Part shown: in pieces, positions 1-32,462 of the stretch
How positions within the stretch are numbered: the first letter of the stretch is position 1
How the letters are laid out: each line of letters opens with the position of its first letter
IMG/VR virus record: IMGVR_UViG_3300005563_000074
Span: 1 to 32,462 of that record
Source of the DNA: a virus
DNA length: 32,462 bases
Direction: 5' to 3' (one strand)
Translations under genes and position numbers: made by a program
The notes under the pieces: generated by a model
Database searches by the model: none
The model's input: only the letters and a program-made list of their open reading frames with translations
Told to the model about the DNA's origin: nothing

Positions 1-2
1 TG

Positions 3-194
3 GCCGGGGCACTGGAAATGATTGCCCGTGAGAAGCCGGTCATTGCAGCTGAGTTCCTCCATTGCGGGCCTCACAAAATCAGGGAGAAGGTTCCTGACTA
101 CCTGCACCTCTTGATCAACTACAACGTCTACCTCATTCACCCCGATGACAAAGTTATTTGGGATATGTTGAGAAGTCAGATCTCATATGCTTGA
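3..194 (+). CDS. Unidentified protein, C-terminal fragment (5' end outside window)
   Basis: Frame 3 is open from the window edge to a TGA at 192-194, giving 63 residues that end in RSQISYA. The fragment has no recognisable motif; it is mixed helical in look, with charged and aromatic residues (a YLHLLINYNVYL stretch). It is kept as a gene because it reads without a stop up to an 8-base overlap with the next ATG (187), the same tight packing seen throughout this + strand operon. The function is unknown. It is the first visible member of the early nuclease/recombination operon, and its start lies upstream. Confidence 0.6.
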   Translation, partial: AGALEMIAREKPVIAAEFLHCGPHKIREKVPDYLHLLINYNVYLIHPDDKVIWDMLRSQISYA

Positions 195-264
195 GAATAT
201 TCTTGCCATCGCTGCCATACTACTGATCCTTTGGTTTCTGTTGGCTAGAAGGGAGCCTTTCTGA
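187..264 (+). CDS. 25-residue single-span membrane peptide
   Basis: ATG at 187 to TGA at 262-264, too short for usual gene callers. The product begins MLENILAIAAILLILWFLLA and ends RREPF: a 16-18 residue hydrophobic helix followed by a positively charged tail, so probably an N-out/C-in inner-membrane peptide. It overlaps the preceding gene by 8 bases, and its stop overlaps the next start in the form TGATG (ATG at 264). That coupling supports translation even though no strong Shine-Dalgarno is seen. Small membrane peptides like this in phage early regions can modulate host envelope or exclusion functions, but nothing specific can be claimed. It could be a chance ORF. Confidence 0.5.
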   Translation: MLENILAIAAILLILWFLLARREPF

Positions 265-824
265 TGCGCCCCGGTGGTGGTAAGCAAAAAGGAGCCGCGT
301 TTGAGCGCGAAGTCTGTGTCCTGCTTTCAAGGTGGTTGACCAATGGCACCAGAGAAGACGTATTTTGGCGTTCAGCCATGTCAGGTGGGCGAGCTACAGT
401 CGGGCACAAGCGTGGCAAGCACCATTCTACCCAAGTCGGTGACATTTCATGCATCCACCCAGCCGGTCACAAGTTTAGTGATACGTTCGCCCCTGAGTGC
501 AAGTTCTATGCGGACCTCAACTGGCAAGGGTTGCTCACGGGTAAGGGCAAGCTGTTAGATTTCTGGAACGAAATTAACACTCAAGCTAACAGGTACGGGA
601 AGCACCCTTTCTTGGTTGCGCGGCAGAACCGCATGCCTGCTTTCGTATGTCTTGATGCAGCCGGTGTTGCCAAGCTGAAGCTGCACTCCTCAAGGTTTGT
701 CTTGATCAGCTATCGGTACGATATGTTTATCATCGAGGCTGACAAGTTTTTTAAGAAGTGTGAACCATATGTGGTACCTAGTCGGAGACCTGCACTTCAC
801 CGATCGCGCAAGCGACTCATATAG
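264..824 (+). CDS. PD-(D/E)XK-type nuclease / Holliday-junction-resolvase-like protein
   Basis: 186 residues. The N-terminus GKQKGAAFEREV (residues 6-17) matches the alpha-helix signature of Hjc-like and phage resolvase-like PD-(D/E)XK nucleases (E14). It is followed by a conserved acid in QVGDIS (D60) and a catalytic-looking E-x-K in PECKFY (E78, K80). The order E...GD...ExK is the active-site layout of the superfamily, which cuts DNA with two metal ions. The likely role is nicking or resolving branched DNA during replication, recombination or packaging. It lies directly before an SbcCD-like pair, which fits DNA processing. The gene starts at the TGATG junction and its 3' end overlaps the phosphoesterase gene by about 55 bases. 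Assignment to a named resolvase family is uncertain; the superfamily call is fairly solid. Confidence 0.72.
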   Translation: MRPGGGKQKGAAFEREVCVLLSRWLTNGTREDVFWRSAMSGGRATVGHKRGKHHSTQVGDISCIHPAGHKFSDTFAPECKFYADLNWQGLLTGKGKLLDFWNEINTQANRYGKHPFLVARQNRMPAFVCLDAAGVAKLKLHSSRFVLISYRYDMFIIEADKFFKKCEPYVVPSRRPALHRSRKRLI

Positions 825-1782
825 ATGGGGGATATTTCCTTGGCTTGTAAAACAGCAAGCCAAATACCAGCCTGAAGCTACCTTCCTAGCCGGTGACATA
901 ACTGATTCCAAGGATAGGCACTCAGCCACGCTGGTAAACAAGATTGTTGCTGGCCTGATCACGCTGAAACCCCCCATTTACATCGTCATGGGCAACCATG
1001 ATTACCGTGACCCAAAGAACCCCTTTTTCAAGTTCTTGAGCCACATTGATGGAATTCACTTCGTGACTGAACCAACGGTCGTCAAGGCCGGTAAGCGCAT
1101 GGCGCTTATCCCCCACTATAGGACGCAAGATGAATTTACCGCTGCTGTTAAGCTGGCTTGTGATGACAATCCTGATAGTTTTCTTTGTCATCAAACCTTT
1201 GATGGCGCTATAGCTGAGACAGGTGCCCGTTTGTCGGGCTTGTCAGCCTCACCCATTGAGTCTTTCAAGCCGAGGCTGGGTGTGTACGCTGGTGACGTCC
1301 ACCGCCCCCAGACCCAAGGAATCGTGACCTACATAGGGTGCCCCTATCACGTGCGGTTTGGGGACAATTTTGAGCCAAGATGCATCCACGTCTGCCCATC
1401 AGGTGATGAAACCTACCCATGGTTCGATGCTCCGCGGAAATGGTCCCTGACGGTGCGGGGGCCTGAGAACATATTGAATAACAAAGAACTGCTTGAGGGC
1501 GATCAAGTCAAACTCACGGTGCAGCTGGCACGTGAGGAAACCATTGAGTGGAAGCAGGTGCGTCAAGCGGTGTTGGCTGCCTGTAAGGAACTGGGCCTTG
1601 AAGTTCACGGGGCCAAATTGGAGGTCAGCACCACCACACGACGTGAACGCTTAAAACTGGATGATCAAAATGGTAGAAGTGCTGCTGAAACATTTGATCA
1701 ATTTTGCAAGTCGGAAAATGTCGCAGCGAATATCAAAAAAGTTGGAAAGGAAATCGTCGATGGCAACCCGGACGTTCTGTGA
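769..1782 (+). CDS. SbcD/Mre11/T4 gp47-like calcineurin-type phosphoesterase (exonuclease subunit)
   Basis: 337 residues from the ATG at 769. Metallophosphoesterase motifs appear in order: GDLHFTD at the N-terminus (D7, H9), GDITD (D43), GNHDY (N76, H77, D78) and a later GDVHRP. These are the metal-binding loops of the Mre11/SbcD/gp47 nuclease, which works with the Rad50-type ATPase encoded just downstream to trim double-strand ends. I prefer ATG 769 over the in-frame GTG at 760: AAGAAG at 753-758 is 10 bases from the ATG but only one base from the GTG, and MWYLVGDLH is the usual abrupt N-terminus of this family. The C-terminal ~100 residues (KLTVQL..., LEVHGAKLEV) resemble the capping domain. 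The gene overlaps its neighbours at both ends. Confidence 0.88.
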   Translation: MWYLVGDLHFTDRASDSYRWGIFPWLVKQQAKYQPEATFLAGDITDSKDRHSATLVNKIVAGLITLKPPIYIVMGNHDYRDPKNPFFKFLSHIDGIHFVTEPTVVKAGKRMALIPHYRTQDEFTAAVKLACDDNPDSFLCHQTFDGAIAETGARLSGLSASPIESFKPRLGVYAGDVHRPQTQGIVTYIGCPYHVRFGDNFEPRCIHVCPSGDETYPWFDAPRKWSLTVRGPENILNNKELLEGDQVKLTVQLAREETIEWKQVRQAVLAACKELGLEVHGAKLEVSTTTRRERLKLDDQNGRSAAETFDQFCKSENVAANIKKVGKEIVDGNPDVL

Positions 1783-2062
1783 TCATTGCGGCAATACCAT
1801 ACGTAATCCCAAAGTACTATCATTCGGTGATCTGAAGGGGGTTCTTAGTCGCAATGAAGCACAACACCGAGCCGTGATGCAGCAGGTGCAGGCTTTACAT
1901 GCTAATGTGCAGTACATACCACCACAAGCAGGACCTGTCTCAGCAAAACAGTCTGGTGTGCCTGAGATAGGTGTAACACACGTTGACTTGTGCCCCACTT
2001 GCGTTCCTATTTGGCTGGAGCGCGTGAAGGCCCTTTGCAAGGCTTCGGACCCCGATGTTTGA
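1760..2062 (+). CDS. Small zinc-ribbon-like protein
   Basis: 100 residues from ATG 1760, preceded by GGAAAGGA (1744-1751). Two CxxC pairs, CDHC (C7, C10) and CPTC (C78, C81), sit at the two ends with a Gln/Ala-rich spacer between them, as expected for one structural zinc site. The longer in-frame start at 1661 would add 33 residues that lie wholly inside the phosphoesterase gene in another frame, so I rejected it. The gene overlaps the upstream SbcD-like gene by 23 bases and the downstream SbcC-like gene by 8 bases, placing it inside the recombination operon. A role as an accessory or regulator of the nuclease complex is inference from position only; it could equally be a transcription-associated zinc finger. 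Confidence 0.65.
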   Translation: MATRTFCDHCGNTIRNPKVLSFGDLKGVLSRNEAQHRAVMQQVQALHANVQYIPPQAGPVSAKQSGVPEIGVTHVDLCPTCVPIWLERVKALCKASDPDV

Positions 2063-3899
2063 CCTTCACAGGATAACGCTGTTCAATTTCCGGTCTTACA
2101 ACGGCAGCCACACTTTTGATTTCCCAACAACGGACGGCCTGTATTACTTCACAGGCCGTAATCTGTTTGAGCCTGAGTTAGGGGCCAACGGGGCAGGCAA
2201 GTCCACCATGCTGGATGCCATTACGTGGTGCCTGTACGGCTGGACCACGCGCGGCCTCAAAGCCAATGAGGTCCTTTCATGGTTCGGCGGGGTAAGCACT
2301 CACGTCGTGCTTGAACTGACCGTTGGCAAGAAGCGTTTCACAGTGAAGCGCTCACAGAAGCCCAATGGCATTTGGATAGATGATAAACCGGTTGACCAGC
2401 GTGAACTGGAGACCCATTTAGGCCTCAATTACGAGGCCTTTACGCATTCAGTCATCAGTCCGCAATTCGGTGACCCTTTCTTTGACAAGTCACCGTCTGA
2501 CAAGCTGAAGCTCTTCTCAGATATCATGAAGCTAGACTACTGGCTCACCCTTAGTGATTTGACCGGCAAGATAGTCACCTCACTTGAAAATGACATTGCT
2601 GGCTTCGTCCGGGTGATTGATCAGCATGAGGGCAAGATTGAGATAGCCAAGGCTGACATTGAAATACTTGAATTGAAGGAAGCTACTTTCGAGGCTGATA
2701 AGCAAAAGCAGCTGACTGCTATCAAAGCTGAGAGCAAGGCCACGTATAAAGACGTTAAGAAGTTTGAAAAGATGGCAGAAATACAGGTTGACCTAGAGGA
2801 GGGACTCAAGGGTGAGCTGAGTGATGCCAAAAAAGATCTTGTGCGCTACAAAGCGCATGTGGATTTCATACTTGAGTCGATATCTAACGCAAACAGAGAG
2901 AAGGACCGCGCTCTCACCACACATGAGACTGCCTTGTCAGCAACCAAGCGTATGGGCTTCAAGGGATCATGCCCGCATTGTGGTCAAGAGATGGACGCCG
3001 CTCATGCCACTAGGGAAAAACAACGTAATGAACAAACGATGGCTCATTGTGGGAAGGTCATAAAAGACCAACAAACTGCGATTGAAAAACACCTGAGGGA
3101 TTTGGTACGGGCCAAGGGTAACGTAGCCAAGACTGAAGAAATAATTGATGAAATAAAGGAGGAAATGCGGATTTGGGCTACCAAGCTGGAACGCGCTCAG
3201 GACGCAGCCAAGGGGGCAGCGGCCAAGTTTGATGAATTGGGTGAACGCCTTCACGCCTTGGAAAAATCAACCAACCCGCATACTGAGATGCTGGCTCGCA
3301 AGCGCACTCAATTGAAGGCTTACAAGAAGATCATTGCTGAGAGCACTGAAACCCTCAATGAATTGGAAGCTGAACGTGAGGGCTCAGTATATTGGGTGAA
3401 GGGGTTCAAGCGGATTCGCTTGTTTATCATCGAGCAAGCTTTCAGGACATTGGAAATTGAAGTCAACAACTGCCTTGCTCAGCTGGGTATGGTGGATTGG
3501 CAGGTTACCTTTGATGTTGAGCGGGAGAACAAATCTGGGGGCATCACCAAAGGTTTTGTGGTAATGATCAAAAGCCCCAGCAACAAAGAACCTGTACGTT
3601 GGGAGAACTGGTCAGGGGGTGAGACGCAACGGCTGCAATTGGCCGGTGACATGGGGTTATCCAACCTCATTATGCAGGGGGCGGGGCTCAGCAACACAAT
3701 TGAGTTCTATGATGAACCTTCCACGCACCTATCGCCGGAAGGCATGATGGACTTGGCTGACTTGTTGCATGAGCGCGCCGTCAACGAGGGTAAGCGTATA
3801 TGGATAGTAGACCACGCCTCAATCACCAATTTTGGCGGCTTTGAAGGCGTCATCACAGTGGAGAAAACAAAAAATGGATCAGCTATCGTTCACTCCTGA
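2055..3899 (+). CDS. SbcC/Rad50/T4 gp46-like SMC-family ATPase
   Basis: 614 residues. The N-terminal half-domain has the Walker A GANGAGKST (residues 43-51) after the typical ITLFNFRSY opening. A long coiled coil follows (about 190-450), interrupted at its apex by a CPHCGQ zinc hook (C306, C309). The C-terminal lobe carries the ABC signature WSGGETQR (519-526) and Walker B EFYDEPSTHLS (D553, E554). All the elements of a Rad50/SbcC ATPase are present and intact. At 614 residues it is much shorter than bacterial SbcC (about 1000) and close to phage gp46. It should dimerise through the hook and gate DNA ends to the phosphoesterase encoded two genes upstream. The start overlaps the zinc-ribbon gene by 8 bases. 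Confidence 0.92.
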   Translation: MFDLHRITLFNFRSYNGSHTFDFPTTDGLYYFTGRNLFEPELGANGAGKSTMLDAITWCLYGWTTRGLKANEVLSWFGGVSTHVVLELTVGKKRFTVKRSQKPNGIWIDDKPVDQRELETHLGLNYEAFTHSVISPQFGDPFFDKSPSDKLKLFSDIMKLDYWLTLSDLTGKIVTSLENDIAGFVRVIDQHEGKIEIAKADIEILELKEATFEADKQKQLTAIKAESKATYKDVKKFEKMAEIQVDLEEGLKGELSDAKKDLVRYKAHVDFILESISNANREKDRALTTHETALSATKRMGFKGSCPHCGQEMDAAHATREKQRNEQTMAHCGKVIKDQQTAIEKHLRDLVRAKGNVAKTEEIIDEIKEEMRIWATKLERAQDAAKGAAAKFDELGERLHALEKSTNPHTEMLARKRTQLKAYKKIIAESTETLNELEAEREGSVYWVKGFKRIRLFIIEQAFRTLEIEVNNCLAQLGMVDWQVTFDVERENKSGGITKGFVVMIKSPSNKEPVRWENWSGGETQRLQLAGDMGLSNLIMQGAGLSNTIEFYDEPSTHLSPEGMMDLADLLHERAVNEGKRIWIVDHASITNFGGFEGVITVEKTKNGSAIVHS

Positions 3900-4437
3900 C
3901 GTGGTCGTTGAGCCCGTCAGACGGGGCAAGAAAATAGTATGGACTGAAGAGGATCATAATGAAGCGTTGGAAATGTACCGCGCTGACAAGTCCATGGAAG
4001 AGATTGGCGTCAAGTTTGGCAAGTCACGCAGCGCCATAGCTGGCATCATTCACCGGGCCCGCAAGAATGGACTCCTCAATGATGTTCAATTAAAACGCAG
4101 CACGCCCAACAAGCACAAGGGCATCCCGCCGAGGCCGGAACCGGTCAAGGTAGCCAAGATGTTTTTGAAGGCCCCCGTGATGGTGGAGCCGGTCAAACCA
4201 AAGAGAATTAGATTGAGGCTGATCGACAACGATACGGCAGTGACTTTTGCTGAACTCAAGGAGTGCCACTGTCGGTGGCCGTTTGGGGAGCCGCGTCGTT
4301 CTGACTTCCGCTTCTGTGGTCAGCAGCGTCTTGATAACGATCCGTATTGTGCTGAACATAAGCGGATGTCGCTTCGGGTGTATGACAAGCAGTCATTTAC
4401 TCAGCCGCGCGTGATTCGGCCAAGCTACCGTCGCTGA
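3874..4437 (+). CDS. gcrA: GcrA-family cell-cycle transcription regulator
   Basis: 187 residues from ATG 3874; the longer frame from 3832 lies entirely inside the SbcC-like gene. The N-terminal part (about 20-65) is a GcrA-type helix-turn-helix: a conserved W23 followed by an AlxMY...S..EIG..FGKSRSAIAGIIHRAR pattern. The C-terminal part (about 130-170) has C131xC133, RWPFGEP, FRFCG (C148) and YCAEH (C159, H162), the cysteine/WP-G-P/FCG/YCxxH signature of the family. In Caulobacter and other Alphaproteobacteria GcrA binds sigma70-RNA polymerase and activates promoters carrying CcrM-methylated GANTC sites. A phage copy may redirect host transcription or cell-cycle timing. It is the last gene of the early operon, overlaps its neighbour by 26 bases and is followed by a terminator. 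It is the best single indicator of an alphaproteobacterial host. Confidence 0.85.
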   Translation: MDQLSFTPDVVVEPVRRGKKIVWTEEDHNEALEMYRADKSMEEIGVKFGKSRSAIAGIIHRARKNGLLNDVQLKRSTPNKHKGIPPRPEPVKVAKMFLKAPVMVEPVKPKRIRLRLIDNDTAVTFAELKECHCRWPFGEPRRSDFRFCGQQRLDNDPYCAEHKRMSLRVYDKQSFTQPRVIRPSYRR

Positions 4438-4456
4438 TTTCAAATCGCCGCATACC

Positions 4457-4491
4457 AGCCCGTGGCTCCAGTTCATGGACCACGGGCTTTT
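4457..4491 (+). terminator. Intrinsic terminator of the early (+) operon
   Basis: A 9-bp stem AGCCCGTGG (4457-4465) pairs with CCACGGGCT (4480-4488). It extends inside by TCCA/TGGA around a GTTCA loop with one bulged C, and is followed by TTT at 4489-4491. It lies 20 bases after the gcrA-like stop and has a T run only in the + direction, so it ends the rightward operon before it meets the leftward late genes that stop at 4596. Nothing else convincing is seen in the 158-base convergent gap 4438-4595. Confidence 0.75.
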
Positions 4492-4595
4492 CAATTCCAT
4501 GAATAGCAGCAACACGTTTCAAGTTACTGGACAGTGACCCGTGCTCAGGTGCCAACAGCAAGATGACTTTGGGCAGCGTGAACACGGGTGACACC

Positions 4596-5123
4596 TTAGG
4601 CTCGCGGGTTGACTACGGTGAAGCCTGCCAGTGAGCGCACGTGGATGCGTGTCCGGTGACCACCTGAGTTGGGGTCATAGGCAAGTACCTTCCCGTTACC
4701 CAGAACCTGCTCAATAGCGAACACATGCCCTCTACGGGCCGCCGCCATGCCGGGGGCCGGGGCAGCGCGCGGGAAGCGCAGCCAGTTGGCAGCCACCCAC
4801 AGGGACCGAATCGGGGCACCCAACAGCCTTACAGCCACGCCACAGCCACAGAACGCACGTGAGGGGCACCCCGAGGGGTGCGCTACGACCGTATTAGCGG
4901 CCCGCTCATGCGTTATTTCACTGCGGCGCTCATATACCGGCTTGGCCGCGCCAAACCCACCCATGGCCTTTACAATGCGTTCACCACGGGGGGATTTGAT
5001 GACGCCTTCACAAGGCCAAAGGATGTTGCAGCCTTCCGCAGCAGCTTGGACGCGATACTTGCGGGCCTCAGCTGGGGCCGCCATGAACAGTAGAAGCGCG
5101 ATGAGGGTGAGTGCGGTTTTCAT
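4596..5123 (-). CDS. Exported Cys/His (CHAP/NlpC-like?) protein of a rhizobial type
   Basis: 175 residues from the ATG at 5123, chosen because AGAGAGG lies 8 bases upstream; the in-frame ATG at 5129 is too close. The N-terminus MKTALTLIALLLFMAAPAEA is a clear Sec signal peptide cleaved near AEA-R. The mature part has GCPSRAFCGCGVAVRLLG (C92, C94), LWVAANWLRFPRAAPAPGMA, RRGHVFAIEQ (H133) and YDPNSGGHRTRIHVRS. A Cys followed by a His in a G-H-V-F context resembles papain-like CHAP/NlpC peptidase folds. From memory this sequence type is common as an uncharacterised exported protein in Rhizobiales and their phages. It might act on peptidoglycan in the periplasm, late in lysis or in superinfection control. 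It is the last gene of the leftward late region. Confidence 0.72.
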   Translation of the reverse strand: MKTALTLIALLLFMAAPAEARKYRVQAAAEGCNILWPCEGVIKSPRGERIVKAMGGFGAAKPVYERRSEITHERAANTVVAHPSGCPSRAFCGCGVAVRLLGAPIRSLWVAANWLRFPRAAPAPGMAAARRGHVFAIEQVLGNGKVLAYDPNSGGHRTRIHVRSLAGFTVVNPRA

Positions 5124-5174
5124 TGACATTGCCTCTCTTTGTGAATGGAGGCGCAACCTACTAAAACTCAAAAC

Positions 5175-5205
5175 AGAGGTAACCCCTTGACAGGTGAAAA
5201 CCTCT
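5175..5205 (-). terminator. Weak stem-loop with T-rich tail between two exported-protein genes
   Basis: On the - strand AGAGGT (5205-5200) can pair with ACCTCT (5180-5175) around a long loop that contains a second short CCT/AGG pairing. It is followed by the T-rich stretch GTTTTGAGTTTT. It lies 10-40 bases past the stop of the upstream exported-protein gene. The stem is short, so this could be partial attenuation or chance. Confidence 0.25.
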
Positions 5206-5214
5206 ATTGCAGGG

Positions 5215-5601
5215 CTATATGCCTGTTCCTTGAACGAAGCACCAAACATAGCCGTAACTGTTGACAAAGAGAATGGCGTGGCCGGTTGGATTGCCACGGT
5301 CGTACTTCAATTTCACATCTGGTATTTCAAATTCGGTCCCCATCGCAATGTGGGGCCTGCCCAAGGGTGCATCAGGGCGATCATCCGTTATCTTGCAATA
5401 GGTCTTGCCTTTGCGCACTGAAATATCATCGCACCAATAGGCGTCAGCCTCACCACAGCATGAATTCTGGGGCGCGTCAGGGCGCATCAAGCCTTGATAC
5501 CATTCACGCACTTTAGGGTCAGCAGTTTCCCACTGACCGTTGTCACGCGCGAAGCTGGATGAGGATAAAAGGGTCAGGCACAACGCAAACAACAGTTTCA
5601 C
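5215..5601 (-). CDS. Small exported conserved protein of unknown function
   Basis: 128 residues from a GTG at 5601. The GTG overlaps the upstream stop as GTGA, and GGGTCAGG lies just upstream. The N-terminus MKLLFALCLTLLSSSSFARD is a signal peptide. The mature protein has a double cysteine in NSCCGEADAYWCDD, then DDRPDAPLGRPHIAMGT and GNPTGHAILFV. The SCCGEADAYW and D-x-x-DAPL-x-RPH patterns recall an exported protein seen repeatedly in Rhizobiales genomes and related phages (recollection, not searched). Four or more cysteines suggest periplasmic disulphides. The role is unknown. It travels with the Cys/His exported protein next to the lysis genes, so a periplasmic function during lysis or infection is a reasonable guess. 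Confidence 0.7.
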   Translation of the reverse strand: MKLLFALCLTLLSSSSFARDNGQWETADPKVREWYQGLMRPDAPQNSCCGEADAYWCDDISVRKGKTYCKITDDRPDAPLGRPHIAMGTEFEIPDVKLKYDRGNPTGHAILFVNSYGYVWCFVQGTGI

Positions 5602-5825
5602 AGGCCTGACCCATTCTTGTAGATGCGGGAAACTTGGTCACGTGTGTAGAGATCCGCCAGCATTGCTGCAAACGGATCCTTCGCACGGTGATACACTTTC
5701 AGGTTTTCCTGAAGTACGTGAGCCTTCTCAGTGATGCTGTCAGCAAGCTGGCGGGACAGAATTGCCTCCGGCGCTACAGTGCGCCGGGGCTTCATCAAAG
5801 ATCTCAACCAGTCAAACAGCGCCAT
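5598..5825 (-). CDS. Small basic protein of unknown function
   Basis: 75 residues from ATG 5825 to TGA 5598. No known motif. The N-terminus MALFDWLRSLMKPRR could be a short amphipathic membrane-associated helix; the remainder is helical and charged (ITEKAHVLQENLKVYHRAKD). The gene is kept because it fits exactly between neighbours: it starts 3 bases after the upstream stop and its stop forms the GTGA overlap with the next gene. The ribosome site is weak (GGCGG), so translation may depend on coupling. It lies in the distal part of the lysis module. No function is offered. Confidence 0.55.
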   Translation of the reverse strand: MALFDWLRSLMKPRRTVAPEAILSRQLADSITEKAHVLQENLKVYHRAKDPFAAMLADLYTRDQVSRIYKNGSGL

Positions 5826-5828
5826 GGC

Positions 5829-6029
5829 TTAAGCCGCCTTACCGTTGTTGAAAATCCTAGCGAGTGTCTCGAGAGTATTTTCAGTTTTTATCATAGCTGA
5901 AATCATATCTCTAGAGACGGTTTTGTGCTCTTCACGCTCTTGACGGCGCTCTTGACGTTCGAGCCACCACATGATTGCAAAGATCAGAGCCGGTCCCCCG
6001 GTTACTACTTTCTCCAACCAATCAGGCAT
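5829..6029 (-). CDS. Small single-span membrane protein in the lysis cluster
   Basis: 66 residues from ATG 6029, with AAAGGG about 12 bases upstream; a longer frame to 6248 overlaps the next gene in another frame and was rejected. The sequence begins MPDWLEKVVTGG and continues into one hydrophobic helix (PALIFAIMWWL, residues 13-23). A strongly charged helix follows (ERQERRQEREEHK), then a C-terminal amphipathic segment. A short N-terminal span followed by a charged periplasmic or cytoplasmic helix is compatible with an inner-membrane spanin or an accessory holin, but length and motifs do not decide. Its place, four genes after the endolysin, supports a lysis-related role. Confidence 0.6.
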   Translation of the reverse strand: MPDWLEKVVTGGPALIFAIMWWLERQERRQEREEHKTVSRDMISAMIKTENTLETLARIFNNGKAA

Positions 6030-6063
6030 TTCACTGATGACCCTTTCTTGTTTTTGAACGCCC

Positions 6064-6276
6064 TCATTCCATCGGTTTGTTGAACTCTTCGATTTGAGCG
6101 TCAAGAAGCGCTTCGGTCTCAGCAAGCTGTGCGTCAGTGACGGTGCCAGCTTGGCCGCCCGATGCAAGGTCCTTGATGACTTGAAGGGCCGGGCCAGCCG
6201 CCTTGCCAGCTGCAATGGCCATGCTGACGACAGTGACGGCTTTCTCAATCAGAGCAAGAATGGTGATCGGGTCCAT
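6064..6276 (-). CDS. Small Ala-rich protein in the lysis cluster
   Basis: 70 residues from ATG 6276, with GGGGA 7 bases upstream. It starts MDPITILALIEKAVTVV, followed by an Ala/Gly-rich hydrophobic stretch (SMAIAAGKAAGPAL, residues 18-31) and an acidic helix ending QIEEFNKPME. It could be weakly membrane-associated. The stop of the lipoprotein gene is one base upstream of this start, so the two are probably translated together. Proteins with a DPITI...AxxAGKAAGPA opening occur beside lysis genes in other phages as hypothetical proteins (recollection). Function unknown. Confidence 0.6.
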   Translation of the reverse strand: MDPITILALIEKAVTVVSMAIAAGKAAGPALQVIKDLASGGQAGTVTDAQLAETEALLDAQIEEFNKPME

Positions 6277-6277
6277 G

Positions 6278-6679
6278 TCAGTTCCCCATGGGTACGTTGG
6301 CCGCCGCAGCTTGCGCTTTCACGGTCGTCACCAACTTTGAGATGTTGTTGTACACCACCGTAGCGTTGACCTGATCGTCGTTCTTCACGAACTCACGAAG
6401 CTGGGCCAAGTAAGGCGGAATTTGACGCGTATACACCTGCACAGCGCCAATCTGCTTTTCGCAGTCAGTGTTGATCAGGCGTTGGGCACAGCTTTGCTTC
6501 CACGTGTTCAAGCCAGCGAACACGAGGGTGGTTGCCGCCTCCAGCTGATTGAGGCGCGTTTTGGTCACCGGGTTGGCCACCGATGCGGTGCCAATGCTGA
6601 TGACGTCCTGAAGCTTCTGAAGCTGGGCACAACCACCCAGCGACAGGGTTACCAGAGCTACTGCAAGAAGTTTCTTCAC
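6278..6679 (-). CDS. Phage lipoprotein in the lysis cluster (possible outer-membrane spanin role)
   Basis: 133 residues from GTG 6679, which overlaps the holin stop as GTGA. The N-terminus MKKLLAVALVTLSLGGC is a type II signal peptide with lipobox LGGC (C17), so the mature protein is lipid-anchored. The mature part is mostly helical, with two further cysteines (SCAQ, DCEK) about ten residues apart and a long helix (YLAQLREFVKNDDQVNATVV). The position right after endolysin and holin would suit an outer-membrane spanin. However, 133 residues with little proline is atypical for Rz1, so the spanin role is only a suggestion. The lipoprotein call itself is firm. Confidence 0.75.
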   Translation of the reverse strand: MKKLLAVALVTLSLGGCAQLQKLQDVISIGTASVANPVTKTRLNQLEAATTLVFAGLNTWKQSCAQRLINTDCEKQIGAVQVYTRQIPPYLAQLREFVKNDDQVNATVVYNNISKLVTTVKAQAAAANVPMGN

Positions 6680-6984
6680 TGCGTGTCTCCAACAGGTTTG
6701 GCCACAATCGCCTCAGAGGTGGCGATGTTGACTGCGGTGGGTGAGATGAGTTCAGGGTTGACCTTGATCTCAATGGACTCAACGCCGGTCTTCTCCTTGA
6801 CCTGCTCAAGCAGGCCATTCAGGCGCGTGCCGTACATCGTCCAGACCAAGTTGGCCAAGATGCCCACGATGCCTGCAATCATGGTCTTGGTGCTGTCGGG
6901 CGTCGTAACGCCGACCGTGGTCAGTCCAGCGAAGATGTTGTACAAGAGAATACGCACGTACTGTTGAAAGGTTTGACCCGTCAC
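6676..6984 (-). CDS. Holin-like membrane protein
   Basis: 102 residues from GTG 6984. A strong AGGAGG lies 5 bases upstream and overlaps the TAG stop of the endolysin gene, so the two are coupled. The protein has two probable membrane helices: LLYNIFAGLTTVGV (about 13-27) and KTMIAGIVGILANLVWTMYG (about 33-52). A charged helix follows (LEQVKEKTGVESIEIKV), then a flexible tail. A two-helix protein of this size directly after an amidase is the classic holin arrangement, and the GIVGILANLVWTMYGTRLN pattern recalls small phage holins annotated as Pam3 gp28-like. It would form lesions in the inner membrane that release the endolysin. Confidence 0.78.
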   Translation of the reverse strand: MTGQTFQQYVRILLYNIFAGLTTVGVTTPDSTKTMIAGIVGILANLVWTMYGTRLNGLLEQVKEKTGVESIEIKVNPELISPTAVNIATSEAIVAKPVGDTQ

Positions 6985-6993
6985 AGAAGCCTC

Positions 6994-7881
6994 CTATGCG
7001 TTCGCGAGTTTTATGGCAATTCGTGTTACTGGGCCGCCCACTCCATCCACTTTCAAACCGTGAGAAGTTTGGAATAGTTGGATAGCCTCAACCGTCGGTT
7101 TATCACGTTGACCGTTGACTGCCAAATGAAGACTTGGGCTCCATTGGTTCAATGCAGCCTGAAGCCAGTAGATGGATACCAATTCCACCGAGTTGAGCTT
7201 GGAAGTATCGGCTTCCTGTGATGCGACAGGCACATCATGGGTATGCGGTGTCGCAGGGTCGGTCACCGGGGCTGGTGTTGGGGCGACTGCGGTGTTGCCC
7301 ATGGCCAACTGAACATCAAAGACCAGCTGAACCTTGTTGATGTTCTTGCCGGGGCACGTCTTATGCGTGGTGGCCTTGTCCTCTTTGTGGAAGTGAAGGC
7401 CCCGACCAGCCGTCTCAACGGTGTTGCCGCCTAGGATGAAATTATCCGGGCTAAGCTTGAATTTCGTGTGCAGCATCGCAAGTGCTGCAACCAGATTGGC
7501 TTTGGTTGGATCTTGGAACGCCTCACGTTCAAACTCACCGACGGTTTCAACCCCCAGTGAGAACTTGTTCCATGAAGGGGTGTGCGTACCGGGGGTGTTC
7601 AACGGATTGAGAACGAGGATGGTGTCAGGCGTGGGTGGGATGAAAAGGTGCGGCCCACCCTTCCAGCCCATGCTTGAGTAGTAGCTTTCCAAATTTCTGA
7701 GCCACTGCTCCGCCGTCCAGTTCTTGTACTTGCCCTCGCGTGACTCCCATTGCTTGTAGAGGGCAATGTCAGGCACGCTGGTATTGTGCACCGTGACGAA
7801 CTTGGCCCAATGACCAACGTCCAACCCATCAAGGTATGTTTTGAACTCAACGTGAGTGAATTTCTTACCTACGATTTGCAT
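6994..7881 (-). CDS. Endolysin: N-acetylmuramoyl-L-alanine amidase with peptidoglycan-binding domain
   Basis: 295 residues from ATG 7881 (GGGAG 7 bases upstream; a GTG one codon earlier is less well placed). The N-terminal ~195 residues form an amidase_2/PGRP-like zinc amidase: TVHNT (H32), SLGVETVGE and a second zinc pair in HKTCPGK (H173, C176). The enzyme cuts the lactyl-amide bond between MurNAc and L-Ala. A Pro/Thr-rich linker (about 196-220) leads to a C-terminal PG_binding_1-like repeat (WLQAALN...AVNGQRDKPTVEAIQLFQ...GLKVDGVGGPVT). There is no signal peptide, so export should rely on the holin encoded immediately downstream. The layout is catalytic domain first, binding domain last. 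Confidence 0.9.
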   Translation of the reverse strand: MQIVGKKFTHVEFKTYLDGLDVGHWAKFVTVHNTSVPDIALYKQWESREGKYKNWTAEQWLRNLESYYSSMGWKGGPHLFIPPTPDTILVLNPLNTPGTHTPSWNKFSLGVETVGEFEREAFQDPTKANLVAALAMLHTKFKLSPDNFILGGNTVETAGRGLHFHKEDKATTHKTCPGKNINKVQLVFDVQLAMGNTAVAPTPAPVTDPATPHTHDVPVASQEADTSKLNSVELVSIYWLQAALNQWSPSLHLAVNGQRDKPTVEAIQLFQTSHGLKVDGVGGPVTRIAIKLANA

Positions 7882-7893
7882 CACTAAACTCCC

Positions 7894-9201
7894 TTAACGC
7901 GCTCTACGTGCCGATATGAACCCAAACGCACCGTTGGTGCCTGAGAAGTTGCACAAGGTGCTTAGAAAGATTGTGGTTGTACCAGACAGGCTAAAGCGAA
8001 TCTTACCTACAGGTCCACCATAGGTCGCCGTCGTGGAAATGCTGTTCTGAGCGTACGCACCACTGTTGGGGGCAGTCGGCAGTGAGGCTGACGTTGAACT
8101 TATCCACGCGATGTAGGCAGTTTGTGTACCTGCGGGGGCCGTAAGAACAACACCCTCTACATCCCAATCACCAGCGGTTAGAGAAATGGAAGTTACGTTT
8201 GCTGCGGTTCCTGTAGTTAGAGATACCGCTGAACCAGACAAAACCGTTTGTGAGACAAATTCACCAACTTGGCCCGCTGCCGCGTTGTCGTTAGTGTTTG
8301 TGCCTTCTTGCTGAATACCACCACCGCCTGAACGCGACAGCGCCGCAGTGGTGTCAGCAATGATCAAGGCAGAGTTCTGACCGAGCTTGCCCGTAGCCAA
8401 GTCAAACCGGACCGCTGCATTGTCAGTTGACGATGCCGGGCCCACAAAGTCACCGCCGCCAGCGGGCACTGACCAAACACCATCGCCACGCCAAAAAGTT
8501 GACGACGATGCGCTGGTACCACTATTGAGGTTGGTGACCGGAAGGTTACCGGTGACATCGGCCGAAAGGCTGACTGCGGCCCATGACGGGTTGCCTGCCG
8601 CGTTGCCGTGCAGGACCTGCGTCGTAGTGCCTTGGTTGGCGTGCTGAGCCGATGCAAGGGTGTCAGTGGTACACGTGCCGGTGCCCGTAGCCGAGATAGC
8701 CGTGAGGAACTGGTTGGTGCAGGTTGACGTGGTGATGTTCAGATGGGACGAGGTCACCTTGCCCCAAGATGAGACAGTGCCTACACCGCCTGAAATCAGC
8801 ACGTTGCCAGTCGCCACAGCTGCAAGCCGTGCCAAAGCACTCGTTGAACTGGCTTGCAGAAGATCACCAATAGCCAACGTGGTGATACCAGTGCCGCCGC
8901 CTGCCACAGTCAAGGCACCGTAGGCCAGATCAGCGCCAGCGCCGCCACTGACCAACGGGAACGCTATCGTACCCGGTGCCAAACAGACCCATGCGGACGC
9001 ACCGCGATAGAGCAGGCTGCCACGCGCACTGCACGTGAATTGTTGGTCAAAGATGGCACCAATGGAAACACTGCTTCCATAGGCCGCAGTCGCGCCTGAG
9101 TTGCCCCAGACGTTGCCGGGTTGAAGCTTGCCAATCGATTGGCCGAATGCAGCACTGATGGACAGTGCTGCAATGAACAGGGCTGTGATTAGTTTTTTCA
9201 T
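7894..9201 (-). CDS. Tail fiber / receptor-binding-like protein with signal peptide
   Basis: 435 residues from ATG 9201, which overlaps the upstream stop as ATGA; the extension to 9243 has no support. It opens with [21 protein letters not shown], a textbook signal peptide. It continues with a [21 protein letters not shown] segment, low-complexity Gly/Ser/Thr-rich repeats with GGGTGITTL and [10 protein letters not shown] motifs typical of phage fiber stalks, and a compact C-terminal domain (about 310-435, [14 protein letters not shown] to FISARRAR) that looks like a beta-rich receptor-binding head. It is the third of three fiber-type genes in a row and directly precedes the endolysin. The signal peptide is odd for a virion protein and may mean it is displayed on the cell rather than the particle. 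Confidence 0.72.
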
Positions 9202-9626
9202 GGTCTTAGAATCCATCCACCTGAGACTGGGTAAAGCGACCAACCGCCATAATCAGCATTGATCGTAATTGAAGTGGCACCTTCTATCGTATCAGTGCCA
9301 TTCCTGTTGATTGTGATGATGTTGGTGTGTGCGTTCCCTGAGATATCCTTGATGGCCAAGGGATAGCCATTGCGGCTTGCAGCTGAGGGAAGGTTGATGG
9401 CGACTGCCCCGGCAAAGTTGACCAACAAGAGTGCGTCAGTGGTCACCGGAACGTATGGCGTGGCCACTACTGACGTGGTTCCGTAGAGCTGTTCACCTAG
9501 CAGAGTTAGAGCATTAGTTATGTCCGTGAAAATGGCGTTCCACGTTGCGGACCTGATGATGTCGCCCGGCGCTGCTGTAGTAGCCCCAGCGGCAGGAGTG
9601 TAAACGCCAGCCGAATTAAATGGCAT
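9198..9626 (-). CDS. Short tail-fiber-like protein
   Basis: 142 residues from ATG 9626. The first ~40 residues ([11 protein letters not shown]..., [21 protein letters not shown]) align by eye with the start of the tail-collar protein upstream (MPRNGSGTYTLP..., AGTIISSAAVNDDLSDIATAL), suggesting a shared virion-anchoring module. The rest is beta-rich: [21 protein letters not shown] and [20 protein letters not shown], a pattern seen in phage fiber head domains, ending in a [14 protein letters not shown] motif. It lies one base after the tail-collar stop and overlaps the next fiber gene. It probably forms a short fiber or spike subunit. Confidence 0.68.
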
Positions 9627-9627
9627 T

Positions 9628-10509
9628 TCATGCTCCTGCGTAAATGATTTTGTTCATGACCATTGACGGATTCAAGAGGCCAAATGGTTGGCTTGTGCCA
9701 CCCTGCGGCGCTCCAGTAAAACTGGAAGCCGCCTGTTGAGGTTTTAATCTTCCAGTTAAATCAGCGGTACCTCCGCTATTAGTACCAGTGGTGATAGCTC
9801 CGGCAGAACCGTTCGCAACCGATGTGTTATCAACAATCGGAAAAGTAACAGCGCCAGCGATGACAGTGCCAGATGGTGTGTATGGCGGAAGATGGTTCGT
9901 TATAAGCGAATTAGTTTGCAAACCACCGGGATTACCAAGCACAGTTGGGTCTGCACCATAGTACGGGCTGGTTATGCGTCCGGATGCCACACCGCCCATA
10001 TCATCCTTACCAATCAAACTTCGTCCACGAAGATCAGGTAAGCCAAATGTGGTGGCACCATCACCAGAACCAAAAGTAGTTCCAATAATGGCAAAAAGTG
10101 ACGCATACGTAGTGCGAGAAACATTCTGACCGTAACACAATATCCAAAGCGTTGGAGCAGTTGACCCAGCATAGTCAAGAATGCAACCAATGGGGGCAAC
10201 ACCCTGAAGTCCATTCGAAGTAAATAGGGCAACTTGTACACCACCTACAACCACGGCCAATTGGTCATCGGTTGGACGGTAAAGGCCAGTGTTGAGGTCG
10301 TTACTGAAAGCGATGCCCGGCAACGGTGTGCTGCCGTCAGCAATACGAAGCTGACCAGTCATGCCAGCTTGCCCATCTCTGGGCAATGAACCGGTCAAGG
10401 CAGTGGCGATATCACTCAGGTCATCATTCACCGCTGCCGATGAGATGATTGTACCTGCGACAAACGCCGGTTCCGGTAGTGTATAAGTGCCTGAGCCGTT
10501 TCTTGGCAT
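9628..10509 (-). CDS. Phage tail-collar-domain protein
   Basis: 293 residues from ATG 10509. Residues 1-45 form the anchor segment shared with the next gene. A short domain with DLNTGLYRPTDDQLAVVVGG follows, and then a clear tail-collar domain at about 105-180: PIGCILDYAGSTAPTLWI, LCYGQNVSRTTYASLFAIIG, TTFGLPDLRGR. The collar domain is found in short tail fibers of many tailed phages and contributes to adsorption. The C-terminus is glycine-rich, with NHLPPYTPSGTV typical of these proteins. A - strand AAGG lies about 9 bases upstream. This is the first gene of the fiber group after the ejection-protein cluster, and its 5' end is divergent from the small + strand gene at 10539. Confidence 0.82.
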   Translation of the reverse strand: MPRNGSGTYTLPEPAFVAGTIISSAAVNDDLSDIATALTGSLPRDGQAGMTGQLRIADGSTPLPGIAFSNDLNTGLYRPTDDQLAVVVGGVQVALFTSNGLQGVAPIGCILDYAGSTAPTLWILCYGQNVSRTTYASLFAIIGTTFGSGDGATTFGLPDLRGRSLIGKDDMGGVASGRITSPYYGADPTVLGNPGGLQTNSLITNHLPPYTPSGTVIAGAVTFPIVDNTSVANGSAGAITTGTNSGGTADLTGRLKPQQAASSFTGAPQGGTSQPFGLLNPSMVMNKIIYAGA

Positions 10510-10538
10510 TCTAGCAACCTTAAAAAGGAGTAAACGCG

Positions 10539-10826
10539 ATGTGGTATGTTTTCCAAACCGTCATTGTTGGCGGAGTGGCTTACGCTTGGCTGGCTCACAT
10601 TTCAGATCAGAAAGATGTAGGTCACGCTATCTTTCTTGGGGTGATTGTGGCCTTCTACGCTACCTTCATCCTGTCAGGTGTACTAAACGCCGTCCGTACG
10701 CTTATCAGAGCAATCAGATCAAAGCTACTGGGCCTCAGGCCTGCTCTCAGGGCTCATGAGCAGCCGAATAAGCTGATCCCTGTCAACCGTAGTGGCAGCA
10801 CCCGGCCGAATCGCTTGGTTCGCTAA
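10539..10826 (+). CDS. Lone + strand small membrane protein
   Basis: 95 residues from ATG 10539, preceded by AAGGAG at 10525-10530 with 8-base spacing, one of the best ribosome sites in the window. There are two hydrophobic helices: FQTVIVGGVAYAWLAHI (about 5-21) and AIFLGVIVAFYATFILSGVL (about 30-49), then a very basic tail (RTLIRAIRSKLLGLRP...). The first 62 codons fill a 215-base gap between two - strand genes; the last 102 bases run antisense to the end of the 597-residue protein gene. A TATAAG (10482-10487) upstream is a possible -10, but no good -35 is seen. It may be an envelope or superinfection-control protein. The basic tail fits a cytoplasmic C-terminus. Function unknown. Confidence 0.65.
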   Translation: MWYVFQTVIVGGVAYAWLAHISDQKDVGHAIFLGVIVAFYATFILSGVLNAVRTLIRAIRSKLLGLRPALRAHEQPNKLIPVNRSGSTRPNRLVR

Positions 10827-12518
10827 GTAAGTCTGCGATGGGCTGCTGGCTACAGCTTTGCTTCCAGCACCCGCCAACACCTTGTAAAGCGAGTCAGCCA
10901 TAAGATGGCCCCAGACGCCACCTTCACCGCCCGCAATAGCTCCTAAGCCAATTGCGCCGGGGATGCCACCCAAGGCATGACCACCAGCCGCGCCAGCGCC
11001 ACCGTGCATGATGGAACCAAGAGTGGACATTCCAAGATCAAACAAAGGTGGTACTTTCTCAGACGGAACAGGGTGAGGCGTCATGACGCGCGAAGCATTG
11101 TCTGCCATGGGGCCAAGCGTGCCCCTGCCTTCGTTGGCAGCTTTGTTACCCCAGCTGTGGCCCACCGCTGACTTCACTTCCTGCGGCGTGATAGTAGCTT
11201 TGCCCGGCTTTGGCGGGATGTTAGCCAGCACATTGTAATTGGCATACTGGTTCTCACGCTGAGCCAGCGTGGCAGCCAAGTCGGCAGGCAAGCTCCTGCG
11301 GAAGGCTGCGTCCATCTGATCACGGACACGGCCAATGGCAAGACGTTCTTCAGGATTGTTGGTCGCTTGAGCAAGACGTTCAAGTTCGCCTCGCATGTAG
11401 TTGTATCGGCCGCCCGGCATGCTCAGAACTGGCTGACCATTGTTCATGGCACCGTATTGGATTTGCTGAAGTGCTTCGTCCATCTGAGGCGTGCGGCCAC
11501 GACCAGCCGTGCGCTGCAAATTGCGGCGCTCATTCATTGCGCCTTGCAAGAAGGGTTGGAACTCAGTTGAGCCCATGTTGTTGCCACGGCGGATATTGCC
11601 GATTTCATCACCGACAGCGTGGCCCTGATTGATATTGCGGAAATCACCGGGGATGCCAGCCTCACGCATGGCACCTTCGGTGAAAGCACGTTCCTGTGCA
11701 GCCTCAGTGCCGCGCCCACGCGGTGAGCGCGCCTCCATGCCCATCAAACGTGGGCGCTCCGTCAATTGACCAGCGGTCGAAGCATTGATCAATTCTGGAT
11801 TGGTTTGACGAAGCGCCTGTACGACGTTGTACTGTTCGTCCGTCATGGGGAGCGGGGTGATGGCACGTCGTGCGCCGGTAGGAAGCATCATGCCGGGCAG
11901 CTGACCCACTGCACGCGCAACCGGTTCCGCCCAAGGCTGAATGCTCTCAGGCAGTTTATCCTTGATGGCAGCAGCGCCTTCGCCTGCCAACTCAGAACCA
12001 ACACCAGCACCTGCCGATTTGAGCGCCAAACCACGGACGCCGCCTACGGGGCCCGTAAGCAATGCTGGCGCTACCTCAAGAGCGGTCTGGGTAGCCTTGC
12101 CGGGGCCCGTCTTGGCATCATAGAGCTTGCCAGTAACGTTCTCCTCAACGGCCTTCTTGATATCCTTGGAAGTAGGTGGTGAAATGTTGCCACCACCCAT
12201 GGCATCGCCGCTATTGGCCATGCCCGCGCTGATGCCCGGTGTATTGAGCGTCTTGGCACTCTGTTCCCTCAAGAACTTGCTGAGTTTGTTCTCACCAATC
12301 GCATCAGATAACCAACCAAAAGGATTGTACTTAGACTCAACCGCAAGTTTGCCGAGTTCACCAAGGTCACCGGGAGTACCTGCAACGCCGATGACGCCCT
12401 TAGCCGCCCCTGAAGGGATGGCCTTGGCCACGTCTTCAACATAGCCGACATCGGGCTCCTTTTTGATCCAAGGAGCTACTTCAGCTTGAGGCGTCAGCCA
12501 TGGTGCTACTTCGGCCAT
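10725..12518 (-). CDS. Large Ala/Gly-rich internal virion (DNA-ejection-type) protein
   Basis: 597 residues; start and upstream stop overlap as TAATG. No catalytic motif is recognised. The N-terminus contains a short direct repeat (AEVAPW at residues 2-7 and 12-17). Ala/Gly-rich amphipathic or membrane-active segments occur at about 33-50 (AIPSGAAKGVIGVAGTPG), 155-190 and 505-545 (GGAGAAGGHALGGIPGAIGL). The central part is helical and Arg/Gln-rich. Such glycine-rich, membrane-active large proteins encoded between the tail hub and fibers of short-tailed phages are typically ejected with the DNA to form an envelope channel. The 3' end is overlapped by an antisense gene. The identification rests on position and composition. 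Confidence 0.65.
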   Translation of the reverse strand: MAEVAPWLTPQAEVAPWIKKEPDVGYVEDVAKAIPSGAAKGVIGVAGTPGDLGELGKLAVESKYNPFGWLSDAIGENKLSKFLREQSAKTLNTPGISAGMANSGDAMGGGNISPPTSKDIKKAVEENVTGKLYDAKTGPGKATQTALEVAPALLTGPVGGVRGLALKSAGAGVGSELAGEGAAAIKDKLPESIQPWAEPVARAVGQLPGMMLPTGARRAITPLPMTDEQYNVVQALRQTNPELINASTAGQLTERPRLMGMEARSPRGRGTEAAQERAFTEGAMREAGIPGDFRNINQGHAVGDEIGNIRRGNNMGSTEFQPFLQGAMNERRNLQRTAGRGRTPQMDEALQQIQYGAMNNGQPVLSMPGGRYNYMRGELERLAQATNNPEERLAIGRVRDQMDAAFRRSLPADLAATLAQRENQYANYNVLANIPPKPGKATITPQEVKSAVGHSWGNKAANEGRGTLGPMADNASRVMTPHPVPSEKVPPLFDLGMSTLGSIMHGGAGAAGGHALGGIPGAIGLGAIAGGEGGVWGHLMADSLYKVLAGAGSKAVASSPSQTYLANQAIRPGAATTVDRDQLIRLLMSPESRPEAQ

Positions 12519-14860
12519 TACTTCTTAGGTCCCCAAGTTTTGCCGCCATCGGTGGACACGCCAAGCACCTTACCACCTTTACCGTCATCAAATTCTTTTT
12601 CCATGACGGCACCCTTGGTTTCAGCCGGTGCTTCCGCTCCCTTTTCCTTCGGGGCAGTGAACAGGGTGTTGTAGTTCTTGATTTCATCAGGCGTGAATGA
12701 GGGGTGCGCAAGCGTGAACGAGCGAGCCAACTTGTCGTAGCCTGCGTCAAGGCCACGACGTGGGGCCATCTCACCATTGCGGTCAATGTTGGCCTTCAGC
12801 AGCACCTTGCCGCTAATGGGGTCCATCACCTCGTCGCCTGAAACATATTGCTGCGCCATGGAATCAAGTTGATCCATCTTTTGCAGGCCGCGTCTAGAAA
12901 TTTCAAGAACAGCACGGTTGGAAGCAACTGAGTTGTTGCGGTTACCGTTGGCTTTGGTCAGCAGGTCGATTTCAGCAAGACGAACTTGGCCCAGACCAGC
13001 CAGTGTGGTCTTCATGGTGTCGAGCACGGTGCCTGCCATCAACTTGTCAAACGCTTCGTTCGGCGCGTTGGCCATGGTGGTGATGCCTGTAGCGTCCTTA
13101 AACCGTTGCCAAACATCCTTCACACCGTGAGCAAGACCTGAACTGAAGTTCGGGTCTTCCATGTAAGCCAAGGCCAGATCAAGGTTAGGCATGAGTTTGC
13201 GGGCAGCCTGTGCCTGCGTACTCATGTTGTCATACTTCTTCATTGACATCTCGACACCCTTCTTCTGAGCGTCAGTGTCAACGTCTACCTTCTGATCAAA
13301 TGCTTTCTTGCGAGCATAATCCTCAGTGTCAGAAGCCGGGAAGCCACTCAGGTTCAAGCCACCGTTGGCAGCCGTGCCAGCCGGGGGCGCGACACCCGGA
13401 GGTGAAGCCTGTGCCCATTTGCCGAGCGGGGTATCCGGAACTGGCGGGGCCACAACCGGGGCCGCAGGAGCGCCGTCAGGGGCCGCTGCAACACCAGCAG
13501 CCGGGTCCAAAGATGCCACCTGTACGCCACCCGTGTTTGGAACAGCCTCAGGGGCCGGAGCGGGGGCCGCTGGTGCGGCGGCAGCAATAGCGGGCCCTCC
13601 CACAGCGGGAGCCGGTGCAGGGCCGCCAGCGGGCGCGGCAGGGGCTTCAATTGGGGCAGCATCACTTCGCGGGCCAACCACAGGTGAGGTAGTGACGGGC
13701 GCTTGATTGATGGAACCACGACCACTGGGGATGAGCCCAATGTCACGTTCCATGTCACCCAGTTTGCTCTTGCCCCACTTGAGTTCTGGGATGAACTGTT
13801 GCTGAGACGGGTTCATGGGGTTGATCAGCACCTTGCCACCCGGCCACGGCACTTCGATGGGCTGGTTCTGTTGCATGTACTCCTGACGGAGCGCCATCTT
13901 GGCACCCTCAGAAATAGTTGGGTCGGCCAAGATGCCGCGCATCTGACCTTCATTCAACTGGGGCCGCTTCGGCACAAGCTTCGGGTCAACATAAATGCCG
14001 GAATTGTTCGGATCAGGTTGTTGCAAGCGAGGTTGTGCAGCAACACCGCCAGCCGGAGCACCTGCTTTGGCCGCAGCAACGGAAGCATCAGCCATTTGAG
14101 GGCCGCGCAAGGCAGCCGCCATCGCTTGAACAGCCGGAGGCTGGGCTGCATCGGGGCCGTAGGCGTTGGCAAACCGCCTGCCATAGCTTTCCACGGTGGT
14201 TCCCAGCTGATCGTGACGCTTCATGTCATTCATGCCGCCTTCGCCAGCGAACCATGCGCGGGCTGCACCCTCTGGGCCGTACTTCCCGGCGTACTCACCC
14301 ATTTTCGCGCGGTACACGGCATCTTGCGCCTTTGGATCAGCCAAGAACTGATCAGGCGTCATGGCCTTGCCGAATGTGGCCTTGGTCCATTCAGGGATGT
14401 TTTTGCCCATGACCTGATATTTGCCATAGGCTTGGTCCCCTTTGTAGGGGCCAGAAGTGATGACCGGGCCAAGCCTGTCATATCTGCCGCCGCTCTCAAT
14501 ACTGGCCGTTGCCTTGGAGGCACGGTCAAAATCAAGGCCCGCCGTTTTAGGGGCTTCTGGAGCGGAGCCCTCGCTAAAAGACGTTGGTTTGACCGGGGGC
14601 GGGTTGTTCACCGGGTTGCCGCTGGTGTCAGGAAGCATCCTGCCTGCCCTGACAGCATCAGACTCATTTTGCTTCTTGTTGGCAAGGAATGATTGGTTGC
14701 CACCGACGAGGGCGCTCACAATGTTGCTCAGGCCCTGAGTCCAGTGCTTGATGGGCTTCTGGCTCTCAGTGAGCAACGCCTTGCTGTACGCATTCATCGC
14801 CGCAATTTGATCGGGCGTTGCGTAGTTCTCAGGAGTTGAGAGTAGATTGCTATCACCCAC
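12518..14860 (-). CDS. Virion-associated lytic transglycosylase-domain ejection protein
   Basis: 780 residues from GTG 14860, with AAGGAGG 8 bases upstream. Residues about 108-215 form a transglycosylase SLT-like (lysozyme-fold) domain: IESGG with the probable catalytic E122, AYGKYQVM (144-151), and a GPEGAARAWFAGEGGM helix. It should cleave MurNAc-GlcNAc bonds to let the DNA and ejection channel cross the peptidoglycan at entry. A very Pro/Ala-rich linker follows (about 380-520), then a helical C-terminal domain and a GGKVLGVSTDGGKTWGPKK tail that resembles a small beta repeat. N-terminal residues 40-70 share an LSNIVSALVGGNQSF motif with the protein encoded just upstream. The antisense frames over this gene are GC-skew shadows. 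Confidence 0.82.
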   Translation of the reverse strand: MGDSNLLSTPENYATPDQIAAMNAYSKALLTESQKPIKHWTQGLSNIVSALVGGNQSFLANKKQNESDAVRAGRMLPDTSGNPVNNPPPVKPTSFSEGSAPEAPKTAGLDFDRASKATASIESGGRYDRLGPVITSGPYKGDQAYGKYQVMGKNIPEWTKATFGKAMTPDQFLADPKAQDAVYRAKMGEYAGKYGPEGAARAWFAGEGGMNDMKRHDQLGTTVESYGRRFANAYGPDAAQPPAVQAMAAALRGPQMADASVAAAKAGAPAGGVAAQPRLQQPDPNNSGIYVDPKLVPKRPQLNEGQMRGILADPTISEGAKMALRQEYMQQNQPIEVPWPGGKVLINPMNPSQQQFIPELKWGKSKLGDMERDIGLIPSGRGSINQAPVTTSPVVGPRSDAAPIEAPAAPAGGPAPAPAVGGPAIAAAAPAAPAPAPEAVPNTGGVQVASLDPAAGVAAAPDGAPAAPVVAPPVPDTPLGKWAQASPPGVAPPAGTAANGGLNLSGFPASDTEDYARKKAFDQKVDVDTDAQKKGVEMSMKKYDNMSTQAQAARKLMPNLDLALAYMEDPNFSSGLAHGVKDVWQRFKDATGITTMANAPNEAFDKLMAGTVLDTMKTTLAGLGQVRLAEIDLLTKANGNRNNSVASNRAVLEISRRGLQKMDQLDSMAQQYVSGDEVMDPISGKVLLKANIDRNGEMAPRRGLDAGYDKLARSFTLAHPSFTPDEIKNYNTLFTAPKEKGAEAPAETKGAVMEKEFDDGKGGKVLGVSTDGGKTWGPKK

Positions 14861-15401
14861 CGAAGTAACCTCCTTGACCCGGAATCCTTGAGAACAATGC
14901 GCCTACCGTCGGATCAGTGCCATTGGGCATGCCGGGATAGCCGCTATCCCTCATTCCAGTGGACATGATGCCACCGGGGCCGAACGGCACAGACTGTGCA
15001 CCGTTATCAAATGCTGAGCCCGTCATTTTGCTATCCGGCGCTGGCGGCACGATCGGAGGTGCCGGTGCCGGTGCCATGACTGGAGATGGCGCAGTGGCCA
15101 TAGTTGGCGATGGTGCGGGGGCCATGGTCGGTGACGGCGCAGGGGCCATGGGGCCAGCCGACGGACCCGGTGCCGGGGGTGCCAATGACATGGGCGGACC
15201 CGGAGGGGTTGCCGGGCTCGCAGCTGCGGCAACTCTATCCCCCAAGGCACCTCGTTGCTGGTTGAATTTGTTGTTCCCAGCCATTATCGCCTTGACCATA
15301 TTGGAAATAGCCCCCGGAACTGTGGGGTTCTTTTCCTGCTTGGTATAGTCAGGCTGTTGCGGCTGCGGCGTCATGCTGTTGGCAAACGGGTTCATATCCA
15401 T
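14853..15401 (-). CDS. Pro/Ala/Met-repeat small virion-type protein
   Basis: 182 residues from ATG 15401 (AAAGG 9 bases upstream, one base after the preceding stop). N-terminal residues 27-52 contain VPGAISNMVKAIMAGNNKF, similar to a segment of the transglycosylase protein next door. Residues about 65-125 are a low-complexity Pro/Ala/Met tract built from MAPAPSPT-like octapeptides. The C-terminus is Gly-rich and ends YFGG. The protein is probably extended and flexible, perhaps a linker or cargo-targeting component of the ejection assembly. It overlaps the next gene by 8 bases. No enzymatic motif is visible. Confidence 0.65.
   Translation of the reverse strand: MDMNPFANSMTPQPQQPDYTKQEKNPTVPGAISNMVKAIMAGNNKFNQQRGALGDRVAAAASPATPPGPPMSLAPPAPGPSAGPMAPAPSPTMAPAPSPTMATAPSPVMAPAPAPPIVPPAPDSKMTGSAFDNGAQSVPFGPGGIMSTGMRDSGYPGMPNGTDPTVGALFSRIPGQGGYFGG
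15073..15150. repeat. Three 24-base tandem repeats inside a coding sequence
   Basis: Units at 15073-15096, 15097-15120 and 15121-15144, plus a partial fourth, each starting GCCAT and encoding the octapeptide MAPAPSPT or variants on the - strand. Third-position differences between units show that the peptide is conserved more than the DNA. Confidence 0.8.
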
Positions 15402-15402
15402 C

Positions 15403-15876
15403 TTAGTGAGCCTTTCTGAGTGCCAAACGGACACGTTCTGGGGGGCCGCCTGCTACAATGTCATTACCTTGGTTTTTGGTCTTTTCAAAGTAGGCTAATT
15501 GCTCGTGCATAGTCTTGTCGGTGCCGACGGCACTTCTAACTTCTATGCCCATGGGGGTGTATTCCGTGATGAATACCAGCTTCTCACCGCCCTGAAGCCT
15601 CTCAGCAATGTCATGCTTGCTGAACGGGCCCAAGCGCAGGAATTCATTTTCCTTGTTCTGTGAACTCAAGTTCTCAATCATCAAGGCGCTGATACGGTCA
15701 GGACGGTAGTGAAACACGCCGCGTGAGTTCTCATAACGGACGATGCCATTGGGCAGCGGCAGTTCATCAGTGCCAACTGGAAACATCTGAACGTCACGCA
15801 AGCCTGAGAACAACTCAAGCTGCTGATGCAGCAAGGTTGCTAGGCTCTCCGGGACGTTTTTTCCAGTGTCGGTCAT
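15403..15876 (-). CDS. Unidentified virion-region protein
   Basis: 157 residues from ATG 15876, which overlaps the previous stop as ATGA; the extension to 15933 is inside the upstream gene and rejected. The sequence is soluble and mixed alpha/beta: LATLLHQQLELFSGLRDVQMFPVG, GIVRYENSRGVFHYRPDRIS, EKLVFITEYTPMGIEVRSAVGT. No motif I can name. It lies in the cluster between the beta-propeller protein and the ejection proteins, so it may be an internal virion or tail component, or an assembly chaperone. Conservation of reading frame and tight coupling make the gene call secure; the function is open. Confidence 0.68.
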   Translation of the reverse strand: MTDTGKNVPESLATLLHQQLELFSGLRDVQMFPVGTDELPLPNGIVRYENSRGVFHYRPDRISALMIENLSSQNKENEFLRLGPFSKHDIAERLQGGEKLVFITEYTPMGIEVRSAVGTDKTMHEQLAYFEKTKNQGNDIVAGGPPERVRLALRKAH

Positions 15877-16712
15877 AGTGATGCCAATGCCGTCGAACCA
15901 AGCAGGCTCTGCATGCCACCATTCTGAGCCCAACCACCAAGGACGGCCGTTGGGACGCCCATGATACCTGAGAGCATGTTGCCGTATTTCTCATTCTCAG
16001 CTGCGTAAGCCTTCATGTTGGCATCGTTCGCGTTTGCGGTTGCACCAATGAGGTTTGCAGGCTGGATAGTCAGGCCGGGCGTCTGCGTCCACGTTGGGTT
16101 GGTTGGGGCACCCAAGCCCGCGAGCGAACCAGCCAACTGGGCTGGCATCTGATACAGCGCCGCCGCTTGTTGCAGCAATGCAGGCTGTTGAGAAGCTTCG
16201 AAACCAGTGATCGTCTGACCTTGGCTCTGCTTCAAGGCATTCATGGCCTTGTCGTAGCCCGGCGTACCCGGCGCAAAGCCTTGGTTCTTCAGCTTCGTGT
16301 CAAGCCTATCCGTATCGTAATTCATTTGCGGTTGCAGATAGGACATCTGCTTGGCCATGGCATCCTTCAGCCAGCCGCTGGACATGTCACCGATGACGTC
16401 CTTGGGCTGAGCCGCGCCATAGTTGGCCCCGCTGAGCAAATCCTGACCTTGCTGGCCAGCAATCTTCTGAGTGCCCTGTAGGGTATTAAGAAGCTGCTGT
16501 TGTGCAGGGGTGAAACTGGTACTGGCCGTGTAAAGCGGCGTGCCATCCGGCGAAGTGCCGGTTTGGGTGTAAGTCAGGCTGCCATAAGGGTTGGTCTGGT
16601 TGACCATCGACCCCAGTTGGGATTGAATGCCGGATTGTGTGTTCAGTTGCTGTTGTTGCGATGCGACCTGCGTCGGATCGGCAACTTTGGGGACGTCAGG
16701 TGCATTTCCCAT
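15873..16712 (-). CDS. Gln-rich internal virion / ejection-type protein
   Basis: 279 residues from ATG 16712 (AAAAAGG 10 bases upstream). A TTG two codons earlier would create a TTGA overlap and is the alternative start. The protein opens MGNAPDVPKVADPTQVASQQQ, continues with a Gln/Thr-rich helical body (TYTQTGTSPDGTPLY, LQGTQKIAGQQGQDLL) and ends with an Ala/Gly-rich, possibly membrane-active tail (GIMGVPTAVLGGWA). I recognise this PxxPKVADPTQ...NPYG-x-LTY style from proteins encoded in the tail/ejection region of short-tailed phages of Proteobacteria. It is probably part of the internal core or ejectosome. No catalytic residues are evident. Confidence 0.65.
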   Translation of the reverse strand: MGNAPDVPKVADPTQVASQQQQLNTQSGIQSQLGSMVNQTNPYGSLTYTQTGTSPDGTPLYTASTSFTPAQQQLLNTLQGTQKIAGQQGQDLLSGANYGAAQPKDVIGDMSSGWLKDAMAKQMSYLQPQMNYDTDRLDTKLKNQGFAPGTPGYDKAMNALKQSQGQTITGFEASQQPALLQQAAALYQMPAQLAGSLAGLGAPTNPTWTQTPGLTIQPANLIGATANANDANMKAYAAENEKYGNMLSGIMGVPTAVLGGWAQNGGMQSLLGSTALASL

Positions 16713-16714
16713 CT

Positions 16715-17164
16715 TCAAGCAGCCTTTTTGACACGTTCAGTTAGAAGTTTTTCCATATCCTCGCGAAAGAGGACGAAACGGCACCCGGTATGTCGGGCAT
16801 TGTCAGTGGGACCGTAAAACCTACGCTGAACGCCTTCGTATTTGAAGCCAAAAAGCCCTGCACCAAGCTTCTTAAGAAGATAAGCCGGACGTTTGGGCAC
16901 AATAACGGTACATCTGGCTAGACGCAACTCATAAAGCGCGATGCGTGTCAATCCACGGACTATTCCGGGGGTGACCGTCCACTTCCCGTAATAGGATAGA
17001 TCAGCATTGGCATAGTTGTAGGATGAAAAGATGGCCGCACCCACCAACTGCCCGTCATCAATGATGCCCAAGGCCCGGCTGAACTGAATCGGCACTTTAT
17101 TGTACTCTTGGAAGGCCCAAGCAGCCACGTGAGCGTCAGCGTCAAGCAAAATTCCCTTGGTCAT
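16715..17164 (-). CDS. GNAT-fold-like protein in the virion operon
   Basis: 149 residues, ATGA overlap with the upstream gene. The layout resembles a GNAT acetyltransferase: a central strand ALGIIDDGQLVGAAIFSSY (residues 31-49), then VTPGIVRGLTRIALYELRL, a helix preceded by a short loop where the acetyl-CoA pyrophosphate would bind, and a late FGFKYEGVQRRFYG strand. The canonical QxxGxG/A loop is not intact, so catalytic activity is doubtful. Acetyltransferase-like proteins occur in the internal-core or tail cluster of several short-tailed phages, where they may be structural. The fold assignment is by eye. Confidence 0.55.
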   Translation of the reverse strand: MTKGILLDADAHVAAWAFQEYNKVPIQFSRALGIIDDGQLVGAAIFSSYNYANADLSYYGKWTVTPGIVRGLTRIALYELRLARCTVIVPKRPAYLLKKLGAGLFGFKYEGVQRRFYGPTDNARHTGCRFVLFREDMEKLLTERVKKAA

Positions 17165-18822
17165 ATAAAACCTCCCATTTCAAGGATGGCATTGAAGGCG
17201 TTGACTCGCAAAACTACCTTGGTTTGATCCAATCCAGTGTCAAACGTGGCAGTGTCAAATTCTGAGAAGTCAAAAATGGCGACACTTTCGTCCACATTGA
17301 CGGCACTAACGTTCACAGTCATGTGGACAGCCAGTGCGTGCCCCAGTGCTTGAGCACTGAGCCAGTTTGTCGTCTGGACCAGCTGGCCAAACCACACTGA
17401 AGTATCCCAAATGGCTTCGTCCCACAGCGCACCGCCGTTCAAGATCTGAACTGGCGCGTTCTGTTGCTGGATTCTGAAGTCAGCGTCCACCGACAAGAAA
17501 GGGGTGACGGTCTGACCAGCCGTAATGAAGGGCTGGATAGCCGTCATGCGTTTCACATTGCCCGGCGCGTCGAAATAATTGTACGCCACCTGCATATCCG
17601 CAAGGATGGGCAGGCCAAAATCGGTGCTGCCGGTGAACGCCTTGTTGATGCCACCTGTGTTATCGCCGAAATACAGTTCGTTATTGTAGATTTCGAAGCA
17701 ATTGGCGTTCCAACCAGTGAATTGGCACCATGCGCCCGTGAGCGCGTTCATGACGAACTGAACTTGAGTGGTGTTCTCTACCTGAGGCACGTTTAGAATG
17801 GCCAATGTCTCAGGTGCGTAGCTGATAAGCTGCCACCCGAACAGGTCCTGACCAACTTCAGCCGCATTTGCCATTGCATTCTGAATGCGGGCCGTAATGG
17901 CAACGCTTCGCTCAGAGCTGGGGTCAAATGGCAAGGCCTGTGATAGCGGGATCACGCCTTGTTGCGTGATAATGCCCACATCAGAACCGATTTTAGTAGC
18001 ACAACGAAGACTAATAGGCGGAGACATGTCAAACGTCCCCGCCAATGACCAATTGGTAGCGTCAGTAGGGTCAACACCGCTGAAGATGCTGATCTGACCA
18101 CGGCTTGAGATAAATACCATATAATCTTGCGGACCATTGCCTCCGTCAACCGTCCAATCAGCAATCGCCACAAGGTAGCCGCCCTTCCCCCAGTTGGCAC
18201 CCAGATCAATGGTACCATCAATGGCACCGGTAATGGCATCCGTAGGCATGAATGCCGCCACAGTAGAACCGCCGCCACCGCCATTACTGAGGACGTACCA
18301 CAGTCTGCGCTTCTGAGCATGAATGTTGATAATGGCGGAAGTAGTCAAGCCACCCGGCAAACCGGTGATGGCAGGCACCGACCACGTCGTGCCATTGTAT
18401 TGACGAAGCGTATCAACACCATTGCACAGCTGGATGACAGTTGTTCCAAGGCTGGGGGTGAAATTGGTGTACTGCCATCGAGCTGAGTTGAGCCCGGTCA
18501 CCACTGGGGTAGCAATTGTCGACGTCACATCGTAAATGGTGTCGCCAGCGGCAGCAAACATCTCGTCGCCATCACCATCACGGCGCACCATGAGGGTTTC
18601 AACCGGGATGCTGTTATCAAGAAATGCGTGTGGGAAGAAACCACTGCGCAACTCAACCCAGCCGGGGCGTGGAATCCAGTTATTCAAGATAGGCGCACGC
18701 TTGGGGTCCATGGACGCCAACGGTGAGATGGCATCCCAGCCATCAGTAGGCACAGGAATGACCTTGCTCACCACGTCAGGGGCGGGCGTAGGCACCTTTT
18801 GTATCGTTTTTGTTTTTCTCAT
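17161..18822 (-). CDS. Beta-propeller tail hub / phage stabilisation-like (nozzle) protein
   Basis: 553 residues, ATGA overlap with the upstream gene. The N-terminus carries the segment typical of this group: DGWDAISPLASMDPKRAPIL, NNWIPRPGWVELRSGF, in which genes encode a line like 'D..APLDNWFP....V.LR.GF'. A long series of beta blades follows (LMVRRDGDGDEMFAAAGDTIYDV, VIQLCNGVDTLRQYNGTTW, DYMVFISSRGQISIFSGVD), ending with a beta-rich C-terminal domain. Proteins of this build form the propeller-like nozzle or stabilisation ring at the distal end of a short tail (P22 gp10-like or T7 gp12-like role). It lies after the adaptor and the two zincin genes in transcription order. Confidence 0.75.
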   Translation of the reverse strand: MRKTKTIQKVPTPAPDVVSKVIPVPTDGWDAISPLASMDPKRAPILNNWIPRPGWVELRSGFFPHAFLDNSIPVETLMVRRDGDGDEMFAAAGDTIYDVTSTIATPVVTGLNSARWQYTNFTPSLGTTVIQLCNGVDTLRQYNGTTWSVPAITGLPGGLTTSAIINIHAQKRRLWYVLSNGGGGGSTVAAFMPTDAITGAIDGTIDLGANWGKGGYLVAIADWTVDGGNGPQDYMVFISSRGQISIFSGVDPTDATNWSLAGTFDMSPPISLRCATKIGSDVGIITQQGVIPLSQALPFDPSSERSVAITARIQNAMANAAEVGQDLFGWQLISYAPETLAILNVPQVENTTQVQFVMNALTGAWCQFTGWNANCFEIYNNELYFGDNTGGINKAFTGSTDFGLPILADMQVAYNYFDAPGNVKRMTAIQPFITAGQTVTPFLSVDADFRIQQQNAPVQILNGGALWDEAIWDTSVWFGQLVQTTNWLSAQALGHALAVHMTVNVSAVNVDESVAIFDFSEFDTATFDTGLDQTKVVLRVNAFNAILEMGGFI

Positions 18823-19814
18823 TTGCCTCTAAGTGCCCTGATCGTTTCAGTTACCGGGTCAAACGCATATTGATCAATGTACTTGGTGTCCTGTGTTTCC
18901 CAAGGATGCAGGAGTTTGCGCTCAGCTGGGGTAAAATCTTTACGCTTCTGAACGTTGCGTGCCTCAACCTCACCGGCCGTCTTGTGGTACAAATCATTAG
19001 CTTGACGCTTCAAAGCATCGAAGTCATATGCACCGGACCAGTTAGGGTCAGCGCGCAATTGCTGTTCAAGTTTACTTGCATAGTAATTAGGATTATTGCC
19101 GGGGCTGAAGCCTTCAATCTTCTGAATTGAATGTTGTAGTTCATGCAAGGCAACATCACGTGCTGTGCGCCAGTCAGGGGCATTTACGAATATCTGACCT
19201 TGGTCAGTTAAGTTCATGCCAGAACCAATCGGGTCGCTACTATCCTTGGTCACAGTAAAGCTTTGGCCACGCAACTGCGGATAAGCCTTGTATGCGTCAG
19301 GGTGGTGGAACAACGACTCCAAGCTGCCAATGGCTTTGTCGCCCTCACGCTCGGGCATGTACTTCATGACGCTTTTGTTGTCTGGTATCTCATAGCGCCA
19401 CAAGCGATCGGCAGGGTTGCGGAACCAGTCAGTGCTGGTCCTCACGGCATCAGGCAACATGCCATCCGAGACCATTTGCTCAGCTTTGTTCAAACGACCA
19501 AGATCCGCACCGATGCCGAGCTTGCCGCCAAAGACACCAGCTGCACCAGAAGCAGCCATGGGCGTGCCTACGCCTGCGAGGTCAACGGCAGTGCGCGCTC
19601 CAGCATCATAAAGCGGCGCGTTGGGTTGCACGGCGGCAGGGTTGTCGGTGTAATCCTCACGACGCAAGCCGGGTGTGGCCTGTGTGGCGCTGTCGATGGC
19701 TTTTTTGGGTATGCCCATCAGCGCCTTGACCACCATGGACAAAGCCGTGTCGCTGCCCTCAGGCGTGTTGCCAGCGCCAAACGGCATCATTTCCTGAAGT
19801 GGTACCCCGGCCAT
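18819..19814 (-). CDS. Zincin-like metallopeptidase-domain virion-region protein (HELQH)
   Basis: 331 residues, TAATG junction with the upstream gene. The N-terminal ~100 residues are Ala/Gly-rich with a possible membrane-active part. The C-terminal domain has WFRNPADRLWRYEIPDN, LESLFHHPDAYKAYPQLR, then ALHELQHSIQKIEGF with the zinc motif H224-E-L-Q-H228, and AGEVEARNV (E284 is a candidate third ligand). This order is that of peptidase-like domains I know from large polyvalent phage and mobile-element proteins. It may cleave virion or host proteins on entry, mature another virion protein, or be an ejected effector. It directly follows another HExxH protein. Confidence 0.72.
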   Translation of the reverse strand: MAGVPLQEMMPFGAGNTPEGSDTALSMVVKALMGIPKKAIDSATQATPGLRREDYTDNPAAVQPNAPLYDAGARTAVDLAGVGTPMAASGAAGVFGGKLGIGADLGRLNKAEQMVSDGMLPDAVRTSTDWFRNPADRLWRYEIPDNKSVMKYMPEREGDKAIGSLESLFHHPDAYKAYPQLRGQSFTVTKDSSDPIGSGMNLTDQGQIFVNAPDWRTARDVALHELQHSIQKIEGFSPGNNPNYYASKLEQQLRADPNWSGAYDFDALKRQANDLYHKTAGEVEARNVQKRKDFTPAERKLLHPWETQDTKYIDQYAFDPVTETIRALRGK

Positions 19815-20674
19815 TACTGCGGTCCCGATCGTCGTGAACGCGTCAACCTATCTTTTATTGCCAATTCCTCAAGTTGCCTTAAAGCTTCTTGTCGTGCAGT
19901 GGCGTTAATTGGATATTTGTTCTTATCAAATACATCAATGCCAGCTTGCCGTTGTGCAGCATCAATATTCCCAGCAAGACCTTCAGGATCACCACCTTTG
20001 GAAGACATCAGCCAACGCACCACCATTTCTTCACTCAGGTTGGGGCCTTTTGCTCCCAGCACTCTCATGGCTTCTTTTGACTCTTCAGGATACTTCTCAC
20101 GAAGCTTTTGCAAGCCACGGTGGGTGGATTCATGAACTATCGCGTCATTGGTCTCAGCTGGCACATACATGCGATCTTGTTTGGCATCATACAGACCAGC
20201 TAAAGATGGATTTTTGATTTCAGCATCCATGACCACGCCAGATGGATTGAAACCCATAGCCGCAATAGGACTTCTGTTGGCTGCCAAAGCAGCCTGCATC
20301 ATCACATTCCTCAATTGACCTTGTAATTCTCTGCTCTTGTTTAGGTCAACATCACTGCTGGTAGTGTCATGCGTCAGGAAGTCTGCACTGTGGCCAGCAC
20401 CACTCGTTGGCAAGAACATTTCACGCGCTCCGCCACGTGCGCCCTTCTTGACTGGTTCCTGAAAGGCTAAGTTCTGTCCGAGAACACGTGCCTTGTTGTT
20501 GTTCAGGTAGTCTTCATTGACGCTGTTATCGCCGAAGCCATAGTTGCGGGCGTAGTCAGCATCATGAGATGATGGGTAGGCAGGAAGTGCAGGTGCGGCC
20601 TCAAGGCCAAGCGAGGGCGTTGCCTGCGGACCACGCAGCCAATTCAGGACGGTACTGAGGGGTCCGTCAGCCAA
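19814..20674 (-). CDS. Second zincin-like HExxH protein
   Basis: 286 residues from a TTG at 20674, chosen because GGGAGG lies 5 bases upstream and it overlaps the previous stop by 8 bases; the in-frame TTG at 20737 has no ribosome site. The C-terminal half has DAKQDRMYVPAETNDAIVHESTHRGLQ with H181-E-S-T-H185, followed about 30 residues later by PNLSEEMVVRWLM, whose glutamates (215, 216) could supply the third zinc ligand. The N-terminal half is polar and Asn-rich with no motif. The HExxH plus NxxEE arrangement is that of gluzincin-like domains in large phage proteins. It is paired with a second HELQH protein. Role unknown; a virion-carried peptidase is plausible. Confidence 0.7.
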   Translation of the reverse strand: MADGPLSTVLNWLRGPQATPSLGLEAAPALPAYPSSHDADYARNYGFGDNSVNEDYLNNNKARVLGQNLAFQEPVKKGARGGAREMFLPTSGAGHSADFLTHDTTSSDVDLNKSRELQGQLRNVMMQAALAANRSPIAAMGFNPSGVVMDAEIKNPSLAGLYDAKQDRMYVPAETNDAIVHESTHRGLQKLREKYPEESKEAMRVLGAKGPNLSEEMVVRWLMSSKGGDPEGLAGNIDAAQRQAGIDVFDKNKYPINATARQEALRQLEELAIKDRLTRSRRSGPQ

Positions 20675-20867
20675 TCTTGCCTCCCGGCTTGGCTTGGGCT
20701 TTGGCGGGCTTTGCAGCGTCACTGACAACGCCAACAAAGGGGCCCGGTGTCGGAGTAGGGGCGGCGGCTTGCGCCTGTAGCGCCCCCGCTGGGGGCTTTA
20801 TCTTGCCCCCAGCTTTCAGATACTGGACAACCCGTTGGAGCTCTGTGGTGTAGGCCATGATCGCCAT
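20667..20867 (-). CDS. Small Pro/Ala-rich protein
   Basis: 66 residues (ATG 20867; an internal ATG at 20858 has the better upstream GGGATGG and may be the real start). An N-terminal helix (YTTELQRVVQYLKAGGKI) is followed by a Pro/Ala/Lys-rich tail (APTPTPGPF, AKPAKAQAKPGGKIG). The stop overlaps the TTG start of the zincin gene by 8 bases, so translation is likely coupled. It may be a short linker or chaperone for its neighbour. The 45-base gap between it and the adaptor gene holds nothing recognisable. Confidence 0.5.
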   Translation of the reverse strand: MAIMAYTTELQRVVQYLKAGGKIKPPAGALQAQAAAPTPTPGPFVGVVSDAAKPAKAQAKPGGKIG

Positions 20868-20912
20868 CCCAAATTAGTCAAAATTGTGATGACGCCACGC
20901 TAAAGCCTGATT

Positions 20913-21887
20913 TCAGCTTTCATTAGCCCCGGAAGGACCAGGAAAGAATCCATCCTGCACGTTTGCCGGTGAGATGAATACCGGGCTGACACGCTTGTTC
21001 AGCTGCAAGGTAGGTGCAGCCCCATCGCGGCCAATGAGACGGTCCACGTAATCAACCCAGCGGCCTTGCTGAGTGACATAGCTTCCCATGCCTTTGGCTT
21101 CCCAGAACATCCACTTGATGCCCATGATGATGGCCTGATCGTCAAGAAGGGGCTGATCATCATCATTTTCAAAGTATTGGGCGAAGTTGCTGCGGGAACC
21201 ATTGACCATCACCGCGTACAGCGACAGATATTCAAACACCAGCTGTAACGGTGAACTGATCTCATTCGGCGGCGGCCAAATGCGCCAATTGTTGGCGTAG
21301 GGACCGACCTGCCGGAAGTGCCTGCGCGGGCCCGTGGTGACAATACCTGACCGGTGCCACTGATCCATCTGAGGGCTGTCAGGCCCAATCAGTTCCCATT
21401 GGTTGGTGCGGTCCCACATGGTGCGGTTCTGCATCCAGTCCATACCGGGCGGCTCAGGAAAGGTATCCTTGGCGAACGTAAGGTCCACAGCTGCCACCGG
21501 GTCAGCGTTGGTGGCTTCCATGGTCATGGTGACTGTAGTGGCATCGTCCACTGACAGAAGACGAGCCCCCACTGCAATGTCAGTACCTGAGACGGACCAG
21601 TAATTAGCCTCAAGCCCCGCCGTGCTGGGGATGTTGCTGATGATGGGAGTGTAGGACGCTAAGAAATCACCAGTGGTGACGATGGGCACCGGTATCACAA
21701 GATCATACTCAAACTGACACGCGGTCCAGCCCTCAGGGTTGCACCGTCGCAATTCATCAAGCACGCGGTTTGCAAGCGCAAACATCTGCACCGTGGTGGC
21801 GTCTTGATTGCCCACCACGGTGTCAGCTTGAGGAAGCCCAAGTTCTGCTTGGGCTTTCTGTATGATTTGCAGCAACGTAAGCGGCAT
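20913..21887 (-). CDS. Head-tail adaptor (connector) protein
   Basis: 324 residues from ATG 21887, 4 bases after the preceding stop with no clear ribosome site, so probably coupled. The N-terminal helix LLQIIQKAQAELGLPQ and NRVLDELRR, a central beta insertion (SGTDIAVGARLLSVDDATTVTM), FRQVGPYANNWRIWPPP, and a C-terminal helix LLDDQAIIMGIKWMFWEAKG are the pattern of phage adaptor proteins that sit between the portal ring and the tail (P22 gp4 / T7 gp11-like role). I recognise the pattern rather than a named family. It is placed after the head genes and before the nozzle protein, as expected. Confidence 0.7.
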   Translation of the reverse strand: MPLTLLQIIQKAQAELGLPQADTVVGNQDATTVQMFALANRVLDELRRCNPEGWTACQFEYDLVIPVPIVTTGDFLASYTPIISNIPSTAGLEANYWSVSGTDIAVGARLLSVDDATTVTMTMEATNADPVAAVDLTFAKDTFPEPPGMDWMQNRTMWDRTNQWELIGPDSPQMDQWHRSGIVTTGPRRHFRQVGPYANNWRIWPPPNEISSPLQLVFEYLSLYAVMVNGSRSNFAQYFENDDDQPLLDDQAIIMGIKWMFWEAKGMGSYVTQQGRWVDYVDRLIGRDGAAPTLQLNKRVSPVFISPANVQDGFFPGPSGANES

Positions 21888-21891
21888 TGAC

Positions 21892-22254
21892 TTACGCCAG
21901 TACGATGTAGGTCCAGAAACCCTTCTTGTACTGCCAGATGATGGCAGCCTTGTTCTGCGGCAGGTTGAGCGAACCGTTCAACGTGCCACCGAACGTATCA
22001 CCAACCGGCGGATAGATGACACCAGTGGTGGCAGTTGGGTTGACAATGAAATACGGCTCGAAGATGTTGGTGCCGGTCGGGAAGATAGCACCGGTCGCAC
22101 CACCAGCCGTCAGCAGTTCAGTATTCTTGGACTTGATTTTGGCAGCGGTAGCCTGCGCAACGCCAACAGTCGTCAGCACACTTGGATTACCACCAATCAG
22201 CGCGGCCAATTGGGGGGCCATGCCGAGCCCACAGAGGGCGTCTTGACTTGCCAT
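21892..22254 (-). CDS. Minor virion protein, unidentified
   Basis: 120 residues from ATG 22254 with GAGGAG 7 bases upstream. An N-terminal helical stretch (GMAPQLAALIGGNPSVLTTV, QATAAKIKSKNTELL) is followed by a beta-rich half (IFPTGTNIFEPYFIVNPT, NLPQNKAAIIWQYKKGFWTYI). The Gly/Thr/Pro-rich beta half resembles small capsid-surface or head-completion proteins. It lies between an HhH/coiled-coil protein and the adaptor, inside the head gene cluster. Its exact role is unknown. Confidence 0.62.
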   Translation of the reverse strand: MASQDALCGLGMAPQLAALIGGNPSVLTTVGVAQATAAKIKSKNTELLTAGGATGAIFPTGTNIFEPYFIVNPTATTGVIYPPVGDTFGGTLNGSLNLPQNKAAIIWQYKKGFWTYIVLA

Positions 22255-22278
22255 AATGTATCTCCTCAGAGGTTTGAG

Positions 22279-23079
22279 TTAGGCGATTCGGGCACGCGGA
22301 CGCTTGGCCGGTTCAGGCTTCTTAGCCTTGCCCTTAGCCAAATCACGGGTCTTGTGAGTGTCGTTGATCTGCGCCGTCTGCGCATCGAACGGTTGCTGCC
22401 TGCCGGGAGCATACTGCGGGCGGGCACCCTGACGACCACCTTGGTTGGCCATCATGCGTTGAACGTCTTCCATCGTGACGGCGCTGGAATTGCGCTCAAG
22501 CAGCTGTTGAAGCTGGCCCTCAAGCAACTCAATCTTGTGATTGAGGGAGTGGATCTCGCGGTCCTTCTCGTCCAAGGCTGCTTTAAGTTGACTGGCCTTG
22601 ACACCCTTGTTCGCCACCTCGAGGTAGCGCTGAGCGTCATTGACCCAGTTCTGAGCACCCATGCCGATGGTTTCAATGGCGTGGGCTGAGAGCTTGGCGC
22701 ACTGCTCAATGGTGTGAACGCCTGAGGCCTTCAAAGCAGCGCCGATACTCGGGTTGGCAGGGAACAGCATGTCAATGGGCGTGCCATTGGATACCTGCGG
22801 TGCGTTTTCCTTGAATTGCATGAACTGCAACGGGAAGCGCTTCTTGTCGGAGTCATTGGCAAGACGCTCGATGATGTTGAGCCGTTCACCGGGCGGGTGG
22901 ATGCGGACAAACAACTTGTCATCATACTGCGGCGAGCCTTCCTCAGCCGACCTGCCGGGGTTGTGAACCGGCTTCAGAAAGAACATGACAACCATTCCGG
23001 AATCGCCGGGGCCGTAATTTACAACTCCGCCCCAGTCACCCATTTTCTGGATACCAGAATGCGATTGAAAGTCTTCCAT
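22279..23079 (-). CDS. HhH-like and coiled-coil protein of the head region
   Basis: 266 residues from ATG 23079 (AAAGGAG 8 bases upstream). Three parts are seen. Residues 1-100 are a beta-rich domain with conserved-looking DWGGVVNYGPGDSGMV and DKLFVRIHPPGERLNIIERL. Residues about 105-155 have an HhH-like repeat (IGAALKASGVHTIEQCAKLS, AIETIGMGAQNWVNDAQRYL). Residues about 168-200 are a coiled coil (ALDEKDREIHSLNHKIELLEG), followed by a Gln/Lys/Arg-rich basic tail ending in PKRPRARIA-like residues. The basic tail and HhH fit DNA or RNA contact, so an internal head protein or packaging-related factor is possible. I know no named family. Confidence 0.6.
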   Translation of the reverse strand: MEDFQSHSGIQKMGDWGGVVNYGPGDSGMVVMFFLKPVHNPGRSAEEGSPQYDDKLFVRIHPPGERLNIIERLANDSDKKRFPLQFMQFKENAPQVSNGTPIDMLFPANPSIGAALKASGVHTIEQCAKLSAHAIETIGMGAQNWVNDAQRYLEVANKGVKASQLKAALDEKDREIHSLNHKIELLEGQLQQLLERNSSAVTMEDVQRMMANQGGRQGARPQYAPGRQQPFDAQTAQINDTHKTRDLAKGKAKKPEPAKRPRARIA

Positions 23080-23135
23080 AACTCAAACTCCTTTAAAGAT
23101 TGCTGACTGCCGGGCGGAAGATAGCTCAGTTCACA

Positions 23136-24551
23136 CTACTTGGCCAGTGTCAAGTTTGCTTCTTGAGCCGGTATGCACTTTTCGAGTTCTACCTTAACAT
23201 TTTGCATCATTCCAGCCCAGTCATGCGGCTTCGGCTGGACGAACTGTCGAACTGACGGATACCACGGACTATCTGCCCTGTCACCAAACCAGCGCCAACA
23301 GCCATCCCAACGGCTAAGTATCCATGTGGGTGCGCCGATTGAAGCCGCTACGTGTGCGACAGCAGTATCCACAGTGATAACCATGTCGCAATTCTTGATG
23401 GCACACGCTGTCTCATAGAAGTCATACATATCCTCGGTGAAGTCACCGATAGTCATGCCGCGCAAGGGTTCCTTGATTTGTTCAGCTGGCGGCCCCTTCT
23501 GAAGGGACACCCAAGTGATGCCCTTGAGCAATGCCAAGGGTGCGAACGTGCTGAGTTCAGTGGACCTAAGGCTGTCGATGGCAGCTGCATGCGGCTGACC
23601 ACTACGTGCCATGCCGGACCAGCACACACCAACCTTCAAACCGGGTGGAAGTTGCTTGAACTTCTCAGCCCAACGAGCAACGTCATGCGATTTGATTGTG
23701 AACTCATGGGAGGAAGGTGGGATGGCCCCCATGTTGGGAGTGAGCATGCCTGCAAGGGTGAGCATGGGCACGCCGTAGTCCAGTTTGGGCAACCGTTCGC
23801 CAACATTGATCACTGCGTAGACATTTCGCATGCTGCTGAGCAGACGGTGAACTGGCGGCCTGCATTCAACGATGACTTTGGCGGTTGGAAACCGTTTAGC
23901 AAGGATGGAAGCGTACCGGGCGAACTGAATAATGTCACCCAAACCTTGCTCACCGTACACAAGGATGGTTTTGCCGCTCAGATCTTCACCCTTCCATTGC
24001 GGGCACTTTAACCCTCGTGGCGGCAGTTGGGCAGTTTTCCATCGCCACTCATACTCAGCCCAACCTTCTTGCAAATGACCGGCTTTCAGTAGCGCCATGG
24101 ACAGGCACAGGTGGCTGTCGGCATAGTTGGGATCAGCGCCAATGGCATTGCGGTAGCACTGGATGGCAACGTTCAACTGACCTTTGTATTTGTAGATGTT
24201 GCCTAGGGTCTGAAAGGTGGCTGCCATGGGGTTGATGGCAATTGCCTTCTCAAGGCAGGGGACGGCTTTTTCAGCGTTGTAAACGTCCCAGTAGGCGCAG
24301 CCTTTGTTGCTGTGAAGGATGGCTGTTTGAACTTCGTCGTTCTCAAGGGCTAGGGCCCTGTCATAGTTCAGTATGGCGTCAAGTGGAAAGCCCATCCCGG
24401 CATATGCCTGACCCCGAGTTGACCATACCCAAGGAAGGTTTTCATCGTATTTCAGTAGTTCGGTGGCCCAAACTGCCATGTCATTCAAGTTGACAGCGGC
24501 ACGTGCTTGCATAAATAGTTCTTTACATTCCTCAAAGCTTTTACGCTGCAT
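23136..24551 (-). CDS. TPR-containing glycosyltransferase (GT9/SPINDLY-like C-terminal domain)
   Basis: 471 residues from ATG 24551 (GAGG 5 bases upstream); the in-frame extension to 24590 runs into the terminator hairpin. The N-terminal ~150 residues contain about four tetratricopeptide repeats (WSTRGQAYAGMGFPLDAILN, GNIYKYKGQLNVAIQCYRNA, ALLKAGHLQEGWAEYEWRW). The C-terminal domain is a glycosyltransferase of the kind fused to TPRs in many Proteobacteria: ILVYGEQGLGDIIQFARY (200-206 core), KVGVCWSG, and near the end TVDTAVAHVAAS (395-400), RWFGDRADSPWYPS. It should transfer a nucleotide-activated sugar to a protein, possibly a capsid or secreted protein encoded nearby. Its position after the decoration gene and before head genes is unusual. 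Confidence 0.85.
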   Translation of the reverse strand: MQRKSFEECKELFMQARAAVNLNDMAVWATELLKYDENLPWVWSTRGQAYAGMGFPLDAILNYDRALALENDEVQTAILHSNKGCAYWDVYNAEKAVPCLEKAIAINPMAATFQTLGNIYKYKGQLNVAIQCYRNAIGADPNYADSHLCLSMALLKAGHLQEGWAEYEWRWKTAQLPPRGLKCPQWKGEDLSGKTILVYGEQGLGDIIQFARYASILAKRFPTAKVIVECRPPVHRLLSSMRNVYAVINVGERLPKLDYGVPMLTLAGMLTPNMGAIPPSSHEFTIKSHDVARWAEKFKQLPPGLKVGVCWSGMARSGQPHAAAIDSLRSTELSTFAPLALLKGITWVSLQKGPPAEQIKEPLRGMTIGDFTEDMYDFYETACAIKNCDMVITVDTAVAHVAASIGAPTWILSRWDGCWRWFGDRADSPWYPSVRQFVQPKPHDWAGMMQNVKVELEKCIPAQEANLTLAK

Positions 24552-24572
24552 GTTATCCTCACTGGTTACTGA

Positions 24573-24605
24573 TAAAAAGAAGGAGGGCACATGGCCCCCC
24601 TTCTT
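24573..24605 (-). terminator. Intrinsic terminator after the decoration-like gene
   Basis: On the - strand the stem AAGAAGG (24605-24599) pairs with CCTTCTT (24583-24577), continued inside by a GGGC/GCCC pairing past one mismatch and a 5-base loop, and followed by TTTTT then A (24578-24573). It lies about 25 bases past the stop of the 191-residue gene and before the TPR-glycosyltransferase start. It probably limits expression of downstream genes relative to the abundant head protein. Confidence 0.72.
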
Positions 24606-24630
24606 ATACGCTGCCTTCCCGGGAAACTCC

Positions 24631-25206
24631 TTACGCCGAAGCGCCGACCACCGGGTAGTTCAGCACTGCGGTATTCGGGCCAGCGGTAGAGCCGTTGGCT
24701 TGCGAAATCACAAGGCCGTTCACCTGATAGGTGGTGCCGACGCCGCCAGCGGTCGAGCCGACGATGCCTGCCGTGGTGGCGCTCGAATAAAGCTGAGCGT
24801 TCTTGGTGGCGGTAGCTGCGGTCTTCACGTTCGGGGCATTACCCGCACGCTGGACCCAGAAGAACGCGGCAGTCTGCGGAGCTGCCGGGGCCGGGATAGC
24901 AATGCTACCAGTGCCACCGCCAGTTACGCCGATAAGCTGACCAACCGGTGCCGAAGCTGCCGCAATGGTTGCGCCGCCGATGAGGGCAACGGACCATGCG
25001 CCGGGGACGGCGCTGACCACGACCACCGAACCGGGGGCAATGGTAATCGATGCGGTGCAGTAAACCCACTCCGAACCGTCAGTGCCCCAAGCAAGGGTGC
25101 CGGGCAGGAACGGAGGACGCGGGTATTCCGGGGTACCGGAACTGAGCATGAAGACGTCATTGATATCGACGCCTTCCATCGTAGAGGTGTTATAGAGGGT
25201 CGCCAT
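24631..25206 (-). CDS. Head decoration / coat-associated protein
   Basis: 191 residues from ATG 25206 with AGGAG 7 bases upstream. It is beta-rich with small residues: TLAWGTDGSEWVYCTASITI, SVVVVSAVPGAWSVALIGG, AAFFWVQRAGNAPNVKTA, GTTYQVNGLVISQANGST. It shows the composition and length of phage head decoration or minor coat proteins; no unique family motif is recognised. It has its own candidate promoter in the 141-base leader upstream and a terminator downstream, consistent with high expression. The antisense 253-residue frame over it is a shadow. A role as capsid glue or decoration is inference. Confidence 0.65.
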   Translation of the reverse strand: MATLYNTSTMEGVDINDVFMLSSGTPEYPRPPFLPGTLAWGTDGSEWVYCTASITIAPGSVVVVSAVPGAWSVALIGGATIAAASAPVGQLIGVTGGGTGSIAIPAPAAPQTAAFFWVQRAGNAPNVKTAATATKNAQLYSSATTAGIVGSTAGGVGTTYQVNGLVISQANGSTAGPNTAVLNYPVVGASA

Positions 25207-25315
25207 CTTAAAGCTCCTGTTTAAGTTTGTGGTACAAGTTCACTTTCAGAATTTGGCAGTGAATTGGTTTCCACTACCTAACACAGGAAGATAAGTAATT
25301 GGTTTTACTTACCTC

Positions 25316-25344
25316 CTTCTACTAAGAACACTTTAGACGGTCAA
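25316..25344 (-). promoter_or_regulatory. Candidate sigma70-type promoter for the decoration-like gene
   Basis: On the - strand TTGACC (25344-25339), a 17-base spacer and TAGAAG (25321-25316) match the consensus at 5/6 and 4/6. It lies immediately after the stop of the beta-helix gene and 110 bases before the decoration start. The leader then holds an AAGGAGGT that has no start codon behind it and a 7-bp hairpin TAAGTAA/TTACTTA with a 6-base loop. The intervening 25207-25347 has no coding sequence. Confidence 0.35.
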
Positions 25345-25347
25345 GCG

Positions 25348-26799
25348 TCAGCAACTTGCCAAGGTGAGGTTGCCGCCAGTTAGCAAATTCTTGTTCGTGG
25401 TGCCGCAGCTGATCGTTCCCTGATACGGCCCGCTGCCTGAGCGGATCAAAGCTCCGTTTGCAACCCCGGCCCCGACAGTTGGCACATTCAGTGTAATGGA
25501 CGTGGACGTGGTGGACTGTGAGTATGTCGCCGTGGTCTGCGTAGGAGCAGGGATCGATGACAGGTCACTCAAGTTCCAGACAAAGCTGGCTGCAAATGAA
25601 GTTACGCCACCTTGTACCGGATTGCTGGTATTGATGGCTCCACACGATCCAAAGTTCGAGAACGTATTGACGTTTGAGAAATGCAGGATGGCATTGCCTG
25701 CGGCAGTGCTGCCATTCGTCGTTGCCGTGCCACAGCCGTTCAACTGACCGACAAAGGCCCAGCTTGTGGTCGATGGAAAGCAATCGGTGCAGTCGATGTA
25801 ATTGTTCTGCATCGTGCCAGAGCCGTTGAGCCACGGCGTTTCAATAATAGCGAACCCGTTCGCAATGCCACCACCAAAAGACTGTGTGATAAGCGCCGTA
25901 TTGTTCGAAACGTCCATCGACGAGGCGGAGTTATTGGTGTTGCCTGCCGCTGACAAGATGCTCAAGCCCTGTCCGGCAGCCGAACTAACGTTTGCCAACA
26001 ACAGATTGTAGTTCGTGATCAATGTTGAGTAGTCACCAGCCGGGAAACTTCCATTGCCAAATATCTGTAGAAGATCGCCGTGCTGCGCACAACATTGTGC
26101 GCCCTGCCCGGCATTGGCGAGAATGTTGTACTTGATCGTCAGGTTAGTCCCAGTAGCGGTTGCTCCCAGCTGCAAAAGAACGGCGAACGCATTGCTGATG
26201 TAATTGTACTGGATGACTTGCGTGCCACCACCAAAAACAGAGACTACACCGACGTTGGGTGAGGTCTGGATGCCAGCCCCGTCTATAACGTTGTTCTTGA
26301 TAGTAAAACTGGTGATGGAACTGCCACCGCTTGAGATTGGTGGCAATGCATTCGCCCCAACGACGAACTTGCTGTTTTGAACAACGGTCCCGTTGCCCAT
26401 GGTGAGGCTCCAGCCGCCGCCTACTGAGAAGTCCCATCCGTCAACGACAACACCGGTATTGTTGGTCTGACAAATATGCGTCCCACTTGTGCACGTCATG
26501 CCTGAGGGTGGCGTCGTGACACCGGGTATCTTGGTTGGCGCTGTGGCGTATCCTACAAGATAGTGCACACCAGCCACACACCATGTCGGTGCGTTGGACC
26601 CGTAGGTATTGAGTATCGTAGGAAACTGAGGAGTGCCAGACGGTGCGCCAGCAAACCCGTCACTACCATTCGTAGTGCATGTGCCGGTCACAGCCGTATT
26701 GTTGACTTGAAAACTGGCAAATGCCGCGAGGGCGGCAGATGCTATACAAAGCAGCCCAAGGACCGCTGACACTCTGCGTAGAATTCCAAATAATTTCAC
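25348..26799 (-). CDS. Exported beta-helix (pectate-lyase-like fold) protein
   Basis: 483 residues from GTG 26799 (AAAGG 7 bases upstream). The N-terminus MKLFGILRRVSAVLGLLCIA and following ALAAFA form a Sec signal peptide. The body repeats short strands with Asn ladders: FTIKNNVIDGAG, VIQYNYISNAFA, LTIKYNILANAG, STLITNYNLLLA, MDVSNNTALI, GTMQNNYIDC. This is the pattern of a right-handed parallel beta-helix, a fold common in tailspikes and polysaccharide lyases. Several cysteines (TCTTNG, WCVAG, QCCAQ, CTDCF) suggest disulphides outside the cytoplasm. It could bind or degrade surface polysaccharide. The signal peptide argues against simple virion assembly in the cytoplasm. Confidence 0.74.
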   Translation of the reverse strand: MKLFGILRRVSAVLGLLCIASAALAAFASFQVNNTAVTGTCTTNGSDGFAGAPSGTPQFPTILNTYGSNAPTWCVAGVHYLVGYATAPTKIPGVTTPPSGMTCTSGTHICQTNNTGVVVDGWDFSVGGGWSLTMGNGTVVQNSKFVVGANALPPISSGGSSITSFTIKNNVIDGAGIQTSPNVGVVSVFGGGTQVIQYNYISNAFAVLLQLGATATGTNLTIKYNILANAGQGAQCCAQHGDLLQIFGNGSFPAGDYSTLITNYNLLLANVSSAAGQGLSILSAAGNTNNSASSMDVSNNTALITQSFGGGIANGFAIIETPWLNGSGTMQNNYIDCTDCFPSTTSWAFVGQLNGCGTATTNGSTAAGNAILHFSNVNTFSNFGSCGAINTSNPVQGGVTSFAASFVWNLSDLSSIPAPTQTTATYSQSTTSTSITLNVPTVGAGVANGALIRSGSGPYQGTISCGTTNKNLLTGGNLTLASC

Positions 26800-26802
26800 T
26801 GA

Positions 26803-27603
26803 TCAGCCTTTCAACGCTACGAGCAGACAAGGATACAATTTAGATTGAGCAACAGCACCAGTTATTGTTTCAGTGGTAGAGGTTGCGGTAGCGAGAGCTT
26901 TTGACGCTACCATCAAGATACTCCCGGACGAGGCCTGAGTTACCAGAGCCCTCGAAGTCATATCTGATGGCACGGCTAGGGTGCCGAGAGTCGTCACGTC
27001 GTCAGTCATCATAATCAAGAGGAGAACATCTGGCGACGAGGCGTTGGAAAGTGAGCCCGTGGCTGGGCATAGGATGTTTGTGGTCACACCGTTGGGTGTT
27101 GTGGTGGATGCAGCATCCACCGGAGTCGTCGCATTGGTACCTGTGAAATTCGCTATCACCCACGAATTGAAGACGTTATTGACCCAGCTAAAGGTATAGG
27201 CGCACGTCTCACCACCACCAACAACATGCCAATACCATGCGTAATAGCTGCCCAAGGAGGTTTGTGAGGTACCGAGCTGCGTCCATCCAGCCGGTGGGGT
27301 AATCGTGTCACTGGTTTCATTGTATAACTGGATGCCAACGATATTCGTCGTCCCAGCTGTCAACGTTCCGCAAGCTACCCCTACTGATGTCGACCCCACC
27401 GACGTGGATGTTCCTTGCGGTGGGAAGGCATTGCCCTGATAAGCGACCCAGTTGAAGGCAGGTGTGCCGCCTGCTGGTGTGGCATCAAGCGCAGCCCGGC
27501 TCTGGAACGTACCGGGCGGGAAGCCCGGTACCATGGGTGATTGAGCAGCGGCCTGCACGCATAGCAGGAGCCCGCAAAGAAGTGCGAAGACTGCCTTACG
27601 CAT
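26803..27603 (-). CDS. Exported beta-rich protein of unknown function
   Basis: 266 residues from ATG 27603, in a TAATG overlap with the upstream gene; the extension to 27624 lacks support. MRKAVFALLCGLLLCVQAAA is a signal peptide cleaved near AAA-QS. The mature protein is Ser/Thr/Gly-rich and beta: ACGTLTAGTTNIVGIQLYNE, TPPAGWTQLGTSQTSLGSYY, AWYWHVVGGGETCAYTFSW. The PPAGWTQLG...YAWYWHVVGGGET run resembles the concanavalin-like or fibronectin-like domain commonly found in phage and secreted bacterial surface proteins (recollection of pattern, not a search). It is the fourth of five consecutive exported products. It may be surface-displayed or carbohydrate binding; function unproven. Confidence 0.66.
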   Translation of the reverse strand: MRKAVFALLCGLLLCVQAAAQSPMVPGFPPGTFQSRAALDATPAGGTPAFNWVAYQGNAFPPQGTSTSVGSTSVGVACGTLTAGTTNIVGIQLYNETSDTITPPAGWTQLGTSQTSLGSYYAWYWHVVGGGETCAYTFSWVNNVFNSWVIANFTGTNATTPVDAASTTTPNGVTTNILCPATGSLSNASSPDVLLLIMMTDDVTTLGTLAVPSDMTSRALVTQASSGSILMVASKALATATSTTETITGAVAQSKLYPCLLVALKG

Positions 27604-29189
27604 TAGGTGAACTTTCCATAGCAAGTGACGATAACGTTAGCCCCGGTGGTGACCTTCCACGCACCAGCGGTGCTGACTGCGCCTACCGGTACTGAGATCG
27701 GAACTAAATTCGAGGTAGAACTTGAACCACCTGCGAACGCAATGGCATTCGTGCCAGCCGCGTTCGTGTTGTCAAATACAGTCACAACACCCGGTGAGGT
27801 CGTGACAGGGTAGATGACACAATGCGACAGGTAGTCACCGGTAGCGCCAGTAGGACCGAGAACTTGAGCGGTCTGAGATGCCGCCACGGTTTCGTAACCA
27901 CTTGCACCACTGATGACCTTCTGATTTCCAGCAGTGTCAGTCGCAAGGGTGCGGGCATTGGTGCCGTCAGAACCTGCTATCAGATTTGGATTGCCGCTGA
28001 CCGCTGCGCCATTGGCAGCGTTGCCCTTGACAGCTACCGCCGCCTGATCGCTTGCAATGACCACAGGCGAAGAGCTGGCCGACACCGCCGAACCGTTAGC
28101 GTTCGTGTTGGTCACGAAGGCGTTGACGGCAAGGGCATTCAGGCCGGTTGGCGTGGTGCCGTATGCAGTCGAACGCATCGCCACCATGTTGGTGCCGTCA
28201 CTCATGCCAACTGCGGTGCCGGGGGTCGGGAAGGCCGAACCAAAGTTGGAGCTCGTGCCACCCGCCGCCGCGCCCGCCGCCGTATTGACTTTGAGGTAGC
28301 CGTTTGCGTCCAGCTGAAGCGATGATTGCTGGGTGTTGGTCAAGGTCAGCGGGGTGGAGTTGAACACGCCGCCTGTCAGGAACGAGTTGGCCGCTGCGGT
28401 ACCAGCATTCTTGGTACCTTGGAAGGTCAACAAGTCAACCATGGAGCCAGTGGCGAATGCACCAGATGCATATGCGCCAGAAGCCACAGCACCTGAGGCA
28501 AAGGCACCGCTTGCAATTGAGCCCGATGCATAGGCACCGGATGCCACTGATCCCGAAACCATAGTGGGGGCCGTAGTGAGCCGGTTCGATGCGTCAACGT
28601 TGACACCGCGCTCGTTGCCAGCCGCGTCACGGATGGTTCCGTACAAGTTGCGGTTGGCGCTCATACGCAAGAAGCCGAAGTTATTTTCGGTGATTGCGGT
28701 GGGCGAGGTATCGTCGAACACAGCCGCGTTGGCGGCGTTAATGCCGGTATTGGCTGAGGCCGAGTTCATCGTGGAAACGGGCACGGTGCCCGATTGAATG
28801 AACAGGGGCGTCATGGACGCAATACCCTGCACCGTCTGCACGCCTGCCGCAGCCGCGCCAGCGGTGCCGCTGCCAGTGATCAGCCAAGGAGTGGTGTTCG
28901 CGGTGTTGCCGGGCTGAACGGTCCACGTACCTGACTGGGTGGCCGCTACAGTACCCGAGACAGGCTGTGTGGTGGCCGAAGCGTCAACCTTGAGGGCTCC
29001 ACCCGCACTGACGGACCCGCACTGTGCGGGCGTCGTAAGGTCACACAAAAACATCTGAACGTAGTGAATGCCGCCTACGGTCACCGAACCAAACGTGGTT
29101 CCTGCGCCTTGCGTCATCGCGTAGTTGCCCAAGGCCGCCGCAGAGCAGAGGCCAATCAAGGCAACTAATGAGAGTAGAAACTTGCGCAT
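27603..29189 (-). CDS. Exported repeat-rich fiber-like protein
   Basis: 528 residues from ATG 29189 (GGAG 6 bases upstream; extension to 29228 rejected). MRKFLLSLVALIGLCSAAALG is a signal peptide. The mature protein has an N-terminal beta domain (FGSVTVGGIHYVQMFLCDL), TVAATQSGTWTVQPGN-type fiber repeats, then eight five-residue units of the SGAYA type, and a large beta-rich C-terminal half (QLDANGYLKVNTAAG, PVVIASDQAAVAVKG, GVVTVFDNTNAAGTNAIAFA). The TWTVQPGN and SSPVVIASDQ phrases occur in putative phage structural proteins. It is the largest protein of the exported block and probably a trimeric fiber or surface layer component. Whether it reaches the virion is open. Confidence 0.68.
   Translation of the reverse strand: MRKFLLSLVALIGLCSAAALGNYAMTQGAGTTFGSVTVGGIHYVQMFLCDLTTPAQCGSVSAGGALKVDASATTQPVSGTVAATQSGTWTVQPGNTANTTPWLITGSGTAGAAAAGVQTVQGIASMTPLFIQSGTVPVSTMNSASANTGINAANAAVFDDTSPTAITENNFGFLRMSANRNLYGTIRDAAGNERGVNVDASNRLTTAPTMVSGSVASGAYASGSIASGAFASGAVASGAYASGAFATGSMVDLLTFQGTKNAGTAAANSFLTGGVFNSTPLTLTNTQQSSLQLDANGYLKVNTAAGAAAGGTSSNFGSAFPTPGTAVGMSDGTNMVAMRSTAYGTTPTGLNALAVNAFVTNTNANGSAVSASSSPVVIASDQAAVAVKGNAANGAAVSGNPNLIAGSDGTNARTLATDTAGNQKVISGASGYETVAASQTAQVLGPTGATGDYLSHCVIYPVTTSPGVVTVFDNTNAAGTNAIAFAGGSSSTSNLVPISVPVGAVSTAGAWKVTTGANVIVTCYGKFT
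28437..28556. repeat. Eight 15-base tandem units encoding SGxxA pentapeptides
   Basis: On the - strand the codons read SGSVA, SGAYA, SGSIA, SGAFA, SGAVA, SGAYA, SGAFA, TGSMV. The DNA units differ at many third positions, so the periodicity is kept at protein level. Such five-residue repeats with a small-small-x-x-Ala pattern suit a thin helical or fibrous stalk. Confidence 0.75.
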
Positions 29190-29200
29190 GATTGTCTCCG

Positions 29201-29425
29201 TTACATTCCTAACATGGGAAGGGGGCATCCTGCTGATGCGTCAATTACGCCCGTACCGCAATTAACCGGAGGCGGCGCTGTGCCGCTGCCGATACCGCCA
29301 GTGAGCGGGAAGCGACCCGTAAAGCCGTATTGGTTGGTACGGCCCAACCTTCCTGAGATGTCAGAGCCCGCAGAGGCTATCGCTGATAGCCCCAGTATGA
29401 GAAGTAATGCGAGCCAATACCTCAT
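29201..29425 (-). CDS. Small exported protein
   Basis: 74 residues from ATG 29425, in a TAATG overlap with the upstream gene. MRYWLALLLILGLSAIASAG is a signal peptide cleaved near ASA-G. The mature ~54 residues include RLGRTNQYGFTGRFPLTGG, a Gly/Pro-rich linker and two cysteines (NCGTG, GCPLP) that could form one disulphide. No family is recognised. It belongs to the exported block and may be a small periplasmic or surface partner of the larger fiber-like protein that follows 11 bases later. Confidence 0.6.
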   Translation of the reverse strand: MRYWLALLLILGLSAIASAGSDISGRLGRTNQYGFTGRFPLTGGIGSGTAPPPVNCGTGVIDASAGCPLPMLGM

Positions 29426-29799
29426 TAGGAGTTTGCCGTTCCTTGCACGAAGCTAATTGTGCCCGTGCCGCCTGAAATGACTGCGAAATACAAACCACTG
29501 ATGCCAACATTCAACACCACGAAGCTATTGGCGGGAAGCAGGAGGTCAGTGAGCAATGCTGTGGTGTTGCTGGCAGTGCCAAGGCGGTAGCGCACGTCAC
29601 TGGCTGAGTTGTTGTAGACGATGACCGTCTCACCGCACGTGCTCATGCGGCGGTTAGTTGAGACACCTGAGAATGAAACGTCAGCCGGTTGGGCTGAGAT
29701 CACACAAGGCGTGATGCCTAGCTGAGGGGCGCTGAAAGCTGGCAACACCCATGTCAGGAAAATGATGGAAGCCAATAGTGCCGAAAGGGATCGTTTCAC
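29425..29799 (-). CDS. Small exported beta-rich protein
   Basis: 124 residues from GTG 29799 (GGAGAG 6 bases upstream, GTGA overlap with the upstream stop). MKRSLSALLASIIFLTWVLP plus AFSA is a signal peptide. The mature part is about 100 residues of beta strands: CVISAQPADVSFSGVST, CGETVIVYNNSASDVRYRLG, LLPANSFVVLNVGISGLYFA. The TVIVYNNSASDVRYRLG...LLPANS pattern looks like a compact beta-sandwich of the kind seen as small phage-encoded head or stalk-tip domains. Two cysteines (PCV, TCG) may pair. It is the first of the exported block after the coiled-coil protein. Confidence 0.62.
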   Translation of the reverse strand: MKRSLSALLASIIFLTWVLPAFSAPQLGITPCVISAQPADVSFSGVSTNRRMSTCGETVIVYNNSASDVRYRLGTASNTTALLTDLLLPANSFVVLNVGISGLYFAVISGGTGTISFVQGTANS

Positions 29800-30215
29800 T
29801 TTTGGCTCTCCTTATTGATGGTCACCCCGTTAATATCCGCGGTGCCAGTCTGTGGCTGGGTATCTGAGGTCTCTGAAGAAGAAAAATTTGAGCCGCTGTC
29901 ACCGAGGAAGTCCTCGACCTCCGCATTTGCCTCACTGAGTTCCAAGGCAAGCGACTTGACCTTGCTGGCGTTGACCTGTGCCCGTGCGGCCTCAGACATG
30001 AAATGGGCTTTGGCGTCAGCACTGCCTTTTCTCAAGGAGGCCAGAACGTCCTTCATGCCAGCAGCTAATTCCTTCACTTCGCGCATTTTTTCTGTCCACA
30101 ATCTTTGGTTTTCGAGCTCCACCCATTCTTGCAGAGCCCGGTTTACTCCATGCAGTAACAACGTACACAGTGCGATGTCCTGCTGGAGGCGGTTCCCATC
30201 TTCCAAACCTGTCAT
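29796..30215 (-). CDS. Coiled-coil protein of the head region
   Basis: 139 residues if ATG 30215 is used; ATG 30233 and GTG 30290 are in-frame alternatives, and none has a convincing ribosome site. A helical coiled-coil body is evident (LQEWVELENQRLWTEKMREV, KELAAGMKDVLASLRKGSAD, KVKSLALELSEANAEVEDF), followed by an acidic Ser/Thr-rich tail ending NKESQK. It has no signal peptide, unlike the five genes after it. It follows the major capsid gene and a strong hairpin, so it may be a minor head or assembly protein. The uncertain start is the main weakness of this call. Confidence 0.55.
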   Translation of the reverse strand: MTGLEDGNRLQQDIALCTLLLHGVNRALQEWVELENQRLWTEKMREVKELAAGMKDVLASLRKGSADAKAHFMSEAARAQVNASKVKSLALELSEANAEVEDFLGDSGSNFSSSETSDTQPQTGTADINGVTINKESQK

Positions 30216-30299
30216 CGAAACTGGCCGGTCCATGGATTGCGGCGTACAGGGCAAGCAACGCATATATGTGATAATCCACGCTACACCCACTTAGAAAGG

Positions 30300-30323
30300 A
30301 GGGGGCGGTGTTACCCGCCCCCT
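30300..30323 (-). terminator. Strong GC hairpin just after the major capsid gene
   Basis: On the - strand AGGGGGCGG (30323-30315) pairs perfectly with CCGCCCCCT (30308-30300) around a 6-base loop, followed by CCTTTCT, a weak T tract. A second small stem GCCC/GGGC (about 30341-30355) precedes it. It lies 40 bases past the capsid stop, so it may terminate partially or protect the abundant capsid mRNA from 3' decay. The 146-base gap 30216-30361 shows nothing else. Confidence 0.5.
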
Positions 30324-30361
30324 AAGTCTAGGGAGGAAACGCCCAAGGGGTGGGCCTACGC

Positions 30362-31393
30362 TTACGCAGTCAGAACGCCCTGAAGGAACGCGTTGCTCAG
30401 GGTCATGTTGCCAGCCCAGCCAATCAGGCGGACCATGGCATCTTGGTTCACTGAGAAACGGTCCGGATCAAGGGGGACCATGTTGCGGCGGGCATGCGGA
30501 CGCCACATGATGTACTTGGTATTGAGGAAGTACATCGTGGTGGACGGTGCACCACCCAGCGCCGAGGTGGACGAGCTCAGCTGCGGCGGCAGCGGGTCCG
30601 AGGCAAAGCCTTGGAAGCCACCGTCCAGCACTACGTCGGCGTTCAGATACTTCAGGGACTGGAAGCCAGCCTCTGCCATATCAGGTGCGCCGTTCTCAAC
30701 TTGGATACGCTGAATGGCCTGAAGGGCATTCAGGTAATAACGGTAGGTCGTGTTGTCCGCGATGATCAGGTCCGGGAAGTCACGGCCACGGATCAGCTTC
30801 ACCCACAGCGCGTCCATTTGCTGCATGATGGTTGCGGACGACAGCACGCTGTTGCCGTCAGTTGCGGCCGACCAAGTCTGGTTCTGCCAGAACTGCCACT
30901 GCGAACGGTCAATGCCGCCCACGGTGCCCGACGACGGCGAGCTGGAAACGAGCAGCTGAAGGCCGCCCACGGAGCCGGTGACCGAACCGTCGCCGTAGAT
31001 GCCCTGTGACAGGCCGTTCATGAACGTATCTTCGGCGTTCATGATGCGCGACTCAAGCAGGTCGATGATGGCCTCTTCACCCGAGTTCTGGAGCTCTTCC
31101 AGACCGCTGATGGAAACGGCAACCGCTGCCTGACGGATCGGGTATTCAGCAGCCGAGAAGACTTGGCTCGGTGCGATGTTGAGGGTCTGGTAACCCGAGT
31201 ACCATTGGTACGTCTGGTTGTCAGCGTAGTTGAGCTCTTGAACGATGGTACGACCACCGCTGAAGGTCTTCACGTTGCCACGGCGACTCAAGCGAAGCAG
31301 GGCGGCGTTGTTGCGGGACATGTTGTCCGCGAGTTCGCCGGTGCGGTTGCGCAGGGTCGTGGTGACAATTTCCGAGAGATTTGGAAATGCCAT
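30362..31393 (-). CDS. Phage major capsid protein
   Basis: 343 residues from ATG 31393 with GGAG 6 bases upstream; the longer start at 31405 has none. The N-terminal part MAFPNLSEIVTTTLRNRTGE, ELADNMSRNNAALLRLSRRG is followed by a GGRTIVQELNYADNQTYQWYSG strand region. A typical P-domain helix then carries AAVAVSISGLEELQNSGEEA, IIDLLESRIMNAEDTFMNGL. The C-terminal half has FPDLIIADNTTYRYYLNALQ and TTMYFLNTKYIMWRPHARRN. This is the order of an HK97-fold capsid subunit of the type found in short-tailed phages of Alphaproteobacteria. It follows a scaffold-type gene, as required for procapsid assembly. The call is by pattern and context and fairly safe. Confidence 0.82.
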   Translation of the reverse strand: MAFPNLSEIVTTTLRNRTGELADNMSRNNAALLRLSRRGNVKTFSGGRTIVQELNYADNQTYQWYSGYQTLNIAPSQVFSAAEYPIRQAAVAVSISGLEELQNSGEEAIIDLLESRIMNAEDTFMNGLSQGIYGDGSVTGSVGGLQLLVSSSPSSGTVGGIDRSQWQFWQNQTWSAATDGNSVLSSATIMQQMDALWVKLIRGRDFPDLIIADNTTYRYYLNALQAIQRIQVENGAPDMAEAGFQSLKYLNADVVLDGGFQGFASDPLPPQLSSSTSALGGAPSTTMYFLNTKYIMWRPHARRNMVPLDPDRFSVNQDAMVRLIGWAGNMTLSNAFLQGVLTA

Positions 31394-31469
31394 AATGGGC
31401 TCCATTGGATCAAGGGGTTGAGGACGCTACGCAACACGTCAACCTAATGGTACCGCTGGAGGATGAGGC

Positions 31470-31492
31470 TGTGACCCCTTGTGGGGGTCACA
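31470..31492 (-). other. Hairpin between scaffold and capsid genes
   Basis: TGTGACCCC (31470-31478) pairs perfectly with GGGGTCACA (31484-31492) around TTGTG. No T tract follows in the - direction, so it is more likely an RNA processing or stability element, or a weak attenuator, than a full terminator. It lies 33 bases past the scaffold stop and about 77 bases before the capsid start. In the remaining gap (31394-31525) a TTGACG (- strand) is present without a matching -10. Confidence 0.45.
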
Positions 31493-31525
31493 ACTTTCAT
31501 ATCTAGCACGTCGAACCAACTACGC

Positions 31526-32462
31526 TTACTGGTCTCTCAGTTCCGCCATCGCGGCCTTGAGGGACTCGCGAACTGACAGCTTCTGGCCCGGTTTCTTCTT
31601 CACCGCCGCGCTCGGCGTACCGGGCGGGTTGGATGAAGGAAGTGAAACACTGGCTTTGCGGGCCCGGCTCACTTGAGCCTGCTGAGCAGTTGTAGCCGCC
31701 GCCGCAGTCTCTTGTTGAACTTGGGTGTTCGCCTGCTGTTGTTCAGCAAGCACCTTCGCCCTTACCTCTGGGTTGAAATAAATAGCACGTTCGTAGGCAG
31801 TGTCCAGATCAACTTGTCCATCCTTCAAGGGGATGAGTCCGGATTGCAGCAATTGGGCCATTTCAAGACGCACCTCGTCGAAGTATGGCTTGCCGTTGGA
31901 CCAAAGCTTCAGGTTTTCCTCAGTACGCTGCATGTTCTGCTGTTGAACCTGCTCTTCCATGGTCTGGAAGCGTCCACCAACCTGCTGAACGTAGCCTTGC
32001 ACCTGAGCAAGCTGCTGTTGCATCTGCTCGATGTACTGTCTGACAGCCGGGCTAAGCTCTTCCTGAGTCGGGGGTACCGCACCCGGTTGAGCATTGGGAT
32101 CAGGCTGCTGTCCTGCCGGGGGTTGCTGACCCTGCGCCTGTTGCTGCAAGCCAATAAGCTGGCCCCAGTCAAGACCTAGACTCTTCGCAAGAGCAGGGAA
32201 GGACTCCGCTGGTGAGTTGGCCAGCGCCTTGAACCAGAGGAACATGCGATCCACTGCTTCGCCGGGTGTCGCATTCATTTGACGCAAAGCGTCCTGATGC
32301 GGTGCAATGGCCTTATCAATGTTGGCGTAACGCTGTTTGAGCTCTTCCACGCCACGGGCAGTGTCCTGCTCGCGCTTGATGAAAGCGTCCTTGATGGCCT
32401 GTGGAGCAGCGTCCCATGCCGCCTTGGCTTCCTTGCTCAGCGATTCGGGGGCCGGGACAGTA
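31526..32462 (-). CDS. Scaffolding protein (5' end outside window)
   Basis: At least 311 residues; the frame is open through the window edge, so the GTG at 32350 is not the true start. The first visible residues (TVPAPESLSKEAKAAWDAAP, QAIKDAFIKREQDTARGVEE) match the 'PesL...k.aW..lP...q..f..Re.d..rGv' opening of phage scaffold-type proteins. The body is helical and Gln-rich (LIGLQQQAQGQQPPAGQQPD, YIEQMQQQLAQVQGYVQQVG), predicted coiled coil, with a basic C-terminus (VKKKPGQKLSVRESLKAAMA) that could bind the capsid subunit. It directly precedes the capsid gene. Scaffolds guide procapsid assembly and leave or are degraded before packaging. Confidence 0.8.
   Translation of the reverse strand, partial: TVPAPESLSKEAKAAWDAAPQAIKDAFIKREQDTARGVEELKQRYANIDKAIAPHQDALRQMNATPGEAVDRMFLWFKALANSPAESFPALAKSLGLDWGQLIGLQQQAQGQQPPAGQQPDPNAQPGAVPPTQEELSPAVRQYIEQMQQQLAQVQGYVQQVGGRFQTMEEQVQQQNMQRTEENLKLWSNGKPYFDEVRLEMAQLLQSGLIPLKDGQVDLDTAYERAIYFNPEVRAKVLAEQQQANTQVQQETAAAATTAQQAQVSRARKASVSLPSSNPPGTPSAAVKKKPGQKLSVRESLKAAMAELRDQ

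Follow-up and report, generated by a model that had tools for sequence, protein, structure and literature searches.

The presence of a glycosyltransferase gene in the middle of the head genes of a phage raises the question of which protein such an enzyme would modify, and why it should be found in that place. The window, that is, the whole stretch of DNA that was analysed, is one complete IMG/VR record of 32,462 bases, classed as linear; since contigs of its relatives reach approximately 96 kb, it is probably a fragment of a larger phage genome. The features on which the argument depends are the following, from the highest coordinates down:

30362..31405, minus strand: gene of the major capsid protein (MCP), recognised by phrog_9953 and NF033394; independent phylogenetic marker
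25348..29799, minus strand: five ORFs whose starts resemble signal peptides, a block that varies from relative to relative (ORFs, synteny)
24631..25206, minus strand: gene of a 191-aa protein predicted to decorate the capsid (cement protein), of type A, the most likely acceptor (predicted structure, fold matches in the PDB)
24573..24605, minus strand: intrinsic terminator hairpin between the decoration gene and the enzyme gene, with a 12-bp stem and a T-run (hairpin read; equivalents in 11 relatives)
23136..24551, minus strand: gene of the predicted TPR-GT9 protein glycosyltransferase, 471 aa (ORF, Pfam models, AlphaFold2 model, fold alignment)
22279..23079, minus strand: conserved head-region gene, phrog_20268, which closes the slot occupied by the enzyme (PHROGs, synteny of relatives)
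20913..21887, minus strand: gene of a tail-protein family, phrog_6013, conserved downstream (PHROGs, synteny)
17161..18822, minus strand: phrog_5107 gene, in place of the amidase gene of Mx8 and the putative head-closure gene of Mx9 (PHROGs, comparison with both phages)

The preliminary description of this DNA placed an ORF for a TPR-glycosyltransferase among head genes, between a decoration-like gene and head-completion genes, and this has been borne out: the coordinates are right, the gene lies on the minus strand, its position is kept in many contigs, and its flanks are the gene at 24631-25206 on one side and those at 22279-23079, 20913-21887 and 17161-18822 on the other. The start is the ATG at 24551 (MQRK...), which is common to the relatives, and the stop lies at 23136; the mechanically called ORF begins earlier, with a GTG at 24590. 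Full-length homologues with 55-66% identity occupy the same position in many contigs, and dN/dS is approximately 0.08-0.16 among comparable pairs (L003-L006 and their comparisons with L085; the window is saturated against most relatives), indicative of purifying selection. Both facts imply that the enzyme is more than a product of chance. The PHROGs search assigned no function to the enzyme itself, which consists of two parts:

24033..24551, minus strand: residues 1-173, the TPR part with its five helical hairpins, which presumably binds the acceptor (AlphaFold2 model, VIA alignment)
23172..23996, minus strand: GT9-fold catalytic domain, residues 186-460 (AlphaFold2 model, fold alignment, motifs, profile search)

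The model obtained with AlphaFold2 on an alignment of 84 sequences (pLDDT 95.4) has ten helices, arranged as the five TPR hairpins, followed by a GT-B domain, and Pfam models of the TPR match residues 40-160 approximately (TPR_11, 2e-15). The "full TPR array" of the preliminary description is thus an array indeed, but a short one. The Glyco_transf_9 model (PF01075) passes marginally, with 22.1 bits against a cut-off of 22.0 over residues 380-409, which cover 30 of its 247 positions (21.6 bits for the enzyme alone and 24.5 with its neighbours). The fold is more telling: in VIA alignments the catalytic domain resembles the Veillonella GT9 protein 3tov (Z 18.6, 253 residues, 3.2 Å), followed by WaaF (Z 17.5), WaaC and TibC (Z of approximately 16 each). 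Residues that an active enzyme should have are conserved, namely GEQGLGD (200-206, kept as GEQGxGD), R329-S330, Q351, VDTAVAH (394-400, kept as VDTxxxH), WRW (419-421) and WYP (430-432). The nucleotide-sugar motif D-T-x-x-x-H is present, VDTAVAH being aligned with VDTGLSH of WaaC; among the 84 homologues H400 is invariant, and T396 and D395 are mostly kept. The structure prediction that had been proposed as a check on the catalytic part therefore yields a GT9 fold with a nucleotide-sugar motif.

The same domain had been called GT9/SPINDLY-like, and here the two halves of the label fare differently. With the whole enzyme, the top Foldseek matches are SPINDLY and OGT, with an rmsd of about 14-20 Å over the whole chain, because the TPR + GT architecture is common to both. 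A full-length search of the PDB sequences is dominated by TPR matches and does not classify the catalytic domain, which was therefore searched alone: its profile weakly matches WaaC and WaaF (E 0.3-1.1) and, with E allowed up to 10, retrieves neither an OGT nor a SPINDLY chain. Hence the likeness to OGT and SPINDLY (GT41) is one of architecture, a TPR array joined to a GT-B domain, whereas their catalytic domain is unmatched by sequence and the array of the phage enzyme is much shorter; judged by its best fold matches in the predicted model, the catalytic domain is heptosyltransferase-like (GT9). WaaC, WaaF and TibC, on the other hand, share the catalytic fold (Z 16-19) and, in WaaC, the aligned VDTxxxH motif, but they have no TPR part, and WaaC and WaaF act on LPS and TibC on an autotransporter.

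The complete build, an N-terminal TPR part and a C-terminal GT-B domain without a signal peptide, is that described for FlmG of Caulobacter. In FlmG the TPR part binds flagellins, and the GT part alone neither binds them nor sufficiently modifies them (PMC7591256); both enzymes combine TPR and GT-B in one cytoplasmic chain, which in FlmG serves a self-assembling surface protein (PMC7591256). The phage gene differs in that it lies beside a capsid decoration gene and encodes 471 rather than 596 residues, the likeness being drawn from the description of FlmG; in a Caulobacter control genome the match was to PF01075 only.

The neighbouring 191-aa protein was modelled with a pLDDT of 84.7, and its best Foldseek and VIA matches are capsid decoration or cement chains of tailed viruses: XM1 (Z 9.4), Pam3 (9.3), FCWL1 (8.6) and HFTV1 (8.1), followed by T1, Sf11, phi29 gp8.5 and TW1. 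The earlier wording "decoration-like" is for that reason well founded. A tblastn search of INPHARED gave no match to this protein. The terminator reported just before the enzyme was also recovered, and it is a recurrent feature, given that the junctions between decoration gene and enzyme read in 11 relatives contain a strong hairpin in 11 of 11 cases, with differing sequences and in most cases a T-rich tail (weak in L006, L011 and L091). Such a terminator may lower the expression of the enzyme.

Scanning for the enzyme, for the decoration protein and for the MCP yielded approximately 100 viral contigs of the group. Where the identity of the MCP is about 70% or higher, the enzyme without exception lies downstream of a type A decoration gene (profile score 182-372) and, where the DNA continues, precedes the 22279-like gene. 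This combination was found in 20 contigs, the window included, a count that contains near-identical contigs (L013/L014 and L084/L085); the type A contigs without the enzyme end right after the decoration gene. Both genes are kept even where they lie 4.5 kb (L086) or 8.5 kb (L093) apart, and in the latter a C-methyltransferase gene and two sugar epimerase-type genes are found between them. The slot holds a GT9 gene and a UDP-galactopyranose-mutase-like gene in L216, and L013 has one further glycosyltransferase.

With the type B decoration gene (profile score of 89 or less) the enzyme is never present, and it was not found elsewhere in the 23 type B contigs that were searched whole. Their slot almost always holds a PF01973 protein instead (Pfam E 1e-10 to 1e-21). 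The profile of these phage proteins matches the PDB chain 5mu5 (E 1.3e-10), an entry labelled uncharacterized, which we take to be the Maf protein of Magnetospirillum. PF01973 is the Maf_flag10 domain of the flagellin Maf glycosyltransferases, now labelled MptE-like by Pfam (PMC11339370). Maf is a protein glycosyltransferase of surface filaments (PMC11339370); it occupies the same slot in type B relatives, but it is unrelated to TPR-GT9 in fold and sequence and is absent from the window. The two were never seen together in one locus among the contigs examined; weak matches of the Maf profile in L013/L014 (E 3e-5) fall on the TPR parts of TPR-GTs and were rejected as TPR cross-hits. The short Maf protein gave no tblastn match in INPHARED. 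In L185 and L190 the slot adds NeuB, a cytidylyltransferase, a DegT aminotransferase and a UDP-GlcNAc 2-epimerase (and a GNAT gene in L185), so that a near-complete nonulosonic-acid set stands beside the Maf_flag10 enzyme within a head-gene cluster (L185:12237-18256 and L190:6804-12885). Contigs of a more distant group, with 57-61% MCP identity, have a longer Maf protein, which carries a methyltransferase domain in three of the four scanned, FkbM in two of them.

The slot can also be filled by neither enzyme, as in the type B contigs L203, L214 and L244. INPHARED contains no record above 60% MCP identity to the window, and the phages nearest to it that carry a TPR-GT are MW202512-like. The cultured kin are Mx8-like podoviruses (Mx8, Mx9, BUCT555 and ppBjS10J-1) with a homologous MCP (45-53%). 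Mx8 and Mx9 share the order MCP, structural protein, p50, tail, amidase/head closure and acyltransferase; these podoviruses differ in that their slot is without an annotated glycosylation enzyme, and in Mx8, Mx9 and BUCT555 the core gene order was found with no annotated slot enzyme. Given these contigs and cultured phages, the slot enzyme is an optional addition, and glycosylation is inessential to the group.

Whether the type of decoration protein and the type of enzyme move together was asked of the trees after the data had been seen. On the MCP tree, the enzyme-bearing L011 lies inside a clade without the enzyme, and L185 and L190, which lack it, lie inside an enzyme-bearing clade; L011 is again among rows lacking the enzyme in the trees of the 20913-like and 17161-like genes, and L185 and L190 are among enzyme-bearing rows in the former. 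A single enzyme-bearing clade on the MCP tree is rejected (p-AU 3.5e-9). On the decoration tree, in contrast, all enzyme-bearing rows are on one side of one branch (92/96), the only other rows on that side being contigs whose DNA stops short of the slot or whose enzyme is partial. Read from these trees, the pair appears to have switched together about three to four times, and at least three times by the MCP trees, a figure that represents only three to four independent switches in a group named after the data had been seen. The independent-pair test was concordant in three of three pairs, a number with which a sign test cannot attain 0.05.

A second line of evidence is the covariation of the TPR part with the decoration protein. 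Over 18 loci, and given the divergence of the GT domain, the divergences of the two are correlated (partial r 0.34, permutation p 0.001; 0.33-0.69 in subsets), and the reverse correlation is absent from the same test. The corresponding TPR signal for the 22279-, 20913-, MCP- and 17161-like genes ranges from -0.05 to 0.30, the first two showing weaker covariation of the same kind. This test, too, was devised after the data had been seen, and partial Mantel tests have a known tendency to be liberal; this moderate, post hoc covariation is suggestive of a TPR part that changes with the decoration protein as its acceptor.

With respect to origin, the comparison with bacterial homologues that had been proposed places the enzymes of the phage group in one clade (98) within mainly proteobacterial TPR-GTs, and Bradyrhizobium is nearest with weak support (82). 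Among cultured phages, the one nearest by MCP is a Bradyrhizobium phage. A second phage lineage, of MW202512-like phages whose MCP belongs to a different family (phrog_334), has TPR-GTs that form a separate clade (100); they too lie in the head cluster, and methyltransferase and virion genes are often nearby. In MW202512 itself (L002:19284-22717), a podovirus from Manatee Spring, the TPR-GT follows the MCP gene, and next come genes annotated as endonuclease, FkbM methyltransferase and galT-like, and then that of a stabilisation protein. Since the two lineages have separate clades, there seem to have been at least two entries of TPR-GTs into the head clusters of phages. On the bacterial side, at least 10 of 22 flagellin-bearing genomes have a TPR-GT homologue within 10 kb of a flagellin gene; by chance, a rough upper bound would be 3-4 genomes, driven by those with many copies, and for the few-copy genomes (7 of the 10) the chance bounds sum to about 0.4. 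Some bacterial loci (L102, L104, L151 and L154) have frames of 2,000-3,600 residues with TPR-GT units in one chain, with a match to the Maf profile in the same chain in L151 and L154, and a Telmatospirillum genome has a frame of 7,454 residues with many GT units.

The reading that we favour, with a probability of roughly 0.6, is that an exchangeable slot here holds an FlmG-like protein glycosyltransferase, with the capsid decoration protein as its substrate; we infer the activity, donor, acceptor, linkage and purpose of the enzyme. The cytoplasmic enzyme, of flagellin-modifying build, would hold in its TPR hairpins the decoration protein made from the gene just upstream, and its GT9-fold domain would transfer to exposed residues of that protein a sugar from a nucleotide sugar presumably supplied by the host, since no sugar-nucleotide gene was recognised in the window. 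The mature head would then bear a glycan coat, which might serve in adsorption, as a shield or to evade recognition. In relatives with the type B decoration gene, the slot is taken by a Maf_flag10 glycosyltransferase, sometimes with its own genes for nonulosonic-acid synthesis.

The preliminary description had left open whether a structural or an exported protein is glycosylated. The co-switching, the presence of a flagellin-type glycosyltransferase in either version of the slot and the TPR covariation favour the former and, as far as sequence comparison goes, point to the decoration protein as the likely acceptor among the structural proteins. The enzyme might instead act on another virion protein, either the MCP or a variable head or fibre-like protein encoded upstream, with the decoration type following by linkage, as adjacent genes can travel together by linkage alone. 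This rather improbable option recalls the mycobacteriophages (Che8 and others, Freeman 2023), whose phage-encoded glycosyltransferases have been linked to virion glycans reported on major capsid and tail tube proteins (as cited in PMC11256854 and PMC12619734, whose passages on them describe no exchangeable slot beside a decoration gene). However, the presence of the enzyme is discordant with the MCP tree, the divergence of the MCP does not follow that of the TPR part in the way seen for the decoration protein, the pair of enzyme and decoration gene persists whereas the block that separates the latter from the MCP gene changes freely, and the pair is retained across the distances seen in L086 and L093. 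The five upstream ORFs, on the same strand, do begin with signal-peptide-like sequences, as the preliminary description held for five exported proteins, and TibC is among the fold matches; enzymes of the TibC type glycosylate their substrates in the cytoplasm before export. Even so, a role in modifying these exported proteins is very improbable: in L084/L085, which are the closest relatives (MCP 96%), enzyme (65%) and decoration gene (82%) are both present, yet four of the five exported ORFs are absent, and with a crude detector no signal-peptide-like ORF was found between MCP and decoration gene in the enzyme-bearing L008, L011, L013, L217, L248, L213 and L211. The check for co-occurrence thus went against the block, missing largely or wholly from L084/L085 and at least seven others, and synteny rules it out as a conserved partner.

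It is also unlikely that the enzyme acts on the host surface, altering its LPS core, its capsule or its flagellin in lysogeny or towards the end of an infection, so as to block superinfection or free the progeny, its position among head genes being incidental. GT9 enzymes do build the LPS core, clusters of sugar genes in jumbo phages have been read as modifying surface polysaccharides (PMC7824862), and host flagellin is a conceivable target because the bacterial homologues are found near flagellin genes; but the place between decoration and head-completion genes is fixed in two unrelated phage lineages, the enzyme switches with the decoration type, and protein-acting Maf enzymes occupy the same slot. 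Phage glycosyltransferases often act on DNA (PMC12619734), and a role in hypermodifying phage bases may be imagined; it is the least probable of all in view of the TPR domain, the head-gene position and the kinship with GT9 and flagellin-type enzymes, and a PHROGs scan of the ORFs of the window, itself a fragment, recognised no base-modifying enzyme.

For the favoured reading, in which the decoration protein is the acceptor, the fact that the type of enzyme changes with the type of decoration protein has a wider implication: phages of this group probably coat their heads with sugar by means of exchangeable enzymes. A bolder and more tentative proposal, to which we give somewhat less than even odds, is that this is a dedicated locus for the glyco-typing of capsids, where a decoration protein and a flagellin-type glycosyltransferase of the FlmG-like or Maf-like kind, accompanied in some cases by nonulosonic-acid synthesis, would form matched pairs that are swapped as cassettes. 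The same head would thereby bear a different sugar coat in each lineage, and the locus would be a viral counterpart of the flagellin glycosylation islands of bacteria.

Phage virion glycosylation has been described already, with glycosylated heads in a small number of mycobacteriophages, and both types of enzyme are known as flagellin glycosylators in bacteria. What appears to be new, as far as the open-access literature shows, is that such enzymes are paired with a decoration gene and that two unrelated ones of flagellin type replace each other; a search for work connecting Maf, NeuB or TPR enzymes with the heads of phages brought up nothing relevant, a weak indication that there is none. In this group the probable enzyme and its probable acceptor lie next to each other, are small and co-vary, and the enzyme comes in two non-homologous versions, which makes the pair well suited to the study of how a phage glycosyltransferase selects its virion acceptor. 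If the favoured reading is correct, phages adopted flagellin-type glycosylation for head coats at least twice, with consequences for adsorption, for the persistence of phages in soil and water and for the immune recognition of phage particles.

A few other observations concern the surroundings of the enzyme. The interval between MCP and decoration gene is an odd place for secreted proteins and is hypervariable, other exported, fibre-like or repeat proteins being found there in L004, L006 and L176. Overlong or partial MCP matches suggest inserts in the MCP gene of several relatives (L216:10001-11425, L247:10001-11126, L248:10001-11068 and L217:4013-5111), and homing-endonuclease-like ORFs occur near the MCP gene in several relatives (e.g. 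L011:5384-5983 and L216:11803-12825). In the window, positions 6278-6679 (minus strand) weakly match the Cor superinfection-exclusion family (phrog_1119, E 5e-4), and positions 18819-19814 (minus strand), between the tail-family and phrog_5107 genes, encode an LPD23 domain of polyvalent proteins (Pfam E 3.4e-12).

Follow-up and report, generated by a model that had tools for sequence, protein, structure and literature searches.

What a phage can bind and degrade is set by its fibres and spikes, whose synthesis and assembly are taken to occur in the cytoplasm. Phage tailspikes and depolymerases, among them pectate-lyase beta-helix proteins and GDSL esterases, resemble the genes described here in their carbohydrate-active folds, in the modular exchange of the enzyme slot and in their coupling with fibre-like and lectin-like genes. 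Ordinary tailspikes, however, are cytoplasmically folded proteins without signal peptides, whereas the present cassette has export leaders and cysteine pairs throughout. Phage proteins that are carried across the inner membrane are known from conversion and exclusion, e.g., Lom, Cor and Llp, but these are single small outer-membrane proteins or lipoproteins, and they do not form a fibre or enzyme cassette in the capsid module.

Signal-bearing proteins of fibre type are also encoded by two cultured phages. The proteins gp19 of Burkholderia phage BcepC6B and orf035 of Xanthomonas phage PBR31 have MKKL-type signal peptides. They share the C-terminal domain of a signal-bearing fibre that is encoded elsewhere in the window (the whole stretch of DNA that was analysed, 32,462 nucleotides), and this domain is also found in the Pectobacterium CB5 tail fibre. 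They are annotated as "tail fiber" and "putative structural protein", and export is not mentioned in the annotations. Both are encoded by single genes with a holin gene on one side and a tail fibre or tailspike gene on the other, in contrast to a block of five genes in the capsid module. A signal peptide has been reported for the esterase gp40 of PBR31, which resembles tail-associated hydrolases (PMC10975493). Its gene adjoins the lysis genes and the authors read the protein as a lysis helper (PMC10975493), whereas the block in the window is part of the capsid module. In concept, the closest published relative is a soil viral chitosanase, a phage-encoded carbohydrate-active enzyme that was described as a metabolic gene; the text of that paper makes no mention of a signal peptide, secretion or a capsid (PMC9485262). 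A literature search, which had many subscription journals outside its reach, yielded no description of exported fibre or spike cassettes. As judged from the analyses below, the block of this soil phage is regarded as a recurrent and recognisable exported edition of phage appendage/depolymerase modules.

Gene layout beside the capsid gene

The initial annotation had described five consecutive genes in the capsid module, which were thought to be co-translated and to encode exported proteins. Five consecutive open reading frames of exactly the claimed sizes (124, 74, 528, 266 and 483 amino acids, genes A to E) are indeed present (Table 1). The junctions were read directly and show that the genes are tightly coupled: GTGA leads into the 124-aa gene, and TAATG is found at the 124/74 and the 528/266 junctions. 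The ATG of the 528-aa gene is preceded by 11 bases with a GGAG site, and 3 bases separate the 266-aa and 483-aa genes. The 74-aa open reading frame (gene B) is the least secure of the five. It is nevertheless regarded as a real gene, because an orthologue with the same C-terminus is located at the same place in the sister phage L033 (last 16 residues identical, GVIDASAGCPLPMLGM end). Homologues of the coiled-coil-like protein adjoin the major capsid protein (MCP) gene in L002, L004, L005-L007, L010-L014 and L033.

Table 1. Positions of the block genes and of neighbouring or related features in the window.
Feature	Position	Strand	Remarks
Major capsid protein gene	30362..31405	-	PHROG 9953 major head protein, E 2.7e-106; upstream landmark
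Coiled-coil-like protein gene	29796..30290	-	Between capsid gene and block; kept in sister phages
Gene A, 124 aa	29425..29799	-	Predicted signal peptide and small beta-sandwich, invariant Cys pair
Gene B, 74 aa	29201..29425	-	Predicted signal peptide, Cys pair
Gene C, 528 aa	27603..29189	-	Predicted signal peptide and fibre-like repeats
Gene C, C-terminal domain (A9 family)	27606..27914	-	Cys pair SHC ... VTCYGKF
Gene D, 266 aa	26803..27603	-	Predicted signal peptide; start overlaps the stop of C by one base
D, conserved mature N-terminus MVPGFPPGTFQSRAA...	27490..27534	-	Proposed anchor; common to 11 distinct phages
Gene E, 483 aa	25348..26799	-	Predicted signal peptide; mature part with 12 Cys; orphan sequence in enzyme slot
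h191, 191-aa conserved core gene	24631..25206	-	Closes the cargo site downstream of the block
Second signal-bearing fibre, tail/lysis region	7894..9201	-	Signal peptide by rule

Export leaders and cysteine pairs

Signal peptides were predicted with a rule-based caller, which requires a positive n-region, an uncharged h-region and agreement with the -3/-1 rule. The caller found 18 of 18 E. coli signal peptides that served as a check and was positive at 14 of 10,667 internal methionine positions, a false-positive rate of 0.13%. All five products of the block were called positive, each with n-, h- and c-regions and a -3/-1 motif, in agreement with the initial annotation. The capsid, connector and tail genes around the block were all called negative, and the fibre at 7894-9201 was a sixth structural-type gene with a signal peptide. 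Lipoprotein leaders on the five proteins were considered and rejected, as no lipobox was called. By these predictions, the five leaders are Sec signal peptides of the cleavable type. Two E genes of other cassettes (see below) have apparent Tat leaders (SRRDFVHG and SRRDFVHA, read from the sequence) in place of Sec leaders, and it thus seems that export itself, and not one particular leader, has been kept.

The cysteine content of the proteins gave a second indication of export. Among 662 proteins of these phages, cysteine made up 1.66% of the mature parts of signal-bearing proteins (n = 43), but only 0.65% of the others (n = 619; Mann-Whitney p 7.5e-11). Even cysteine numbers were found in 28 of 38 signal-bearing proteins versus 143 of 365 others, and the mature parts of A, B, C, D and E each have an even number. 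Fibres with C-type domains followed the same pattern, with 0-0.41% cysteine in signal-less and about 0.8% or more in signal-bearing proteins.

Two domain families of about 100 amino acids, A8 and A9, are found in signal-bearing as well as in signal-less proteins. Members of the A8 family were present at 80 viral loci and also in cultured phages of Caulobacter and Octadecabacter. The A8 cysteine pair was present in 26 of 26 distinct signal-bearing members and in 0 of 40 signal-less members; the second cysteine is always part of a GIGFCLTG motif, and signal-less members have Ala, Arg, Gly or Ser at this position. In A9, both cysteine columns were filled in all 13 signal-bearing members, but in none of the 28 signal-less ones. 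For these counts L117, L187 and L189/L190, which are just outside the rule, were taken as signal-bearing by eye, and the 5'-truncated gene of L188 was omitted. On the best trees of the two families the label changed between signal-bearing and signal-less a minimum of 2 and 4 times, and well-supported branches force one change each. Therefore, the co-segregation of leader and cysteine pair is perfect, but it represents few independent switches. A third, single case is the protein in the A slot of L195, in which a leader is accompanied by a second mature cysteine, and which is homologous (E 1e-17) to a signal-less 101-aa protein of sister phages.

Taken together, the signal peptides, the co-segregating cysteine pairs in two domain families and the third case make predicted export of the block products well supported, and Sec export with oxidative folding is strongly implied for them.

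A recurring cassette at a variable site

The stretch between the capsid gene and h191 was compared in 40 viral contigs whose capsid proteins are related (75-96% identity), and it turned out to be hypervariable. It is nearly empty in L002/L004, which have only the coiled-coil gene and a signal-bearing A, and in L011/L014. Mostly signal-less fibre-like sets occupy it in L005, L006, L008, L012 and L013, and signal-bearing genes fill it in the window and in L033. The gene h191 is present in most sister phages. Among named genomes with related capsids (Rhizobium, Paraburkholderia and others; capsid protein identity 42-73%), the Rhizobium prophages have the bare core order MCP-h191-connector-tail, with h191 directly after the MCP gene, and the exported block was absent from the prophages of this group that were examined. 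Because sister phages and named prophages are devoid of it, the five-gene block is regarded as an insertion. Stenotrophomonas phage BUCT555 has a holin and an endolysin gene near the corresponding point. An integrase (PF00589) was not found in 12 large contigs (55-101 kb, which may be fragments) that carry related capsid genes or cassettes, and lysogeny is thus not indicated by these possibly incomplete contigs.

The initial annotation had suggested a search for the same gene order in related phages, and L195 was found to have five signal-bearing genes in the order A-B-C-D-E. More generally, loci with an A9 domain repeat one order, i.e., a signal-bearing C, a signal-bearing D and a large signal-bearing E, and in most of these cassettes the start of D overlaps the stop codon of C by one base. 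The mature N-terminus of D reads [LM]PGFPPGxFxxRxALD, or a close variant thereof, directly after the leader, while the C-terminal domains of the D proteins differ. Eleven distinct phages have such a D (the window, L185, L187, L191, L192, L193, L195, L197, L200, L201 and L202). An HMM of the D N-terminus yielded E-values of 1e-10 to 1e-15 across them; as the HMM was built from these same members, the values describe the coherence of the group and not an independent discovery. The cassette was defined in this study, and the window has all of its elements: a signal-bearing C with A9, the one-base overlap, a D with the PGFPPG motif and a signal-bearing E.

The E slots of other cassettes hold a pectate-lyase beta-helix (5.9e-10), a GDSL lipase (1.4e-7) and a BNR/sortilin beta-propeller (1.6e-10). 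In the D slots of other cassettes ConA-like lectin domains were detected with low scores below the curated cut-off. One D protein, that of L050, matched PHROG 553 "minor tail protein" (E 1.5e-8), and the 266-aa D of the window had no match to this PHROG.

Orthologues of gene A in L002, L004, L033 and L030 all have leaders, and both cysteines are invariant. An AF2 model of the protein is a small beta-sandwich of low to moderate confidence (pTM 0.61), which resembles uncharacterised phage proteins (TM 0.4-0.6). With regard to a relation of A to known capsid decoration proteins, no convincing PDB match was obtained. It was also considered whether A is homologous to the 101-aa protein in the A slot of sister phages. 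The two were linked by an iterated HMM, but not by a profile comparison, and they are treated as positional analogues only.

The fibre-like character that had been attributed to the 528-aa protein was supported, as it shares domains with signal-less capsid-proximal fibres; a motif of gene C also occurs in the signal-less fibres of L045, L056, L061 and L064. No host genomes with a match to the fibre motif of C were found. Searches of cultured phages yielded no match for C, D and E (for D and E, the copies of relatives and the E of the window were used as queries), and direct database searches of viral contigs yielded none for D and E. Downstream of their N-termini, D and E of the window had no database match. 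The beta-helix proposed for the 483-aa protein was not confirmed: AF2 without an alignment gave a pLDDT of 35, no Pfam or PDB match was found, and the spacing of NN/YN turns is only suggestive of a right-handed beta-helix. The interpretation in the initial annotation was thus supported in part, with respect to export and to the fibre-like 528-aa protein. The set would work like a tailspike/depolymerase module, but neither it nor the 483-aa protein is classed with the tailspikes: a signal peptide is at odds with how these are ordinarily defined, and the analyses yielded no fold for the protein. A carbohydrate-related role of the window's own D and E would follow from their position in the cassette only.

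Proposed role and alternatives

It is proposed that the block encodes an exported set of carbohydrate-binding and -cleaving appendages that act outside the cytoplasm, most likely as free proteins; we give this reading about an even chance of being correct. Proteins A to E would be made beside the capsid operon during infection and be carried across the inner membrane by Sec. Removal of the signal peptides and folding with disulfide bonds in the periplasm would follow; export and oxidative folding are strongly supported by the sequences. C would be a modular fibre-like protein, and D would dock via its conserved mature N-terminus and carry an exchangeable, probably carbohydrate-binding domain. 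E occupies the slot that holds carbohydrate-active enzymes in relatives; for these the enzyme role is supported, and for the window it is suggested by analogy. The conserved order, the coupling and the N-terminus of D suggest that C, D and E form a complex, which would bind and cleave polysaccharide of the cell surface or the matrix. Most likely as free proteins, they would reach the envelope and, once the cell lyses, its surroundings. There the set might open the matrix and remove binding sites around the burst, and thereby enable progeny to escape. At the same locus, it would replace the cytoplasmic appendage genes of sister phages.

Several points weigh against this proposal. Crossing of the outer membrane before lysis has no explanation in it, and the functions of D and E in the window, which lack matches past their N-termini, are assigned by position. 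The structure predictions were poor for E and modest for A, and the few label changes on the trees mean that there were not many independent events. Nevertheless, an exported lectin/depolymerase-like set aimed at extracellular polysaccharide would be the better-fitting explanation than the surface coat, the superinfection block or the periplasm-passing structural proteins that had been put forward initially. If so, proteins that bind and cleave carbohydrates would be put to use outside the infected cell by many environmental phages, or the virions would be completed there, and the armament of some tailed phages may extend beyond the particle to the extracellular space. Such genes should then be read neither as ordinary tail genes nor as metabolic auxiliary genes. 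The leader together with the cysteine pair would be a simple sequence signature for finding exported appendage genes, and the cultured phages BcepC6B and PBR31 with their signal-bearing fibres are open to examination.

Alternatively, the proteins could be virion parts that mature in the periplasm, i.e., disulfide-folded appendages that dock on capsids or tails at lysis, D via its N-terminus. This is considered rather unlikely, but several observations are in line with it: cassettes of the same architecture without leaders lie at the same capsid-proximal locus (L008, L204/L205 and L210), the conserved N-terminus and variable C-terminus of D are reminiscent of virion-anchored spikes, and the signal-bearing fibre at 7894-9201 has the C-terminal domain of annotated tail fibres. 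Against it, assembly after lysis would face dilution, and signal-bearing C proteins showed no significant match to the N-terminal motif, the candidate anchor, of signal-less C proteins (best E 0.018). Should it nevertheless apply, some tailed phages would finish their particles outside the cytoplasm by adding exported fibre, lectin and depolymerase subunits at lysis, a scenario that we regard as doubtful, and the assembly of a Caudoviricetes virion would be divided between two compartments.

A coating of the cell surface or masking of receptors, by which exported proteins would bind or strip receptors, exclude competitors and stop progeny from sticking to the dying cell, is unlikely. The proteins are predicted to be exported, they have lectin- and hydrolase-like relatives, and the block lies within a structural, presumably late, operon. 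Late expression, however, would come late for exclusion, the known exclusion proteins are mostly small membrane or outer-membrane proteins, and the 12 large contigs without an integrase give no indication of a lysogen to be protected.

It is very improbable that the genes are cargo for the benefit of the host, i.e., auxiliary enzymes whose breakdown of carbohydrates nourishes the infected cell, comparable to the soil viral auxiliary genes that have been reported. The carbohydrate-active domains in the E slots and the precedent of the soil viral chitosanase (PMC9485262) would agree with such a role, but the block is a coupled fibre-lectin-enzyme set with phage-fibre domains in a capsid operon and not a single metabolic gene. 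Finally, it is hardly credible that the five products are ordinary virion proteins whose N-termini serve as uncleaved anchors or are hydrophobic by chance, in view of the co-segregating cysteine pairs, the -3/-1 cleavage motifs, the low false-positive rate of the caller and the Tat leaders in the same (E) slot.

Further signal-bearing products of the window

The signal-bearing fibre-like protein has the same C-terminal domain as tail fibres of Pectobacterium and Klebsiella phages. Two proteins of cultured phages, gp19 of Burkholderia phage BcepC6B and orf035 of Xanthomonas phage PBR31, have this domain and a leader as well. The lipoprotein of the lysis region was o-spanin-like by eye, and the product of 5215-5601 (RDNGQWETADPKVREWY) resembles a protein encoded at position 10567 of viral contig L196.

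Genes of the window outside the exported block
Feature	Position	Strand	Remark
SbcD/SbcC-like nuclease pair	760-1782, 2055-3899	+	opposite strand; by eye
Small signal-bearing proteins and one lipoprotein	4596-5123, 5215-5601, 6278-6679	-	lysis region
Fibre-like protein with signal peptide	7894-9201	-	close to lysis genes
TPR protein	23136-24590	-	flanked by h191 (conserved core gene) and connector gene

The capsid-h191 locus and its neighbour

The TPR gene is kept across many sister phages, and its product weakly matched glycosyltransferase family 9. In two sister phages the site between the capsid gene and h191 is apparently filled with sugar-nucleotide/surface-polysaccharide genes (L023:13534-19631, L026:13406-19075), epimerase-like and mutase-like by eye, which appears to be a further polysaccharide theme at this locus.

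Leader-bearing proteins in other contigs

Sister phages encode small proteins with twin-arginine-like leaders (RRSFLKG...) at L005:7923-8267, L012:2282, L023:4546, L028:8893 and L037:5919; in the first two contigs this gene is located upstream of the one for the capsid protein. In L110, a series of leader-bearing genes ends with one (9872-12379) for an 836-residue signal-bearing protein, which had no match in Pfam and contains 34 cysteines.
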